Assembly: GCA_025936825.1 (NCBI GenBank) | Contig: JAICSO010000024.1 | Span: 1-60,906, forward strand | Length of the DNA stretch: 60,906 nucleotides | Direction of reading: 5' to 3' | Source: Terriglobales bacterium | GTDB lineage: Bacteria > Acidobacteriota > Terriglobia > Terriglobales > Acidobacteriaceae | Shown: positions 1-60,906 of the stretch, one piece after another | How positions within the stretch are numbered: position 1 is the stretch's first letter | Layout of the letters: each line of letters opens with the position of its first letter | Position numbers and translations under genes: made by a program | The notes under the pieces: generated by a model | The model's database searches: none | Told to the model about the DNA's origin: nothing | Seen by the model: only the letters and a program-made list of their open reading frames with translations

Positions 1-1
1 G

Positions 2-250
2 CACCACATCTCCTGGATCAGCCACGTCCGCGGATACACCATGGAGCAATGGGTCTCGCTTGATCCGTCCCCAGGAGGCGGTACGCGTGTCTCCACATGG
101 ATCGAAGTAACGGGCACCGGCATCTCCCGAGATAAAGAACTAGATCTGCAGGAATTGAAGTCCGTGGTCAGCACCTGGTTCGACAATTTCAGCCTGGAAT
201 GTGATCGCGTGGCCGGGTATTCCGACGACATCCCCGCGGCGGCAGATTAA
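2..250 (+). CDS. 3' end of an unidentified protein
   Basis: An open frame enters from the left edge and runs in frame through an internal Met at 41 to a TAA at 248-250. The visible tail is about 82 residues, starting HHISWISHVRGY and ending in DDIPAAAD. It is mostly polar and has no membrane segment or motif that I recognise. The next gene's likely ATG at 264 lies 13 bases downstream on the same strand, so the two may be cotranscribed. The true start is outside the window. Its function is unknown. Confidence 0.55.
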   Translation, partial: HHISWISHVRGYTMEQWVSLDPSPGGGTRVSTWIEVTGTGISRDKELDLQELKSVVSTWFDNFSLECDRVAGYSDDIPAAAD

Positions 251-263
251 GATAGTTCAGGAC

Positions 264-1142
264 ATGCCCGAAGTCGTCAAAATCATCGAGTGCCCGCGCG
301 ACGCGTGGCAAGGCTTGCAGGGCCAGATTTCCACTGACCTTAAGGTCGACTACCTCAAGGCTCTACTTAGTGCGGGGTTCAAGCATATTGATGCGGCATC
401 CTTCGTGTCGGCGAAAGCGGTACCGCAGATGGCCGACTCCGCCGACGTACTTCGGGAGCTCGATCTGCCCGACGATGTCGAAATCATCGCCATCGTGGTG
501 AACGAAAAAGGCGCCCAGCGGGCGATCGAAACCGAGAAGGTTCGCACGCTGGGGTTTCCATATTCCGTCTCGCCAACTTTTCTGCACAATAACCAGCGGC
601 AGACTCCGGAAGAGTCGCTAGAACAGCTCGAGAACATTCAGAAGAAGGCGGACGATGCCGGGCTAGACGTTGTGGTCTACATCTCTATGGCGTTTGGCAA
701 TCCGTACGGCGATGCGTACGATGCCGAGGAGGTCGTAGCGGCCGTCGATGTGCTGGAGTCGAGCGGAATCAAGATGATCTCGTTGGCGGATACGGTGGGC
801 GTCGCTTCGCCGGAGGAAGTGCGGAGACTGGTCTCAGCCGTCAACCAAAAGTTCGACTATCTCGAAATTGGCGTGCATCTGCACAGCCGCCCGAATCTAG
901 CGCGGGACAAGATCATCGCTGCTTACGATGCGGGATGCCGACGGTTTGACTCAGCGCTTGCCGGACTGGGCGGATGCCCGTTTGCACAGGATTTACTGGT
1001 GGGGAACATTCCAACGGAGGTCCTTCTCGAGACTCTCCGAGAGCGCGGCGCGGAACTGCCGCCGCTGAAATCACTAGATGCGCTACTGCGAGCGTCAACG
1101 GAAATTGGGGCAAGGTACACGAGTTCGCACGCCGCGGACTAG
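264..1142 (+). CDS. hydroxymethylglutaryl-CoA lyase family protein
   Basis: This is a DRE-TIM/HMGL-like aldolase of 292 residues. Such enzymes cleave HMG-CoA to acetyl-CoA and acetoacetate in leucine degradation, or act on related 3-hydroxy-acyl-CoAs. Visible family features are the N-terminal PRDxxQGLQ segment (metal-binding Asp and catalytic Arg), the SFVSxKxVPQMAD strand, the HLH metal-ligand pair in GVHLHSR, and the cysteine loop GLGGCPFA followed by a GN pair. The open frame extends back to 201, but ATG 264 gives the family-like N terminus (MPEVVKIIECPRDAWQG) and clears the preceding gene. No leucine-pathway partner is visible downstream, so the exact acyl-CoA substrate is open. Confidence 0.85.
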   Translation: MPEVVKIIECPRDAWQGLQGQISTDLKVDYLKALLSAGFKHIDAASFVSAKAVPQMADSADVLRELDLPDDVEIIAIVVNEKGAQRAIETEKVRTLGFPYSVSPTFLHNNQRQTPEESLEQLENIQKKADDAGLDVVVYISMAFGNPYGDAYDAEEVVAAVDVLESSGIKMISLADTVGVASPEEVRRLVSAVNQKFDYLEIGVHLHSRPNLARDKIIAAYDAGCRRFDSALAGLGGCPFAQDLLVGNIPTEVLLETLRERGAELPPLKSLDALLRASTEIGARYTSSHAAD

Positions 1143-1169
1143 TTTAAGCATCAGAGAAACGATATTGCA

Positions 1170-2387
1170 TCACTTCTTTCTGTGCGAGAGTTCCAAGAAA
1201 ATGAATTTGCTGGAGGAGTTCACGTCTACTTCAACTTTCCTCGTCAGCCATCCCTCGCCCATCACGGACACATAGACAAAGTAGTGGCCTGGCAAAACGT
1301 TTTCGAACTTGAAGTACTTAGTTCTCGGAAGTGGCAAGAAGTTGCTGAAGTCCACCGTGTCTCGGTAGCGCCACAGCCGATCTTGTTCTTCACTGATGAG
1401 GGCGAGAGATACATCAGCTACGCCAAGTCCAGTCTTGTCATCGGCTGTGATGAAACCTCGAACGGAATAAGTCTTCTGTCGAGGCACGGTTATAGCGATT
1501 CCGGATCGATCCTGACCGGCGGCTACTTCAATGGCTTTCGCATGCGCGCGGTCCAAGACTCCCGGGTAATAGGCCGCCGAAACATCGCGAGTCCGGGTTG
1601 AACTGGTGAAGTATAGGTAATAGCTCCCTGGCCCGAGGCGATTGGAACAGAAAGAACCGTCCTCTTTGACCTGCGCAGTCGGATAGTCAAAGGGCAAGTA
1701 ACCTAGTGTGGAGAGAAACGCAACACCTCCGAAAGTCTCTTCCTTGGGCTTGTGCTGGACCACGGTACCGCAGATCCTGCCGCTTACAGATGCAAATCGC
1801 TTTCGTCGCTCCTCATATCGCTGCTGCTGCTGGGCTTCAGTCAGAGTCCAGAGGTCTTTGCGAGGCAACGAATCCTCTGGCACGCGACGTTCGTTCCGGA
1901 GGAAACGCAACTCAGTCGCAAGAAAATCTTCCCCGATCCATCCTCCGGGACTGCACATGCCAACCGACAGGTCCTGAGGATTTTTGCCGGAAGCGTATAC
2001 CAGATAGGTCAATCCAGGCTGGAATCGTGCCGCGCAATCTCCACCGCCGAGGCCAGTCCGAAGGCGCACCTCAGAACCCAAGTCTCCTTTGTAAACGCGG
2101 CTGATCTTAAACGTAATGACCATGTGGGGTCCGGCCGAATACCAGAATTTTGGAGTATCAGCTGAAATGAAATCTCCTGGCTTGGCATTGAGTAAATCCC
2201 ACTCAATTTCAAAATGGGTTGGTTGTCCTTCGAAGATTACTGGCTCGCCCTCGGCTTCAAGCTTGGCTGTCTCCCACAGGCTCTTCCCGTGAAACTCGCT
2301 GCCGCACTTGCAAGCGAGCGCTCTCGGCTCGACGATACAAAAACAACAGGCAATTGCACCTAGCGTCAGAAAGAGGCGGCTGCCCAT
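1170..2387 (-). CDS. secreted NTR/TIMP-like protein with C-terminal beta-sandwich regions
   Basis: This is a 405-residue protein counted from the Met that begins a classic signal peptide (MGSRLFLTLGAIACCFC...). Predicted cleavage leaves a CKC-type N terminus like the Cys-x-Cys of TIMP/netrin (NTR) modules. Further cysteines in GGGDCAARF and GMCSPGGW, with the LTYLVYASG strand, fit the bacterial TIMP-like fold. Residues after about 230 (GRICGTVVQHK, SVRGFITADDKTG) look like carboxypeptidase-regulatory-like beta-sandwich repeats, common in acidobacterial secreted proteins. A longer reading from 2435 is open but would bury the signal peptide. It is convergent with the HMG-CoA-lyase-like gene. 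Its function is unknown; an extracytoplasmic binding or protease-inhibitor role is only a guess. Confidence 0.7.
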   Translation of the reverse strand: MGSRLFLTLGAIACCFCIVEPRALACKCGSEFHGKSLWETAKLEAEGEPVIFEGQPTHFEIEWDLLNAKPGDFISADTPKFWYSAGPHMVITFKISRVYKGDLGSEVRLRTGLGGGDCAARFQPGLTYLVYASGKNPQDLSVGMCSPGGWIGEDFLATELRFLRNERRVPEDSLPRKDLWTLTEAQQQQRYEERRKRFASVSGRICGTVVQHKPKEETFGGVAFLSTLGYLPFDYPTAQVKEDGSFCSNRLGPGSYYLYFTSSTRTRDVSAAYYPGVLDRAHAKAIEVAAGQDRSGIAITVPRQKTYSVRGFITADDKTGLGVADVSLALISEEQDRLWRYRDTVDFSNFLPLPRTKYFKFENVLPGHYFVYVSVMGEGWLTRKVEVDVNSSSKFIFLELSHRKK

Positions 2388-2477
2388 ACATTCATTGGAC
2401 ACCGATGCCCAGTAATCCGGAATTTGGCAAAACAAACGAAGGTAATCTGTTATTGCAGGAATATCTTCGGAGAGGGA

Positions 2478-3887
2478 CTAACCCCCAGCTTGCGCCGTGG
2501 CTGGCTGCAAGGTCTCGATCCTCACTCGCGAGATGCGACGGCCGTCCATTTCTTCCACGGTAAACTGGCGGCCTTCGTAGGTAAATGTATCGCCGACCAC
2601 GGGGATCTTCTGCAGTCGCGACAGCATGAATCCGGCCAGTGTCTCGAAGCCGGAGTCTCGAGGCAGTTCGAGTTCGTATTGCGACTCTAGGTCGCGAAGG
2701 CTCACCGTCCCATCGAGCACCATCGTCTTGCCCTCAGCCGGGAACTGCGATCCGGCGGGAGCGATGTCGTATTCGTCTTCGATTTCACCGACGAGTTGCT
2801 CGAGAATGTCTTCCACGGTAATGATCCCAGCGGTGGAGCCGAATTCGTCGACAACAATCGCCATGTGACGCTTACGGTCCTTGAACTCTTCCAGCAGTTC
2901 GGCCAACGGCTTGGTCTCGGGGACCACCAACGCGTCGTGCATGAGCTGGCTAATTTTCATCTCTGTGAGCCGACCGGTAGCCCCCTGCGGGTTGTTCGCG
3001 CTCAGACGCAGGCGTGCCCAGCGCATCACATCCTTGGCGTAGAGAATGCCAATGATGTGCTCCGGCCCACTTGCCGGGTCGTAAACCGGGACGCGCGAGT
3101 GCTGCTCTTCGACCACCTTGTCGAGAGCCTCGGTCACGCTGAGATTTCCGGGGAGAGAAAAGATGTCGGGGCGTGGCACCATAACCTCGCGCGCGGAGAT
3201 GTCCTCGAGGTCCAAAGCATGATGCACCAGGTCTTCCTGAAACGGCGCCAATTGCCCCACTTCCCTGCTGGCGCTGACGATCAGTTTGACTTCGTCTGGT
3301 GAGTGCACTGGGCCCTGGCGCATTTTACGCAAGCCAAAGACCCGCAACACTGTGCTCGCAGCGCGACTCATCACGAAGATGATGGGGCGGGTGAGCGTGA
3401 GCCACACGTCCATGGGCGCTGCAACCGCGAGTGCGACCTGCTCAGCTTTTTGCAGAGCAAGCGATTTCGGCACCAGTTCGCCGAGGATCACATGCAAGCA
3501 GGTGATCAGGCCAAAGGCGATTGCGATAGCGATGCCGTGGGCATAGATGAATGCATGTGGCACCTTCTCGAGGAAGTGCAGTCCCTCGACGAAATGCGCG
3601 ACCATGGGCTCGCCGATCCAGCCGAGGGTCAGGCTGACCACGGTAACGCCTAACTGCACGCCGTTAACGACCTCGTCAAGATTGCGGTGCAGCCGGAGCA
3701 GGATTCGCGCGCCGATGCGGCGGGCTTCGATGAGCTGCTGAATGCGGGTATCGCGGACAGTAACCAGCGCAAACTCCGCCGCGGCAAAGAAAGCGTTGGC
3801 CGCAACCAGGAACAGCACCAGGAGGACCCGGAGCAGCACAAAGGCTATCATCTGGGGTAATTCTAACATTCCAAAGCTGTTGCTCAT
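2478..3887 (-). CDS. CNNM/CorC (HlyC)-family membrane protein with CBS domains
   Basis: A protein of up to 469 residues with the usual order of this family. It has an N-terminal DUF21/CNNM transmembrane domain (three to four hydrophobic helices, NAFFAAAEFAL near the start), two CBS domains in the middle (VMVPRPDIFSL... and the VDEFGSTAGIITVEDILEQLVG segment) and a C-terminal CorC_HlyC domain ending in VRIETLQ. These proteins sit in the inner membrane and are linked to magnesium or cobalt efflux; haemolysin annotations are historical. The start is uncertain: ATG 3887 is the longest, but an ATG at 3854 (MIAFVLLRVLL) is closer to typical family N termini. It is divergent from the HlyD-family gene. 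Confidence 0.88.
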   Translation of the reverse strand: MSNSFGMLELPQMIAFVLLRVLLVLFLVAANAFFAAAEFALVTVRDTRIQQLIEARRIGARILLRLHRNLDEVVNGVQLGVTVVSLTLGWIGEPMVAHFVEGLHFLEKVPHAFIYAHGIAIAIAFGLITCLHVILGELVPKSLALQKAEQVALAVAAPMDVWLTLTRPIIFVMSRAASTVLRVFGLRKMRQGPVHSPDEVKLIVSASREVGQLAPFQEDLVHHALDLEDISAREVMVPRPDIFSLPGNLSVTEALDKVVEEQHSRVPVYDPASGPEHIIGILYAKDVMRWARLRLSANNPQGATGRLTEMKISQLMHDALVVPETKPLAELLEEFKDRKRHMAIVVDEFGSTAGIITVEDILEQLVGEIEDEYDIAPAGSQFPAEGKTMVLDGTVSLRDLESQYELELPRDSGFETLAGFMLSRLQKIPVVGDTFTYEGRQFTVEEMDGRRISRVRIETLQPATAQAGG

Positions 3888-4127
3888 GTGTGCTCTGGAT
3901 CACAAACTCCCCAACGGAACTTGGATAAAATGAGAATAGCTCCCGGAAGCTGTTGACCTCGGCAATAGCGCTTTTGCCAATTCCCTATCGGTTTTCTGCT
4001 TCCCTTTTTCGCTGCGGATTGTCTAACGGTAGGGCAGCCCGAAAAGCGAAACATTTTTTATCCGCAACTGTCTGGAACTAATCCACTCGGCCGTGCGTAC
4101 CAGACAGTGTGAACCCGCACGGATTGC

Positions 4128-4133
4128 AGGAGG
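4128..4133 (+). promoter_or_regulatory. ribosome-binding site deciding the GTG start of the HlyD-family gene
   Basis: A perfect AGGAGG sits 5 bases before a GTG at 4139-4141. An upstream in-frame GTG at 4109 has no comparable sequence, so 4139 is the more likely start. Confidence 0.75.
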
Positions 4134-4138
4134 TCGTC

Positions 4139-5362
4139 GTGAACGGTAATGGAAATGGTAACGGTCGCAAGAAGCGCCGTAAACGCATAATCATCGTCGG
4201 AATCATAATTCTGGTGGTCGTCGTCATACTCGGCGGTGCGATCGTAGCGTTCTCGCATGGCAGCACGAAAATCGATCCGTCGAAGCTCGCCAAAGTTGAG
4301 AAGGGCGATCTCGCCAAGAGTGTCGTGGCGACAGGTAAGGTTGAGCCGATCACCAAAGTCGAAGTAAAGTCGAAGGCCTCCGGCATCGTGAAGAAGCTGT
4401 ACGTCGAGTACGGCGACAAGGTGAAGAAGGGCCAGGCTCTGGCCCAACTCGATAAAGAAGAAATTGTCGCTCAGGTGGAACAGGCCAAGGCTGGACTGGC
4501 TGGCGCAGAGGCGAACTTGACCAGCGCCCAGGCAGATTATCAACGGGCCAAGGTGGACGCTGAGAGTCCGGATGTTCCCTTGCTCAAGAAGGGCTACGAC
4601 CGCGCCTTACAGATGCAAAAAGATGGCGTGGTTTCGGATTCCGCGCTTGACGATGCCGAGAAGGCCTACAAGCTCGCCGTCAACAAACGCGATGTTGCAC
4701 GCGCCCAGTTACAGGTTCTGCAAGCAAAGATCGCGCAGTCACAAGCTGAAGTCGCCCGCGACAAAGCCAACCTGGCACAGCTTCAAGAGCAGTTGAGCTA
4801 CACCGATATCGTCTCCCCGATTGATGGCATCGTGCTTTCTCGCGACGTTGAGGTCGGCGACGCGGTCAGCTCAATTCTCGTATTAGGTTCCAGTGCCACG
4901 CTAGTCATGACCATCGGCGACACCAGCCAGGTATATGTAAAGGGAAAAGTTGACGAAGCTGATATCGGCCGCGTGTACCTGGGCCAGCCCTCCCGAATCA
5001 AGGTTGAATCATTCAAAGACAAAACTTTCAACGGCAAGGTGACAAAAATTTCTCCGATGGGCGTTGAGAAAGACAATGTCACCACGTTCGAGGTGCGGGT
5101 CTCGATCGACAACCCGGGCGGCGAGTTGAAGGCCGAGATGACCGCCAACGCGGAAATCATCCTCGACGAACATAAAAACGTGTTGCAGATTCCGGAAGGC
5201 TCCATCGTGTACGACAAGGACCGCAATGCCTCGGTCGAAGTTCCCGACCCGAAGGGTAAGGACGGCAAGAAGAAGGTGGCCATTAACATCGGAATCTCGA
5301 ACGGCGCCAAGACTGAAGTCCTGAAAGGGCTGAACCAAGGCGACCAAGTCATCCTGCAATAG
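4139..5362 (+). CDS. HlyD/MacA-family membrane fusion protein (efflux adaptor)
   Basis: This is a periplasmic adaptor of 407 residues. It has a short Asn/Gly and Lys/Arg-rich cytoplasmic head, one membrane anchor (RIIIVGIIILVVVVILGGA), a first biotinyl-lipoyl half (GIVKKLYVEYGDKVKKGQALAQLD), a long Ala/Gln-rich coiled-coil hairpin (about residues 105-205), the second lipoyl half (SPIDGIVLSRDVEVGDAV) and a beta-barrel plus membrane-proximal domain. Such proteins link an inner-membrane ABC or RND pump to an outer-membrane channel. No pump gene lies next to it; a DUF4097-type gene follows after a strong terminator-like hairpin. The start is set by the AGGAGG upstream of GTG 4139. The substrate is unknown. 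Confidence 0.88.
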   Translation: MNGNGNGNGRKKRRKRIIIVGIIILVVVVILGGAIVAFSHGSTKIDPSKLAKVEKGDLAKSVVATGKVEPITKVEVKSKASGIVKKLYVEYGDKVKKGQALAQLDKEEIVAQVEQAKAGLAGAEANLTSAQADYQRAKVDAESPDVPLLKKGYDRALQMQKDGVVSDSALDDAEKAYKLAVNKRDVARAQLQVLQAKIAQSQAEVARDKANLAQLQEQLSYTDIVSPIDGIVLSRDVEVGDAVSSILVLGSSATLVMTIGDTSQVYVKGKVDEADIGRVYLGQPSRIKVESFKDKTFNGKVTKISPMGVEKDNVTTFEVRVSIDNPGGELKAEMTANAEIILDEHKNVLQIPEGSIVYDKDRNASVEVPDPKGKDGKKKVAINIGISNGAKTEVLKGLNQGDQVILQ

Positions 5363-5396
5363 GAGTTGTTGGTCCCGGGCAGCCTCCCCGGGCATA

Positions 5397-5424
5397 GGCA
5401 CGGGACCACCCCCGTGCCTTTTTT
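5397..5424 (+). terminator. rho-independent terminator after the HlyD-family gene
   Basis: An 8-bp GC-rich stem (GGCACGGG paired with CCCGTGCC) with a 6-base loop is followed directly by six T residues. It lies 35 bases after the HlyD-family stop codon and before the DUF4097-type gene, so it probably separates two transcripts. Confidence 0.8.
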
Positions 5425-5456
5425 GTTGAGCAAACTTCTTGAACTAAGGAGCACTT

Positions 5457-6440
5457 ATGACCAGAGTTTTTGCTATACCGGCAAAGTTGACCGTGAGCGT
5501 GGCTGTACTTGTGATCGCTACCGCCGCATTTGCTGCAGAAGGCGAATTCCATCGGACGTTGAAAGTTACGGGACCAGTGAACTTGCAGATCGAAACCGGC
5601 TCCGGATCGATTCAGGTCAGGAATGGCGGCTCCAGCGAAGTCCAGATCACCGGCCACATACGCGAAAACAACTGGGGCATTTTTGCCGACCATCCATCGC
5701 GGGGCGCCATCGAGAGGCTCCAGAATAATCCGCCTATTCAGCAAAGCGGCAACGACATTCGCATCGGCCACATTGATGATCCCGAGTTGAAGCGAGGTAT
5801 TTCCATCAGCTATGAGGTTGTTGTTCCTTCCGCGACGAACCTGCATTCGTCAACCGGATCGGGAACTCAGGACATCAGCGGCATTGCCGGTCCAGTCGAC
5901 GCCAGAACTGGCTCCGGAAGCGTTCACGTGTCCGATATTGGGGCCAATGTACGGGCCGAGTCAGGATCGGGAGGCATCGATGTGGATGGAGCCAAGGGCA
6001 ACGTTTATGCACGCGCTGGCAGCGGTTCAATTCGCGCGATGGGCGTAGCCGGCGGATTCGACGGCCAGACGGGAAGCGGGAACCTGACATTCGAGCAAAC
6101 GTCGCAAGGCTCAGTGCGTGCGGAAACAGGTTCGGGCGGCCTTGAGTTGCGCAATGTGCGCGGGTCGCTTCAGGCACATGCCGGCAGCGGCAATATCCGG
6201 GCCGACGGCGATCCAACAGGCGCATGGACGGTTCGCACCGGCTCAGGAAGCGTAAAGCTGCGTTTTCCGCAGAATGCGTCTTTTCAGCTGGACGCTCATA
6301 CCGGGTCTGGAGCAATCGATCTAAATCACCCAGTGACGGTGCAGGGATCGATTCAGCGCAGAGAAGTGCACGGCAAAGTTGGAGGCGGCGGAGTTCCTGT
6401 CCAGGTCGAGACAGGATCGGGAAGCATTGCGATTGATTAG
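5457..6440 (+). CDS. secreted DUF4097/DUF2807-type beta-repeat protein
   Basis: This is a 327-residue exported protein with a signal peptide ending in an AFA-A cleavage pattern near residue 27. The rest is a regular series of about ten strands spaced around 20 residues, each turning at TGSGS or AGSGS (IETGSGSIQV, RTGSGSVHV, ESGSGGIDV, RAGSGSIRA and so on, ending VETGSGSIAID). This is the pattern of the DUF4097/putative auto-transporter adhesin head family, a right-handed beta-helix-like fold. An ATG at 5457 follows an AAGGAGC ribosome-binding site. The biochemical role is not known; in other genomes relatives lie next to anti-sigma or envelope-stress genes, which are not visible here. Confidence 0.8.
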   Translation: MTRVFAIPAKLTVSVAVLVIATAAFAAEGEFHRTLKVTGPVNLQIETGSGSIQVRNGGSSEVQITGHIRENNWGIFADHPSRGAIERLQNNPPIQQSGNDIRIGHIDDPELKRGISISYEVVVPSATNLHSSTGSGTQDISGIAGPVDARTGSGSVHVSDIGANVRAESGSGGIDVDGAKGNVYARAGSGSIRAMGVAGGFDGQTGSGNLTFEQTSQGSVRAETGSGGLELRNVRGSLQAHAGSGNIRADGDPTGAWTVRTGSGSVKLRFPQNASFQLDAHTGSGAIDLNHPVTVQGSIQRREVHGKVGGGGVPVQVETGSGSIAID

Positions 6441-6463
6441 GTGGCCGAGATAAACCGCAAAGC

Positions 6464-6609
6464 TACCACAGAGGACACCCGTTCGACTCGCTCCGCTCGC
6501 TCAGGGCAGGCTACAGTACACAAAGGAACGCCACAGAGGGCGGTAATCGCGAATTGAGCGTTTTTTTGCCATGGCGAACTCTGTGCTTTCCTCTGTGTCC
6601 TCTGTGGTA
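6464..6609 (+). repeat. 15-bp inverted repeat bracketing an intergenic element
   Basis: Positions 6464-6478 and 6595-6609 are perfect 15-base inverted copies (TACCACAGAGGACAC and its complement). The 116 bases between them contain further CCTCTGTG/CACAGAGG copies and a CGCTCCGCTCGCTC run. It fills most of the 299-base gap between the DUF4097-type gene and the SAM-hydrolase-family gene. The layout suggests a dispersed non-coding repeat or a small MITE-like element; there is no reading frame inside. Confidence 0.6.
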
Positions 6610-6739
6610 AAGGTTTTGACTTTTCGTCTCGAAAACACCCGCCCAAAGCGTCAGTAATGCCTGTGACTTCTGTACCTTGACGCGCCATTCCAGACCCTTT
6701 AATTTCAAAGCAAGCCGGGCTATGCCCGGAACACTGAAA

Positions 6740-7576
6740 ATGGCGCACCGTCCTATAGTTACGCTGACTACCGACTTCGGTCTGAATGACCATTTTGTGG
6801 GCACGCTGAAGGGCGTGATCCTGAACATTGTTCCCGACGCTAATATCGTAGACATATGCCACAGCGTGCAGGCATTTGACATCCTGGATGGCGCCTTGGC
6901 GCTGGCGCAGTCGTATGCGTATTTCCCGGCACGCACCGTACACCTCGTCGTGGTCGACCCTGGAGTGGGAAGCGCTCGCCGGCCGATTATCGCCACTTCG
7001 GAAATGCACAATTTCGTTGCTCCGGACAATGGCGTGCTATCGCTGATGTACGCGCGGGAACAGCGCCTGAGCGTACGCCATATCACGTCAGAACACTACT
7101 TTGTGCAGCCGGTTAGTAACACCTTTCATGGGCGGGATATTTTTGCGCCAGTTGCGGCTTACCTCGCAAAAGGTGTTGACCAGGAAAAATTCGGTGAAGA
7201 AGTAACCGATTACGTGCGATTCAATGCTCCGAAGCCGAAGGCGGTCGATGCAACCAGCATGCGTGGAGTCGTCCTCCGCGTGGATCGCTTTGGCAACCTG
7301 ATCACAAATTTCACGCCGCAAGATGCACCCGCACTGTTCCAGGCCGACGTGCCGCCATTCAAGATGGTGGTTGGAAAGCGCGAAGTAACCTCAATGCGTA
7401 CGAACTACGCCGAGGGCGCGCCCGGAGAACTGTTCGCAATTGTGGGCAGCATGGGGTTCATCGAAATTGCCGCAAACCGCGGCTCGGCTTCACAAACAGC
7501 TGGCGCGGTAAAAGGATCCGAAGTTCTGCTCGCGCTTGGGAACGGGACCGCGACAGCGGTAAGTAACGGACAGTAG
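6740..7576 (+). CDS. SAM hydroxide adenosyltransferase (DUF62) family protein
   Basis: This is a 278-residue member of the SAM-hydrolase/fluorinase-chlorinase superfamily, whose bacterial housekeeping members hydrolyse S-adenosylmethionine to adenosine and methionine. Key segments are the N-terminal IVTLTTDFG, the DICHSVQAFD region, VVVDPGVGSARRPI, the APDNGVLS loop and FHGRDIFAPVAAYL. The C-terminal half includes VDRFGNLITNF. The frame opens upstream with a TTG at 6677 and an ATG at 6722; ATG 6740 (MAHRPIVTL) best matches family N termini. No halogenation genes are adjacent, so a hydrolase role is likelier than halogenation. Confidence 0.85.
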   Translation: MAHRPIVTLTTDFGLNDHFVGTLKGVILNIVPDANIVDICHSVQAFDILDGALALAQSYAYFPARTVHLVVVDPGVGSARRPIIATSEMHNFVAPDNGVLSLMYAREQRLSVRHITSEHYFVQPVSNTFHGRDIFAPVAAYLAKGVDQEKFGEEVTDYVRFNAPKPKAVDATSMRGVVLRVDRFGNLITNFTPQDAPALFQADVPPFKMVVGKREVTSMRTNYAEGAPGELFAIVGSMGFIEIAANRGSASQTAGAVKGSEVLLALGNGTATAVSNGQ

Positions 7577-7640
7577 AAGAGAATTGAATCACTGAAGCAC
7601 TGAGGGATTGGAATTATCGGAGAACAGTCCCGGAAGAGAC

Positions 7641-7786
7641 ATTCAATGATTCAATGATTCAATGATTCAATGATTCAATGATTCAATGATTCAATGATTC
7701 AATGATTCAATGATTCAATGATTCAATGATTCAATGATTCAATGATTCAATGATTTCAATGATTCAATGATTTCAATGATTCAATT
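7641..7786. repeat. 18-copy 8-bp tandem repeat (ATTCAATG)
   Basis: Fourteen perfect head-to-tail copies of ATTCAATG (7641-7752) are followed by four more. Two of these four carry an extra T (9 bp) and the last ends in T instead of G. The array sits 64 bases after the SAM-hydrolase-family stop and ends four bases before the stop codon of the small minus-strand gene. There are no spacers, so it is not a CRISPR. Copy number is probably unstable and could be affected by assembly. Confidence 0.95.
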
Positions 7787-7789
7787 CCC

Positions 7790-8023
7790 TCAGGCCTTCT
7801 TCACCCCTGGCCTGGCATACCGCTCCATCTCTCCTGTCCACTTTAGAAATCGCCAAAGGTTCTTCCGTTCACGCCAGGAGAACTCCCAGAACTCAAGGAA
7901 ACCGATCTGGGTCATCTTCACGCCGCAGTAGGTCTCAATGCGCCAAAGGAGGTAGGGACTTCTCCACGGCGCGAGCCGGTGGCCACGCGTGGCGTTCCAG
8001 AGGAAACGGAGGATACAGAGCAT
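7790..8023 (-). CDS. small basic, Trp-rich protein of unknown function
   Basis: A 77-residue frame starts MLCILRFLWNATRGHRL and is very rich in Trp and Arg (WRSPYLLWRIETY, FWEFSWRERKNLWRFLKW). The patterned composition and lack of overlap with another gene suggest a real small protein. Its stop abuts the 8-bp tandem array. It has no signal peptide; an amphipathic or membrane-surface location is possible from the Trp/Arg pattern. I do not recognise a named family. Confidence 0.55.
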   Translation of the reverse strand: MLCILRFLWNATRGHRLAPWRSPYLLWRIETYCGVKMTQIGFLEFWEFSWRERKNLWRFLKWTGEMERYARPGVKKA

Positions 8024-8141
8024 AGAATCAGCTACGAGCCTTCGCTCTTAGCTTACACAAACCCCCGGAGCATCCGATACCGTTGTTCTCAATTGCATTC
8101 ACACACGTTGGAGACCCAGAGCTAAACGCAAGAGCTGAAAT

Positions 8142-9533
8142 CTACAGCTCGTACTTTTTCATCAGGTGCCGGAAAGAGCGGTAGGAAATCTTCAGCACAT
8201 CAGCGGCACGCGTTTGAACACCGTCCGCTTGCTTGAGTGCCGATTTGAGGAGCGAGCGCTCGATGTCGGCGACGTACTTTTCCATGTCCATGCCGTCGGG
8301 CAACACAGCGCCAGAAGGAACTGAGACCGCATCGACACCAACCCCCGCCGCAGCGGCTTTGGCCCTGGCACGCTCCATAGGCAATTGGATGTTTAGAACC
8401 TCGCCTGTTTCCAATGCCACGGCACGTTCGATCGTGTTTTCGAGCTGGCGCACATTTCCTGGCCATTCGTAGCTGGAGAGTTGGGCTAGCGAGTCGGAAC
8501 TGACCTGCGAAATGTTTCTCCCTGCAGACTTGGCGTACTTCTTGACGAAATGGTTTACCAGCAGCGGCACATCTTCGCGGCGTTCGCGCAACGGAGGCAC
8601 AAGAATCGGAATCACATTGAGGCGGTAGTACAAATCTTCGCGGAAACTGTTTTCTGCAACCTGCCGTTCCAGGTCACGGTTGGTGGCGGCGATAACGCGC
8701 ACATCGATCGCGACCTCATCGGTGCCGCCCACGGGACGCACACAGCGCTCCTGCAGTACGCGCAGCAGTTTCACCTGCATACTCAAATCCATCTCGCCGA
8801 TTTCGTCGAGAAAGATCGTTCCACGGTCAGCAACCTCAAACAGACCGCGCTTGTTCTGATTCGCTCCCGTAAATGCGCCCTTCACGTATCCGAAGAGTTC
8901 GCTCTCCAGCAGGGTTTCAGGAAACGCGCCGCAGTTGATGGACACGAACGGGTCGCTTGCTCGTGGGGAACAACTGTGAACGGCGCGGGCGACGAGTTCT
9001 TTGCCGGTGCCGCTCTCGCCATAGATCAACACTGTGCTCTGCGTTGAAGCAACCGTGCGGATGGTGTTTTTGAGGTGTTCCATCGCCGTGCTGACGCCAA
9101 TGATGTTGTCGAGTGAGTTGCGGGTTGCGGCATCCCGCTTGAGCGCGAAATTCTGGCGGCTGAGGCTGACTTTCTCCAGCGAACGGCGGATCGCAAGCTT
9201 GATCTCGTCCACCATTGCCGGCGACTTGCGGATGTAGTCGCTCGCACCGCCGGCTTTTACGGCCTCAACAGCGGCTTCATAATCGTCGACGGCGGTGATC
9301 AAGATAACTGCCGAATCCGGTGTGACCTTGTGGGCATGACGCAAAACCTCGATGCCATCGATGTTCGGCATCTTGATGTCGGTGATGACGACGTCGTAAA
9401 GCGCAGAATCCAGTTTTCGCTTAGCAACCTCGCCGGAATTTACGGTCTCAACTTTGTAGCCCTCACGCCGCAGGGTGATATCGAGCATTTCGCAGATCGA
9501 GCGCTCGTCGTCGCAGATCAGAACATTAGGCAT
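8142..9533 (-). CDS. pilR: PilR-like sigma-54-dependent response regulator
   Basis: This is a 463-residue NtrC-class regulator. It has an N-terminal receiver (LICDDERS, phospho-acceptor Asp in VVITDIKMPN), an AAA+ domain with Walker A GESGTGKE, an intact sigma-54-contacting GAFTGA loop and the RDLYYRLNVIPI-type helix, and a Fis-type HTH at the end (TRAADVLKISYRSFRHLMKK). The frame reads back to 9626, but ATG 9533 starts the receiver correctly (MPNVLICDDE). It overlaps the stop of the sensor kinase gene by 8 bases, which implies translational coupling. With the pil motor genes upstream in the same operon, PilR is the natural name. It would activate pilin or surface genes with RpoN. Confidence 0.88.
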   Translation of the reverse strand: MPNVLICDDERSICEMLDITLRREGYKVETVNSGEVAKRKLDSALYDVVITDIKMPNIDGIEVLRHAHKVTPDSAVILITAVDDYEAAVEAVKAGGASDYIRKSPAMVDEIKLAIRRSLEKVSLSRQNFALKRDAATRNSLDNIIGVSTAMEHLKNTIRTVASTQSTVLIYGESGTGKELVARAVHSCSPRASDPFVSINCGAFPETLLESELFGYVKGAFTGANQNKRGLFEVADRGTIFLDEIGEMDLSMQVKLLRVLQERCVRPVGGTDEVAIDVRVIAATNRDLERQVAENSFREDLYYRLNVIPILVPPLRERREDVPLLVNHFVKKYAKSAGRNISQVSSDSLAQLSSYEWPGNVRQLENTIERAVALETGEVLNIQLPMERARAKAAAAGVGVDAVSVPSGAVLPDGMDMEKYVADIERSLLKSALKQADGVQTRAADVLKISYRSFRHLMKKYEL

Positions 9534-11241
9534 GAGCGCGCTCCCCAATGAGTGGCTGAGGCAGCGTAGTTTGAGTTGCACCAGATGAGCTGGCACTTGC
9601 CGCCATCGCTTTCTCCGGCAAGGCAAGTTGCGCAGCAGCCCGCTTCAGGCGTAACACGAATGTGCAGCCGTGCCCTTGCTTCGACCGCGCAAAGACTTTG
9701 CCATCGTGTGCTTGAACAATCTGATACACAATCGCCAGGCCCAATCCGGTACCGCCCTCGAACTGCGATTGGAACGGCTCGAATATTTTTTCGATCATTT
9801 GCGGGCTCATTCCGGGGCCGGTGTCGGCGAAAGTAAGTTCCCAGTCGGGACCGAGTTTCTCGATGCCGACAGTCAAACTGCCGCTCTTCCCCATGGCGCG
9901 CATTGCGTTTTCGCAAAAGTTCCAGAAGACTTGCTTCATTCGATCGCCATCAGCCTGGGCAAAGGCTTTGTCGACTGAGTACTGCCGCTGAATTCGAATC
10001 GCGAGATTTTGCGCCTCGAGGCGATGTTCCAGCAGCGTGAGCGTATCTTCAAGCAGCGGGATGAGGTCCACGTTATCGAACGCGTATTTTTTGGCGCGTG
10101 AATAGGCCAGGAAATCGGTGATGATCCCGTTTAGGCGTTCGGATTCGCGGGTCACGATCTGCAGCAAGCGGCGGTGCTCGTCGTTGAGATCAGGCATTTC
10201 TGCTAAGAGGCTCGCACAGCCGGCAATCGACGTCAGCGGATTGCGTACCTCATGAGCGATGGCGGCAGAAAGACGGCCGACCGCAGCCAGACGGTCCTGC
10301 ACGCGAACTTCGCGCTCAAGGCGTCGTACCTGAGTCAGATCGTCGAGCGTGTACACATAACCAACGATGCCTCGATCCGGGACTGTTAATTCCGACGCGA
10401 TTACACGGAAGGTTTTACGGTACTCGTTCGGAGCAACAAACCGGACCTCACCGTGTGCGACACCGTTTTCCGGTTGCGGAAGAGTGTCCTGAAAAAGGTC
10501 ACTCACCCGCTGATTCACGAGTTCGGTTTCATGCCGTTCCAATAACTTCTCAGCCGTGGGATTCACCAGGGCGATACGACCATCCAGGCCAGTTGTGATC
10601 AGGCCGTTGCTGGTCGAGCGAATGATGTTCTCGTGCAAAGCCTGGAGGCTTTCCAGCGCGCCGCGGGTGAACTTCAATCGCGAATCGACCTGGCGCAGCT
10701 TGGCTGCCAGCAATCCCGCCAGATAGGCAATCGCAGCATAACCAAAAAGATTTACAAGAATGATTCCCTGCAAAGTGCGGACACCGGGATGCGTAAGAGA
10801 ATACGAGGGAACGACCTGGAAAAAGCAGAGTTCCACAACAGCGGCGTACAAAATGAACGCCAAGCCCGCAGTCAGATAGGCGCCGCGGCGTGAAAAGAGA
10901 ATCGTCGCCACGACAATCACAAGTGGATACAGGAAGTTCAGCGAACTATCCACTCCGCCCGTGATGTAGACGAACAGGCTGACCGTCAAGAGATCGGTCG
11001 CAACCTGCAAGATGCCCTGGGCGCGCGTTTCTCCCCAGAGCCGCAGGAGAAGCAAGTGAAAAACAGAAATCGTGTATGCCAGGACCATGGCATTCACGAA
11101 CAGTCCAAAGGGAAATGCAATAGGAGTGAACTGCGCGAGGACCAATTCCAGGCCAAGCAAAACCGTCAAGATCAGAATGCGAACCTTGACCAGCCACGCC
11201 AGCCAGGTCCTTTCGTCGAAGACGGATTGCAGTTCAGCCAT
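9526..11241 (-). CDS. pilS: PilS-like membrane sensor histidine kinase
   Basis: This is a 571-residue kinase. About six membrane helices fill the first 190 residues (as in PilS), followed by a PAS-like region (STSNGLITTGLDGRIALVNPTAEKLL), a HisKA dimerization domain with phospho-acceptor His330 in IAHEVRNPLTSI, and a HATPase domain (NFCENAMRAMG, DTGPGMSP, GGTGLGLAIV). It lies 53 bases after pilC and overlaps pilR by 8 bases. It should phosphorylate PilR in response to a membrane or pilus signal; in Pseudomonas PilS senses pilin levels in the membrane. The C-terminal tail after the ATPase is Ala/Ser-rich and not conserved-looking. Confidence 0.86.
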   Translation of the reverse strand: MAELQSVFDERTWLAWLVKVRILILTVLLGLELVLAQFTPIAFPFGLFVNAMVLAYTISVFHLLLLRLWGETRAQGILQVATDLLTVSLFVYITGGVDSSLNFLYPLVIVVATILFSRRGAYLTAGLAFILYAAVVELCFFQVVPSYSLTHPGVRTLQGIILVNLFGYAAIAYLAGLLAAKLRQVDSRLKFTRGALESLQALHENIIRSTSNGLITTGLDGRIALVNPTAEKLLERHETELVNQRVSDLFQDTLPQPENGVAHGEVRFVAPNEYRKTFRVIASELTVPDRGIVGYVYTLDDLTQVRRLEREVRVQDRLAAVGRLSAAIAHEVRNPLTSIAGCASLLAEMPDLNDEHRRLLQIVTRESERLNGIITDFLAYSRAKKYAFDNVDLIPLLEDTLTLLEHRLEAQNLAIRIQRQYSVDKAFAQADGDRMKQVFWNFCENAMRAMGKSGSLTVGIEKLGPDWELTFADTGPGMSPQMIEKIFEPFQSQFEGGTGLGLAIVYQIVQAHDGKVFARSKQGHGCTFVLRLKRAAAQLALPEKAMAASASSSGATQTTLPQPLIGERAHA

Positions 11242-11294
11242 GGGGATTTATCCAGCAAAATCTGGGGCGGGAACCGATCCCGCCCCACAGTTGC

Positions 11295-12503
11295 TTAACC
11301 AGCGAGTTTTGCGATCATCGAGAACAGTGGCATATACAGCGAAATCACGATGCCGCCGATGCTGACGCCAAGAATGCCGATGATGATCGGCTCCAACATG
11401 GCCAGCATGTCTTTGGTTGCGGCGTCGACCTCGTCTTCGTAGAAGTCGGCAATCTTCTGCAACATCGAATCCATGGCGCCGGTGGCTTCACCGACTCCGA
11501 TCATCTGCGTCACCATGTTCGGGAACACGCCGGATTCACGCAGCGGATCGACGATGGTGCGGCCTTCCTCGATCGCCTTGCGAACTTTCATCAAGGCTTC
11601 TTCGAGGACTGCATTGCCTGAGGTACGAGCGGTGATGCTCAAACCTTCGAGAATCGGCACGCCCGAGGTGATCAGCGTTCCGAGGGTTCGCGTAAAGCGC
11701 GCGACCGCAATCTTGCGCAGCAGGAGGCCCATGACTGGAAGTTTCAACATGCCGTAGTCCATCCAGTACTTGCCGCGAGGGTCCTTGCGAATCTGCTTAA
11801 TTCCGAATACGAGACCAACCAGGCCCACGATGAAGAACCACCAGAACTGGCCAATGAACGCGCTGAGGCCAATCACGATTCGTGTTGGCAGCGGAAGCGT
11901 GACACCCAGGCCTGCGAACAGGTTGGCGAAAATCGGAACGACCCACTTCAGCAGTGCGCCGACGATCAGGACAGCCATGCTCACAACTGCCACGGGATAG
12001 ATCAAAGCCGATTTCACCGCGGAACGCAGCTTGACTGCCTTTTCCACGTAGGTGGACAGGCGCTGCAGAATGATGTCGAGAATACCGCCGGTTTCACCGG
12101 CATCAATCATGTTGGTCGTGAGGTCATCAAAAATCTTGGGATACTGCCGCATGGCGTTGGCCAGCGTGGAACCACCTTCGACCGTGGTCCGCACACCGGT
12201 GAGCGCCTTCTGGAAAGCGGCATTTTCCTGGTTGGCAGCAAGGATTTCAAGGCACTGCACCAGCGGCAGACCGGCATCGATCATGACCGAGAACTGGCGG
12301 AAGAAGATGGCGATCTCCTTCGTCTTCACCTTGCCAGAGCCGAACATGGGCAGCGCAAATTCTTTGCCCTTCTCCCGGATGCTGGAAGACGTGATCTGCT
12401 CCTTGCGTAATTGCATGGCCAGAATCTGCTTATTGACGGCCGTGCGTTCGCCGGTGACCTTTTCTCCCGCTGAGTTTTTCCCCGAAAATGTAAAAACTGG
12501 CAT
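11295..12503 (-). CDS. pilC: type IV pilus inner-membrane platform protein PilC
   Basis: This is a 402-residue type II secretion F-family protein. Two GspF domains are visible (FFRQFSVMIDAGLPLVQCLEIL at about 70 and FTRTLGTLITSGVPILEGL at about 270), each followed by long hydrophobic helices, with the conserved C-terminal IIIGILGVSIGGIVISLYMPLFSMIAKL segment. It anchors the assembly and retraction ATPases to the inner membrane. It is 42 bases downstream of pilT and 53 bases upstream of pilS. The length and motifs are typical. Confidence 0.93.
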   Translation of the reverse strand: MPVFTFSGKNSAGEKVTGERTAVNKQILAMQLRKEQITSSSIREKGKEFALPMFGSGKVKTKEIAIFFRQFSVMIDAGLPLVQCLEILAANQENAAFQKALTGVRTTVEGGSTLANAMRQYPKIFDDLTTNMIDAGETGGILDIILQRLSTYVEKAVKLRSAVKSALIYPVAVVSMAVLIVGALLKWVVPIFANLFAGLGVTLPLPTRIVIGLSAFIGQFWWFFIVGLVGLVFGIKQIRKDPRGKYWMDYGMLKLPVMGLLLRKIAVARFTRTLGTLITSGVPILEGLSITARTSGNAVLEEALMKVRKAIEEGRTIVDPLRESGVFPNMVTQMIGVGEATGAMDSMLQKIADFYEDEVDAATKDMLAMLEPIIIGILGVSIGGIVISLYMPLFSMIAKLAG

Positions 12504-12545
12504 GGCTCCCTCTCTTCAGCTCCTTATTGCAAATCCTGCGTCCTT

Positions 12546-13673
12546 TTAGTGCTTGCCGGTGGCTGCTTTTGCGGCAACTCCGGTCGCGCTTCTGCCCGTA
12601 AGGCTCGCGCCACGATTGATGATTTCCTGCAATTCGTCCGGATTGCTCGAACGCGCCAGGGCGACTTCCAATGTGATCTGTTTTTGCAGATACAACGTCG
12701 CCAGCGACTGGTTGAACGTTTGCATTCCGAACTTTTCCTGGCCTGACTGCATGGCCGAGTAGATCTGGTGAATCTTGTCTTCACGAATCAGGTTGCGGAT
12801 AGCGGCGTTGGGCACCAGGATCTCCATCGCCATCGCACGCCCTTTGCCATCGGCTTTGGCCAGCAAGCTTTGACACATGATGCCTTCGAGCACCAGCGAC
12901 AACTGGGCGCGAATCTGCGGCTGCTGGTGGGCCGGAAACACGTCAATGATTCGATTGATGGTCGAAGATGCCGAGTTGGTGTGCAAGGTTCCGAAGGTGA
13001 GGTGGCCGGTTTCCGCGATTCGCAGCGCGGATTCGATGGTTTCCAGGTCTCGCATTTCGCCGATCAGCACCACATCCGGGTCTTCACGGAGGGCGGCGCG
13101 GAGAGCATCGGAGAAACTCTTCGTATCGGCATGCAATTCGCGCTGGTTGACCACACAGTTCTTGTTCATGTGAACAAATTCGATCGGGTCCTCGATGGTG
13201 AGGATGTGGTCGTGGCGCTCCGAATTGATCTTGTCGATCATCGATGCCAGCGTCGTAGATTTTCCGGAGCCGGTTGGGCCTGTGACCAGCACCAATCCGC
13301 GAGGCTTTTCGCACAGCTTCGTCACGACTGGCGGAAGGTTCAACTGGTTGAAAGACTTGATTTCGAAAGGAATGACACGGAACACCGCGGAGGTCGCACC
13401 ACGCTGGTTGAAAGTGTTGGCACGGAAGCGTGCCAGGCCCTTCAGGCCGAACGAAAAGTCCAGTTCGAGGTTTTCTTCGAAGCGGTGCTTCTGCGAGTCG
13501 GTCATGACCGAGTAAGCCAGCTGCTTGGTTTCGGCCGGCGTCATCTGCGGCAAGTCGAGCGGAACCAGGTGCCCGTGCACGCGGATTTGCGGCGGAGAAT
13601 TGGTAGTGATGTGAAGATCGCTACCGTTCATCTCCAACATCCGTTTCAACAAATCACTCAGCGAAAGCGACAT
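12546..13673 (-). CDS. pilT: twitching motility retraction ATPase PilT
   Basis: This is a 375-residue hexameric ATPase that depolymerizes pili. It shows an N-terminal PAS-like domain (LLKRMLEMNGSDLHITTNSPPQIRVHG), Walker A GPTGSGKSTTLASM, the Asp box (TIEDPIEFVH), Walker B (DVVLIGEMRDLETI), the His box (GHLTFGTLHTNSA) and the PilT-type AIRNLIREDKIHQIYSAMQSG motif that marks retraction rather than extension ATPases. It lies 34 bases after pilB in the same direction. Confidence 0.95.
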   Translation of the reverse strand: MSLSLSDLLKRMLEMNGSDLHITTNSPPQIRVHGHLVPLDLPQMTPAETKQLAYSVMTDSQKHRFEENLELDFSFGLKGLARFRANTFNQRGATSAVFRVIPFEIKSFNQLNLPPVVTKLCEKPRGLVLVTGPTGSGKSTTLASMIDKINSERHDHILTIEDPIEFVHMNKNCVVNQRELHADTKSFSDALRAALREDPDVVLIGEMRDLETIESALRIAETGHLTFGTLHTNSASSTINRIIDVFPAHQQPQIRAQLSLVLEGIMCQSLLAKADGKGRAMAMEILVPNAAIRNLIREDKIHQIYSAMQSGQEKFGMQTFNQSLATLYLQKQITLEVALARSSNPDELQEIINRGASLTGRSATGVAAKAATGKH

Positions 13674-13707
13674 AACTCGGTTTTCCCCTTTTGTTCAGTT
13701 CCCACGA

Positions 13708-15423
13708 TCAATGGATCGTTTCGCGTGCGACTTCTTCCAACGTTGTGACACCGGCTGCAACCTTGATCAGTCCGCTGCGGCGCAGCGTGATCATGCCGCG
13801 CTCAATGGCCTTCTTTTTCAGTTCGACGGCAGACGCGCCCACCAGAACAAGCTCTTTGATCTCGTCGTCCACTTCCATCACTTCATAGAGACCGGCTCGG
13901 CCTTTGTAGCCCGTGTTGTTGCACACACTGCAGCCCTTGCCTTTTTGAATCTTGACGGTCTTTGCTTCTTCCGGCGTGTAGCCTTCTTCAATGAGCGTCT
14001 GAACCGGCACTTCGACCGGTTCTGCGCACTCCTTGCAGATTCGGCGCACGAGTCTCTGCGCGCAGATGAGGTGCACCGAGGTCGCAACCAGGAAAGGCTC
14101 AATGCCCATGTTCATCAGACGGGTGATGGTTTCCGGAGCACCGTTGGTGTGCAGCGTGGAAAGCACCAAGTGGCCAGTAAGCGCGGCCTTGATCGCGATT
14201 TCAGCGGTTTCAAAGTCTCGGATTTCGCCGACCAGAATGATGTTGGGGTCTTGACGAAGGAAGGCGCGCAACGCGGCAGCAAAGTTCAAGCCGATCTGCT
14301 CCTTCATCTGGACTTGATTGACGCCTCCCAACTGGAATTCGACCGGGTCTTCGGCGGTCATGATGTTAGTGTCGGGCGTATTCAAGCGTGCGATCGACGA
14401 ATACAGCGTGTTGGTTTTTCCTGATCCGGTTGGTCCGGTAACCAGCACCATGCCGTAGGGCTTCAAAATGGCTTTTTCAAACTTCACCAGCGACTCCGAC
14501 TCAAAACCGAGTTTGGTCATGTCGAGTCGCAGGTTCTCTTTATCGAGCAAGCGAAGCACGATTTTTTCGCCCCAGAGTGTGGGCAGCGTGCTGACGCGGA
14601 AGTCGAGCTGTTTTTTCCTCCCGCCAATGTTCATCTTCAGCATGATGCGGCCGTCTTGCGGCAACCGCTTCTCGCTGATATCCAACTTCGCCATGATTTT
14701 CAGGCGGGAGGTGATGGCGTCCTTCAACTTGAGCGGCGGCGACATGATCGACTGCAGCACGCCGTCAATACGGAAGCGGACGCGGAATTCTTTTTCGTAG
14801 GGCTCAATGTGAATATCGCTGGCGCCGCGCTTTACCGCATCGGTCAGCACCAGGTTCACGAGCTTGACGATGGGCGCTTCGTCGGCGGCTTTCTCCAGGT
14901 CCGCTAGTCCCATCTCTTCCGCATCGGCCTGCAACTCGACGTCGGCGTCGTCCATCTCCGTCATCGACTGCATGACCTGCTCGAGGTCTTCTTCCTTGCT
15001 CGATCCGTACGCCTTCTCAATGCCTTCGAGGATCGCAGCTTCTGACGCGACTACCGGTTCGATATTGAAGCCGGTCATGAACTTGATGTCGTCCATCGCG
15101 AAGACGTTCGTCGGATCGACCATCGCGATCGTCAGCGACGCGCCCACGCGGCTCAGAGGCAGGATTTGATAGCGTTTCGCAGTCTCGTAGGGAATCAGCT
15201 TCACAACTGAAGCATCAATTTCGAAGTACGAGAGGTTGATGGCGGGAACGCCGTACTGGCGCGAAAGGAAGTTGGTGACGTCCTCGTCGGTGAGGAAGTT
15301 GAGCTTTACCAATGCGCTGCCCAAGCGACAGTTGGTCTCTTTCTGGACCTTGGTCGCCTGCTGCAACTGTTCTGGGGTAATAATCTTCTCTTTAACGAGA
15401 AGGTCGCCCAGTCTTTGTGACAT
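13708..15423 (-). CDS. pilB: type IV pilus extension ATPase PilB
   Basis: This is a 571-residue GspE/PilB ATPase and the first gene of the pil operon. It has an N-terminal MshEN domain (RLGDLLVKEKIITPEQLQQA...), a second N-terminal domain, then Walker A GPTGSGKTNTLYS, the Asp box (TAEDPVEFQLGG), Walker B (NIILVGEIRDFETAEIAI) and the His box (GHLVLSTLHTNGAPE). A tetracysteine zinc site (CKEC...CSVC) in the C-terminal part is typical of PilB and GspE. The MshEN domain suggests possible c-di-GMP binding. Confidence 0.95.
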   Translation of the reverse strand: MSQRLGDLLVKEKIITPEQLQQATKVQKETNCRLGSALVKLNFLTDEDVTNFLSRQYGVPAINLSYFEIDASVVKLIPYETAKRYQILPLSRVGASLTIAMVDPTNVFAMDDIKFMTGFNIEPVVASEAAILEGIEKAYGSSKEEDLEQVMQSMTEMDDADVELQADAEEMGLADLEKAADEAPIVKLVNLVLTDAVKRGASDIHIEPYEKEFRVRFRIDGVLQSIMSPPLKLKDAITSRLKIMAKLDISEKRLPQDGRIMLKMNIGGRKKQLDFRVSTLPTLWGEKIVLRLLDKENLRLDMTKLGFESESLVKFEKAILKPYGMVLVTGPTGSGKTNTLYSSIARLNTPDTNIMTAEDPVEFQLGGVNQVQMKEQIGLNFAAALRAFLRQDPNIILVGEIRDFETAEIAIKAALTGHLVLSTLHTNGAPETITRLMNMGIEPFLVATSVHLICAQRLVRRICKECAEPVEVPVQTLIEEGYTPEEAKTVKIQKGKGCSVCNNTGYKGRAGLYEVMEVDDEIKELVLVGASAVELKKKAIERGMITLRRSGLIKVAAGVTTLEEVARETIH

Positions 15424-15554
15424 GTCTTAGACTCCAGTGCTTTGCTTTGCCACTGCTCAACTTCAAAGGGCGGATGCGTAACTCTGCGGGCGTTCCGAAC
15501 CATGCGAATATCGCGTGGGATACGTGGCGCCGGGTGGAAACAGAGCCAAACTCC

Positions 15555-15573
15555 GGTGACACAAATTGTCACC
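15555..15573. promoter_or_regulatory. operator-like inverted repeat in the pilB/glycosylase divergent region
   Basis: The 301-base gap between pilB (minus) and the MagIII-like gene (plus) contains a perfect 7-bp inverted repeat, GGTGACA and TGTCACC, with a 5-base CAAAT centre. No T tract follows, so it looks like a dimeric regulator site rather than a terminator. It is 132 bases upstream of the pilB start. I see nothing else recognisable in the gap. Confidence 0.45.
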
Positions 15574-15724
15574 TTGATCGGGTAACTGCAAAAGTAACCG
15601 TAGTACCTGTACCCAACGTTTCTATCGGAAATGCAACGTAAACACTTGAAAAACGCGCCTAATGTCCTCTAGCGAACGAAGCGGCGGGAAGTACATGTCC
15701 TTTAGTTAAACTGAGTAGAGGGTT

Positions 15725-16495
15725 GTGCCACGGAGCCATTCCGCATTGGATCAGCAAATTCAGCAGATTTATGCGACCTTGTGTCGCGCGTGGGGCCCGC
15801 AACATTGGTGGCCCGCGCAAAGCCGATTTGAAGTGATTGTCGGCGCATTCCTCACCCAGAACACCAGTTGGTCGAATGTCGAACTAGCCATGCGACAACT
15901 GCGGGCTGCGAAGGTGCTCAGCGTTTCCGGCATTCGCGAAATTGAGATAACGAAATTAGAGAAGTTGATCCGTTCGTCGGGATACTTCCGTCAAAAGGCG
16001 CAACGCCTAAAAAACTTCGTGAGATTTCTGGACGCCAGTTATCGTGGCTCGCTAACACGAATGTTCTCGCAGTCCACGGATAAACTTCGACAAGAGTTGC
16101 TCTCGCTGAATGGAATCGGACCGGAGACTGCGGACTCAATTCTGTTGTATGCGGGACAGCATTCAGTGTTCGTCGTCGACGCGTATACCAGGCGAATCGC
16201 AACACGCCATAAAATCGCTGATGATGAGGCCAGCTATGATGAGCTCCGCAACATATTCGAGCGGGCACTCGAGCAAATTTCGGTTCCGCATACGCGGGGG
16301 AACTTCCTTCCTGACGGCGCTTCCCATCCACCGTCTCGAATGAGCCTGGCGAAGCGATGTTCGACTGCGCAGGTCTACAACGATATGCATGGGTTTATGG
16401 TTGGAATCGGAAAGAACTACTGCCACAAGTCGCAACCCGACTGCGAACATTGTCCTTTGGCTGACTTGCTGCCGGAACGCCGAATCCCTAGGTAG
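15725..16495 (+). CDS. MagIII/endonuclease III-like DNA glycosylase with altered catalytic loop
   Basis: This is a 256-residue HhH-GPD superfamily protein from a GTG start. Family features are FEVIVGAFLTQNTSWSNVE near residue 38, the helix-hairpin-helix LNGIGPETADSIL, and the catalytic Asp in VFVVDAYTRR. The lysine that defines bifunctional endonuclease III (Gly-x-Gly-x-Lys-Thr) is Glu here, as in monofunctional 3-methyladenine glycosylases of the MagIII type. The iron-sulfur loop near the C terminus has C-x6-C-x2-C (CHKSQPDCEHC), but the fourth Cys position carries Leu. It is convergent with nothing and stands alone between pilB and ntrY. A role in alkylation-repair base excision is likely. 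Confidence 0.75.
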   Translation: MPRSHSALDQQIQQIYATLCRAWGPQHWWPAQSRFEVIVGAFLTQNTSWSNVELAMRQLRAAKVLSVSGIREIEITKLEKLIRSSGYFRQKAQRLKNFVRFLDASYRGSLTRMFSQSTDKLRQELLSLNGIGPETADSILLYAGQHSVFVVDAYTRRIATRHKIADDEASYDELRNIFERALEQISVPHTRGNFLPDGASHPPSRMSLAKRCSTAQVYNDMHGFMVGIGKNYCHKSQPDCEHCPLADLLPERRIPR

Positions 16496-16559
16496 CCGCG
16501 GTCGACATCGTTTCGCAAGGCTATAATGGCCTGAATCCGCCGCCACGAAGTGGGTCAAC

Positions 16560-18803
16560 ATGGCACCAACTGCAAAGAAACCAGAGGGGAAAATCAGCCG
16601 CAGAAATCTGATCATCATTCTCGCGGTGCCGAGCCTGCTGCTGTTCGCGGTATTGTTCTCCTTGTCGTCCGGCGACCTGAGCTTCATCAAACCGAGGACT
16701 AGCGAAGAGACGGTCGTTCTTGTCTCTTTAACCATTCTGGTTTCGCTGCTTTTTGGCGGCCTCACCTTTGTGTTACTGCGAAACCTGATCAAGGTTTTCG
16801 CGGAACGCCGACTAGGAGTGCTGGGCTCGAAGTTCCGGACTCGTTTGGTGGTTGGAAGCCTACTGCTGTCATTCGTTCCCGTCATCGTGATGTTCTGGTT
16901 TTCTTATGGGCTGATGAATCGCTCGATTGAACGTTGGTTTTCAACTCCGGTAGAAGAAGTCCGCCAGGACACCGCTTTAATGGCGCAACTGCTTTCGAAG
17001 TACGCTGCCGAAAATGCAGAGGCCGAAGCCATTTCCATCGCGGCAGCACCCACGGTTCAACATGCTTTTGAGGGGCATAGCTTTACAGGTGCTCTCGATG
17101 AACTCCGCGCTCACGAACCGACACTGCAGGGAGGATTTGCAGTTGCCCTGGACGAAAGCGGCGTTGAGGCCAGCCTGGGCGTTCCCGCGCCTTGGTCTGT
17201 GATCCGGCCGAGGATCGATCTCCAAAAGATCAATAGTGAGCATCCGCAGGTGATCTCCTGGGAAAACAAGAATTACGTTCTTGGGAACGCTGGAATTGGA
17301 GATCAAGGAAAGATTTTGGTTGCCATTCCGTTGCCGCAAAGCTTCGCAGAAACTCAGCGGCAACTTTCCGCCAGCCAACATCGATACCTGGAACTGGCAC
17401 GTGAACGGCGACAGGTCCGGCTCACGTATATGACGATCCTGATGGCGCTCACAGGACTAGTGCTGTTTGTGAGCACGTGGCTGGCTCTGTACCTGTCCAA
17501 GTTTGTGACGCGGCCAGTGGCGGCCCTCGCGGAAGCAACGCAAGAAATTTCCAAAGGAAACCTGGGCTATCGGGTGGAGGTACAGGCTACCGATGAACTA
17601 GGTGATCTCGTTACATCCTTCAATCGCATGGCGCAAGACCTGCAAGCCACACGGGCGCAGGTAGAAGCTTCGAGCCGCCAATTGGGCGCTGCCAACGTGG
17701 AATTGGAGCAGCGCCGCCGCCACATCGAAACTATTCTTGAAAGCATCCCGACCGGGGTGCTTTCGGTAGATGCGGAACTGCGAGTGAGCCATCTCAATCA
17801 CGCACTCCTGCGCATGTTGCGCCCAGCGGAGGACTCCTCCGAACTGCGGTCGCGGCTGGCCGGAACGGCATTCCACGACTTGTTCCCGGCCGAGGTGCGG
17901 GAAGATCTTGAGCCTCTACTGAGGCGCGCTGATCGCATGGGCACGACAACAACCCAGATGGAGTTTTCGGTGCAACGTGCCCCATTGAACGTGGCAGTCA
18001 CCGTGGCTACCCTCCAGCACAATGCGCAACGACTAGGTTACGTGGTGGTGTTCGAAGATCTTTCAGACTTGCTGCACGCGCAAAAGCAGGCTGCGTGGCG
18101 CGAAGTGGCGCGACGGGTGGCCCACGAGATCAAGAATCCCCTCACGCCGATTGCATTGTCAGCGGAGCGCATCATCAGACATCTCGATCGGAAACCGCCG
18201 GAACCGGCTTCTCTAGAGGTTGTGCGATCCTGCGCTACTACAATCGAGAGCGCCGTCGATACGGTGCGCACATTGGTGAATGAATTTGCCACCCTGGCCA
18301 GCTTTCCCGCTTCCAAGCCGCAACCTGCGGACATCAACACGATTGCCGAACACGCACTTTCCATGTTCAACGGCCGGCTCGACCAGATTCGTGTGCGAAC
18401 TCTGTTCGCGAATAATCTCCCAAGGGTGTTGGCAGACTCCGAAGCTATTAAGCGAGCGATCGCGAACTTAGTGGACAATGCAGCCGAAGCGGTGCAGCAA
18501 TCGATGGTGAAGGAAATCGAAATCTCCACGGCACTGGTGGCCAGCCGCGATGCCATCGAAATCAGCGTCGCGGATAGTGGGCCTGGGGTGACGCGCGAAG
18601 CCAAAGAGCGCTTGTTCCTGCCCTATTTTTCGACCAAATCGCGTGGCACCGGCCTCGGCCTGGCGATCGTGAGCCGCATCGTTGAGGACCATCACGGTTA
18701 CATTCGGGTCGAAGAGAATAAGCCCGTCGGTGCGCGGTTTGTCATTGAACTTCCGGTAGCCAGTGAGTCTGTTTCTCCGCCGCCGACCGCCACCTATGCC
18801 TAA
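16560..18803 (+). CDS. ntrY: NtrY-like sensor histidine kinase
   Basis: This is a 747-residue membrane kinase. Two or three N-terminal helices are followed by a periplasmic sensor region (about 135-285), another helix (TYMTILMALTGLVLFVSTWLALY), a HAMP domain (KFVTRPVAALAEATQEISKGNLGYRV), a PAS domain, HisKA with phospho-acceptor His522 in VAHEIKNPLTPIALSAERI, and HATPase boxes (NLVDNAAEAV, DSGPGVT, GTGLGLAIVSRIVEDHHG). The domain order and the NPLTPIALSAERI box are those of NtrY. It overlaps ntrX by 8 bases. The signal is unknown; NtrY/NtrX systems respond to nitrogen, redox or envelope cues in different phyla. Confidence 0.88.
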   Translation: MAPTAKKPEGKISRRNLIIILAVPSLLLFAVLFSLSSGDLSFIKPRTSEETVVLVSLTILVSLLFGGLTFVLLRNLIKVFAERRLGVLGSKFRTRLVVGSLLLSFVPVIVMFWFSYGLMNRSIERWFSTPVEEVRQDTALMAQLLSKYAAENAEAEAISIAAAPTVQHAFEGHSFTGALDELRAHEPTLQGGFAVALDESGVEASLGVPAPWSVIRPRIDLQKINSEHPQVISWENKNYVLGNAGIGDQGKILVAIPLPQSFAETQRQLSASQHRYLELARERRQVRLTYMTILMALTGLVLFVSTWLALYLSKFVTRPVAALAEATQEISKGNLGYRVEVQATDELGDLVTSFNRMAQDLQATRAQVEASSRQLGAANVELEQRRRHIETILESIPTGVLSVDAELRVSHLNHALLRMLRPAEDSSELRSRLAGTAFHDLFPAEVREDLEPLLRRADRMGTTTTQMEFSVQRAPLNVAVTVATLQHNAQRLGYVVVFEDLSDLLHAQKQAAWREVARRVAHEIKNPLTPIALSAERIIRHLDRKPPEPASLEVVRSCATTIESAVDTVRTLVNEFATLASFPASKPQPADINTIAEHALSMFNGRLDQIRVRTLFANNLPRVLADSEAIKRAIANLVDNAAEAVQQSMVKEIEISTALVASRDAIEISVADSGPGVTREAKERLFLPYFSTKSRGTGLGLAIVSRIVEDHHGYIRVEENKPVGARFVIELPVASESVSPPPTATYA

Positions 18804-20148
18804 TATCCTGATTGTTGATGACGAATCCGCGATTCGCGAATCCCTTCGCGGCGTGCTCGAGGACGAAGACTACAGCGTAACGGACGCGGCAAGTGGAGAA
18901 GCCTGCCTCGATCAATTGCAACAGAAGTTGTTCGACGTCGTGCTTCTCGACATATGGTTGCCTGGCATCGATGGTCTGCAGACGTTGGAGAAGATCCGTG
19001 AATTAGAGGCGGCGCCGGAAGTTATTATCATTTCCGGGCATGCCACTATTGAAACTGCAGTTCGTGCGACAAAGCTCGGCGCATTCGACTTCCTGGAAAA
19101 ACCCCTCTCCGTCGAGAAGACCCTCATCCTGGTGAAAAACGCGCTTGATGCGAAGCGGCTTCGCAACGAGAACCGCGAACTCAAGAAACAGGCAATGCGG
19201 CGCAGCGAGATCGTGGGCGAAAGCATTCCTATGAAGGCTCTCCGCCAGCAGATTCAACTGATGGCTCCGACGAACGGGCGTGTGCTGATCTTTGGCGAGT
19301 CAGGCACAGGGAAGGAATTGGTGGCTCGAGCTATTCACGCGCAAAGTCTGCGCAAGGACCAGATGTTCGTGGAAGTAAATTGCGCCGCCATCCCAGAAGA
19401 CCTGATTGAGAGCGAACTGTTCGGCCATCGGCGCGGATCATTTTCTTCGGCGGGGTCGGACAAAGAAGGCAAGTTCCTCAAAGCGCACGGTGGCACCCTA
19501 TTCATGGACGAAGTCGGAGACATGAGTTTAAAAACTCAGGCTAAGGTTCTACGTACGCTGGAAGAGCAGCGTTTCACCGCCGTGGGGAGCGATGAGCCTC
19601 TCACCGTTGATGTGCGCGTGATCGCTTCCACGAATAAGGATCTCGAAGAAGAGATCTCGCGTGGCAATTTTCGCGAGGACCTGTTTTATCGGCTGAATGT
19701 GATTCCGTTCTCCGTACCGCCTCTGCGGGAACGGAAAGAGGACATCCCACTCCTCGCTCGGCACTTTTTACGCGAGCTTTCGGCCCATTACGGGCGCAGC
19801 CGGCGAGAAATCACCGATGAGGCCATTGATACACTCATGCGTTATTCCTGGCCGGGGAACGTTCGCGAACTCCGCAACGTGATTGAGCGCATCGTGATTA
19901 TGAATCCCACGGCGACACGCTTTGATCGAAAGCATCTTCCGCCACTGGTCTATCGTGATGGCAGCCGGCGTTCCGGCAGCGAGTTTATGACACTGCATCA
20001 GGCGCGAGCGGCCTACGAACGCGACTACATCCTGAAAAAGCTCGATGACAATCACGGCAACATAAGCCGTACCGCAGAAGTATTGGGACTGGAGCGCAGT
20101 CACCTCTATCGGAAGATGAAGACGCTTGGAATTGCGGTGAAGGAGTAG
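18796..20148 (+). CDS. ntrX: NtrX-like response regulator with non-canonical GAFTGA loop
   Basis: This is a 450-residue NtrC-class protein. It has a receiver domain (LIVDDESAIRES, Asp in VVLLDIWLPG), an AAA+ domain (Walker A GESGTGKE, GGTLFMDEVGDM Walker B) and a C-terminal Fis-type HTH (NISRTAEVLGLERSHLYRKMK). The sigma-54 contact loop reads GSFSSA (residues 214-219) instead of GAFTGA, so RpoN activation is doubtful. ATG 18796 restores the receiver start; the frame is open from 18763. The next gene is convergent, ending 16 bases away. Confidence 0.88.
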   Translation: MPNILIVDDESAIRESLRGVLEDEDYSVTDAASGEACLDQLQQKLFDVVLLDIWLPGIDGLQTLEKIRELEAAPEVIIISGHATIETAVRATKLGAFDFLEKPLSVEKTLILVKNALDAKRLRNENRELKKQAMRRSEIVGESIPMKALRQQIQLMAPTNGRVLIFGESGTGKELVARAIHAQSLRKDQMFVEVNCAAIPEDLIESELFGHRRGSFSSAGSDKEGKFLKAHGGTLFMDEVGDMSLKTQAKVLRTLEEQRFTAVGSDEPLTVDVRVIASTNKDLEEEISRGNFREDLFYRLNVIPFSVPPLRERKEDIPLLARHFLRELSAHYGRSRREITDEAIDTLMRYSWPGNVRELRNVIERIVIMNPTATRFDRKHLPPLVYRDGSRRSGSEFMTLHQARAAYERDYILKKLDDNHGNISRTAEVLGLERSHLYRKMKTLGIAVKE

Positions 20149-20164
20149 GTTTCAGGTTTCAGGC

Positions 20165-21466
20165 CTACTCGTGGGCTGGTTCGGGAAAGGCCTCCACTCC
20201 ACGGCGGGTAAACTCGAACAGCACATTCCATTCCCTTGAACTACCTGCAGCCGGCGTGAACTGCCACTGTTTGGCAGCTTCCATCGAGAGGCGGGAGAAA
20301 TACTTGCTTGGCCCGGGCGAGGTGAAACGCGCCTCCGAAACATTGCCAGAGGGATCGACGCCCAGACGCATTCGCACCTTGATGTGGCCCTGAATCGTCC
20401 TAAGTGCGCCAGCGGAGGGGGTCGGCAGCACACGACGCACAACTCCATTGGGCGCGGCGGGCGCTGCCGGTGCAGCCGGCGTTTCTGCCGCGGGTGCTTG
20501 TGTTGCAGAAGTCGCTCCCGTCTGTGCACTTGGAGTCGCTTGCTGATGCGTCCCCTTGACAACAAGCAGGATTGCGATGACCACTGCCACCGCGATCAGC
20601 GCAATCACGAGCGGCTTCAATTTGGAGGAGGCTGGCTCCCGGTCTACAACTTCCTCCACCTTCACTGGCGCTGGTTGGGCGGTCTCCCGGGGCACCGGGG
20701 GCTGCATGCCGATAGCGGCAGCAACCTCACGAATTGTCCAGCGCCTTGCGGCATCGTTTACGAGGCAGTGACTCGCGACTTCGGCGTACGGTTTGGGCAA
20801 ATTTGCCGCTGAACCAATGCTGGAAGGCGCATGTTGTGTCAGCGACTCCACGAGCGTGGCACCCAGATTCCAGATATCAGTGCCCGGCGAGATCTGACCC
20901 GACGAGAGTTCGGGGGCGCCATAATGATTCGACAGAGTTTTCGGAGCTGCCCCAGGGCCGCAGACGCAATCCGTTGAAAGCTTCAACTGGTCGCCAACCG
21001 CCATGACGTTCGCGGGCCGGAGATCGCCATGAATCAGACCCTGATCATGCAAATATCCCAGCGCGGACACCGTTGGACGCAGCATGATGTCCGTTTCACT
21101 GGCGGTCAGCGCACGATGAGGAAGAACTTGAGCCAAGCTTTCGTCCGCGAATTCAGTGACTACGTAAAGAAGTTCGCGTCCAGAAAGCCAGCAACGCCCG
21201 CCGTCGAAAACCTGCAGCAGGTGCGGATGTGAGAGCTGTGCTGCGCGCTTCCAATTGGCCACCAGAATATCGCCATCGGAAGCACTCGCAACGACCAGCT
21301 TGATGGCAGCCTTGCTCTTTGTGCCCGTTGGAACTTGTGTGAGGAAGACAGCAGTCGAATCCGATCCCCCCAAGTACTGCTGCAAGGGGAACCGCGCGTT
21401 TACGGTTTGTCCGACCCAGTCTTTTCCAAGTTCCACAGTTTTGCCCGGAATTACTGCTGCCCGCAT
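20165..21466 (-). CDS. eukaryotic-type protein kinase-like protein fused to a TonB C-terminal domain
   Basis: This is a 433-residue protein. Residues 20-260 resemble a Hanks-type Ser/Thr kinase: a glycine-poor P-loop (YLGGSDSTAVF), AAIKLV lysine, HGDLRPANV catalytic loop, GAPELSS (APE box) and DIWNLGATLVE. The magnesium-binding DFG triplet is not recognisable (LKLSTDCVCG), so activity is uncertain. A single membrane helix (LVIALIAVAVVIAILLVV, about 290) is followed by an Ala/Pro-rich linker and a TonB-C-like domain (HIKVRMRLGVDPSGNVSEARF...AAKQWQFTPA). In the inner membrane, the kinase half would be cytoplasmic and the TonB-like half periplasmic. It lies 105 bases downstream of the carrier-protein gene on the same strand and may end that operon. 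Confidence 0.75.
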   Translation of the reverse strand: MRAAVIPGKTVELGKDWVGQTVNARFPLQQYLGGSDSTAVFLTQVPTGTKSKAAIKLVVASASDGDILVANWKRAAQLSHPHLLQVFDGGRCWLSGRELLYVVTEFADESLAQVLPHRALTASETDIMLRPTVSALGYLHDQGLIHGDLRPANVMAVGDQLKLSTDCVCGPGAAPKTLSNHYGAPELSSGQISPGTDIWNLGATLVESLTQHAPSSIGSAANLPKPYAEVASHCLVNDAARRWTIREVAAAIGMQPPVPRETAQPAPVKVEEVVDREPASSKLKPLVIALIAVAVVIAILLVVKGTHQQATPSAQTGATSATQAPAAETPAAPAAPAAPNGVVRRVLPTPSAGALRTIQGHIKVRMRLGVDPSGNVSEARFTSPGPSKYFSRLSMEAAKQWQFTPAAGSSREWNVLFEFTRRGVEAFPEPAHE

Positions 21467-21571
21467 AACCGAGCATTGTAAGCCAGCAAAGCATCAAGGA
21501 ATGCTGTGAAAATCAGCCGGAAGTGCAAGGAGCCACTCGGCAGGACGGCATGGGCATTCGGCCGGTTGGAC

Positions 21572-21814
21572 TCAGGCCGATTCGCCGCGAGCTTTGCGGA
21601 TGGCACTGGCCAGGGTCTGCACGCTCTCAAAATCTTTGGGGCTGCCCGAGGTCAGCAGCGTAACGCCATATTGCTGCTCGATAAAGCCGAGGATCTGCAG
21701 GAGACCAAGAGAATCGACTTTGCCGGAGGAAATCAGCAGTTCGGTTTCGGTGACGCCGCCTTCCGGCACGACATCGCGGGAGATGAATTCCGTCAGATCG
21801 TTTTCGATGCTCAC
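21572..21814 (-). CDS. stand-alone peptidyl/acyl carrier protein
   Basis: This is an 80-residue carrier with the phosphopantetheine Ser35 in KVDSLGLLQILGFIEQQYG. The acidic helix 2 and length are typical of free ACP/PCPs. The GTG start at 21814 has a GGAG upstream. It follows the stand-alone adenylation gene by 63 bases on the same strand, so it is most likely loaded by that A domain and then serves the stand-alone condensation proteins in trans. The motif is DSL rather than the GGHSL of the modular T domains in this window, which puts it in a different carrier subfamily. Confidence 0.85.
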   Translation of the reverse strand: MSIENDLTEFISRDVVPEGGVTETELLISSGKVDSLGLLQILGFIEQQYGVTLLTSGSPKDFESVQTLASAIRKARGESA

Positions 21815-21877
21815 TCTTTTTTGCTCCAGTCATATTTTCGCCCACCCCGCGGATGGAGGAAATGCCAGCCTTGATAC

Positions 21878-23497
21878 CTACTTTGCCGCAGCAGTCGCCA
21901 CTCGGCTCTGCCACTCGCGCAGCAGCAGTTGCCGATCGGTTTTGCCGGTCGAAGTGAGCGCCATGGACTCACGAATTTCAATTTGCTCCGGCACCATATA
22001 CGTCGGAAGAAAACGGCTGCAATGCGCGCGGAGTTGGTTGGGGTCAGGTTTCTGCCCTGCCCTGGCAACCACGGACGCAACAATTCGGTTTCCGACCTCC
22101 GGATCAGGAACAGGAACGGCAATCGCTTCGAGAATCTCGGGATGTCCTGACAAAACACTCTCGATCTCGCCGAGTTCGATGCGGAACCCGCGACTCTTTA
22201 CCATGTGATCGCGACGGCCGAGGAACTCGTAATTGCCATCGGGTTGCAGTTTGACGAAATCACCCGTGCAGTAAGCCAGACCATTCGCGTTCGAGTCCTT
22301 GCGAGGGTCCGGCACCAGAGTCGCGGCAGTTCGCTTCGGATCATTCCAGTAGCCGCTCATCAGATTGCCGCCCTTCGCCCACAGCACACCTTCCGCACCT
22401 TCCCCCACGACCTCTCCGGCATCATTCAGAACAAATGTCTCCATGTGCTCGCAGGCTTTGCCGATGGAAATCGGCGCGGTGCGGTCTTCCGGGATTGTCG
22501 GAGGCACCTCGTAGTAGGTGCAGACGTTCGTCTCGGTGGGACCGAAAAGATTGAACAGCCCAACATTCGGAAGTGCCCGACGCAAGCGCCGTAGCTGAGG
22601 CGTAGGAAAAACTTCGCCTGCGAAAAAAAGTATTCGAAGAGTCGGCAGCCCTTGTTTCTCGATTTCGCCGGCATTCAGCATGGAGACCAGGATGGAAGGG
22701 ACGGAATACCACACCGTCATCTTCGTTTCTGTAATCAGCTTCACCAAGTGCGCCGCAAGCATCCCTTCGAGACTTGAAATCAAGCGTAGGCTCGCGCCTG
22801 AGCCAAGCGAGGCGTAGAGATCTGAAATGGAGAGATCAAAGTGAAAGGGGGCATGGCTGGAAAAGATGTCATCTGGCGTAATCGCAAACCGGTCTTGCAC
22901 CCAGTTCGTGAACGCAAGGCCCGACAGATGGGTGTGGATCACGCCCTTTGGCGTTCCCGTCGATCCGGAGGTATAGAGGATATAAGCCAGGTCTTCTGGA
23001 TGAACTTCGGGCAGCGGGATTGACTTCCGCGCCACAGCGGAAGCGAAAGATTCCAAGGCGAGATCCGGCGGCAGGTGAGCAGCCGTGATCGCATCTTCGG
23101 CGGCTTCAACGATCACTTTGCGCGGCGATAAACCCTGGAGAAATTCTCCGAGCGACGCGAGCCGAGGCTGGTCAGCAATGATGGCTGCGAATCCGCAGTC
23201 CTCCGCGATGGTGCGGCAACGACGCCAGGGTGCGCGAGGATCCAGAGGAACGTAAGCCGCACCCGCCGCCATGGTGCCGAGAATCGCCTGCACGCAATTC
23301 GGAGTTTTGTCCTTCCATATGCCGACGCGATCACCTCGGCCAACTCCGGCCTCGTGCAATGAAGCGGCAATTCCTTGGGCCCGAGAGATGAGCTCACCAT
23401 AGGTGCAGGAAGCATCGGCGTTCCAGATTGCCGTTTTCGAGGAAGGTACCCGGCCAGCCGCATCGCGCACCAGTCCCCATAAAGATTGAGCTTTCAT
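21878..23497 (-). CDS. stand-alone amino acid adenylation enzyme (possible prolyl-AMP ligase)
   Basis: This is a 539-residue ANL enzyme with all A-domain cores: ILYTSGSTGTPKG (A3), FHFDLSISDLY (A4), FGPTET (A5), YCTGD (A7), RGFRIELGEIE (A8) and the A10 lysine in TSTGKTDRQ. It has no carrier or condensation domain. Reading the ten code positions by eye gives D-L-S-Y-F-A-L-V-C-K. This is close to the D-L-L-Y-L-A-L-x-C pattern that I recall for free-standing prolyl-carrier ligases such as PltF/RedM types, but the assignment needs a database check. ATG 23497 is preferred over a TTG seven codons upstream. It lies between a condensation gene and a free carrier gene in one minus-strand operon. Confidence 0.85.
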   Translation of the reverse strand: MKAQSLWGLVRDAAGRVPSSKTAIWNADASCTYGELISRAQGIAASLHEAGVGRGDRVGIWKDKTPNCVQAILGTMAAGAAYVPLDPRAPWRRCRTIAEDCGFAAIIADQPRLASLGEFLQGLSPRKVIVEAAEDAITAAHLPPDLALESFASAVARKSIPLPEVHPEDLAYILYTSGSTGTPKGVIHTHLSGLAFTNWVQDRFAITPDDIFSSHAPFHFDLSISDLYASLGSGASLRLISSLEGMLAAHLVKLITETKMTVWYSVPSILVSMLNAGEIEKQGLPTLRILFFAGEVFPTPQLRRLRRALPNVGLFNLFGPTETNVCTYYEVPPTIPEDRTAPISIGKACEHMETFVLNDAGEVVGEGAEGVLWAKGGNLMSGYWNDPKRTAATLVPDPRKDSNANGLAYCTGDFVKLQPDGNYEFLGRRDHMVKSRGFRIELGEIESVLSGHPEILEAIAVPVPDPEVGNRIVASVVARAGQKPDPNQLRAHCSRFLPTYMVPEQIEIRESMALTSTGKTDRQLLLREWQSRVATAAAK

Positions 23498-23536
23498 ATC
23501 TTGTGGAATCCCCAACAAAATTGCTGCTGCTTGCTG

Positions 23537-24952
23537 CTACCGCGCCGCCGCTTTCTGCAGCATGCGCGAGCGGACTTCGTTGATGACTTCCAGATCTGTA
23601 AGGGGGACATCTGGATGTTCTACTAGGGTACGCAATACTCGTTCATAGTCGACGGCCATGTGCGCAATAGTGTCTTCTCTAAACAGATCGGTGCTGTATT
23701 CGAAGAACCCGGCTGCCCCACCGGTAGCGACAAGCTCAAGCGACAAATCAAATTTTGAGGTGCCGTTATCGATCCATTCGGGAGGCGACACCTCCAAGCT
23801 ATGCAACGCAAGCACAGGCACAGGCTCTTTTACGACTCGGAAATTGACTTGAAAGAGCGGCATGCGCCCTGCGGCACGCGGAGGGCGGACAATCTCAACC
23901 AGTTTGTCGAACGGCAGGTCGGCATGAGCGATCGCTCCCAGCACTACCCGGCTCACCCTTCCCAGCAATTGACGAAAGTTCGGACTTCCAGAGAGATCGC
24001 TGCGCAACACCAGCGTATTCACAAAGAAACCGATCATCGGCTCAATTTCCGCTCGACGGCGGCGAGCGATGGGCGATCCCACGCAAATGTCGGTTGCACC
24101 GGTGCAGCAGTGCAAAAATACATTGAAGGCCCCGAACAAACTCATAAACGGCGTGACGCCGCTCTGGAGACTCAATGCCTTCGCGGCATCGAGCAATTCG
24201 CCCGAAAGCACCATTGGGTAGCGCTTCCCGCCGCGACTCGGAACAGGTGGACGGGGAAAATCGGCCGGCAAACCCAGATCGACTGGGACATCTTTCAACT
24301 GTTCTTTCCAGAAGGCGCCAAGCCGGTCCAGCATCTCACCTTGCAAGAACTGACGCTGCCAGAGCGCGAAATCAGAAAACTGGATTGGCAGTTCCGGCAG
24401 CTCGGGCTTTTTTCCGGCCGCAAAATGCGCATAGAGTTCTGCAACTTCGCCGTACATCAGCGCCGTGGAACGAAACTCCCAAGCAACGTGATGGGAAACG
24501 TGGAGGAATATCCACTCGTTCTCGTCCATGCGCAGCAGCACACCCCGAAGCATGAGATCGCGAGCCAGATTGAACCCGCGGACGGATTCCTTTTTCAACA
24601 ATAGCCGAGCTTTCGAGCCTCGCTCTTCAGGTTTGAGGCGTCGAAGATCAAACGTCTTCAATTCGACTTTCCAGGGATCCGCCAGCACCGGCACCGGCAA
24701 GCCGTCCAAGTTGTCAAAAGTCGTTCGCAGAATTTCGTGTCGGCCGACGAGAGCGTCAAGTGACTTCTGCAGAGCGACAACGTCCAGTGGCCCGCGAATG
24801 GTCATGGCGTAAGGAATGTTGTAGGTCGGATCAGCCGGCGAAAGCTGATCAAGAAACCACAGGCGCTGCTGCGAAAACGACAGTGGACAGGGGTCTCCCG
24901 GTGCGCGGCGCGTAATCGCGTAGCTGCGCACTTCACCCACGGTTCGGGTCAC
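23537..24952 (-). CDS. stand-alone condensation-like protein with HHVAWE active site
   Basis: This is a 471-residue single NRPS condensation domain. C1 (LSFSQQRLWFLDQLSP), C2 (RHEILRTTF), C4, C5 (FFVNTLVLRSDL) and C7-like segments are present. The catalytic C3 motif, normally HHxxxDG, is H154-H155-V-A-W-E-F: the general-base histidine is kept, the structural Asp is Glu and the Gly is Phe. The protein begins at a GTG. It sits 16 bases after a paralogous condensation gene and 39 bases before the stand-alone A gene. Like its paralogues at 24969 and at the N terminus of 33517, it has a QVNFRV strand near the end. It could be a trans-acting C domain or a non-catalytic recruiting domain. Confidence 0.85.
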   Translation of the reverse strand: MTRTVGEVRSYAITRRAPGDPCPLSFSQQRLWFLDQLSPADPTYNIPYAMTIRGPLDVVALQKSLDALVGRHEILRTTFDNLDGLPVPVLADPWKVELKTFDLRRLKPEERGSKARLLLKKESVRGFNLARDLMLRGVLLRMDENEWIFLHVSHHVAWEFRSTALMYGEVAELYAHFAAGKKPELPELPIQFSDFALWQRQFLQGEMLDRLGAFWKEQLKDVPVDLGLPADFPRPPVPSRGGKRYPMVLSGELLDAAKALSLQSGVTPFMSLFGAFNVFLHCCTGATDICVGSPIARRRRAEIEPMIGFFVNTLVLRSDLSGSPNFRQLLGRVSRVVLGAIAHADLPFDKLVEIVRPPRAAGRMPLFQVNFRVVKEPVPVLALHSLEVSPPEWIDNGTSKFDLSLELVATGGAAGFFEYSTDLFREDTIAHMAVDYERVLRTLVEHPDVPLTDLEVINEVRSRMLQKAAAR

Positions 24953-24968
24953 GGCTTGGGACGTCGGG

Positions 24969-26438
24969 CTACTGACGGCGGATCCTCCGGACTATGTCCA
25001 GCTCATTGAACTTCTTGTCGGGATCGGCCATAAGCGCGGGGAGGAGGGCATGGAAATCTTCTGCCATGCGGGCTATGGTCGCTCGCTCGAACAAATCCGT
25101 ATTGTATTCAAAATACCCGCGCGATTGTGGAGACGAAGGTAACTCCAGCGCGAGGTCGAATTTCGCGGTGTCATTGTCCACCAGATCGAGCGATTCGGTT
25201 TCGAGTCCGGCCAACTCGAGCTTCGCGGGAGCGGCATTCTGTACCCGGAAGTTGACCTGGAAAAGGGCATTCCGGCTCAGATCGCGGGGCGGCCGCACGG
25301 CCTCAACAATCTTTTCGAACGGCAACTCCTGGTTGGCAATCGCCCCGAGCGTCGTCTCGCGGACGCGGGCCATGAGTTCCCGAAATGTCAGCTCTCTGGA
25401 AAGCTTGGTCCGCAGCACCAGCGTGTTGATAAACATTCCAATAATGCTGTCTGTTTCCTTGCGGCGCCCAGCAAAGGGTGAGCCCACGGAAATATCGGTT
25501 TCACCGGTGTAGCAATTCAGGAAGACGTAGAAGCTGGACAGCAGGAGCATGTAAAGCGTAGCTCCGCCTTGCTGGGCAATGCGGTTTGCGGTGGCTAATA
25601 CTTCCTCGCTGAGTGGTACCGCGTACTTTGCGCCGTTCAGTCTCTGCACTGGAGGACGTGAATGATCGGCTGGAAGTTCCAGTTTGGCAGGCGCGCCACC
25701 CAGCTGCTGCTTCCAATGCGAGGTTAATTTCTCCAGAATTTCGCCCTGCAAGTACTTCCTCTGCCAGGTTGCGAAGTCGGCGTACTGCAACGGCGGCTCA
25801 GGCAGGGTGCACTCCTGACCTTCCGAGAACGCGGCGTACAGCGGCGCAAGCTCCTGGTAAAAAATCACCTTCGATCGCAGGTCCCAGGAAATATGGTGCG
25901 AGACGTGAAGCAGGATGTACTCATCGTCGCTGAGGCGATATAAAGTAGTCCGGATTTTCAGGTCTTTGGCCAGGTTGAAAGAGCGTGCGGAGTCTTCTTT
26001 CAGCAGGCCAGGCAGTTTGGCTGTTTTTTCCTCATCCCCCATGCTCCGCAAATCCACCTGACCCATTTCAACCGACCACTGCTTGGCAACCAGTGGAAGT
26101 GGCTGACCTTTGAAATTGACGAATAACGTCCGCAGCACCTCGTGCCGGCCAACGACGTTGTCCAATGCACGTTGCAAAGCAGCCACGTTGAGCGGACCGC
26201 GAATGCGAACCGGATACGGAACGTTGTAGGCGGAAGCGCCGGGGGTGAGCTGATCCACTAGCCACAGTTGCTGCTGACCAAACGACAAGACGCGCGGGTC
26301 TTTGGGGCCACGACGGGGGATCGCAAAAGTCGATTCGGCCGCACGCGCCTGCTTCAGCCGCTGCTGCAGAAGAACCTGCTTTTCAGGCGACAACTGCTGG
26401 ATCTTTTTATCGAGTTCTGCTGAGACGCCGGATTTCAA
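24969..26438 (-). CDS. stand-alone condensation-like protein with HHISWD active site
   Basis: This is a 489-residue single condensation domain. It is preceded by an N-terminal helix rich in Lys/Leu (LSPEKQVLLQQRLKQAR) of the kind seen before C domains as a docking element. C1 is LSFGQQQLWLVDQ. The C3 motif reads H181-H182-I-S-W-D-L, so His and Asp are kept while Gly is Leu. C5 (MFINTLVLRTKL) and the late QVNFRV strand match the neighbouring paralogue. Its start overlaps the stop of the A-T-TE gene by 4 bases (ATGA), so the two are translationally coupled. Confidence 0.86.
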   Translation of the reverse strand: MKSGVSAELDKKIQQLSPEKQVLLQQRLKQARAAESTFAIPRRGPKDPRVLSFGQQQLWLVDQLTPGASAYNVPYPVRIRGPLNVAALQRALDNVVGRHEVLRTLFVNFKGQPLPLVAKQWSVEMGQVDLRSMGDEEKTAKLPGLLKEDSARSFNLAKDLKIRTTLYRLSDDEYILLHVSHHISWDLRSKVIFYQELAPLYAAFSEGQECTLPEPPLQYADFATWQRKYLQGEILEKLTSHWKQQLGGAPAKLELPADHSRPPVQRLNGAKYAVPLSEEVLATANRIAQQGGATLYMLLLSSFYVFLNCYTGETDISVGSPFAGRRKETDSIIGMFINTLVLRTKLSRELTFRELMARVRETTLGAIANQELPFEKIVEAVRPPRDLSRNALFQVNFRVQNAAPAKLELAGLETESLDLVDNDTAKFDLALELPSSPQSRGYFEYNTDLFERATIARMAEDFHALLPALMADPDKKFNELDIVRRIRRQ

Positions 26439-29209
26439 CTGGCCCTGCCCCGCAGACGCGCTCCCCCAGGGAATTCGGCTGCGGCAGCAATAGGACCCGA
26501 CATCTGAGTGAGGTATTTCTCTATCGTTTCTGCCACCATGCCAACCATAGGTTCGTGCATCATTTCACGGGCAGCCGTGCCCTTCACCGGCATTTCGCAA
26601 TTCTGAATGGTGCCATGTACGAAGTGTTTCCAGCCTAAATCTGGATCGCTATACGGTCCGAGGTCGCGGAACAACAGGACGTCCCCCGAATAACTCTGAT
26701 GCCGGTACTGCCTTTCAGCCCGCCCGTTGATCATATAGAAATACGAGTTGCGCAGGAAGTCCGGCATTGGACTCCGATGGTGCAGATAGTAATCATAGAG
26801 GCGCAGACGAATCGGACGGGTAGACCGTCGAACAAAGCGTTCGGTGCTCTGGCGTAGTGCTGTCAAGCGCCATCCGAAGTGACGGCGAGTCCTGCGAGCA
26901 ACAAATCCAACCTTCTCGATTGGGCGAAGATTGCCGAACTCCTCCCAGCGCTGCCGGATTCGCTCCCTGCTTGACGCCGATTCTGCCTCGGCATCTGCGG
27001 TAACCGCGAACTCCGGCGTGCTCGGAGCGTTCAGCATTGCAAGAAGGTCTACTTTCTCCCCCATCCGCAGAAGTTGTTGGGCCATTTCGAAGATGATGAT
27101 CCCACCGAAACACCAACCTGCCAGCAGATAAGGACCATGCGGCTGCACAGTTTGTATCTCCTTGATGTAGTGCGCCGCCATGTCCTCTACGGTGGAGTGG
27201 GGCAGGTCAATCCCAAAAAGCCCCTGGTTTCGCAGTCCGTAGACCGGCCGATTGGGAGCTAGGCGTCGCGCCAAGGGGTAAAAGCCTAGGACGGTACCTG
27301 CGGCTCCGTGGACGCAGAATAAAGGGGTCTTCGTTCCTTGCGACTGAATCGGAACCAACGACGTCCATTTTCGCGCCGGTACATGCTGGTCGCGCAGCAA
27401 AGTGGCGAGCGTTTCGATGGTAGGAGCCTGAAATAGAGGAGCTGTCGGGAGGGCGGATTTCGCCAGTCTCATTTCAATTCGGGTCAGCAATTGTTGCGCC
27501 AGCAGCGAATCGACGCCCAGCTCAAGAATATTGTCGGTGATCCCGATTGGCTTGATCTTAAGTACATGTTCAAAAATCGAAACCAGTTCTTTCTCGAAGG
27601 AATCGCGGGCGGGCACGTGAAGACGCAGCAGGGCGGAGTTGTCCCGCGTGGGCCTGGGAAGGGCTTTTCGATCCACTTTCCCGTTGGGTGTCAAAGGAAG
27701 TGCATCCAGCACCACAAATGCTGCAGGAATCATGTACTCCGGTAATTTGGTTCGCAAAAACTCGCGCAATTTTTTTGTTGCCAGATCCTGGCCTGCAGCG
27801 GCCACGACGTAAGCCGCGAGGCGCTTGTCTCCAGGGGAGTCTTCCCTCGCGATGACCACGCACTGCCGAACAGCCGGGTAGGCATTTAGAACCGATTCGA
27901 CTTCCCCAAGCTCAATGCGGTAGCCGCGAATCTTGACTTGGTGATCTATGCGTCCCAAGAACGCTAGGTCGCCGTCCGGGAGCAGACGCACGAGATCCCC
28001 GGTCTGGTAGAGGCGTGCCCCGGCTTCATGACTCGAATGATCCGGAATGAATTTCTCCCTGGTTAGCTCGTCTCGATTCAGGTATCCGCGTGCAACACCT
28101 TCCCCACCGATCAGGAGTTGTCCTTCCTGCCCTGATGGAACAGGTTTGAGGTGCTCGTCGACAATTTGGAAGTAGGTGTTGCGAACCGCCCGGCCAATGG
28201 GAACGACACCTTCACCCATGGAAGGGACGCGATACAGGCTCGAATATATTGTCGTCTCGGTAGGGCCGTAGCCATTCCACACGGCGCCGCACCCGGCAAC
28301 AAGCGCGTTTGCGACTTCGCGAGGAAACGCTTCGCCTCCACAAACCACCTTCAGTTTCTTGTCCCCCTGCCAACCGGATTCGAGCAGCAGCCGAAAGAGC
28401 GCGGGTGTTCCCTGCAGAAATGTGGCTCCGGTTTCTTGGATCCGCGCCTGAAGCCGCTTGCCGTCTCGGGCGTCGTCCCGATTGACAATCGCGATGCTCG
28501 CACCAGAAACGAGCGGTAAGTAAATTTCCAGCCCGGCGATATCGAAGCTCAAAGTAGTGACCGACGCAAAAACATCGTTTGGCGCAATTTCGGTGGTCGC
28601 CTGCATCGACAGGAGAAGATTCACCACGCTGTGATGCTCGACCTGCACTCCTTTCGGCTTACCTGTGGAACCGGATGTGTAGATCACGTAGGCAAGGTTT
28701 TCTGGCCCGGAAACCGGATCCAGGTTCTCTTCTGAGTAGTTCGCAATCGCAGACCAATGCGCATCGAGCAACAAAATTTCTTGCGTGATGTTCGGAATGC
28801 GTTCAACCCCGTTTTGACGTGCGATCAGCACCCCGCAACCCGAATCGGACAAGATGTAGGAAATCCGATCAGGAGGATATGTCGGGTCGAGAGGAACATA
28901 TGCTCCGCCCGCCTTGAGTACGGCTAATAAGCTGACCACGGCATCCAGCGAATTCTGCAGACAGACTCCGACCAGAGTTTCTTTTGCCACGCTTCGGGCG
29001 CGCAGGCACCGGGCGAGTTGATTGGCGCGGCGGTTCAACTCGCTGTACGTCAACGACCGGCCATTCTCAAAAACTGCTACGGCATCCGGGCCAAGCGCAG
29101 TTCGCTGTTCGAACAGTTCGTGGATGCACAGCTGAGAAGAACCTGGATTTCCGGCATAGGAAGGACTGCCAGGAATCCTCAACTCGAAAGAAGGACGAAA
29201 TTGCGACAT
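26435..29209 (-). CDS. NRPS termination protein A-T-TE with cysteine thioesterase
   Basis: This is a 924-residue protein, first of the minus-strand NRPS operon. The adenylation domain (about 25-530) shows VIYTSGSTGKPKG, NGYGPTET, YQTGD and NGKVDRK. The carrier domain has Ser568 in LELGVDSLLAQQ. The thioesterase domain (about 625-900) has the nucleophile elbow GWCFGG with Cys700 in place of Ser. The code read by eye is D-I-L-Q-V-G-G-I-Y-K. Its opening DILQ matches the glycine code that I know, but the remainder does not match well. There is no condensation domain in cis, so the stand-alone C proteins downstream probably supply it. This is the only thioesterase in the window and it may release the product. 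Confidence 0.88.
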   Translation of the reverse strand: MSQFRPSFELRIPGSPSYAGNPGSSQLCIHELFEQRTALGPDAVAVFENGRSLTYSELNRRANQLARCLRARSVAKETLVGVCLQNSLDAVVSLLAVLKAGGAYVPLDPTYPPDRISYILSDSGCGVLIARQNGVERIPNITQEILLLDAHWSAIANYSEENLDPVSGPENLAYVIYTSGSTGKPKGVQVEHHSVVNLLLSMQATTEIAPNDVFASVTTLSFDIAGLEIYLPLVSGASIAIVNRDDARDGKRLQARIQETGATFLQGTPALFRLLLESGWQGDKKLKVVCGGEAFPREVANALVAGCGAVWNGYGPTETTIYSSLYRVPSMGEGVVPIGRAVRNTYFQIVDEHLKPVPSGQEGQLLIGGEGVARGYLNRDELTREKFIPDHSSHEAGARLYQTGDLVRLLPDGDLAFLGRIDHQVKIRGYRIELGEVESVLNAYPAVRQCVVIAREDSPGDKRLAAYVVAAAGQDLATKKLREFLRTKLPEYMIPAAFVVLDALPLTPNGKVDRKALPRPTRDNSALLRLHVPARDSFEKELVSIFEHVLKIKPIGITDNILELGVDSLLAQQLLTRIEMRLAKSALPTAPLFQAPTIETLATLLRDQHVPARKWTSLVPIQSQGTKTPLFCVHGAAGTVLGFYPLARRLAPNRPVYGLRNQGLFGIDLPHSTVEDMAAHYIKEIQTVQPHGPYLLAGWCFGGIIIFEMAQQLLRMGEKVDLLAMLNAPSTPEFAVTADAEAESASSRERIRQRWEEFGNLRPIEKVGFVARRTRRHFGWRLTALRQSTERFVRRSTRPIRLRLYDYYLHHRSPMPDFLRNSYFYMINGRAERQYRHQSYSGDVLLFRDLGPYSDPDLGWKHFVHGTIQNCEMPVKGTAAREMMHEPMVGMVAETIEKYLTQMSGPIAAAAEFPGGARLRGRAS

Positions 29210-29558
29210 CTGGCACCCGGGAGACAGCTACGCGGCAACGTTGAACCTTGGGTCGTTGCGAAACGCACGGCCCGGAGAAACTTGCGACCAACAGGTATTC
29301 TTACCCAAAACAACCATACTTACGGGTAATAAACACGTAAAAGGCATAGGATTCTTGGATTACAGTCAGAGTTGCTAGTCGGCACCACCGTGAACAGCGG
29401 GTCCAATATCTGGACATTGCTGCTCTTTTGTGAGAACCTTGGCTTGAAAAACATTGGTCCGGCATTCGCGTCTCATCCCCGGAAGACCTGCGAACCGGTG
29501 AGTCGTAATCGTACTTTGCCGTCCTCTCCCTCAAACACAGCGCCTTGATAATGTGCCT
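29210..29558. other. divergent intergenic region between the A-T-TE operon and the ABC exporter
   Basis: This is 349 bases without a convincing gene. It should hold promoters for both directions. Two symmetric elements are visible: TTACCC (29301-29306) facing GGGTAA (29324-29329) across 17 bases, and a small GTCCA-ATATC-TGGAC hairpin at 29401-29415. I do not see clear -35/-10 pairs. Neither element matches the paired sequence found before the other NRPS operons. Confidence 0.4.
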
Positions 29559-30383
29559 ATGAATGGAAGCTACGAGCTTGTCATAAAACCCCGCAGCGGC
29601 TGGCAGCCGATCGACTGGCGTGAGGCCTACCTGCACCGCGAACTGTTGGGGTTCCTGATCTGGCGAGACATCAAGATTCGCTACCGTCAGACCTTGCTGG
29701 GCGGAGTGTGGGCGGTCTTGCAGCCCTTGATGGCAATGCTCATTTTTACTTTTGTTTTCAATCGACTGGCAGGTGTACGAAGTGATGGCCCGCCCTACCC
29801 CCTTTTTGCCTTTGCCGGACTGGCGCCCTGGGTTTTCTTCTCTAACGCCCTCACGGCATCCAGTAACAGTCTGGTATCGAACCAGCAGTTAGTCGCAAAG
29901 ATCTACTTTCCTCGGGTATTCATCCCCATCGGGGCAGTAATGGCGCTGCTCGTGGATCTCGGTTTCAGTCTGTTGCTGTTATTCGTGCTGATGATTAAGT
30001 ATCATTGGCCTCTGACGTTTCATGCGCTGGAGCTGCCGGTGTACATCTTCGCCGCCCTGCTTTCCGCCAGCGGTCTTGGCCTCATCTTCTCGGCCCTGAA
30101 TGTTAATTTCCGAGATATTAAGTACGCAGTCCCTTTCATCATTCAGATGGGACTGTTCGTCACCCCGGTCATTTATCCGGTCAGCTACTTGCCGGCGCGG
30201 CTGCGACCATTGCTGGCCCTCAATCCCATGACAGGCGTAGTCACGGGCTTCCGCTCTGCCCTGCTGGGGACGCCGATGGACATGAGCGTGCTGCGATTGT
30301 CCCTCGTCGTGAGTGTGGTTTTGTTTGCGGTGGGCCTGTTGATCTTCCGCCGGATGGAGCGCCGGTTCGCCGACATAATCTGA
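29559..30383 (+). CDS. Wzm-type ABC-2 exporter permease
   Basis: This is a 274-residue permease of the polysaccharide/O-antigen/teichoic-acid export type. The N-terminal amphipathic stretch (HRELLGFLIWRDIKIRYRQTLLGGVWAVLQPL) and about six membrane helices are typical, ending RRMERRFADII. A GTG at 29553 is an alternative start two codons earlier; neither has a clear ribosome-binding site. Its TGA overlaps the ATG of the ATPase gene by one base (TGATG). It shares the divergent region with the NRPS operon, so it may export the peptide product or a glycan; which one is not decided by the sequence. Confidence 0.87.
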   Translation: MNGSYELVIKPRSGWQPIDWREAYLHRELLGFLIWRDIKIRYRQTLLGGVWAVLQPLMAMLIFTFVFNRLAGVRSDGPPYPLFAFAGLAPWVFFSNALTASSNSLVSNQQLVAKIYFPRVFIPIGAVMALLVDLGFSLLLLFVLMIKYHWPLTFHALELPVYIFAALLSASGLGLIFSALNVNFRDIKYAVPFIIQMGLFVTPVIYPVSYLPARLRPLLALNPMTGVVTGFRSALLGTPMDMSVLRLSLVVSVVLFAVGLLIFRRMERRFADII

Positions 30384-31657
30384 TGCCTCCGATTATTGAA
30401 TTTCGCAACGTTTCGAAGGAGTATCTGTTAGGCGGCGCCGTCCGCCAGCAGGAAACCCTGCGCGAACTGCTCATGCGGAAGTTGCGCCTGGACGGCAAAG
30501 TGGAAGTGGAGGCCGCGGTCAAGCAACGTTTCTGGGCTCTGCGTGACGTCAGCTTCGACGTCAATGAAGGCGAAGTGCTCGGCATCATCGGACGTAACGG
30601 TGCGGGGAAAAGCACCCTCCTCAAGATCCTTTCTCGGATCACCGATCCGACAGAAGGCTCGATTCAGATCCGGGGACGGTTGGCCAGTCTGCTCGAAGTG
30701 GGCACCGGGTTTCATCCCGAACTGACGGGACGCGAAAATATTTTCTTGAACGGTGCCATTCTCGGCATGCGCAGGAGCGAAATCGTTTCCAAGTTCGATG
30801 AGATTGTTGCGTTCTCGGAGGTCGAAAAATTTCTCGACACCCCCGTAAAGCGCTACTCCAGTGGCATGTACGTCAGGCTGGCTTTCTCGGTGGCCGCGCA
30901 CTTGAATCCGGAGATTCTGGTTGTGGACGAAGTACTGGCGGTTGGGGACATGGCGTTCCAGAAGAAATGCCTCGGCAAGATGAGCGAAGTCAGCCAAGGC
31001 GGACGCACCGTGATTTTCGTTTCGCACAACATGGCAGCCGTGCAAAACCTTTGCCAGCGCGGCGTCGTTCTCTCGGGCGGAAAGGTCCTGTTCAACGGAG
31101 GCGCGGAGGACGCGATCCAGCAATATCTTCACAGCGTGGCAGGAACCGCGCAGCAAAGTTCCATCATCGATCTGCTCAATGCCCCGCGCGCAGCGAAGAA
31201 AATTCGACCACGCCTTCTCGAGACTGTCGAGTTCACCACCGATGGGGATGTCGCGATGGCGGGCACCATGCCCATGGGCGCGGGACTAAAAATGCGGATT
31301 CGGTTTAACTTCCCCGACCCGGTAGAGAGCTTCGATGTCGGAATCGGCTTCGACAATGTTTATGGACAGCGGGTATTTACAGCCCACAGTTGCTTCGAAC
31401 CCGAGCGTGATGGCGGCACGCATGTCGGTACGCAGACATTCATCTGCAATATTCCGAGCCTGACGCTCGTCCCGGGAGAATACGTCCTGCGAATCTGGCT
31501 GGACGTGAATCAGCGGGAAGTTGACTTGGTTAATGAAGCGGCTCGCATTCAGGTGATCGAGTCCGATTACTACGGCACTGGGCGCGTCCCCTGGAACGGA
31601 GTGTTCGTTCTCAAGCACCACTGGTATTCGGAACGCGCGAACGGCGCGACTTCCTAG
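30383..31657 (+). CDS. Wzt-type ABC transporter ATPase with C-terminal binding domain
   Basis: This is a 424-residue protein. The ATPase domain has Walker A GRNGAGKSTLLKIL, the signature YSSGMYVRLAFSVAAHL and Walker B EILVVDEVLAVGD, all diagnostic for the Wzt/TagH subfamily. Residues about 280-420 form the extra beta-sandwich Wzt_C domain (KMRIRFNFPDPVESFDVGIGF...), which in O-antigen exporters recognises the terminal modification of the glycan. The presence of this domain argues that the cargo carries a recognisable end group. It overlaps the permease gene by one base. A MaoC-SDR gene follows after 44 bases. Confidence 0.9.
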   Translation: MPPIIEFRNVSKEYLLGGAVRQQETLRELLMRKLRLDGKVEVEAAVKQRFWALRDVSFDVNEGEVLGIIGRNGAGKSTLLKILSRITDPTEGSIQIRGRLASLLEVGTGFHPELTGRENIFLNGAILGMRRSEIVSKFDEIVAFSEVEKFLDTPVKRYSSGMYVRLAFSVAAHLNPEILVVDEVLAVGDMAFQKKCLGKMSEVSQGGRTVIFVSHNMAAVQNLCQRGVVLSGGKVLFNGGAEDAIQQYLHSVAGTAQQSSIIDLLNAPRAAKKIRPRLLETVEFTTDGDVAMAGTMPMGAGLKMRIRFNFPDPVESFDVGIGFDNVYGQRVFTAHSCFEPERDGGTHVGTQTFICNIPSLTLVPGEYVLRIWLDVNQREVDLVNEAARIQVIESDYYGTGRVPWNGVFVLKHHWYSERANGATS

Positions 31658-31701
31658 TACCATCAGTGCTGACTAGGGCACCATGCCTGCCCTAATCCTT
31701 C

Positions 31702-33213
31702 ATGAAGCGAATCCGATTCACGCCAGCGGATGTAGAACTCTTCAGTCGCGCCAGTCACGATCGCAATCCCCTACATCTTTCCGACGAGTACGCGCGCCGC
31801 ACACCTTATGGTGGACGCGTGGTGTTTGGCGTGCTCGATGGGCTTACGGCGATGGGGTCGATTCCCGACCGTCCCGGACAGGTTCTCTCCAGTGTGGAGT
31901 TCGAGTTCTTCGATACTGCGCTGCTGGGGGTCGATTACTCGGTGCGGGTTCATGAGAACGACGATACCGAAGTCGCGGTACAGGTCACAGACGGACGGCG
32001 CCCCGTTCTGGAGGCAGTTCTTGCCTTCACGACACGCAAGCCGGGAACTTGGACTCCGGGGACTCCGCAGGCAAGTGCTACGCAGGCGCGGGAACTGGCG
32101 AGTGCGGAGTTGCCAGTCGGATACCACGTGGACGGAAAGTATGGGCCGCCGGAATCGGTACTCTCTGAGCTGTGTGCCAAGCTTGGCCTGAAGAAGTCCT
32201 GGCTCGCGCCGCAACATGTCGCTGCGCTGATGTGGTCGAGTTATCTCATCGGGATGGAACTTCCCGGAAAACGGGCCTTGTTCTCGCGCCTACGAATCGA
32301 GTTCGAAGATGTTTCCAAGATAAGTTCCCCGTTTGATTACAGCGCCGAGATCACTGCGGTCAGCCCGGTGGGAGAACTAAACATCAAGGGGACCCTGTCC
32401 TCCGGGGGCGACACTTGGGCGACGGCGGAACTCGCCGCGCATGTGCGCGAAGATGTTCCTCCAATCACGGTCGCCAGTGTCGAACGGTTCGCTGGCCGCA
32501 GTGAGTCGCTCAAAGGCAAAGTCGCTCTAGTCACCGGGGCGAGCCGTGGACTTGGATCGGCACTCGTGCACGCGCTGGCCACGCATGGATGCACGGTGGT
32601 GCTTAACTTCGCTCGAAACCGCGCTCTGGCGGAACAGATTCGAGATTCTATTGGCAGCTCGGGCACAGTGGTACTGGAGCAGGGCGATGCCAGAGATCCG
32701 GATTGGTGTCAGGAAGCGGCAGATCGAACCGGCACCCAGTTTGGTCGGCTGGACTTCTTGATCTGCAATGCCTCTCCGGCTCTACTTCCGCTGTGGCTTG
32801 AGGCCGACTCGGCCCGACGAGTGAACGAATTCATCCAAAGCAGCGTGGCACTGGTGAGTTCTCCGATAATGGCCTTCCTGCCGCAAGTTGCAGCAAATAA
32901 AGGCTGGAATGTACTTATTTCGTCCGTTGCTACAACCCAGCCGCATCCCCATTTCCCCCATTACTCAGTCGCGAAGTGCGCGGCGGAGGCACTGATTCGT
33001 TCTGCTGCCACCGAATACCGGAGCGTCAGCTCCCTGATCGTCCGCCCCGCTCGCTTGCTGACGGACCTGACCAACACTCCTCTGGGTCGCAAAGGAGCAA
33101 TGTCTCCCGAGCTGGTGGCCGCTAGCATTGTCAACCGCTTACGGCGAGAGCCGGCTCCAGGCAAGGTCGAAATTCTGGAGCAGTTTGAGTCCATGAACTA
33201 CGGGAATGTCTAG
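31702..33213 (+). CDS. MaoC-like double-hotdog dehydratase fused to a short-chain reductase
   Basis: This is a 503-residue fusion. Residues 1-120 are a MaoC/R-hydratase hotdog with the catalytic D20-x-N-P-x-H25 motif (SHDRNPLHLSDEY) and GGRVVFGVL. Residues about 145-250 look like a second hotdog (RALFSRLRIEFEDVS). Residues about 270-500 are an SDR with TGASRGLG cofactor loop, NAS in place of NAG, and the catalytic Tyr and Lys in HYSVAK. Together these activities could interconvert 3-oxo-, 3-hydroxy- and enoyl-thioesters, so they may make or tailor an acyl unit for the NRPS. It lies between the exporter and the assembly-line genes on the same strand. Confidence 0.8.
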   Translation: MKRIRFTPADVELFSRASHDRNPLHLSDEYARRTPYGGRVVFGVLDGLTAMGSIPDRPGQVLSSVEFEFFDTALLGVDYSVRVHENDDTEVAVQVTDGRRPVLEAVLAFTTRKPGTWTPGTPQASATQARELASAELPVGYHVDGKYGPPESVLSELCAKLGLKKSWLAPQHVAALMWSSYLIGMELPGKRALFSRLRIEFEDVSKISSPFDYSAEITAVSPVGELNIKGTLSSGGDTWATAELAAHVREDVPPITVASVERFAGRSESLKGKVALVTGASRGLGSALVHALATHGCTVVLNFARNRALAEQIRDSIGSSGTVVLEQGDARDPDWCQEAADRTGTQFGRLDFLICNASPALLPLWLEADSARRVNEFIQSSVALVSSPIMAFLPQVAANKGWNVLISSVATTQPHPHFPHYSVAKCAAEALIRSAATEYRSVSSLIVRPARLLTDLTNTPLGRKGAMSPELVAASIVNRLRREPAPGKVEILEQFESMNYGNV

Positions 33214-33314
33214 AAGTTACCTTTCGGCTCACCCAAGAAAGGGTAATGCGTTACACTGCTTTGACATAGGGTTGGGCAAAATTCGTGCCTGGGGTCACAC
33301 AGCTGGGTGTAAAT

Positions 33315-33337
33315 AAGTGCAACTTATTGCACAGTGC
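33315..33337 (+). promoter_or_regulatory. palindromic regulatory motif upstream of the C-TauD operon (copy 1)
   Basis: The 303-base gap before the C-TauD gene holds AAGTG-N6-ATTGCACA-N-TGC. The identical spaced pattern recurs at 55954-55976 before the Pro-module gene. Overlapping dyads are present: GTGCAA/TTGCAC (33317-33332, 4-base centre) and ATAAGT/ACTTAT (33313-33327). A TTGACA sits upstream at 33261-33266 without a good -10. I read it as a shared regulator site about 180 bases before the start codon. Confidence 0.5.
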
Positions 33338-33454
33338 AGCTCCCAAGGCGTACAAGTATAAGAAAACCGAAAACTTCTCTCCATTTCGGTGATTCCGAAG
33401 TGGAATTGTAAGTGCAGGTTGACCTAAAGAACTGTGGTCCCCCCCAGGGAGTGC

Positions 33455-33480
33455 CCTGTCCACAGTGAAGTAGGGACAGG
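33455..33480 (+). other. leader hairpin before the C-TauD gene
   Basis: CCTGTCC (33455-33461) pairs with GGACAGG (33474-33480) across a 12-base loop, ending 36 bases before the ATG. There is no T tract, so it may be a 5' leader structure or a regulator site. It was not found in the second leader. Confidence 0.3.
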
Positions 33481-33516
33481 CGTTTATATCGTCCTGTAAC
33501 CCCTTATTTATCTTCA

Positions 33517-36051
33517 ATGAGCAGACTCAGGGAGCGCGTTATCAGCCTGTCTTCGGATCGGCGAGCCCTGCTGGAAGAGCGCCTCTTACACGCGCACCGG
33601 CAGCGTTGGCGTCCGCCTACCATTCCGCGGCGGAACGCCTCCGAACCAGCCTTGCTTTCCTTTGGTCAGGAACAAATGTGGTTCCTCGACCAGCTCGATC
33701 CTGGAACTGCCACCTACAACATACCTGACGTGATGCGCCTTTCCGGGACACTGAACGTCGAGGCTCTGCAAGCTGGTTTTCGTTCCATTGTTTCGCGCCA
33801 CGAGGTGCTGCGTACGCGCATCGGCTCGGTTGATGGGGCCGCCATCCCCGCGCTCAACGATAGCTGGGAATTTGAAATCCGCCACTTCGATTTACGGAAT
33901 CTGCCTGACAAGGCGAAAGAAGCGGAAGCCCGCAAGATCATTCGCGAAAAAGTGCGCGAACCTTTCAACATCGCCCAGGATCTGATGCTTCGTGCAGCGC
34001 TGATACGTCTGCGGGACGACCAGCACTACTTGCTTGTGCTCACGCACCATATTGCCTGGGACGTCTCGTCGCGGATGGCGCTCTACAAGGAATTGAGCAC
34101 CGTTTACCAGGCCGCTCTGAATTCCGCTCCGACGAAGCTTCCGGAGCTACGTATCCAATACTCCGACTTTGCCTCCTGGCAGCGCAAACAACTTCAAGGC
34201 GAGATTTTTCAGGGTCACGCGGCGTATTGGCGCGAACAGTTGGGCAGCGCCGCGCACGTCCTGGAACTTCCGACCGACCATCCCCGCAAGTCGTCTTTGA
34301 CCTCCCGGGGAGCGAAACATTTCTTTTCGCTATCGCCGGGGCTAGTGGATCAGGCCAAGGCTCTTAGCCGCGAACAGAACGGTACGCTGTTCATGACGTT
34401 GCTGGCAGGCTTTGTCGCTTACCTGTACGGATTCACAGGGCAAGGTGACATCTCGATTGGCTCCCCAATGGCGGGTCGCAACTTCCCGGAACTCGAAGAC
34501 TTGATCGGCTATTTCATCAATACGACAGTGCTACGCTTCGAGGTCTCCCCGGAAACCACGTTTCGCTCGCTGGTCGAGCAATCGCGCAAAGTCACTCTGG
34601 GCGCACACGCGCATACGCTGCCGTTCGAGAAATTAGTTGAGATTGTTCGCCCCAAACGCGATCCCAGCCGCATGGCGCTGGTGCAAGTTAATTTTCGGGT
34701 GCAGAGCGGTGAAGCGCCGAAGCTGGAGTTGCCCGGCGTCAAAGTCGAACCGATGTTCCAGTTCATCGACACCGGCACCGCCAAATTTGATCTGGCGCTC
34801 GAACTGGCGCCGGACGGAAGTAAAGACAGTTTCTTTGAGTACAACAGCGATCTGTTCGAAGCCGCAACCATCACGCGTGTGGTGAGCGATTTTGAGCAGG
34901 CGCTTGCCGCGTTACTGCAGCAACCCGATCTGCCACTAGGATCCGTTAGTGCTCTTGGTCAACTCAGAAGGAGAAGCCGACCCATGGAAAACGTAGCCGA
35001 AAAGCCCAAGATGAAAAGCCTGAAAGATTTCAAGCGCAAAGCCGTCGATCTGTCGCAGCCCACGGTCAAAACCAGCCAACTGCGTCCCGACCAGAAGCTG
35101 CCGTTGATCGTCTCGCCAACCGACGCCAACATCGACCTGGCGGAGTGGGCCGAGAACAATCGCGACTTCATCAGCGAAAAGGTCCTCGAGCATGGTGCCG
35201 TGCTTTTCCGGGGTTTTAACCTGCCGACGCCGGTGGAATTCGAGCGCGCTGCTGCCGCCATCTGCAAGGAACTGTATTCCGAATATGGCGATCTGCCGCG
35301 CGAAGGCGTTGCTGGAAAGATCTACAAATCGACGCCGTATCCCGCCGACAAGATGATCTTGTATCACAACGAAAGCTCGCATCTTTCGAGTTGGCCGACG
35401 CGGATCAATTTCTTCTGCGCTCTGCCCGCTCAAGAAGGCGGCGCAACCCCGGTGGCCGATTGCCGTGAAGTGGCGAAGGTTATGGATCCCGAGATCCTGC
35501 GCACCTTCGAAGAGAAGGGTTTGAAGTATGTGCGCAACTTCTCGCCTGGGCTCGATGTGAGCTGGCAGCAGTTCTTCCACACCAACGACCGCAGTGTAGT
35601 CGAGAAACAATGCGAGGAAGCGGGCATGACGTGCGAGTGGACAGCCAACGACGGACTTCGTGTCGGGCAGAAATGCGTGGCTGTTACCCGCCATCCGAAA
35701 ACGGGCGAAAAGATTTTCTTCAACCAGGTCCAATTGCACCACGTGTATTGCCTGGACAAAGAAACTCGCGACTCGATGCTTAAGATTTTCAAGCGCGAGG
35801 ACCTGCCACGGCATGTCTACTACGGTGATGGTTCAGAGATTCCAGATTCCGTGATGGAGCACGTCGGCGAGGTTTACGAGAAGTGCGCCGTGCGCTTCCA
35901 GTGGCAGAAAGGCGACATGATCAGCGTCGACAATATGATGGTTTGCCACGCGCGCGATCCGCACGTGGGCGATCGCAAGATCTGCGTAGCCATGGGACCG
36001 CTCATCAGCGCCAAAGATGCTGCTGCCCAAGCTGCCGCAATCAAGAACTAA
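33517..36051 (+). CDS. condensation-like domain fused to a TauD/SyrP-type beta-hydroxylase
   Basis: This is an 844-residue protein. Residues 1-25 form a docking-like helix (LSSDRRALLEERLLHAH). Residues about 35-460 are a condensation domain whose C3 motif is H177-H178-I-A-W-D182-V, with His and Asp kept and Gly lost. Residues about 515-830 are an Fe(II)/2-oxoglutarate dioxygenase of the TauD/TfdA class, SyrP-like. The metal triad is H617-x-E619 (YHNESSH) and H811 (VCHARDP), with the cofactor Arg in VGDRKIC. SyrP-type enzymes hydroxylate the beta carbon of carrier-bound Asp. The next gene is an Asp-type A-T protein, which fits. An in-frame ATG with its own ribosome-binding site at 34984 may also give the hydroxylase alone. 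Confidence 0.9.
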   Translation: MSRLRERVISLSSDRRALLEERLLHAHRQRWRPPTIPRRNASEPALLSFGQEQMWFLDQLDPGTATYNIPDVMRLSGTLNVEALQAGFRSIVSRHEVLRTRIGSVDGAAIPALNDSWEFEIRHFDLRNLPDKAKEAEARKIIREKVREPFNIAQDLMLRAALIRLRDDQHYLLVLTHHIAWDVSSRMALYKELSTVYQAALNSAPTKLPELRIQYSDFASWQRKQLQGEIFQGHAAYWREQLGSAAHVLELPTDHPRKSSLTSRGAKHFFSLSPGLVDQAKALSREQNGTLFMTLLAGFVAYLYGFTGQGDISIGSPMAGRNFPELEDLIGYFINTTVLRFEVSPETTFRSLVEQSRKVTLGAHAHTLPFEKLVEIVRPKRDPSRMALVQVNFRVQSGEAPKLELPGVKVEPMFQFIDTGTAKFDLALELAPDGSKDSFFEYNSDLFEAATITRVVSDFEQALAALLQQPDLPLGSVSALGQLRRRSRPMENVAEKPKMKSLKDFKRKAVDLSQPTVKTSQLRPDQKLPLIVSPTDANIDLAEWAENNRDFISEKVLEHGAVLFRGFNLPTPVEFERAAAAICKELYSEYGDLPREGVAGKIYKSTPYPADKMILYHNESSHLSSWPTRINFFCALPAQEGGATPVADCREVAKVMDPEILRTFEEKGLKYVRNFSPGLDVSWQQFFHTNDRSVVEKQCEEAGMTCEWTANDGLRVGQKCVAVTRHPKTGEKIFFNQVQLHHVYCLDKETRDSMLKIFKREDLPRHVYYGDGSEIPDSVMEHVGEVYEKCAVRFQWQKGDMISVDNMMVCHARDPHVGDRKICVAMGPLISAKDAAAQAAAIKN
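34968..34986 (+). promoter_or_regulatory. internal ribosome-binding site and ATG at the hydroxylase boundary
   Basis: AAGGAG at 34968-34973 lies 10 bases before an in-frame ATG (34984, residue 490 of the fusion), just where the condensation domain ends and the hydroxylase part begins (MENVAEKPKMKSLKDF). It would yield a 355-residue hydroxylase. This may be a working internal start or the trace of a past gene fusion. Confidence 0.5.
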
Positions 36052-36080
36052 GGCCAGGAGACTAGTACCAGGAGATCAGG

Positions 36081-39000
36081 ATGCCGGAATCGACAGGATT
36101 TCAACTTTCGCAGCAGCAGAAGCAGCTTTGGCTGACTGGTGCGGATGAGTCTGCGTTCAACAGCGTAATCACTGTGGCGCTCGATGGAGCGGTCAATGCC
36201 GCGAAGCTGAAAGACGCGGTGGGTCAAGTGGTCGCGCGTCATGAAGCCCTGCGGACCACGTTCGAGCGTCGCCCCGGAATGCGGGTTCCGTTACAGGTCG
36301 TCCGCGGCACGCTGGCTCCTGCATGGGAGGAGATCGGGTCGGCGTCGGCCTCCACGGTCGACCAAACCGTCGCCCGTGAAGCGAACGAGACATTCGACCT
36401 GCACAACGGGCCTGTGCTTCGCGCCAAGCTGTTGAAGCTTGCCGATAACAAGCACGTGCTCGTAGTCTCCACACCCACTCTCTGCGCTGACGTGGCCAGC
36501 CTGCAGAACGTAATTCGCGAGATCGCCGCTTGCTACGCAGGTGAAACGGCATCAGATGAAGTCTTTCAGTACCCCGACTTCTCCTCGTGGCAAAGCGAAT
36601 TGGTCCAGGCGGAGGAAGACGAGGACGCGAAAGCTGCGAAGCAATTCTGGAGCGAACTGCTGGCGGAAACTTCGATTCACCGCCTGCCGTTCGAAAAGCA
36701 GGCGAGCGGAGCCTTCAAACCCGCGACGATTCCAGTTGAAATTCCGGCAAATGCGAAGGGTAAGGACTCTGCATTCTTTGCCGCGTGCTGGCAAATCTTG
36801 CAGTGGAAGTTGACCGGCCAGAACGCAATCACCGTTTCTCATGTGAGCGACGGCCGAAACCACGAGGAAGTTGCAGCGTCAGTCGGCTTGTTCAACAAAA
36901 CGCTGCCGATTCCTTATGAGTTCGATGGCAGCCGCAATTTCAGTGCAGTCGCGGAAGATCTGAAAACGGTCTCTCGGCGCGCTTACGAGCAGCAAGACTA
37001 TTTCGTGCCCGGCGAAAACGCCGAAGTGCCGGTGGCGTTTGTCGCTGAGAACTTGCCCGCGACGTTCTCCGCAGGCGGAGTGGACTTCAGCGTTCTGACT
37101 GCGAGTGCGAACAGGTTGCGTTCGCGCATCGAGTTTCGGGTGTTGAATTCCGGCAAGGCGGAACTGAAATACGACAGCCAGTGTTTCGCACCCGACGCAG
37201 TCAAGCGCATTGCTTCCCAGCTTTCGATTCTGCTTAAGAGCGCTGCCGAAAAGCCGTCTGCTTCGATCGCGGAACTCGAAATCCTGGATGCCGCTGAAAA
37301 ACAGCGCGTAGTTGTCGAATTCAACAAAACTGGCACGGAATTTGGCGGGGCAAAGTGCATTCACTACCTCTTCGAAGAACAAGCCGCCAAGACTCCGAAT
37401 CAGCCGGCGCTTCGCTTTGGTGAGACAGTTCTGACCTATGCAGAACTGAATGCCCGGGCGAATCAACTGGCACATCTGCTCCGCAGTTCTGGTGTGAAGC
37501 CGGACACGGCGGTTGGACTGTGCGTTGAACGTTCATCCGAAATGATCATCGGAGTGCTCGGAATTCTAAAGGCCGGTGGCGCCTACGTTCCGCTCATTCC
37601 TGACAATCCGAAGGATCGTCTTGCCCACCAGCTTTCCGAGACCAAGGCTCCGGCCCTGATCACCGAAAAAAAGTTGTTGGCCAGCCTGCCGCAGTTCTCC
37701 GGCAAGATCATTTGCTTTGATCAGGCTCAAGCGACACTTGCGGCTGAACCCACGACGAATCCCGACCACGTAAACGCGCCGGAAAACACGGCTTACGTGA
37801 TCTACACCTCCGGCTCAACCGGTGTGCCGAAGGGCGTCGCGGTATCGCACGCGAACCTGGTGAACTACAGCAACTTCATTTGCGACAAGCTGAAGGTGGG
37901 CAATGAGGCATTCAACTTCGCAACCGTTTCCACGCTCGGCGCGGACCTCGGCAACACCGCGGTCTTCCCTTCCCTGATCTCGGGCGGGTGTTTGCATGTG
38001 ATCAGCTACGAAATGGCGATGGCGGGAAATCTCTTCGCCGAGCACACGAAGAAACACCCGATTGATGTTCTAAAGATCACGCCGTCGCACCTGACATCGC
38101 TGCTCGCATCTCCGGAAGGTGCAAACATGCTTCCGCGCAAGTACCTGGTTCTCGGCGGCGACGCTGCGAGCTGGGACCTGGTGAAGCGGGTGCAGTCCGC
38201 GAGCAAGTGCGCGGTAATCAACCACTACGGACCTACGGAAGCGACGGTTGGTTGCTGCACGTTCAGCGTGAATGACAACAATGTGAGCGAGTGGGCGCCG
38301 AAAACGGTTCCCATCGGCAAGCCCATCGCGAATGACTCGATATACATGCTCGACTCACTGCTTCGCCCCGTACCCGTTGGCGTTCCCGGCGAACTTTGCA
38401 TCGGTGGCGCGGGCATCGCGAAGGGATATCTGAACCAGCCGCAGCAGACCGCAGAGCGCTTCGTCAAAAATCCGTTTTCACAGGACGCGAATGCGCGCAT
38501 TTACCGGACAGGCGATCTGGCGCGCTTCCTGCCCGACGGCAACATTGAATTCCTGGGCAGAATTGACCAGCAGGTCAAGATTCGCGGATTCCGCGTCGAA
38601 CCGGCAGAAATCGAAAACGTTTTGAAACAGCACCCGGCTGTGCAACAAGCCCTGGTGATTCCGGTTGCGGACAAATCCGGCGACAAGCGACTGGTCGCCT
38701 ACGTAGTGGCGAAGAAGCCTGCACCGAGCAATGACGACCTGCGCACGTATCTTGCAAGCAAGCTTCCTGACTACATGGTCCCGTCGGCGCTGGTGCAGAT
38801 CGATGCCGTACCCCTCACCAAGAACGGCAAAGTCGATAACGCCGCGCTGCCTTCACCCGAGTCGGTTGCCACGGAGAAGTCGCACGTCGCACCTCGCAAT
38901 GACGCCGAGAAGCAGCTGGTGGAGATCTGGCGCGAAGTTCTTCGCATCGACAACTTCGGAGTGGAAGACAACTTCTTCGAACTCGGTGGGCACTCGTTGC

Positions 39001-39233
39001 TGGCAACGCAGGTGATCTCGCGTGTCCGCAGCGCGTTCCACGTTCAATTGCCATTGCGCAGCCTGTTCGATGCACCGACAGTCGCCGGACTCGCGGGCGA
39101 GATTGCTCGCACTCCACAGAGCTCTGAGGATGAAGAACTCGCCAAGCTGCTGAGCGAACTTGAGGGCCTCTCGGACGAAGAAGCCGAACGCTTGCTCGCC
39201 AGCGAGGGCGGATCCAGCTCGGAGACGCGTTAA
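36081..39233 (+). CDS. NRPS protein: degenerate C-like domain, A (Asp-type), T
   Basis: This is a 1050-residue protein. Residues 1-410 have condensation-domain fold signatures (FQLSQQQKQLWL, RHEALRTTF), but the C3 motif is T131-P132-T133-L-C-A-D, so both catalytic histidines are lost. The domain resembles the non-catalytic interface domains reported to recruit Asp beta-hydroxylases. The A domain (about 430-930) reads D-L-T-K-V-G-H-V-G-K, one conservative change from the Asp code D-L-T-K-V-G-H-I-G-K. The T domain carries Ser972. The tail (ELEGLSDEEAERLL) is an acidic docking-like helix. The gene follows the C-TauD gene by 29 bases and overlaps the SDR gene by one base (TAATG). It predicts carrier-bound Asp that is hydroxylated by the neighbour. 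Confidence 0.92.
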   Translation: MPESTGFQLSQQQKQLWLTGADESAFNSVITVALDGAVNAAKLKDAVGQVVARHEALRTTFERRPGMRVPLQVVRGTLAPAWEEIGSASASTVDQTVAREANETFDLHNGPVLRAKLLKLADNKHVLVVSTPTLCADVASLQNVIREIAACYAGETASDEVFQYPDFSSWQSELVQAEEDEDAKAAKQFWSELLAETSIHRLPFEKQASGAFKPATIPVEIPANAKGKDSAFFAACWQILQWKLTGQNAITVSHVSDGRNHEEVAASVGLFNKTLPIPYEFDGSRNFSAVAEDLKTVSRRAYEQQDYFVPGENAEVPVAFVAENLPATFSAGGVDFSVLTASANRLRSRIEFRVLNSGKAELKYDSQCFAPDAVKRIASQLSILLKSAAEKPSASIAELEILDAAEKQRVVVEFNKTGTEFGGAKCIHYLFEEQAAKTPNQPALRFGETVLTYAELNARANQLAHLLRSSGVKPDTAVGLCVERSSEMIIGVLGILKAGGAYVPLIPDNPKDRLAHQLSETKAPALITEKKLLASLPQFSGKIICFDQAQATLAAEPTTNPDHVNAPENTAYVIYTSGSTGVPKGVAVSHANLVNYSNFICDKLKVGNEAFNFATVSTLGADLGNTAVFPSLISGGCLHVISYEMAMAGNLFAEHTKKHPIDVLKITPSHLTSLLASPEGANMLPRKYLVLGGDAASWDLVKRVQSASKCAVINHYGPTEATVGCCTFSVNDNNVSEWAPKTVPIGKPIANDSIYMLDSLLRPVPVGVPGELCIGGAGIAKGYLNQPQQTAERFVKNPFSQDANARIYRTGDLARFLPDGNIEFLGRIDQQVKIRGFRVEPAEIENVLKQHPAVQQALVIPVADKSGDKRLVAYVVAKKPAPSNDDLRTYLASKLPDYMVPSALVQIDAVPLTKNGKVDNAALPSPESVATEKSHVAPRNDAEKQLVEIWREVLRIDNFGVEDNFFELGGHSLLATQVISRVRSAFHVQLPLRSLFDAPTVAGLAGEIARTPQSSEDEELAKLLSELEGLSDEEAERLLASEGGSSSETR

Positions 39234-39994
39234 TGCAGTTGCAGAACGCTCGTGCAATTGTGACTGGCGCGGCAAGCGGCTTGGGGCAACATTTTGCGGT
39301 GCAGCTTGCGGCTGCGGGCGCATCAGTCGCTGCCGGGGACATCGATGTGAAAGGTCTCGAGCGGCTGACCGAATTCACGAAGACATCGGCCGGCAAAGTC
39401 TGGACCAGCAAGCTCGACGTTTCGCAGGAGGCTTCTGTTACTGCGTTCGTAAAAGAAGCTTCGCAGAACTTCGGCGGCATCAATCTGCTCATCAACGATG
39501 CCGGAATTCTGCGTGATGGGTTGCTGGTCACTCAGGAAGGCACGTGGACCAAGAAGCTTCCCACGGCGCAGTGGAAGCAAGTGCTCGACGTGAATCTGAC
39601 TGGGCCGTACCTGATGACGCGGGAAGTCATCGGCGAGGCACTGGCGAAGGGTATCGGCAGCAGCGTAGTGGTGAACATTTCGTCGATCTCGCACGACGGC
39701 AATCCCGGGCAGTCGAATTACTCGGCATCGAAGGCCGGGCTTGACGCTTGTACACGCACATGGGCGCTGGAATTGGCAAAGCACGGCGTGCGCGTGGGCG
39801 CAGTCGCCCCGGGAGTGATCCAAACCCCGATGCTACGGCACATTTCCGACGAGGCAATGAAGTCTCTGGTCGCCGGCATTCCTGTAGGCCGGGTTGGCCA
39901 TGTCGAAGAAGTTTGGCTCGCAGTGAAGTTCATTATTGAGTGCGAGTTCTTCACTGGACGCGTGGTCGAAGTGGATGGTGGTGCAAGTTTTTAA
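39233..39994 (+). CDS. short-chain dehydrogenase/reductase, FabG-like
   Basis: This is a 253-residue classical SDR with TGAASGLG cofactor loop, NDAG structural motif, catalytic Ser in NISSIS, YSASK catalytic Tyr/Lys, and the C-terminal VDGGASF. It starts within the stop codon of the Asp-module gene (TAATG), so it is made in step with it. It may act on an acyl or aminoacyl thioester, for example on the oxygenated Asp unit, but the substrate is not shown by sequence. A 122-base gap with a weak GAAGAGA/TCTCTTC inverted repeat (40063-40096) separates it from the next gene. Confidence 0.88.
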   Translation: MQLQNARAIVTGAASGLGQHFAVQLAAAGASVAAGDIDVKGLERLTEFTKTSAGKVWTSKLDVSQEASVTAFVKEASQNFGGINLLINDAGILRDGLLVTQEGTWTKKLPTAQWKQVLDVNLTGPYLMTREVIGEALAKGIGSSVVVNISSISHDGNPGQSNYSASKAGLDACTRTWALELAKHGVRVGAVAPGVIQTPMLRHISDEAMKSLVAGIPVGRVGHVEEVWLAVKFIIECEFFTGRVVEVDGGASF

Positions 39995-40116
39995 GGGAGA
40001 TTGGCTCAGATTACTTCCGTGATGTACGGGATCGCGGCAAACGCAGCTTGCATTGCTAGCATGAAGAGATTCGGGCTTTTCACCTGAAGTCTCTTCGAGG
40101 TTGACGGAGCGAGAGG

Positions 40117-43100
40117 TTGGGTTCGACCGACATTCAGCGCATGAAACTTGCAGTGGCTGCCAGCTTCACGGCTGAGCCGCTGTTGGACTCGCTCGCATTC
40201 TGGGGAGAGAAGATCGAGTGGCGCCCTGAGATTGAGTTTGCCGCCTACAACCAGGTATTCCAACAACTCCTCGATCCTGCCGGCCTGTTTGCCAGCAACC
40301 GCAGGGGCGCGAATATCCTTCTGGTTCGTCCCGAAGACTGGGTGCGGTACGGACAAGAGGCGGGCAGTGCCCCGAATGCCGCAAAGCTACTTGCGACAGC
40401 AAACGAATTCGTTACCGCGGTACGTGACGCAGCGCGGAGATCGTCGGTCCCTTACCTCGTACTGCTGTGTCCGAGTTCGCCGATAAAGTGGAACGATTCC
40501 GCTCTGAAGCAAGCTGAAGATCACATCGTCATATCGCTCCAAGGTGCGGTTGGCGTCCATGTGTTCAGTTCGCGCGAACTGCTGGCAGCGTACGCTTCCA
40601 GCAATTATTACGACGCCGACCGCGACGAGATGGGACACATTCCCTTCACAGCAGATTTTTTTGCTGCGATCGGAACGGTGATCGCGCGCAGACTCCACGC
40701 CCTGCAACAGCCTCCTTATAAAGTTATCGCCGTCGATTGCGACGAAACCCTTTGGGCTGGGGTTTGCGGCGAAGTTGGGGCAAGGGGAATCGAGATCGAT
40801 GCCGGGCGCAGAGCGTTCCAGGAATTCCTGATCCAGCAGCAACAAGCGGGCATGCTGCTCTGCCTCTGCAGCAAAAACAATCCCGAAGACGTGGATGAAG
40901 TTTTCCGGCTGCGGACCGACATGCCGCTCAAGCGCGAGCACATTACCGCGGCTCGCGTGAATTGGAATCCCAAGCCAGGGAATTTGCGCGAACTGGCGGA
41001 CGAACTTCAACTTGGCCTCGACAGCTTCATCTTTATTGACGACAATCCGCTCGAATGCGGTCAGGTCAAGGCTGCCTATCCTCAAGTGCTCACGCTGTCG
41101 TTGCCAGCTTTAGCAGACGCTATCCCGCAGTTCCTTGCGAACGTGTGGACGTTCGATAAAGTCGGCATCACGGAAGAAGACCGGAAGCGCGCCGAGTTTT
41201 ATCGCCAAAACCGCGAACGGGATGAGTTCCAGCAACAGGCCCCGTCGCTCGCGAATTTTCTCGCCGGACTTGAGCTCAAGATCGACATCAGTCCTCTTAG
41301 CGCGGAGCAATTGCCCCGTGCCGCGCAACTCACGCAGCGCACCAACCAGTTCAACTGCACAACCATTCGCCGCACCGAAGATGAAATGCGCAAGCTATCG
41401 ACCTCGGGTGAGCGCGAGTGGCTCACCGTAAGCGTCAGCGATCGCTTTGGTGAGTACGGATTGGTGGGATTGCTCGGCTATGCGGCGGCGTCTGATGCCC
41501 TGAAAGTAGACACCTTTCTTTTGAGCTGCCGTGTATTGGGACGCGGCGTTGAGCACCGCATGTTGCGCAAGCTTGGCCAGATCGCGCAGGCACGATCTCT
41601 CGCCCGCGTTGACGTTCAGTTCATCCCCAGTAAGAAGAATGCACCGGCACTTACATTCCTCGAAGCGGTAGCACCAACGTACAAGCAGGCGGACGGCAGC
41701 GATTTCGTTTTCCGCATTCCGACGCCGGATGCTGCTGAGATTTCTGAATCGCAGATCCTCGCCACCGCCCAAGCCGCTGCCGAAGCGGTGAAGGAACAAC
41801 AGTCCACAGCGAAACCCGTTGTGGCTGCGCCTGCCCGCTCAGATCTCATTCAAGAGATCGCATCGCGTCTCACGAACGCCGGCGCGATCGTGGAGGCAAT
41901 TCGGGTTCAGAAGGCTCCTGCGACGGCAACCGCCCAAGCGGATTCGAAGCTGACGCACTATGAGCAAGCCGTCGCCGATGTCTGGAGCGAGGTCCTTGGC
42001 GTTTCAGATCTGACTTCCTCGTCAGACTTCTTCGAGCTCGGCGGCGATTCCCTACTGGCTACCCAAGTGATTTCTCGGCTGCGCCAAATTTCAAAAGTTC
42101 GACTGCACCTGCAAGACATCTTTGAGCACACGACCATTGGCGCGTTGGCAAAATGTGTTCAGAAGGCTTCGACCAAGCCGCAAAAGATCGCTCGCACAGA
42201 CCAGAAACAAGAGTCGTCGAAGGTATCTCGCGACACTGCGGGCGGCGAGATTCTCCGGCGTCAAAAGGATCAATCCGCATGCGCGCTGTCGTTTGGACAG
42301 CAGCGCTGGTGGTTCCTGAACCAGTGGGCGCCAGGAACAGCGGACCACCTCTCGCTGGTGCTTCGCCTCAAAGGCGACTTGAACCAATCTGCGCTCCAAC
42401 GCGCGCTCGATGCAGTTACGGACCGTCACGAGGTCCTGCGCACGCGATACAAACTGGTGGACGGCAATCCGCTGCAGGTCATTCTTCCTGCCGCTCCTGT
42501 CCATATCGCCTTTGCAGATCTGCAGCACTTGCCCGAGGCCCATCGCGAACCGGAAACGACCAAGATTTGCGAGCAAGAATTCCGCAAGGCCTTTGACTTG
42601 TCGTCCGAGCCTATCTTACGGCCAACGTTGCTGAAGCTTTCGCCAACCGATCATGCGCTGGTGCTGGTGATGCATCACATCGCCTCGGATGGGTGGGCGC
42701 GTGGCGTGTTGCTGCGCGAATTGGAGTCGTTCTACGCCGCGTTTGCCAGCGACAAGCAACCATCTCTTCCGGAATTACCGGTCCAGTATGCCGACTATTC
42801 ACTCTGGCAGCGGGACCGCATGGCGAAGGGCGACCTCGAAGAGCAGCTGACATTTTATAAGAAGGTGTTGGCAGGAGCGCCTGCGGTACTCGAGTTGCCA
42901 ACCGATTTCCCGCGCCCCAGCATTCAAGATCTTCGCGGCGGCGTTCACATCCGCTTCGTTCCTAAGGATCTTCTGGATTCACTGCAGTCCCTGAGCCACA
43001 AAGAAGGCGTCACGCTGTTCATGACGCTACTCGCCGCGTATCAGGTACTGCTATATCGCTACAGCGGGCAAGAAGACTTGCTCGTGGGCACTCCGGCAGC

Positions 43101-45549
43101 AGGGCGTAACCACCCCAGCGTTGAAGGCCTGATTGGCTGCTTCATCAACATGGTGGTGTTCCGCAACCAGGTCCGCGGCGATGAAAGCTTTCGCCATCTG
43201 CTAGCGCGAGTACGAAATGTTGCGGTGGCTGCCCAAGATAATCAAGACCTTCCCTTCGAGCGCCTCGTCGATGAACTCCAGCACACGCGCAGTTTAAGTG
43301 GAGCTCCGGTTTTCCAGGCAGTGTTTGCGCTGGAAAACCTTCTTTCGCAACCTCATTTCCCGAAACTCGAAGTCGACGTTCGCGAAGAGGAGACGCGCAC
43401 CGCGTTCCACGACATCAGCCTGTTCGTCGCTCCCGGCAGCGGCGGCTTGCGCGTGCGCTTTGAATACCGGACTGATCTCTTCAAACCGGATACTATCGAG
43501 CGGATGGCCGAGCATTTCGAGAATTTGCTCGCCGCAATTGCGCAGAGTCCCGCCCAGACGGTTGGCGCGTTGCCGATGTTGAGTGAAGTAGAACGCGCGC
43601 GCCTGCTGCATCAATGGAACATCTTCAAGCAATTTCCAGTCGACGTTTGCATTCATCAGCGCTTTGAAGAGCAAGTGAAAAGGACTCCGGTCAACATCGC
43701 AGCAAGCTATGAAGGCCAGACCCTCAGTTACGCGGAGTTGAATGCCCGCGCCAACCAACTCGCCCGCTATCTGCAACGCATGGGTGTGGGACCGGACTCT
43801 CTGGTCGGACTTTGTGTGGAGCGTTCACTTGACATGGTGGTTGCAATCCTAGGGATCTTGAAGGCTGGCGGAGCCTATCTGCCGCTCGATCCGCGCTATC
43901 CCAAAGACCGTCTCGGCTTTATGGTCGAGGATGCGAAGCCTACGGTGGTATTGACTCATTACGAGCAAAAGGATTCGCTGCCCGGTGTCGCCGGCCAGGT
44001 GGTTGCACTCGATGCCGACTGGATCGAGATCGAACGCGAAGATGCGACCGATCTCCCGAGCGTCGCAGCTCCGGAACATCTCGCATATGTGATCTACACG
44101 TCCGGATCAACTGGACGTCCGAAAGGCTGCCAGATCACGCATGCCAATGTCGTGCGGCTTATGGATGCGACCTACGATTGGTATAAGTTCGACGAGCATG
44201 ATGCGTGGACGATGTTCCATTCTTATGCCTTCGACTTCTCTGTGTGGGAATTGTGGGGCGCGTTGCTTTATGGAGGCAAAGTCGTCGTCGTTCCGTACTT
44301 GGTGAGCCGCTCGCCGGAGGACTTCTACCGGCTGCTAGTGGCCGAAAAAGTGACAGTGTTGAATCAGACGCCTTCGTCGTTCCGGCAACTCATGTATGCC
44401 GAGGAGATGTTGGGCACATCTCGTGACCTCGCGCTTCGCTATGTGATCTTCGGCGGAGAAGCGCTCGAACTGCAGAGCCTCAAGCCTTGGTTTGACCGCC
44501 ACGGCGACAAGAAGCCGCAACTGGTGAACATGTACGGCATCACCGAGACAACGGTTCATGTCACCTACCGGCCGATCTCAGTCGATGACACAAACGGCGG
44601 AAGCGTGATCGGCTGCGCGATTCCGGATCTGCAGGTCTACGTCCTCGATCGCCAGATGCAGCCTATGCCGATCGGCGTGCCCGGGGAGATTTATGTTGGC
44701 GGGGCGGGCGTGGCGCGTGGCTATCTGAACCGCCCGGAGTTGACCGCGGAGCGATTTATCCCTGATCCCTTCCGACCCGGTACAAACCGGCGTCTATACA
44801 AAACTGGCGATCTGGCGAGGCGACTGTCAAACGGCGATCTCGAATACTTGGGTCGCATCGATCTTCAGGTTAAGATTCGCGGCTTCCGTATCGAACTGGG
44901 TGAGATTGAGAGCGTGCTGGCGAAGCATGCCGCGGTGCGTGAGGCAGTTGTCATTCTGACCAACGACGCATCGGGGGAAAAGCGCCTTGTCGCCTACTAC
45001 ACGCCGCAGACTGGACAGAAGGCGACGAATGCGGAGCTGTTTGCGTTCCTGAAAGACCGCCTGCCTGAGTACATGGTCCCAGCAGCTTTTATTGAACTGG
45101 AGCGCATGCCGCTGAACTCGAACGGTAAGATCGACAAGAAAGCCTTGCCCGCAGCCGACCTTGCCCGGCCTGAGCGGACCGAAGACTTCGTCGTTCCCGA
45201 AACACCCCTAGAAGAAGAAGTTGCCAGCGTTTGGAAAGAAGTCCTTGGCCTGGAGCGCGTGGGAGTCAATGAGAATTTCTTCGAGATTGGCGGGCACTCG
45301 CTGCTGGCAACGCGCGTCATCATGCTGTTGCGCAGCCGGCTTGGCCTGAGCATCTCATTGCGCCTGCTGTTCGAATATCCAACCATTGCCGGAATGGCAA
45401 CAGCCTTGATGGACACGCTGCTCGATGAAGCGGAAGAGCCGGCGCTACGGGAAATGATTTCGGAAGTAGAAAACTTGTCCGACGAAGAAGTTCGCCACCT
45501 CCGAACCGAGGGTGCCAACCTACGGCAGAACGGCGTGGCCGCTTCGTAG
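40117..45549 (+). CDS. NRPS loading protein FkbH-T-C-A(Thr-type)-T
   Basis: This is a 1810-residue protein. Residues 1-545 are FkbH-like: an SGNH-like N-terminal part, an HAD-IIIC domain with D207-C-D209-E-T catalytic motif, and a GNAT-like part (DRFGEYGLVGLLGY). FkbH enzymes take a C3 unit from 1,3-bisphosphoglycerate and put glyceryl on a carrier. T1 has Ser645, C is canonical (H853-H854-I-A-S-D-G-W), the A domain (about 1180-1690) reads D-F-W-N-I-G-M-V-H-K, identical to the threonine code, and T2 has Ser1728. The tail is an acidic docking helix (LSDEEVRHL). Without an N-terminal docking helix it should start the chain. TTG 40117 has GGAG upstream; ATG 40141 is an alternative start. Confidence 0.93.
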   Translation: MGSTDIQRMKLAVAASFTAEPLLDSLAFWGEKIEWRPEIEFAAYNQVFQQLLDPAGLFASNRRGANILLVRPEDWVRYGQEAGSAPNAAKLLATANEFVTAVRDAARRSSVPYLVLLCPSSPIKWNDSALKQAEDHIVISLQGAVGVHVFSSRELLAAYASSNYYDADRDEMGHIPFTADFFAAIGTVIARRLHALQQPPYKVIAVDCDETLWAGVCGEVGARGIEIDAGRRAFQEFLIQQQQAGMLLCLCSKNNPEDVDEVFRLRTDMPLKREHITAARVNWNPKPGNLRELADELQLGLDSFIFIDDNPLECGQVKAAYPQVLTLSLPALADAIPQFLANVWTFDKVGITEEDRKRAEFYRQNRERDEFQQQAPSLANFLAGLELKIDISPLSAEQLPRAAQLTQRTNQFNCTTIRRTEDEMRKLSTSGEREWLTVSVSDRFGEYGLVGLLGYAAASDALKVDTFLLSCRVLGRGVEHRMLRKLGQIAQARSLARVDVQFIPSKKNAPALTFLEAVAPTYKQADGSDFVFRIPTPDAAEISESQILATAQAAAEAVKEQQSTAKPVVAAPARSDLIQEIASRLTNAGAIVEAIRVQKAPATATAQADSKLTHYEQAVADVWSEVLGVSDLTSSSDFFELGGDSLLATQVISRLRQISKVRLHLQDIFEHTTIGALAKCVQKASTKPQKIARTDQKQESSKVSRDTAGGEILRRQKDQSACALSFGQQRWWFLNQWAPGTADHLSLVLRLKGDLNQSALQRALDAVTDRHEVLRTRYKLVDGNPLQVILPAAPVHIAFADLQHLPEAHREPETTKICEQEFRKAFDLSSEPILRPTLLKLSPTDHALVLVMHHIASDGWARGVLLRELESFYAAFASDKQPSLPELPVQYADYSLWQRDRMAKGDLEEQLTFYKKVLAGAPAVLELPTDFPRPSIQDLRGGVHIRFVPKDLLDSLQSLSHKEGVTLFMTLLAAYQVLLYRYSGQEDLLVGTPAAGRNHPSVEGLIGCFINMVVFRNQVRGDESFRHLLARVRNVAVAAQDNQDLPFERLVDELQHTRSLSGAPVFQAVFALENLLSQPHFPKLEVDVREEETRTAFHDISLFVAPGSGGLRVRFEYRTDLFKPDTIERMAEHFENLLAAIAQSPAQTVGALPMLSEVERARLLHQWNIFKQFPVDVCIHQRFEEQVKRTPVNIAASYEGQTLSYAELNARANQLARYLQRMGVGPDSLVGLCVERSLDMVVAILGILKAGGAYLPLDPRYPKDRLGFMVEDAKPTVVLTHYEQKDSLPGVAGQVVALDADWIEIEREDATDLPSVAAPEHLAYVIYTSGSTGRPKGCQITHANVVRLMDATYDWYKFDEHDAWTMFHSYAFDFSVWELWGALLYGGKVVVVPYLVSRSPEDFYRLLVAEKVTVLNQTPSSFRQLMYAEEMLGTSRDLALRYVIFGGEALELQSLKPWFDRHGDKKPQLVNMYGITETTVHVTYRPISVDDTNGGSVIGCAIPDLQVYVLDRQMQPMPIGVPGEIYVGGAGVARGYLNRPELTAERFIPDPFRPGTNRRLYKTGDLARRLSNGDLEYLGRIDLQVKIRGFRIELGEIESVLAKHAAVREAVVILTNDASGEKRLVAYYTPQTGQKATNAELFAFLKDRLPEYMVPAAFIELERMPLNSNGKIDKKALPAADLARPERTEDFVVPETPLEEEVASVWKEVLGLERVGVNENFFEIGGHSLLATRVIMLLRSRLGLSISLRLLFEYPTIAGMATALMDTLLDEAEEPALREMISEVENLSDEEVRHLRTEGANLRQNGVAAS

Positions 45550-45570
45550 GAGTTTGTTTATAGGGAAACC

Positions 45571-46527
45571 ATGACACTGCCAAATTTCTTAATCATTGGA
45601 TCAGCAAAGTGTGGAACCACTTCGCTGTATTCCTACTTGCACCAGCATCCGCAGGTTTTCATGAGTACGCCTAAAGAGCCGACGTTTTTTGGCAACGAGG
45701 GACCGGAGTTCCTTTACAACGGTCCTTACGACGAGCACCGCGCGTATCACAGCAAAACGATCACGGATCTGAAGACTTATACCGCACTTTTCGAGAATGC
45801 AAAAGATGCAAAGGCGGTCGGCGAAGCCAGCATCTTTTATTTGTACCTGCCCAAAGCGCCTGAGCAGATTAAGAAGTACGTTCCCAATGCCAAAATGTTC
45901 GCTGTGCTGCGCAACCCGGCCGACCGTGCTTATTCTGCCTACCTTCACACGGTGCGCCAGGGCCGCGAGCCGCGCCCATTCGACGAAGCTCTGCGGCTTG
46001 AGCCCGAGCGGATCCGCCAGAAATGGAATCCGCTCTGGCACTTCAAAGCCATGGGTTTTTACTATGAGCAGGTCAAGCGATACTTCGACATGTTTGGTCG
46101 CGATCAGGTGCGAGTCTACCTCTACGAAGACCTGCAAAAGAATCCGTTGCAGTTAATCAAAGAGGTATTCGAGATTCTCGAGGTTGACTCGTCGTTTGTC
46201 CCTGACATGAAGAAGCGATTCAAAGAGTCCTACGTACCAACACTGCCCGCGCTCGAGCGTTTCCTGAATAAGACCAAGTACAAGACTACGCAGTCAGAAG
46301 CGTACTTGCCGGGCCCAATCGCCTGGCGCATGAAATACGTTCGAAAGTTCATCGATCGCACCGCAGAACTGAACCGCAAGCAGCCGCCGCGTATTCCCTC
46401 GGCCATCCGCATCACGCTACAGGATGAATTTCGCGATGACGTGTTCCGGTTAGGAGACTTGTTAGGCACGGACCTGGCGCATTGGTGTAATCCGGTGCCA
46501 GCGCAGGTGGCGACGGTCGCGCAATAG
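45571..46527 (+). CDS. PAPS-dependent sulfotransferase
   Basis: This is a 318-residue cytosolic sulfotransferase of the heparan-sulfate/NodH-like type. The 5'-phosphosulfate loop is IIGSAKCGTTSLYSYL with Lys13, the 3'-phosphate-binding segment is R114-N-P-A-D-R-A-Y-S-A-Y, and PKEPTFF follows as in the family. It has AGGGA before the ATG and lies between the Thr-loading protein and the next C-A-T protein, inside the assembly-line operon. It probably sulfates a hydroxyl (glyceryl, Thr or beta-hydroxy-Asp) of the product. No PAPS-synthesis genes are visible in the window. Confidence 0.9.
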   Translation: MTLPNFLIIGSAKCGTTSLYSYLHQHPQVFMSTPKEPTFFGNEGPEFLYNGPYDEHRAYHSKTITDLKTYTALFENAKDAKAVGEASIFYLYLPKAPEQIKKYVPNAKMFAVLRNPADRAYSAYLHTVRQGREPRPFDEALRLEPERIRQKWNPLWHFKAMGFYYEQVKRYFDMFGRDQVRVYLYEDLQKNPLQLIKEVFEILEVDSSFVPDMKKRFKESYVPTLPALERFLNKTKYKTTQSEAYLPGPIAWRMKYVRKFIDRTAELNRKQPPRIPSAIRITLQDEFRDDVFRLGDLLGTDLAHWCNPVPAQVATVAQ

Positions 46528-46545
46528 CGAGGGACGAGGCTGAGC

Positions 46546-49500
46546 ATGGGCAACGAAGGCACAAGTCGAAAGCCGGAACTCTCCGCGGCAAAGAAGGCAC
46601 TGCTGGAGGCACGACTGCGCCAGAACGCGGCGAAGGACACTGATGCCATTTCACGTCGCAATCAAACCGAAGCGCCGCTCTCGTTTGCCCAGCAGCGACT
46701 GTGGTTTCTGGATCAATTCTCACCCGGATCCTGCGCCTACAACGTGCCGCGCGTTTTCCGACTCGCCGGAACGCTCAATGTTCAAGCTCTACAGAGTGCG
46801 TTGGATTCTCTCGTAGCGCGACACGAGATACTGCGAACAGTTTTCAAGATGGCCCAGGCAGAGCCAGTGCAGGTGGTCCAACCAGCTCGCTCGGTGCAAT
46901 TGACGTCCATCGATCTCTCGCTGACACCGGAAAGCCAAAGAAGAGCGAAGCTGGACGATGTGGTGATGGCCGAGGTCAAGCGTCCTTTCAACCTTTCGTC
47001 TGACCTGATGCTTCGCGCGACGCTGATTCGGCTCGCGGCAGAGGAACACGTCCTGGTGGTCATGAGCCATCACATTGCTTCCGACGGCTGGTCAAAGGGC
47101 GTCATGTTCCGCGAACTGGCGGCGTTTTACAACGCCGCACTATCGAACGCCACAGCTGCGATGGCGGCTCTGCCCATTCAATACTCTGATTTTGCCGGTT
47201 GGCAGAAAGAATGGGTGAAAGGCGTACGCCTGCAGAAACAGGCCGTCTACTGGAAGAAACAACTTGAGGGCGCACCAGCGCTCCTGGAACTTCCAACCGA
47301 CTTCCCCCGCCCCGCGGTGCAGGGCTTTGAAGGCGTAACCGAACTCTGCGTCTTCCCTGCCACGCTGCTCACGAATCTGAAGGCCCTGAGCCACCGCGAA
47401 GGCGTCACCCTGTTCATGACCCTGTTCGCGTCGTTTCAGGTCATGCTCGCGCGCTACTCCGGGCAGGACGATATCGTCGTCGGAACTCCCATCGCCGGGC
47501 GCGTTCGCGCAGAACTCGAACCTCTGATCGGTGACTTCGTCAACATGCTGGCGGTGCGCACCGATCTGTCCGGGAATCCGAGTTTCCGCGACCTTCTGCA
47601 GCGCACCAAAAGAGTCGCGCTCGACGCTTACGACAATCAGGACCTCCCTTTTGAGAGTCTGGTTGAGGAACTCGAGCACGGCCGCGATATGAGCCGCGCC
47701 CCGGTGTTTCAGACAATCTTCATTCTTGAAACCGCGCCGCCTCCGCCGCCGGCAATGCAGGGGCTGAAACTCGAGATTCTCGATTACGACACTCCGACCG
47801 CAAAAAATGACCTCATCCTCATCCTTGCGGAAGATGCTGCGGGTCTGAAGGTGAAGCTCGAATACCGTACCGACCTGTTCAGCAAGACAACCATCGACCG
47901 GTTCCTTGCGCAGTACCGCACGCTGCTCGAATCGATTGTGGTTGATCCCGCTCGGCCGATTACGAAGCTGGTCATCTGCGCTCCGGAAGAACAAAAACAA
48001 CTGGCCGCATGGAACGACACCGCGCACGACAAACTCGATGGTTGCCTGCACCAGTTGTTTGAAGACCAGGTTGCTCGCACGCCAGCCGCGGTCGCGTTGC
48101 AATTCAAAGACGGCAAGCTGAGCTATCGCGAGTTCAATGAACGGGCAAATCAACTCGCACACCACCTGATCGGGCTCGGTGTGAAGCCTGATTCCCGAGT
48201 TGGTGTCTACGTGAACCGCTCGCCGGAAATGCTGATTGCATTAATGGGCATCATGAAAGCCGGTGGCGCTTACGTCCCTATTGATCCTGCTTACCCGCGT
48301 GACAGGGTGGAGTTCATGCTGCAGGATTGCGGCGCCGAGGTGCTAGTAACCGACTCCACACTTGTCGACACGATTTCGACCCATGGTGCGAAGGCCGTAT
48401 GTTTGGATCGCGATGCACTAGAACTCGCAAAGCAAAGCAGGGCGAACCCGAAGACAAGTGTCACGCGCGCAAATCTGAGCTACGTGATCTACACATCTGG
48501 CTCGACCGGGCGGCCCAAGGGCGTCCAACTTGAGCACCGCAACGTGGCGAACTTTATTGGCTACGTTCAGAGGACGTTCCAGGTTGGATCGAATGACGCA
48601 TACCTTGGTGTCGCTTCCATGTCTTTCGACGCGTCAGTTCTGGATTTCTATCTGCCACTGTCGGTAGGGGCAAAATTTGTAATCGTCGATGCAGATACCA
48701 CTCGCGATCCAAGCGCATTGACGGAAACTATTTCGCGCGCCGGCGTCACCGTAATGCACGCCACGCCTTCAACCTGGCGCAGCCTCGTGGATGCCGGATG
48801 GAAAGGCAGTTCCACCTTCAAGTTGCTCAGTGGGGGCGAAGCATTGAGCTGGGACCTTGCGAAGGAGCTCGTGCCTCGCTGCGCCGCGTTGTGGAACCTC
48901 TACGGTCCCACGGAAACAGCCGTTTACTCGGCGATTCACAAAGTCAGCAGTTCCGATGGCACGGTGCTCGTTGGTCGTCCCATCGACAACACGCAAATCT
49001 ACATTCTGGACGCATTTCAACAGCACACACCGATCGGCGTGCCCGGAGAAATCTGCATTGCCGGCGCCGGCGTGGCTCGTGGCTATCTGAATCGCCCGGA
49101 GTTGACGGCGGAAAGATTCGTAAATGATCCGTTCGTGAGCGGCGCGCGCATGTACCGCACCGGCGACCTCGGACGATTCCGTCCGGATGGCATCATTCAA
49201 TGCCTGGGGCGTCTCGATCACCAGGTCAAACTGCGCGGCTTCCGCATTGAACTCGGCGAAATCGAAAGCGTTCTCATGCAATTTGCGGGCATTCGCCAAG
49301 CGGTCGCCGATGTGAAAGCCAGCCACTCCGGCGACAAGCGCCTGGTTGGATATCTTGTGGTTGGACCGGGCGCAGAGCCGTCCCTTGCGGACCTGCGCGC
49401 ATTTCTGAAGACGAAGTTGCCCGAGTACATGGTGCCGGCGACCTTTATGGTTCTGGAGAAGCTCCCGGTGTCCCCAAACGGCAAACTGAATCGTAGTGCG

Positions 49501-49845
49501 TTGCCGCTGCCTGACGATGCTCGTCCGGAACTGGCGCGCGAGTTCGTTGCGCCATCGACTCCGGTGGAGCAAGCGGTTGCTGAAATCTTCTCCGAAGTGC
49601 TGGAGGTCCGCACGGTGAGTCTTCACGACGACTTCTTTGAGTTGGGAGGTCATTCCCTACTGGCTGCGCGCGTAGTCACTCGACTGCGTGACCGATTTCA
49701 GATCGAGATGACTCCTCGGTTCCTGTTTGAGTCGCCAAGCGTGAAGGAAATGGCTTCGCGCATCAGCGAGCTACTTATGCAGGACACGAACGACGACGAA
49801 ATGGCGGCGATGCTGGCGGAGTTGGCGGAATTGGAGGAACGCTAG
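46546..49845 (+). CDS. NRPS elongation protein C-A-T
   Basis: This is a 1099-residue single module. An N-terminal docking-like helix (LSAAKKALLEARLRQNAAK) leads to a canonical C domain (H175-H176-I-A-S-D180-G-W), an A domain with VIYTSGSTGRPKG, NLYGPTET and YRTGD, and a T domain with Ser1037. The tail is an acidic helix (MAAMLAELAELEER). The code read by eye is D-A-L-H-L-G-L-V-Y-K; I cannot match it with certainty, though the H-L-G-L core recalls phenylglycine-type codes. The stop codon touches the next ATG directly, so the two modules are coupled. It probably adds the residue after Thr. Confidence 0.92.
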   Translation: MGNEGTSRKPELSAAKKALLEARLRQNAAKDTDAISRRNQTEAPLSFAQQRLWFLDQFSPGSCAYNVPRVFRLAGTLNVQALQSALDSLVARHEILRTVFKMAQAEPVQVVQPARSVQLTSIDLSLTPESQRRAKLDDVVMAEVKRPFNLSSDLMLRATLIRLAAEEHVLVVMSHHIASDGWSKGVMFRELAAFYNAALSNATAAMAALPIQYSDFAGWQKEWVKGVRLQKQAVYWKKQLEGAPALLELPTDFPRPAVQGFEGVTELCVFPATLLTNLKALSHREGVTLFMTLFASFQVMLARYSGQDDIVVGTPIAGRVRAELEPLIGDFVNMLAVRTDLSGNPSFRDLLQRTKRVALDAYDNQDLPFESLVEELEHGRDMSRAPVFQTIFILETAPPPPPAMQGLKLEILDYDTPTAKNDLILILAEDAAGLKVKLEYRTDLFSKTTIDRFLAQYRTLLESIVVDPARPITKLVICAPEEQKQLAAWNDTAHDKLDGCLHQLFEDQVARTPAAVALQFKDGKLSYREFNERANQLAHHLIGLGVKPDSRVGVYVNRSPEMLIALMGIMKAGGAYVPIDPAYPRDRVEFMLQDCGAEVLVTDSTLVDTISTHGAKAVCLDRDALELAKQSRANPKTSVTRANLSYVIYTSGSTGRPKGVQLEHRNVANFIGYVQRTFQVGSNDAYLGVASMSFDASVLDFYLPLSVGAKFVIVDADTTRDPSALTETISRAGVTVMHATPSTWRSLVDAGWKGSSTFKLLSGGEALSWDLAKELVPRCAALWNLYGPTETAVYSAIHKVSSSDGTVLVGRPIDNTQIYILDAFQQHTPIGVPGEICIAGAGVARGYLNRPELTAERFVNDPFVSGARMYRTGDLGRFRPDGIIQCLGRLDHQVKLRGFRIELGEIESVLMQFAGIRQAVADVKASHSGDKRLVGYLVVGPGAEPSLADLRAFLKTKLPEYMVPATFMVLEKLPVSPNGKLNRSALPLPDDARPELAREFVAPSTPVEQAVAEIFSEVLEVRTVSLHDDFFELGGHSLLAARVVTRLRDRFQIEMTPRFLFESPSVKEMASRISELLMQDTNDDEMAAMLAELAELEER

Positions 49846-52800
49846 ATGGCTGATGTAACCACCTTGATGAGCAATCTTTCGGCGGAGAAGCGTGCGCTGC
49901 TGGAAAAGCGCCTGATGGAAAAGCGCGCCGCCGCCGCGAAACAACAGCTCATCCCGCATCGCACCGCGCGAGGTCCTTGCCCGCTTTCGTTCGCCCAGGA
50001 GCTAATGTGGCTGCTCGATCACTTGATCGACACGAGTGCCTATCACGTGCCCCGGGCGCTGCGCATGAAGGGGCCGCTGAACGTCGAGGCCCTTGAGTAT
50101 GCTTTGAACAAAATCGTAGAGCGCCACGAGGTGCTGCGCACAACCTACCAGGAAGTAGATGGCCATCCCATGCAGTTCGTGTCGCCGTCGGCCAAGGTGA
50201 ACCTCAACATCATCGATCTGAGCAAGATGCCTGCGGCGGAGCGCGAAGCTGAAGCCAATCGCATTCTCGTCGAGGAAGGCAAGCGCAAGTTCGACTTCGT
50301 CCATGATCTGATGCTCCGGACCATCCTGATGAAGATGGATGAGAACGAACACATTCTGTTGCTCGTTTCCCATCACATCGCGTCAGACGGACAATCGAAG
50401 GCTGTACTTTTCCGAGAACTAAAAACTTTTTATGTCGCTGCGTGCGAAGGCAAGACCGTAAATCTGCCTCCGCTACCCATTCAATATTCCGACTACGCCG
50501 TCTGGCAGCGCGACTGGATGTCGGGCGATGTATTGAATCAGCACCTGAGCTTCTGGAAAGACACTCTTGCGGGCGCGCCGATGCTGTTGGAATTGCCGAC
50601 GGACAATCCACGTCCTGCGGCGCAAAGCTTCGAAGGCGCGCGCCAGTTCCTGCGCTGCCCGGACGGCATGCTGGAAAACTTCAAGGCGCTGTGCCGCAAA
50701 GAAGGCGCCACGATGTTTATGACCATGCTGGCGGCCTTCGGCACGCTACTCTGGCGTTGGTCCGGACAGGAAGACATGCTGATCGGTACACCGGTTTCCG
50801 GGCGCAGCCGTACCGAACTCGAACCGCTGATCGGATATTTCTCGAATTCGGTCGTGCTCCGGATGAACATGGGTGGAGACCCGACGTTCCGCGAACTGTT
50901 GACGCACACGAAAGAAGTCGCGCTGGCTGCGTATTCGCATCAGCATCTGCCGTTCGAAAAACTCGTCACGGAAATGCAGCCGCAACGCGACTTGAGCTAC
51001 AGCCCGATGTATCAGGTCATGTTCTCGGTCGGCGAGCACAAAGACCTAGGCATTGACCTGCCCGGCATGGAGATCACGCCCATCATCATCGATCGCGGTG
51101 TGGCCAAGTTCGACATGACGCTTGGCATGACGGAACTCAAGCACGACTTGATGTGCAACATCGAGTACTGCTCGGCTCTGTTCGAACCGAGCACGATGCA
51201 GCGCCTGGCGAACCAATTCCAGAATCTGCTACAGGGCATTGTCGAGAATCCTGATCGCCGAATTTCGGCGTTGCCCTTGCTCTCTGCCCAAGAGCGCCAC
51301 AAAATCATCTACACGTGGAACGAGATTGAGCAGGTCGAGACCGAAGGCATGCTCGTTCCGCAGATGTTCGAAAAGCAGGCGGCATTACATCCAGACAATT
51401 CCGCGGTCGTTTGCGAGAACCGAGGATTCACCTATCGCGAACTGAACGAACGCGCCAACCAGCTTGGACACTATTTAAAGAAGCGCGGTGTAGGACCGGA
51501 GAAGCGCGTCGTCGTTTGCGTAGAGCGCTCGCCCGAAATGGTGCTTGGCGTGATGGGCGTTATGAAGGCCGGGGGGGCTTATGTTCCGCTCGACGCAATG
51601 TACGCCAAAGAGCGTCTGCCGGTCATTATTCCGGACTCAGAATGCCCAGTGGTCATCACGCAGACTAGCTTGCTGCCGCGGCTCCCGGAGACGACAGCGG
51701 AGATCATCACCATTGACGGCGACTGGCCTAAGATTGCGGCCGAGAGCAAAGAAAATCCCACATGCGAACTCACGCCGGACAGCCTTGCATATGTGGTGTA
51801 CACGTCCGGTTCTACTGGTGTGCCCAAGGGCGTCATGATCAATCATGGCGGTTTTGCGACCCTGTTTTATGGATACAAGCAAAGCTACGGGATCGGGTCG
51901 CCCGACAACCCCTGGCTGCTGATGGCGAACTTCTCGTTCGACGTCTTCAGTTCGGACCTGATTCGCACGCTCTGTTCCGGCTCGAAGTTCGTGATCTGCC
52001 CGATGGAACTGCTGCTCAATCCCGAGGGTCTCTACCAACTGCTACAGCGCGAGAAGGTCACCTGTGCGGAATTCGTTCCCGCGGTTCTGAAAACGCTGAC
52101 CGCATATCTGCAGCAAACAAATCAGAAGATCGACTTCATGCGCGTGCTGGTCTGCAGTTCGGACGCTTGGAGCACTGCCGACGCGCGCGCCACGCTGGGA
52201 ATTTGCGATCCCAAAGTGCGCGTCATCAATACCTATGGCGTGACTGAGGCCACGATCGACAGCACGTACATGGACATCACGCCCCAGCGGCTTCGCGGCG
52301 CCGGCTTTGTGGCCATTGGCAAGCCGATTCCAAACAACACAACCTACGTTCTCGACCGTCACATGGAGCCTTGCCCGGTTGGAATTCCTGGCGTGCTTTA
52401 CATCGGCGGACCCGGCGTAGCGCGCGGCTACCTCAAGCGCCCTGAACTGACTGCGGAGAAATTTGTCTCTGATCCGTTCAGCAAGGTTGCCAACGCAAAA
52501 CTGTACAACAGCGGTGACGCGGCGCGTTATCTGCCCGACGGCAATGTCGAGTTCCTTGGGCGCGTGGACAATCAAGTGAAGATTCGCGGCTTCCGAATTG
52601 AACTCGGTGAGGTCGAAGCCGCCATCGCGAAGAATACGTCAATCGAGCAGGTCGTGGTGATCGCCCGTGAACTTGGCCCAGGCGATTTGGGACTGGTGGC
52701 TTACGTCGTCGCGAAAGCAGGCGTCGCCATGGACATTCACGACGTTCGCGCTTCGCTGAAGGGCAAACTGCCGGCCTATATGCTTCCGGCGGCCTTCGAG

Positions 52801-53205
52801 GTGCTGGACAAGATCCCGCTGAGCGCAAACCGCAAGGTAGACCGCAAGGCACTTCCCGCTCCGAAGCAGAAGAGCGTAGACGTCGCGGAGGCTTTTGTAG
52901 CTCCGCGCAATGAAAAAGAAGAGAAGCTTGCCAGCCTGTGGTCCGAGGTACTTCGATTTTCGCCAATCGGTATTAATGACAATTTCTTTGAACTGGGTGG
53001 CCACTCGCTGATGGCGATCCAGGTCATCTCTCGTGTACGTAATCACTTTGGCGTGGAACTGCCGTTGCGTGTTCTGTTCGAGAATCCCACCGTGGCGGAA
53101 CTGTGCGTTGCCATTGAAGCCCAGGGCAGTAATGGAAAGCCCAAAGATGCGCCAATTACTGCAGTCAGGCGCGAGTCGGTGAGAGTGAAGCGGGTATCAA
53201 CCTAA
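49846..53205 (+). CDS. NRPS elongation protein C-A-T (basic residue pocket)
   Basis: This is a 1119-residue module, coupled to the previous one without a gap. It has a basic N-terminal docking helix (LSAEKRALLEKRLMEKRAAA), C domain H176-H177-I-A-S-D181-G, A domain (about 515-1010) and T domain with Ser1054. The code is D-V-S-E-V-S-T-I-D-K. Two acidic positions (E at 278 and D at 331, GrsA numbering) are typical of pockets for basic residues and recall the ornithine code D-V-G-E-I-G-S-I-D-K. The A5 core is YGVTEATI. The tail is basic (RRESVRVKRVST), unlike the acidic tails of the two preceding module proteins. It would interact with a different partner, probably the acidic N terminus of the Pro-module protein at 56184. 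Confidence 0.92.
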   Translation: MADVTTLMSNLSAEKRALLEKRLMEKRAAAAKQQLIPHRTARGPCPLSFAQELMWLLDHLIDTSAYHVPRALRMKGPLNVEALEYALNKIVERHEVLRTTYQEVDGHPMQFVSPSAKVNLNIIDLSKMPAAEREAEANRILVEEGKRKFDFVHDLMLRTILMKMDENEHILLLVSHHIASDGQSKAVLFRELKTFYVAACEGKTVNLPPLPIQYSDYAVWQRDWMSGDVLNQHLSFWKDTLAGAPMLLELPTDNPRPAAQSFEGARQFLRCPDGMLENFKALCRKEGATMFMTMLAAFGTLLWRWSGQEDMLIGTPVSGRSRTELEPLIGYFSNSVVLRMNMGGDPTFRELLTHTKEVALAAYSHQHLPFEKLVTEMQPQRDLSYSPMYQVMFSVGEHKDLGIDLPGMEITPIIIDRGVAKFDMTLGMTELKHDLMCNIEYCSALFEPSTMQRLANQFQNLLQGIVENPDRRISALPLLSAQERHKIIYTWNEIEQVETEGMLVPQMFEKQAALHPDNSAVVCENRGFTYRELNERANQLGHYLKKRGVGPEKRVVVCVERSPEMVLGVMGVMKAGGAYVPLDAMYAKERLPVIIPDSECPVVITQTSLLPRLPETTAEIITIDGDWPKIAAESKENPTCELTPDSLAYVVYTSGSTGVPKGVMINHGGFATLFYGYKQSYGIGSPDNPWLLMANFSFDVFSSDLIRTLCSGSKFVICPMELLLNPEGLYQLLQREKVTCAEFVPAVLKTLTAYLQQTNQKIDFMRVLVCSSDAWSTADARATLGICDPKVRVINTYGVTEATIDSTYMDITPQRLRGAGFVAIGKPIPNNTTYVLDRHMEPCPVGIPGVLYIGGPGVARGYLKRPELTAEKFVSDPFSKVANAKLYNSGDAARYLPDGNVEFLGRVDNQVKIRGFRIELGEVEAAIAKNTSIEQVVVIARELGPGDLGLVAYVVAKAGVAMDIHDVRASLKGKLPAYMLPAAFEVLDKIPLSANRKVDRKALPAPKQKSVDVAEAFVAPRNEKEEKLASLWSEVLRFSPIGINDNFFELGGHSLMAIQVISRVRNHFGVELPLRVLFENPTVAELCVAIEAQGSNGKPKDAPITAVRRESVRVKRVST

Positions 53206-53239
53206 CAAAAAACTAAAAGGTGCGTCGAAGGGGCAGCGC

Positions 53240-54208
53240 TTATGCGACTCCGCTTTCCGCAGCGGCAGCCTGCGGGAAGAACTGTTTCGCGCTAGCCTTG
53301 GATGCAATCGCATTCTGCGCGCACACCTTTGTGCCACGCGCTTGTGGATTGCGCGAGTTCTTGATCCAGATTGGAATGTTCTCCTGCTGCGCCAGCATTA
53401 CCGCCCCGTGGTGAAACACCTTCGCGCCATGCGCAGCCATGGTCGCGGCGTCCTCGAAGGAGAGCGTTTCGACCGGCGACTGGTCTGTGACTAGCCGCGG
53501 GTCATGAGCGTACACTCCGTCCACATCGGTCCAGATTTCGACTTCTTCCGCATCGACTGCAGCACCGACTAATACGGCGCTCAGGTTTGAGCTGTTGCGA
53601 CCCAGCGTAGTAGTCACGCCAGTAGGCGTGGAACCAATGAAACCACCAAGGACGGGGATTGTCTGGCTGTCTAAGGAGAAAATCGCCCGCCTGATTCTGG
53701 CGCAGCTTTCATCCAAGACAGGCGTTGCGTTTGTATAGCAATCATTGGTGCGCACCAGCACGCGTGCATCCAGGTGTGCGGTTTCAATGCCAGCTTTACG
53801 GAGCGCCAGTGCCATAATCCCGCTCGACAGGCGCTCACCGAAACTGGTGATTTCAGCTTGCCCTTGCTCCGACAATTTTCCGGAGCCACGCAAGCGCTCG
53901 ACAGCATTAAACAATTCGTGAAAATGCGCGTTCAGAAAGCTGTCGAGGGCCTTACGATCGTGGTCCGCCACAACCGCTGCGGCCAGGGCTGAGTGGTACG
54001 ACTCCAAAGCATTGAAGCGGTCCACGGAAGGGGCGTGGTGTCCCTCGGCAGCATCTTTGGCCAGCGCGAGCAGGTTATCTGTCGCCTTGCCGTGAGCCGA
54101 TACGATCACTGCCGGATGGCGCGCGATCCTGCTGCGAACAATCCGCGCCACCCGTTCAATCGCTTCCGCTGATTCCAGTGAGCTACCGCCGAATTTGAGG
54201 ACAATCAT
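53240..54208 (-). CDS. aspartokinase-like protein with altered catalytic loop and no ACT domain
   Basis: This is a 322-residue amino acid kinase (AAK) superfamily protein. It has the N-terminal KFGGSSL and the WTDVDGVYAHDPR segment of aspartate kinases. The loop that normally reads GRGGSD is GRNSSN here (N205-S-S-N208). The ACT regulatory domains of housekeeping aspartokinases are missing. It overlaps the stop of the aminotransferase gene by 4 bases (ATGA) and lies within the NRPS locus, between two assembly-line operons on the opposite strand. It likely phosphorylates Asp or a related side-chain carboxylate, or another pathway amino acid. Which one is not decided by sequence. Confidence 0.8.
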   Translation of the reverse strand: MIVLKFGGSSLESAEAIERVARIVRSRIARHPAVIVSAHGKATDNLLALAKDAAEGHHAPSVDRFNALESYHSALAAAVVADHDRKALDSFLNAHFHELFNAVERLRGSGKLSEQGQAEITSFGERLSSGIMALALRKAGIETAHLDARVLVRTNDCYTNATPVLDESCARIRRAIFSLDSQTIPVLGGFIGSTPTGVTTTLGRNSSNLSAVLVGAAVDAEEVEIWTDVDGVYAHDPRLVTDQSPVETLSFEDAATMAAHGAKVFHHGAVMLAQQENIPIWIKNSRNPQARGTKVCAQNAIASKASAKQFFPQAAAAESGVA

Positions 54209-55554
54209 ACGTACGAAAGACCTTTCGTCGCGACCTCCTCAAGCGTCGCGAGATGCTTGTCGACGTCAGCCTGGGTGTGAGCGATGGACATGGTCCACTG
54301 TTCATCCCACCAATACGGCTGTGCGATCACGCCGCGATTGACCATGCCGAACCAGAACGCGGTCCACATGTCGGTGTTCATCTTGCTCCACTCGCGATAG
54401 TTCGAAACCGATTCGACGCCGAACGTGACCGCGCCATTGATACCGGCATTGGTCACAATTCCCGGGACGCCGGCTTTGCTGAGGATCTGGCGATAGCCGG
54501 CGGCAAGTTTATCGCTTAGCGAGCGCATGCCTTCGTATTTGTCGGGAGTAAGGACATCGCGAAGTGCCGCAAGTCCCGCAGCGATTACAACCGGGTTTGC
54601 GTTGTAGGTTCCTGCATGCATCATCTTGCGCTTCTCGATCACTTGCGATATCTCTTCGGTGAACGCGAATGCCGCGAGGGGCAATCCGCCGCCGATGGAT
54701 TTCGAGAGGCAAACGATGTCAGGAACGATGCGGTAGAACTCGGCAGCTCCGCCGTAGCTCATGGACGAGGTCTTCACTTCGTCGAAGATCAGCAATGCGC
54801 CGTGCTGAGTGCAAAGTTTACGAACTGCCTCTAGGTAACCGGGCTTCGGCGGCAACACACCAATATTCATCATCACGGGCTCGATGATGACGGCCGCAAC
54901 TTCGCCCTTCGATTGCTGCAGGACTTTCTCCAAGCACCCGGCGTCATTGAATTGCGCCACCAGAGTGTTAGGCTCGTCGTCCATGTAAACCCCGGCACTT
55001 GCCGGGACAGGAGAAGGAATGCAGGAATCGCCCCAGCGGTCTGCGCCAGGTTTCACCGAGACCATCACGGCATCGTGGAGGCCGTGGTACGCACCCTCCA
55101 TCTTCACGATCTTCGGCTTGCCGGTGAAAGCCTTCGCCAGACGAAGCGCATGCAGCGTCGATTCAGTGCCGCTATTCGAAAATCGCACACGGTCAAGGAA
55201 CGGAAAACGGCGGCAGATTTCTTCGGCAAGGTCGGATTCGCTGCCGTGAGACATTCCGTACATCGTGCCGATCGTGAGCTGTTTTGTGACCGCCGTCATC
55301 ACGGTTGGATTGCAGTGCCCGACTATCGTGGCGCCAAACGAGAGGTTATGGTCGATATATTCATTGCCATCGATGTCCCAAACCCTCGAGCCTTCGGCAT
55401 GGTCGATATAGATTGGATAAGGTTCATACATGCGTGAATTGCTCGCCGTGCCCATGGGCATGACTTTGCGAGCCTTCTCCCACATGGCCTTGGAGCGCGG
55501 TGTCCGGTTCTGGTACAGCTCAATTTCTCTCTCAAGCACGGTCATCGTCTTCAT
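54205..55554 (-). CDS. class III PLP aminotransferase, GSA-aminomutase-like
   Basis: This is a 449-residue fold-type I enzyme. Family features are SNSGTESTLHALRLAKAFTG (PLP phosphate loop), FDEVKTSS (ring-binding Asp), and the Schiff-base Lys in LSKSIGGGLPLAAF. It resembles glutamate-1-semialdehyde aminomutases and related class III aminotransferases used in natural-product pathways. ATG 55554 is chosen because AAGGAG lies 11 bases upstream; the frame is open to 55608. It is coupled by ATGA to the aspartokinase-like gene. Together they could activate a carboxylate and make an amino-substituted building block, for example a diamino acid, but no semialdehyde dehydrogenase is present in the window. 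Confidence 0.85.
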   Translation of the reverse strand: MKTMTVLEREIELYQNRTPRSKAMWEKARKVMPMGTASNSRMYEPYPIYIDHAEGSRVWDIDGNEYIDHNLSFGATIVGHCNPTVMTAVTKQLTIGTMYGMSHGSESDLAEEICRRFPFLDRVRFSNSGTESTLHALRLAKAFTGKPKIVKMEGAYHGLHDAVMVSVKPGADRWGDSCIPSPVPASAGVYMDDEPNTLVAQFNDAGCLEKVLQQSKGEVAAVIIEPVMMNIGVLPPKPGYLEAVRKLCTQHGALLIFDEVKTSSMSYGGAAEFYRIVPDIVCLSKSIGGGLPLAAFAFTEEISQVIEKRKMMHAGTYNANPVVIAAGLAALRDVLTPDKYEGMRSLSDKLAAGYRQILSKAGVPGIVTNAGINGAVTFGVESVSNYREWSKMNTDMWTAFWFGMVNRGVIAQPYWWDEQWTMSIAHTQADVDKHLATLEEVATKGLSYV

Positions 55555-55614
55555 GCGTAATCCGTCTCCTTGTCCCTGAATCTGTGCAACTGCCTGCCCA
55601 AACTCCAAAAGCCA

Positions 55615-55658
55615 AGTTACAACTTGTAACTATCTGTAATTAAATAAATTACAGATAG
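55615..55658. promoter_or_regulatory. pair of perfect palindromes upstream of the aminotransferase operon
   Basis: AGTTACAA (55615-55622) and TTGTAACT (55624-55631) form one dyad with a 1-base centre. Right next to it, a 12-bp arm CTATCTGTAATT (55630-55641) is repeated inverted at 55647-55658 across AAATA. All half-sites contain TGTAA/TTACA. The block is 61 bases upstream of the aminotransferase ATG and lacks a run of T after it in the direction of transcription. It looks like a double operator, probably for the minus-strand operon. Confidence 0.6.
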
Positions 55659-55953
55659 ACGGGTGCGGCGCTCACTTGTTTCGCGACGATTTTCGGCCAC
55701 ATTTCGAGACCGAACAGGGGAGGATCGTTGGCGTGTTCAAGTTAAAGAGCAGTTCACGTGCCACAGGCGCCAGCGAGACGTGTAAGCTTAAGACAAGTTG
55801 TTCATAATAAACATCTTACAGCGGATTATCGCCGCATTCCATGCTATCATTGCGATGTGCAAGTCCTTGCAGATTTCGGGAGAATTTTGTGTTCCAGTTG
55901 CAAGGAACATTCATCTCTTGAAGTGCGAAGGATGACCAATTCCGTGCTAAAGC

Positions 55954-55976
55954 AAGTGAAAATAATTGCACACTGC
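55954..55976 (+). promoter_or_regulatory. shared regulatory motif upstream of the Pro-module gene (copy 2)
   Basis: It has the same pattern AAGTG-N6-ATTGCACA-N-TGC as at 33315-33337, here 207 bases before the ATG at 56184. The following bases are also alike in both leaders (a CTC-AAG-GTAC series). The rest of the 629-base gap (55555-56183) holds the palindrome pair at 55615-55658, a weak extended -10-like TGCTATCAT at 55842-55850 and no convincing gene. Confidence 0.5.
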
Positions 55977-56183
55977 TCGAAGCCTACGTACGCTCATGTC
56001 CGCCCAAGATCTTGAAAGCAAAGCAACTACACCCGAACGGGATCATTCAAAAGGAATCCAAGTTGCACGTCAAATTACCTCACACTGAGGATGAATTCCC
56101 CCGCCCAAAAGAACTGAAGTCATCGAGGCAAGTACAGGGACCACATACAGTGCACGACGCTGGCTTAAACTAGGAACTCCAGA

Positions 56184-59100
56184 ATGCCTTCCGTGAATGA
56201 ATTGAATGACATAGGCGCGCCCGGTCAGCTGACAGAGTCGGAGGAGGTATTCGTTTTTCCTGCGTCATTTGCCCAGCAGCGCTTGTGGTTCTTGGACAAA
56301 CTCGAACCAGGACAGAACACCTATAACGTTCCGTTCGCAATCCGCCTGAATGGCGATCTAAACCAGCAAGCCCTCCAAAGGACGTTGCAAGAGATCGTCA
56401 ATCGCCATGAGGTCCTGCGCACGACGTTCTCTGAAGACGAATCGGGCAAGCCGATTCAACTGGTGGCCCCGGAACGGGAATTCAAATTAGCAGTTTCAGA
56501 TCTGCGGTCTTATGCCACGCAGTTTCGTGAAGACGAGGCGCGCCGTCAGGTCGTTGAACACGTGCGCCAGCCGTTCGATCTGAAGCGCGGGCCGCTTTTC
56601 CGGGCAAGCCTGCTCCAGGTGGGTGATGCCGAGTACATTCTCTCTCTGGCTTTCCATCACATCATTGTCGATGGATGGTCGTGGGGTGTCGTGTTGCAGG
56701 AACTTTCGGCGCTCTACGAAGCCTATTCTCAGGGAAAAGATTCGCCACTTGCGCCGCTTTCCATCCAGTACGGCGACTATGCCGCATGGCAGCAAGACTG
56801 GATTCAAGGCGAACGACTGCAAGGCTTGATTGCGTTCTGGAAAAAACAACTGAGCGAAGCGCCTCCGGTTCTAGAACTTCCTGGCGATTTTCCTCGTCCG
56901 CTGATGCAGACATTTTCGGGCGCGCAGGAATCGACAGTGGTTCCGCGTTCGCTGCAGGATGCATTGAGCGAACTCAGCCAGAAAGAAGGCGTCACGTTGT
57001 TCATGACGCTGCTGAGCGCTTTCGATCTGCTCCTCGCCCGCTACTCCGGGCAGAATGACATTGTTGTCGGCACTCCGATCTCCGGTCGCACTCGTTCGGA
57101 ATTGGAAGGCCTGATCGGTTTCCTGGTAAACACTCTTCCGCTACGCACGGATGTGTCGGGGAATCCCACATTCCGCGAATTCCTGGCGCGAGTGCGGGAA
57201 ACAGCACTCCAGGCCTACGCGCACCAGGATTTGCCGTTTGAGCGATTGGTGGAGGAACTCAGTCCTGAGAGGGACCTCAGTCGCAGCCCAATTATTCAAG
57301 TTCTTTACATTTTCGAAAACTCGACCGGCAAGCAGAAGAGTCACATCGGAGGCCTCGAACTCATCCCCTTCCGCGGTGCCGAAGGTACGACCGCCAAGTT
57401 CGACATACAGTTCAGTGCCCTGGTGAATCCTTCCGGACTGCGCCTGGCGTTGACCTACAACGTTGATCTTTTTCGGCCGGCGACCGTCCAGCGCATGCTT
57501 GCGCACCTGCAGACCTTTCTTGAGGCAATGGTGGCGGATCCAGAGGGTCGTATCGGGGACCTTTGCCTGCTCAACGGCGCTGAACGGCGGCAATTGCTGG
57601 CTGAGTTCAACAGCACTGAGAAGGAGTATCGGCGTGACGTTCTCGTCCATCAACTCGTTGAGGAGCAGGTTGAACGCAATCCCAAGGCGGTGGCCGTCTT
57701 CTTCAACGGCGAACATCTGACCTATGCCGACCTGAATCAACGTAGCAACCGCTTGGCTCACTATCTGAGAAGCACTGGCGTAGTTCCCGGCTCTCTGGTT
57801 GCGATTTGCATGGAGCGCTCCATGGAGATGGTGGTCAGCGTTCTGGCGACGCTAAAGTCCGGCGCCGCGTATGTTCCGCTTGATCCCGAGTATCCCAAGG
57901 ACCGTCTAGCTTTCATGCTTGAAGATTCACAAGCTGCTGTCCTGCTGACGCAGGAACGCATTCGTGGAGAACTAGATTTTGGATCGACACCTGTCCTGTG
58001 TGTCGACTCCGCGTGGGGTGAAATCTCCAGACATAGCGATGAGAATCCCAAAAACCTGGCCACTCCAGAAGATCTGGTTTACGTCATCTTTACGTCTGGA
58101 TCGACCGGCAAACCGAAGGGGGTGTGCGTCCCTCATCGCTGCCTGACCAATTTGCTGTACTGGCAGCTGGAAAGCTCGCACGCATCAGTCGGAGACCGCA
58201 CGCTCCAGTTCACCTCGCTGAGTTTCGATGTTTCGTTTCAGGAAATTTTCTCGACTCTGAGCAGCGGTGGCTCGCTGGTACTGATCTCTGAATCCACCCG
58301 GCGCGACGGTCGAGCGCTTCTGCAGTACTTGAAACAACATTCCGTAGCTCGATTGTTCCAGCCATTTGTCGCGTTGCAGCAAATCGCTGAGGCTGCCTGC
58401 GAAGAGCATGATCTGCCAACTTCGCTTCGCGAAGTAATTACCGCCGGAGAGCAACTGAAAATCACCAAGCAGATAGCGAGTTTCTTTGAGCGTCTCCCCG
58501 GATGCAAGCTTTTCAACCACTACGGCCCCTCGGAAACTCACGTCGTCACGTCATACGAACTCTCGGGCAATCCAGTGAGTTGGGAAACCCTGCCTGCCAT
58601 CGGCAAACCAATAGCTAATACGCAGGTCTTCATTCTCGATTCGAATCGCAACCCAGTTCCGCTGGGCGTAAGCGGCGAGTTGTATATCGGTGGTATTTCG
58701 TTAGCAAAGGGTTACCTGCGCCGCCCAGATCTCACCAATGAGCGGTTTGTACAGAACCCATTCAGCACAAACTTGAACGATCTTTTGTACCGAACAGGCG
58801 ACCTTTGCCGGTATTTGCCGGACGGCAATATCCAGTACCTGGGGCGCATCGATAACCAGGTAAAGTTCCGCGGATATCGAATTGAATTGGGCGAAATCGA
58901 GAGTGCACTGGCGAAACACGCTGCCGTGCAACAGTCCGCTGTCATCCTGCGGGAAGATGTGCCCGGAGATAAACGGCTGGTCGCTTATGTGGTTCCAAGA
59001 AATGGGTCAATCAATGCACCAGAGCTGCGTTCGCACCTGAAGCAAACCCTGCCCGAGTACATGGTGCCAAGCGCTTTCGTGCAGATGGAAGCGCTGCCAC

Positions 59101-60906
59101 TCACTCCCAGTGGCAAAGTGAGCCGCAGGCAATTGCCCGTGCCCGAGTGGGACAACGCTCCTTCCGATGCGGCGGCACCACGCAATCCGATTGAAGAGTT
59201 GCTGCTTGGCATCTGGAACGACATCCTTCGACGCAAGGGCTTTGGAGTAGAAGACAATTTCTTCGATTTGGGCGGCCACTCACTTCTGGCCACCCAACTC
59301 GTCTCCCGAATCCGGCGAACCTTGCAGGTGGACCTCCCGCTACGTGTTGTCTTTGAACATCCGACAATCCGCGAACTGGCGCTTGACATTGATTTGGCGC
59401 GCCGAGCGTCAGAGGCAGACAATTCGCCACGGCTTGTGCGCAGGCCGCGTCCAATAAACGCTGGCGAAGAAGCCGCATTCCCGCTGTCGTTTGCGGAACA
59501 GCGTCTCTGGATGCTCGACCGGTTGGACCAGAATAGTTCCGTTTATAACCTGTCAGTCGCTTTGAGGTTGCAAGGATCCCTACAAGTCAAAGCCCTCGAA
59601 CACAGCCTGACTGAAATTTTGCGACGGCATGAGGTACTGCGTGCGAGATTTCGCTTTCATGGCGAGCAACCGGAACAAGTAATCGCTGCCGAACAGCCCG
59701 TGTCCCTTCCGCTGACTGATATCAGTGATCGAGAGTCTCCTGAAAAGGAGGCACGGGAACTCGTTCGGCGTGAGTCACACAAACCTTTCAATCTGGCCGC
59801 TGGTCCACTCTGGCGCGCCAGTTTAATAAAGCTTGCCGCGGACAATCACATTCTGCTCATCAACGTGCATCATGCGGTCTTCGACGGGTGGTCCAGCGGC
59901 GTGCTGCTTCGCGAGCTAGTTGCACATTACACAGCGTTCGTTACAGGAACGCCTTCGCGTTTGCCGGAACTTGAGATTCAATACACGGACTTCGCGGTAT
60001 GGCAGCGCGAGTACCTTAGCGGCCAGCGATTGCAGCGGCAGGTGAATTACTGGAAGCAGCAATTAGAGGGAGCCCCAGGATACATCGACCTGCCGGCGGA
60101 TCACCCTCGCCCGCAAATGCAGACCTTCCATGGCTCGCAACTACGGCTGACGATCCCAGCGGAACTCAGTTCGAAGCTCAAGCAGCTTGCGCACAAGAAT
60201 GAAGCCACTCTTTTCATGACCCTGCTGAGCGCCTTCAGCTTATTGCTGGCGCGCTACAGCGGACAGGATGACGTCGTTGTCGGTTCGCCGATTGCGGGAC
60301 GAACGCACGCCGAAACCGAGAATCTGATCGGCTTCTTCGTAAATACCATTCCGCTGCGGGCCAAGATTGCACCGGAGAGCACCTTCAAGCAGCTGCTAAC
60401 CAGCACCCGCGAAACTACCCTGAACGCATACGCACACCAGGATTTGCCTTTTGAAAAACTGGTGGAAGAAATCAAGCCCGAACGCGACCTAAGCCGTAAT
60501 CCCATTTTCCAAGTAATGTTCGCGCTGCAGAACGTGCCGCGCGAAACGGCCGACATGCCAGAGTTGACGGTTTCGGCATTCCGCGCCGGAAGCGCCGTGA
60601 ACTCGAAGTTTGACCTGAGCCTCATGGCAGCGGAGCAAGGCGACTCGATTGCCGCAGTTTTTGAATACAATACGGATCTTTTCGAAGCAGACCGGATCGA
60701 ACGTATGCAGCAGCATTGGCTAACGCTGCTCGAAGGGATTGTTGCGAATCCGGACTGCCCGGTAGCTGAACTGCCCCTGATGGAGGCGGCGGAACGGCAG
60801 CAAGTCCTGGTGGACTGGAACGCCACTGGCACGCTGTCGCCGTCCACGTTCTTCCATCAGTTTGTCGAGCAGCAGACCGCGCGTACACCGGATGCCGTAG
60901 CAGTGA
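56184..60906 (+). CDS. NRPS protein C-A(Pro-type)-T-C-A..., cut by the window end
   Basis: An open frame of at least 1574 residues starts at ATG 56184 (AGGA ten bases upstream) and runs past the right edge. Module 1: C with H158-H159-I-I-V-D163-G-W, A (about 490-990) with code D-V-Q-F-I-A-H-V-V-K, a known proline pattern, and T with Ser1033. Module 2: C with H1229-H1230-A-V-F-D-G-W and the beginning of an A domain (FVEQQTARTPDAVAV). The N terminus lacks the basic docking helix of the other modules and is acidic (LTESEEV), which could pair with the basic tail of the protein at 49846. It continues the line with Pro and at least one more residue. Confidence 0.92.
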   Translation, partial: MPSVNELNDIGAPGQLTESEEVFVFPASFAQQRLWFLDKLEPGQNTYNVPFAIRLNGDLNQQALQRTLQEIVNRHEVLRTTFSEDESGKPIQLVAPEREFKLAVSDLRSYATQFREDEARRQVVEHVRQPFDLKRGPLFRASLLQVGDAEYILSLAFHHIIVDGWSWGVVLQELSALYEAYSQGKDSPLAPLSIQYGDYAAWQQDWIQGERLQGLIAFWKKQLSEAPPVLELPGDFPRPLMQTFSGAQESTVVPRSLQDALSELSQKEGVTLFMTLLSAFDLLLARYSGQNDIVVGTPISGRTRSELEGLIGFLVNTLPLRTDVSGNPTFREFLARVRETALQAYAHQDLPFERLVEELSPERDLSRSPIIQVLYIFENSTGKQKSHIGGLELIPFRGAEGTTAKFDIQFSALVNPSGLRLALTYNVDLFRPATVQRMLAHLQTFLEAMVADPEGRIGDLCLLNGAERRQLLAEFNSTEKEYRRDVLVHQLVEEQVERNPKAVAVFFNGEHLTYADLNQRSNRLAHYLRSTGVVPGSLVAICMERSMEMVVSVLATLKSGAAYVPLDPEYPKDRLAFMLEDSQAAVLLTQERIRGELDFGSTPVLCVDSAWGEISRHSDENPKNLATPEDLVYVIFTSGSTGKPKGVCVPHRCLTNLLYWQLESSHASVGDRTLQFTSLSFDVSFQEIFSTLSSGGSLVLISESTRRDGRALLQYLKQHSVARLFQPFVALQQIAEAACEEHDLPTSLREVITAGEQLKITKQIASFFERLPGCKLFNHYGPSETHVVTSYELSGNPVSWETLPAIGKPIANTQVFILDSNRNPVPLGVSGELYIGGISLAKGYLRRPDLTNERFVQNPFSTNLNDLLYRTGDLCRYLPDGNIQYLGRIDNQVKFRGYRIELGEIESALAKHAAVQQSAVILREDVPGDKRLVAYVVPRNGSINAPELRSHLKQTLPEYMVPSAFVQMEALPLTPSGKVSRRQLPVPEWDNAPSDAAAPRNPIEELLLGIWNDILRRKGFGVEDNFFDLGGHSLLATQLVSRIRRTLQVDLPLRVVFEHPTIRELALDIDLARRASEADNSPRLVRRPRPINAGEEAAFPLSFAEQRLWMLDRLDQNSSVYNLSVALRLQGSLQVKALEHSLTEILRRHEVLRARFRFHGEQPEQVIAAEQPVSLPLTDISDRESPEKEARELVRRESHKPFNLAAGPLWRASLIKLAADNHILLINVHHAVFDGWSSGVLLRELVAHYTAFVTGTPSRLPELEIQYTDFAVWQREYLSGQRLQRQVNYWKQQLEGAPGYIDLPADHPRPQMQTFHGSQLRLTIPAELSSKLKQLAHKNEATLFMTLLSAFSLLLARYSGQDDVVVGSPIAGRTHAETENLIGFFVNTIPLRAKIAPESTFKQLLTSTRETTLNAYAHQDLPFEKLVEEIKPERDLSRNPIFQVMFALQNVPRETADMPELTVSAFRAGSAVNSKFDLSLMAAEQGDSIAAVFEYNTDLFEADRIERMQQHWLTLLEGIVANPDCPVAELPLMEAAERQQVLVDWNATGTLSPSTFFHQFVEQQTARTPDAVAV

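Follow-up and report, generated by a model that had tools for sequence, protein, structure and literature searches.

A probable split elongation module, comprising a C-TauD didomain protein and an interface-A(Asp)-T protein, in a Terriglobales NRPS cluster

We have analysed a stretch of DNA of 60,906 nt, called the window below, from a Terriglobales bacterium of the Acidobacteriaceae (GCA_025936825.1, contig JAICSO010000024.1, positions 1 to 60,906, forward strand). The features of its NRPS cluster are given here with the basis of each assignment; the specificities attached to A codes, here and throughout, follow the cited papers or general usage.

21878..23518, minus strand: free-standing A domain without a carrier domain (domains)
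23537..24952, minus strand: free-standing C protein, HHVAWEF, same lineage as the C domain of C-TauD (motif, C trees)
24969..26438, minus strand: free-standing C protein, HHISWDL, same lineage as the C domain of C-TauD (motif, C trees)
26435..29209, minus strand: A-T-TE protein without a C domain, A code DILQVGGIYK (domains, code)
33517..36051, plus strand: C-TauD didomain protein, free-standing, 844 aa (Pfam, conserved metal ligands, TauD tree)
33649..34962, plus strand: Condensation domain of the didomain, HHIAWDV (motif, C trees)
35035..36048, plus strand: TauD/SyrP-type hydroxylase domain, H617-x-E619 ... H811 (Pfam, alignment, TauD tree)
36081..37271, plus strand: interface-type condensation-like domain (C*), TPTLCADV replacing HHxxxDG (motif; clade support 100/99, 100/100)
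37371..39098, plus strand: Asp-type A domain (DLTKVGHVGK) and carrier domain (LGGHS, Ser972) (Pfam, A code)
40117..45549, plus strand: FkbH-T-C-A-T protein, A code DFWNIGMVHK, Thr-type (TIGR01686 FkbH, 292.8 bits; domains, code)
46546..60905, plus strand: further NRPS genes C-A-T, C-A-T and C-A-T-C, the last one cut at the contig end (domains, codes)
53240-55608, minus strand: amino-acid kinase and class III aminotransferase, within the region of the further NRPS genes

Two Pfam domains match the 844-aa protein, PF00668 Condensation (residues 45-482, 295.1 bits) and PF02668 TauD (residues 535-825, 134.1 bits); they share one frame, with TauD fused at the C-terminus of the NRPS polypeptide. From stop to stop this frame measures 860 aa, and the didomain is complete. 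No T domain lies ahead of the C domain inside the protein, and no carrier domain was found upstream of the gene among frames of at least 40 aa in 303 bases. The adjoining ORF, 36081-39233(+), encodes 1050 aa with matches to Condensation (8-307, 153.8 bits), AMP-binding (431-784) and PP-binding (945-1006). The first-pass annotation of this DNA had described an Asp-type A domain with the code DLTKVGHVGK, a SyrP-like dioxygenase with H617-x-E619 and H811, and a condensation-like domain with P132-T133 in place of its catalytic histidines, and all three descriptions were borne out. The cluster is dissociated to an extreme degree, with free-standing A, C, C and C-TauD proteins, and ends in a fragmented contig end, as might be expected of a decayed or non-expressed remnant. 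That explanation is hardly credible, however, given that both frames are open, that the metal ligands and the carrier Ser are intact, and that a comparable set, consisting of a free-standing C, C*-A(Asp)-T, TauD and FkbH-T, is retained by another member of the family (genome G112).

We placed the condensation-like domains in 3 trees: one of 108 of the 128 C rows, being those longer than 380 aa; one of 55 hand-picked rows, which included 15 of the 21 interface rows; and a denser one of 63 rows, which took in the six interface rows absent from the second. Interface-type rows, with the C* domain of the window among them, cohered in every case (support of 100, 100/99 and 100/100, respectively). 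The window domain sits on a long branch and shares no more than 34.6% identity with its relatives. In the sequence STPTLCADV, P132-T133 occupy the position of the HH pair; since both catalytic histidines are gone, this domain should not condense. For 20 of the 21 interface rows a TauD ORF is present no more than about 1 kb away, although this proximity partly reflects how the loci were chosen, TauD genes having been the reason for fetching them.

The A domains that accompany interface domains are much alike. A code could be read for 18 interface modules; in 16 it is DLTK[VIL]G[HE][VI]GK, and 13 of these 16 carry the Asp-type His at code position 322, which the window has in common with 12 other interface modules. 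Three of the 18 have E-type codes, DLTK[VI]GEVGK, which we take to be Asn codes. Their occurrence could indicate that the module of the window hydroxylates Asn, or an Asp/Asn mixture, instead of Asp, and DLTKVGHVGK itself is on record for Asn-activating as well as Asp-activating domains (PMC12283262). We nevertheless consider this reading improbable: the His at position 322 is shared as described, the tistrellabactin A domain that loads OH-Asp has an identical code (PMC10391617), and the characterised relative discussed below makes OH-Asp.

The hydroxylase domain was compared with others in an alignment and tree of 39 TauD rows, of which 14, the window's included, are fused to an upstream C domain. 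H617, E619 and H811 are invariant in all 39 rows, as are R813 and R820. The window TauD falls within an 18-row set (99/98) that consists of 12 of the 14 fused rows and 6 unfused ones and that contains the cyanochelin B hydroxylase; inside it, the window TauD belongs to a 10-row set (97/94), where its two nearest relatives, from genomes G147 and G112, are both unfused. No NCBIfam family matched the domain at E 0.001, no relative of the C-TauD fusion was found on viral contigs, and a scan of genome contigs with the TauD domain gave Thalassomonas as the only named relative. The grouping of this oxygenase with fused hydroxylases of beta-OH-Asp siderophore clusters is that of an NRPS-fused Asp beta-hydroxylase of the IbetaH_Asp type. 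The fused C domain, as described next, groups with catalytic domains, an outcome that the first-pass annotation had named as a possible refutation of its proposal.

The first-pass annotation had taken the C domain of the didomain to be a second interface-like domain, and had proposed a self-contained hydroxylation station. On that view neither C-like domain would be catalytic, and each would serve for docking, the first attached to the hydroxylase and the second to the A-T protein. Both domains do adjoin hydroxylase or Asp domains, and the motif HHIAWDV (HH at 177-178, W181, D182, V183) lacks the Gly of HHxxxDG, which Val replaces, and has a Trp before its Asp that, among 106 non-interface C rows, occurs in just 3 (the full set is 107, L033 C1056 being the extra row, against 21 interface rows in the same motif table), all three from the window. 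We do not regard the motif as degenerate, because both His and the Asp are kept, and because the Gly is likewise missing from 30 of 98 HH-bearing C rows. HH...D is also kept in all 13 of the TauD-fused C domains, 14 in number, whose motif could be read. In the C trees, moreover, the fused C of the window stands outside the interface clade, among HH-intact C domains, and the equivalent C domain of the cyanochelin B system, described below, is needed for joining Gly to OH-Asp. A docking-only station is therefore very improbable on these grounds. The Asp-type A domain, the hydroxylase and the interface C* domain of that proposal stand; its restriction to hydroxylation does not, since ordinary catalytic C domains are the ones with which the fused C groups, and the pair is better read as an elongation module in two pieces. 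The 844-aa protein most likely combines a catalytic-type C domain with an Asp beta-hydroxylase dependent on Fe(II) and alpha-ketoglutarate, as predicted from its sequence.

The fused C domain clusters with the 2 free-standing C proteins of the window, at 23537 and 24969 (100/99). Eleven of the 13 other TauD-fused C domains also cluster, weakly (85/94, 63-row tree), and the window's stands elsewhere; a wide scatter of TauD-fused C domains in the 108- and 55-row trees was revised by this denser tree. As the fused C lies outside the lineage of most of its TauD-fused counterparts, position and motif, and not orthology, are the grounds for the role assigned to it. A search of 396 genomes for the HHxxW lineage gave matches in 23, a figure that may under-count the lineage, with 3 candidates at most scored per genome. 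No Trp motif was seen outside the window in the places fetched from that search, and on addition of 30 C rows from these places the HHxxW lineage stayed at the same four members in the 63-row tree. The free-standing didomain was seemingly assembled from this local C lineage (HHxxW[DE]), and the relationships suggest that the C domains of the cluster itself supplied the partner of the hydroxylase, the hydroxylase and the interface domain having stayed together.

A fusion of hydroxylase and C domain, which the first-pass annotation had thought unusual, has precedent. Siderophore synthetases already provide examples in which C-TauD precedes C*-A(Asp)-T, and the window pair is a further member of this known kind. 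The layout occurs in cyanochelin B (PMC12628792), where CcsFGH ends in C-TauD and is followed by the interface-A(Asp)-T gene CcsI on plasmid 2 of Leptolyngbya sp. NIES-3755 (AP017310.1), and in potashchelin, where PtcB/PtcC are FAAL-ACP-C-TauD and C-A(Asp)-PCP, with a loading order as for taiwachelin (PMC7100376). In 10 of the 11 plasmid loci fetched around strong TauD matches, C-TauD precedes an NRPS gene whose first domains are C-like and A and which is completed by T, with A and T encoded in two separate frames in Trichormus (L055). Nine of the 10 show the interface-type motif, and the tenth (L059) gave a partial C match only. A two-domain C-TauD with an interface-A gene downstream is found in Trichormus variabilis ATCC 29413 (WP_011316893.1), as a free-standing didomain, and on plasmid pn1 of Nostoc sp. 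UHCC 0926. These two differ from the window in that their C domains belong to other C lineages, and Trichormus has a discrete carrier protein just upstream of C-TauD, whereas the window has none. WP_011316893.1 is named only 'condensation domain-containing protein'.

The A codes of the Leptolyngbya locus (L060) run Phe-type, Gly-type, then C-TauD and interface-A(DLTKIGHVGK)-T, then Ser-type, an order that is colinear with Phe2-Gly3-betaOHAsp4-Ser5 of cyanochelin B (PMC12628792); from coordinates and codes we infer that its two ORFs are CcsFGH and CcsI. The TauD-fused C is there the sole His-bearing C between the Gly and OH-Asp carriers. The window is 52.0% identical to this system in TauD, 32.8% in the interface domain, 39.9% in the fused C and 46.6% in A. 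In contrast to the window, the C-TauD of cyanochelin B is the terminal part of a long protein, C-A-T-C-A-T-C-TauD, in which the donor comes from a T of the same polypeptide, and a gene for a putative ferric siderophore (ferric aerobactin) receptor is nearby on the plasmid. Potashchelin, compared by layout and not by sequence, shares the domain order C-TauD-C-A(Asp)-PCP, but has fatty-acyl loading domains fused in front (PMC7100376). Stand-alone TbetaH_Asp enzymes such as MobD of tistrellabactin have a partner Asp A domain with the same code (PMC10391617), yet unlike the window enzyme they are not fused to an NRPS. In our tree, where MobD was not among the rows, the window TauD is apart from the stand-alone TauDs of Janthinobacterium and Azospirillum loci. 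TbetaH_Asp enzymes belong to the TauD superfamily. The less ordinary features of the window are the free-standing state of the C-TauD didomain and the adjoining FkbH glyceryl-loading module.

In the aggregate, we conclude that the 2 proteins very probably constitute one elongation module, C-(beta-hydroxylase)-interface-A-T, split at the boundary between TauD and the interface domain, and that the pair most likely hydroxylates aspartate and adds the residue to a peptide. Judging from its code, the A domain would load L-Asp onto its own T. By analogy with published interface domains, the N-terminal domain of the A-T protein would carry out no condensation and would present Asp-S-T to TauD in trans. 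TauD, whose metal ligands are all present, would then hydroxylate the beta-carbon of Asp with Fe(II), O2 and alpha-ketoglutarate, with L-threo stereochemistry predicted from its kinship with NRPS-fused hydroxylases, and the TauD-fused C would join the upstream chain to the amine of beta-hydroxy-Asp. A broader possibility, which we put forward with little confidence, is a dissociated assembly line with its own locally expanded lineage of free-standing HHxxW[DE] C proteins that act in trans. The three C domains of the window, one of them tethered to the hydroxylase, might then serve three modules that are without a working C in cis, namely C*-A(Asp)-T, A-T-TE and FkbH-T, the last having a carrier, loaded by FkbH, that no C domain precedes in its own protein. 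Among the bonds so formed might be one, ester or amide, to the glycerate that FkbH loads, next to beta-hydroxy-Asp; a trans-acting C, newly joined from a free-standing TauD and a free-standing C, would carry the hydroxylase, and the preceding module would not.

The first-pass annotation had also suggested that the product may be a metallophore, with beta-hydroxy-Asp chelating Fe(III). Similar C-fused hydroxylases do occur near TonB receptors on plasmids of Leptolyngbya boryana, Gloeothece and Janthinobacterium, the last two receptors being annotated as siderophore receptors, and the putative ferric aerobactin receptor gene of the cyanochelin B plasmid lies near its hydroxylase. The linked DNA gives the proposal no support. 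The uptake families PF00593 TonB receptor (40 matches), PF01032 FecCD (1) and PF01497 Peripla_BP_2 (4) were found only outside the NRPS contigs C123, C20 and C32; a search for chelator pathways with the Lys/Orn oxygenase family PF13434 gave one match (39.1 bits), on C44, which is not an NRPS contig; the transport genes seen in the linked DNA encode an ABC pair of the Wzm/Wzt type and a flippase of the polysaccharide type; and the genome holds one match to this TauD. The IBH_Asp clade, moreover, also contains the syringomycin-type hydroxylases, which the antiSMASH rule for metallophores leaves out (PMC12971057). The absence of uptake genes is weak evidence against a metallophore, because uptake genes alone recover 56% of metallophore clusters in a published test set, with 80 false negatives (PMC12971057). 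We accordingly regard a metallophore product as doubtful, and caution that beta-hydroxy-Asp genes alone are not to be read as evidence of a siderophore. The free-standing C-TauD and its A-T partner form a small pair (844 and 1050 aa) that suits in vitro reconstitution of interface-dependent hydroxylation, and the C-hydroxylase and interface-A-T layout of siderophore clusters is here extended to a cluster whose contigs carry no recognised iron-uptake genes and in which the pair is accompanied by an FkbH module.

The source genome is 6.54 Mb in 141 contigs, and the window is one complete contig of it. Two genes separated by 29 bases, encoding a C-TauD protein and a module in which C* denotes an interface-type condensation-like domain, lie among the following features.

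20165-21466 (-): one protein with a protein kinase domain, then a weak TonB C-terminal-like region (below the Pfam cut-off)
29553-31657 (+): two genes of a Wzm/Wzt-type ABC exporter (ABC2_membrane; ABC_tran with Wzt_C), directly ahead of the forward-strand cluster genes
31702-33213 (+): one protein whose N-terminal part is MaoC-like and whose C-terminal part is a short-chain dehydrogenase
33517-36051 (+): C-TauD protein, 844 residues (Pfam Condensation and Pfam TauD)
36081-39233 (+): Condensation-AMP-binding-PP-binding protein (Pfam), read as C*-A(Asp)-T
40117-45549 (+): FkbH-T-C-A(Thr-type)-T (TIGR01686, 292.8 bits)
45571-46527 (+): sulfotransferase, between NRPS genes (PF00685, PF13469)
53240-55608 (-): amino-acid kinase (aspartokinase-like) and class III aminotransferase, both lying within the NRPS cluster

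The residues named in the first-pass annotation were found as described: H617, E619 and H811 of the TauD domain are identical in 39/39 aligned rows, HHIAWDV occupies residues 177-183 of the C-TauD protein, in its condensation domain, and P132-T133 occupies the HH position of the condensation domain in the 36081 protein. The A code of the latter protein, read off an alignment with code positions that we took to follow GrsA numbering, is DLTKVGHVGK, consistent with the predicted Asp module. The same ten-letter code is assigned to a tistrellabactin OH-Asp module (PMC10391617), and a survey records it for Asp as well as Asn domains (PMC12283262).

Three trees bear on the proposal that both condensation-like domains of the pair are of interface type. 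A quick tree built from 108 C rows united 16 interface-labelled rows and L032, which retains one His, in one group (support 100) that includes the window 36081 domain. A careful tree of 55 rows placed its 15 interface rows together at 100/99 and in 200/200 bootstrap trees, although this bootstrap is not fully settled and two long-branched interface rows meet. With 63 rows, among them the six interface rows absent from the 55-row tree and 30 C rows of other genomes, a further tree gave 100/100 for the interface rows. These placements, together with the loss of HH, argue for a non-catalytic interface domain in the Asp module. The fused C domain, however, falls outside the interface group, and in the 55- and 63-row trees it clades (100/99) with the window's two free-standing C proteins and one free-standing C of the same-family genome G112 (locus L025). 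That four-member clade joins three more C domains of window modules and two C rows of other genomes (nine rows, 99/96, 63-row tree), and 11/13 of the other TauD-fused C domains group weakly in the same tree (85/94), the exceptions being L035 and L055. The window's free-standing C proteins, at 23537-24952 (-) and 24969-26438 (-), carry HHVAWEF and HHISWDL, respectively; Trp ahead of the motif Asp/Glu occurs in 3/106 non-interface C rows, all three from the window.

C-fused TauD accounts for 14/39 rows, the window's included, and 12 of these 14 fall with 6 unfused rows in the 18-row set (99/98) that contains the window TauD. This placement among mostly fused rows, the Pfam domain and the metal residues favor the hydroxylase reading. 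The closest TauD relatives, in genomes G147 (64.7%) and G112 (63.8%), are unfused. Because G112 carries TauD and free-standing C as separate genes, the didomain would be either a fresh fusion, in the lineage of the window, of two parts that once stood free, or a protein that was split in G112.

From the Asp-type code, domain order, motifs and tree placement, we propose that Asp would be loaded onto T of the 36081 protein, that the interface domain would offer Asp-S-T to TauD of the partner protein, that TauD would form beta-hydroxy-Asp (L-threo by analogy), and that the TauD-fused C would make the bond to the upstream chain. The window has seven carrier domains: those of A-T-TE (26435) and C*-A(Asp)-T, the FkbH-T and Thr carriers (both 40117), and those of 46546, 49846 and 56184. 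For three of these (C*-A(Asp)-T, FkbH-T and A-T-TE) no functional C is present in cis, and three C domains (33517, 24969 and 23537) lack their own T; a speculative reading of this numerical match, less likely than not, is that these C domains act on these carriers in trans. A starter module, for its part, can do without a C. A similar inventory occurs in genome G112: FkbH-T, an unfused TauD, one free-standing C and two C*-A(Asp)-T modules.

Interface domains and hydroxylase subtypes were reportedly named in a PNAS 2019 paper. The CHARACTERISED relative is locus L060 (Leptolyngbya sp. NIES-3755 plasmid 2, AP017310.1), where the first ORF is C-A(DAWTIAAVCK)-T-C-A(DILQLGLIWK)-T-C-TauD, the second is interface-A(DLTKIGHVGK)-T, and the third opens C-A(DVWHFSLIDK). 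With the residue meanings that we presume for them, these A codes are colinear with the cyanochelin B residue order Phe2-Gly3-betaOHAsp4-Ser5 (PMC12628792). Both His are absent from the L060 interface domain, so the TauD-fused C is the sole His-bearing C between Gly3 and OH-Asp4. For potashchelin, the domain order is given as FAAL-ACP-C-TauD-C-A(Asp)-PCP (PMC7100376); C-TauD followed by C-A(Asp)-carrier is common to potashchelin, L060 and the window.

The TauD-domain query found relatives at E 1e-20 in 16/396 genomes of the phylum, source genome counted, and matched 87 plasmid records. Among 11 plasmid loci fetched around strong TauD matches, 10 have the matched TauD behind a fused C domain, and their next NRPS gene opens with C-like and A domains and has T; the interface-type motif is readable in 9 of those 10, the tenth (L059) being a partial C match only. 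TauD is unfused in the eleventh, from Gemmatirosa (L063). The hydroxylase-C fusion, first regarded as unusual, is thus no rarity: it recurs across this sample, the cyanochelin B-like locus L060 included, and in potashchelin. Besides the window, the two-domain free-standing protein turned up in Trichormus variabilis ATCC 29413, where it is annotated merely as 'condensation domain-containing protein', and in Nostoc sp. UHCC 0926. On Trichormus variabilis plasmid C (L055, 6121-8960), a discrete carrier protein is followed directly by the free-standing C-TauD protein; the interface-A gene, which is separated from C-TauD by a methyltransferase gene, has its A and T in different frames. This is a dissociated form parallel to the window's, and its C belongs to another lineage. 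Among the open-access matches listed, no title concerned this cluster.

The FkbH module lies close to the hydroxy-Asp module in the window and in G112 (L025), and its FkbH domain probably provides a glyceryl-loading step within the NRPS. For vioprolide and cystomanamide, glycerate is loaded by NRPS FkbH domains, accompanied in the vioprolide case by an ester-forming C (PMC8949500). The 31702-33213 protein and the SDR at 39233 might act on the glyceryl unit, and the product may be sulfated, given the sulfotransferase. The A domain beside the kinase and aminotransferase genes has the code DVSEVSTIDK, which we take to be similar to Orn/Dab codes, and these two genes may supply diaminobutyrate.

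The window's final 141 bases (60766-60906) match exactly the start of contig C20, and the same stretch is encoded once more at the C20 end. Contig C32 opens inside an A domain, proceeds as A-T-C-A-T, shows a TE match that is weak (32 bits), and also encodes a polysaccharide-type flippase and a phosphopantetheinyl transferase. C20 and C32 seem to carry the assembly line further, though not without a gap; we infer the link between these two, for which overlap was not seen.

A metallophore product, suggested at first pass, was not supported: the genome's 40 TonB-receptor, 1 FecCD, 4 Peripla_BP_2 and 1 Lys/Orn-oxygenase matches all lie on contigs other than the NRPS contigs (the window, C20 and C32). 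The window's own exporter is of the Wzm/Wzt type, usual for polysaccharides, not peptides. Uptake genes by themselves detect just 56% of metallophore clusters, so their absence counts only weakly against one, and the IBH_Asp clade includes syringomycin-type members that are kept outside the metallophore rule (PMC12971057). Contig C61 of the genome (28805-47372) brings together a TonB receptor, the genome's sole FecCD match and three matches to periplasmic binding proteins, probably a metal or cobalamin uptake locus on a contig separate from the cluster.

Of the first-pass reading, the hydroxylase, the Asp module and the interface domain hold, whereas its views on rarity and on what the fused C is do not. 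Among known arrangements, the pair belongs with C-IbetaH_Asp / interface-A(Asp)-T, of which it is a new, free-standing example with a C domain of unusual lineage.
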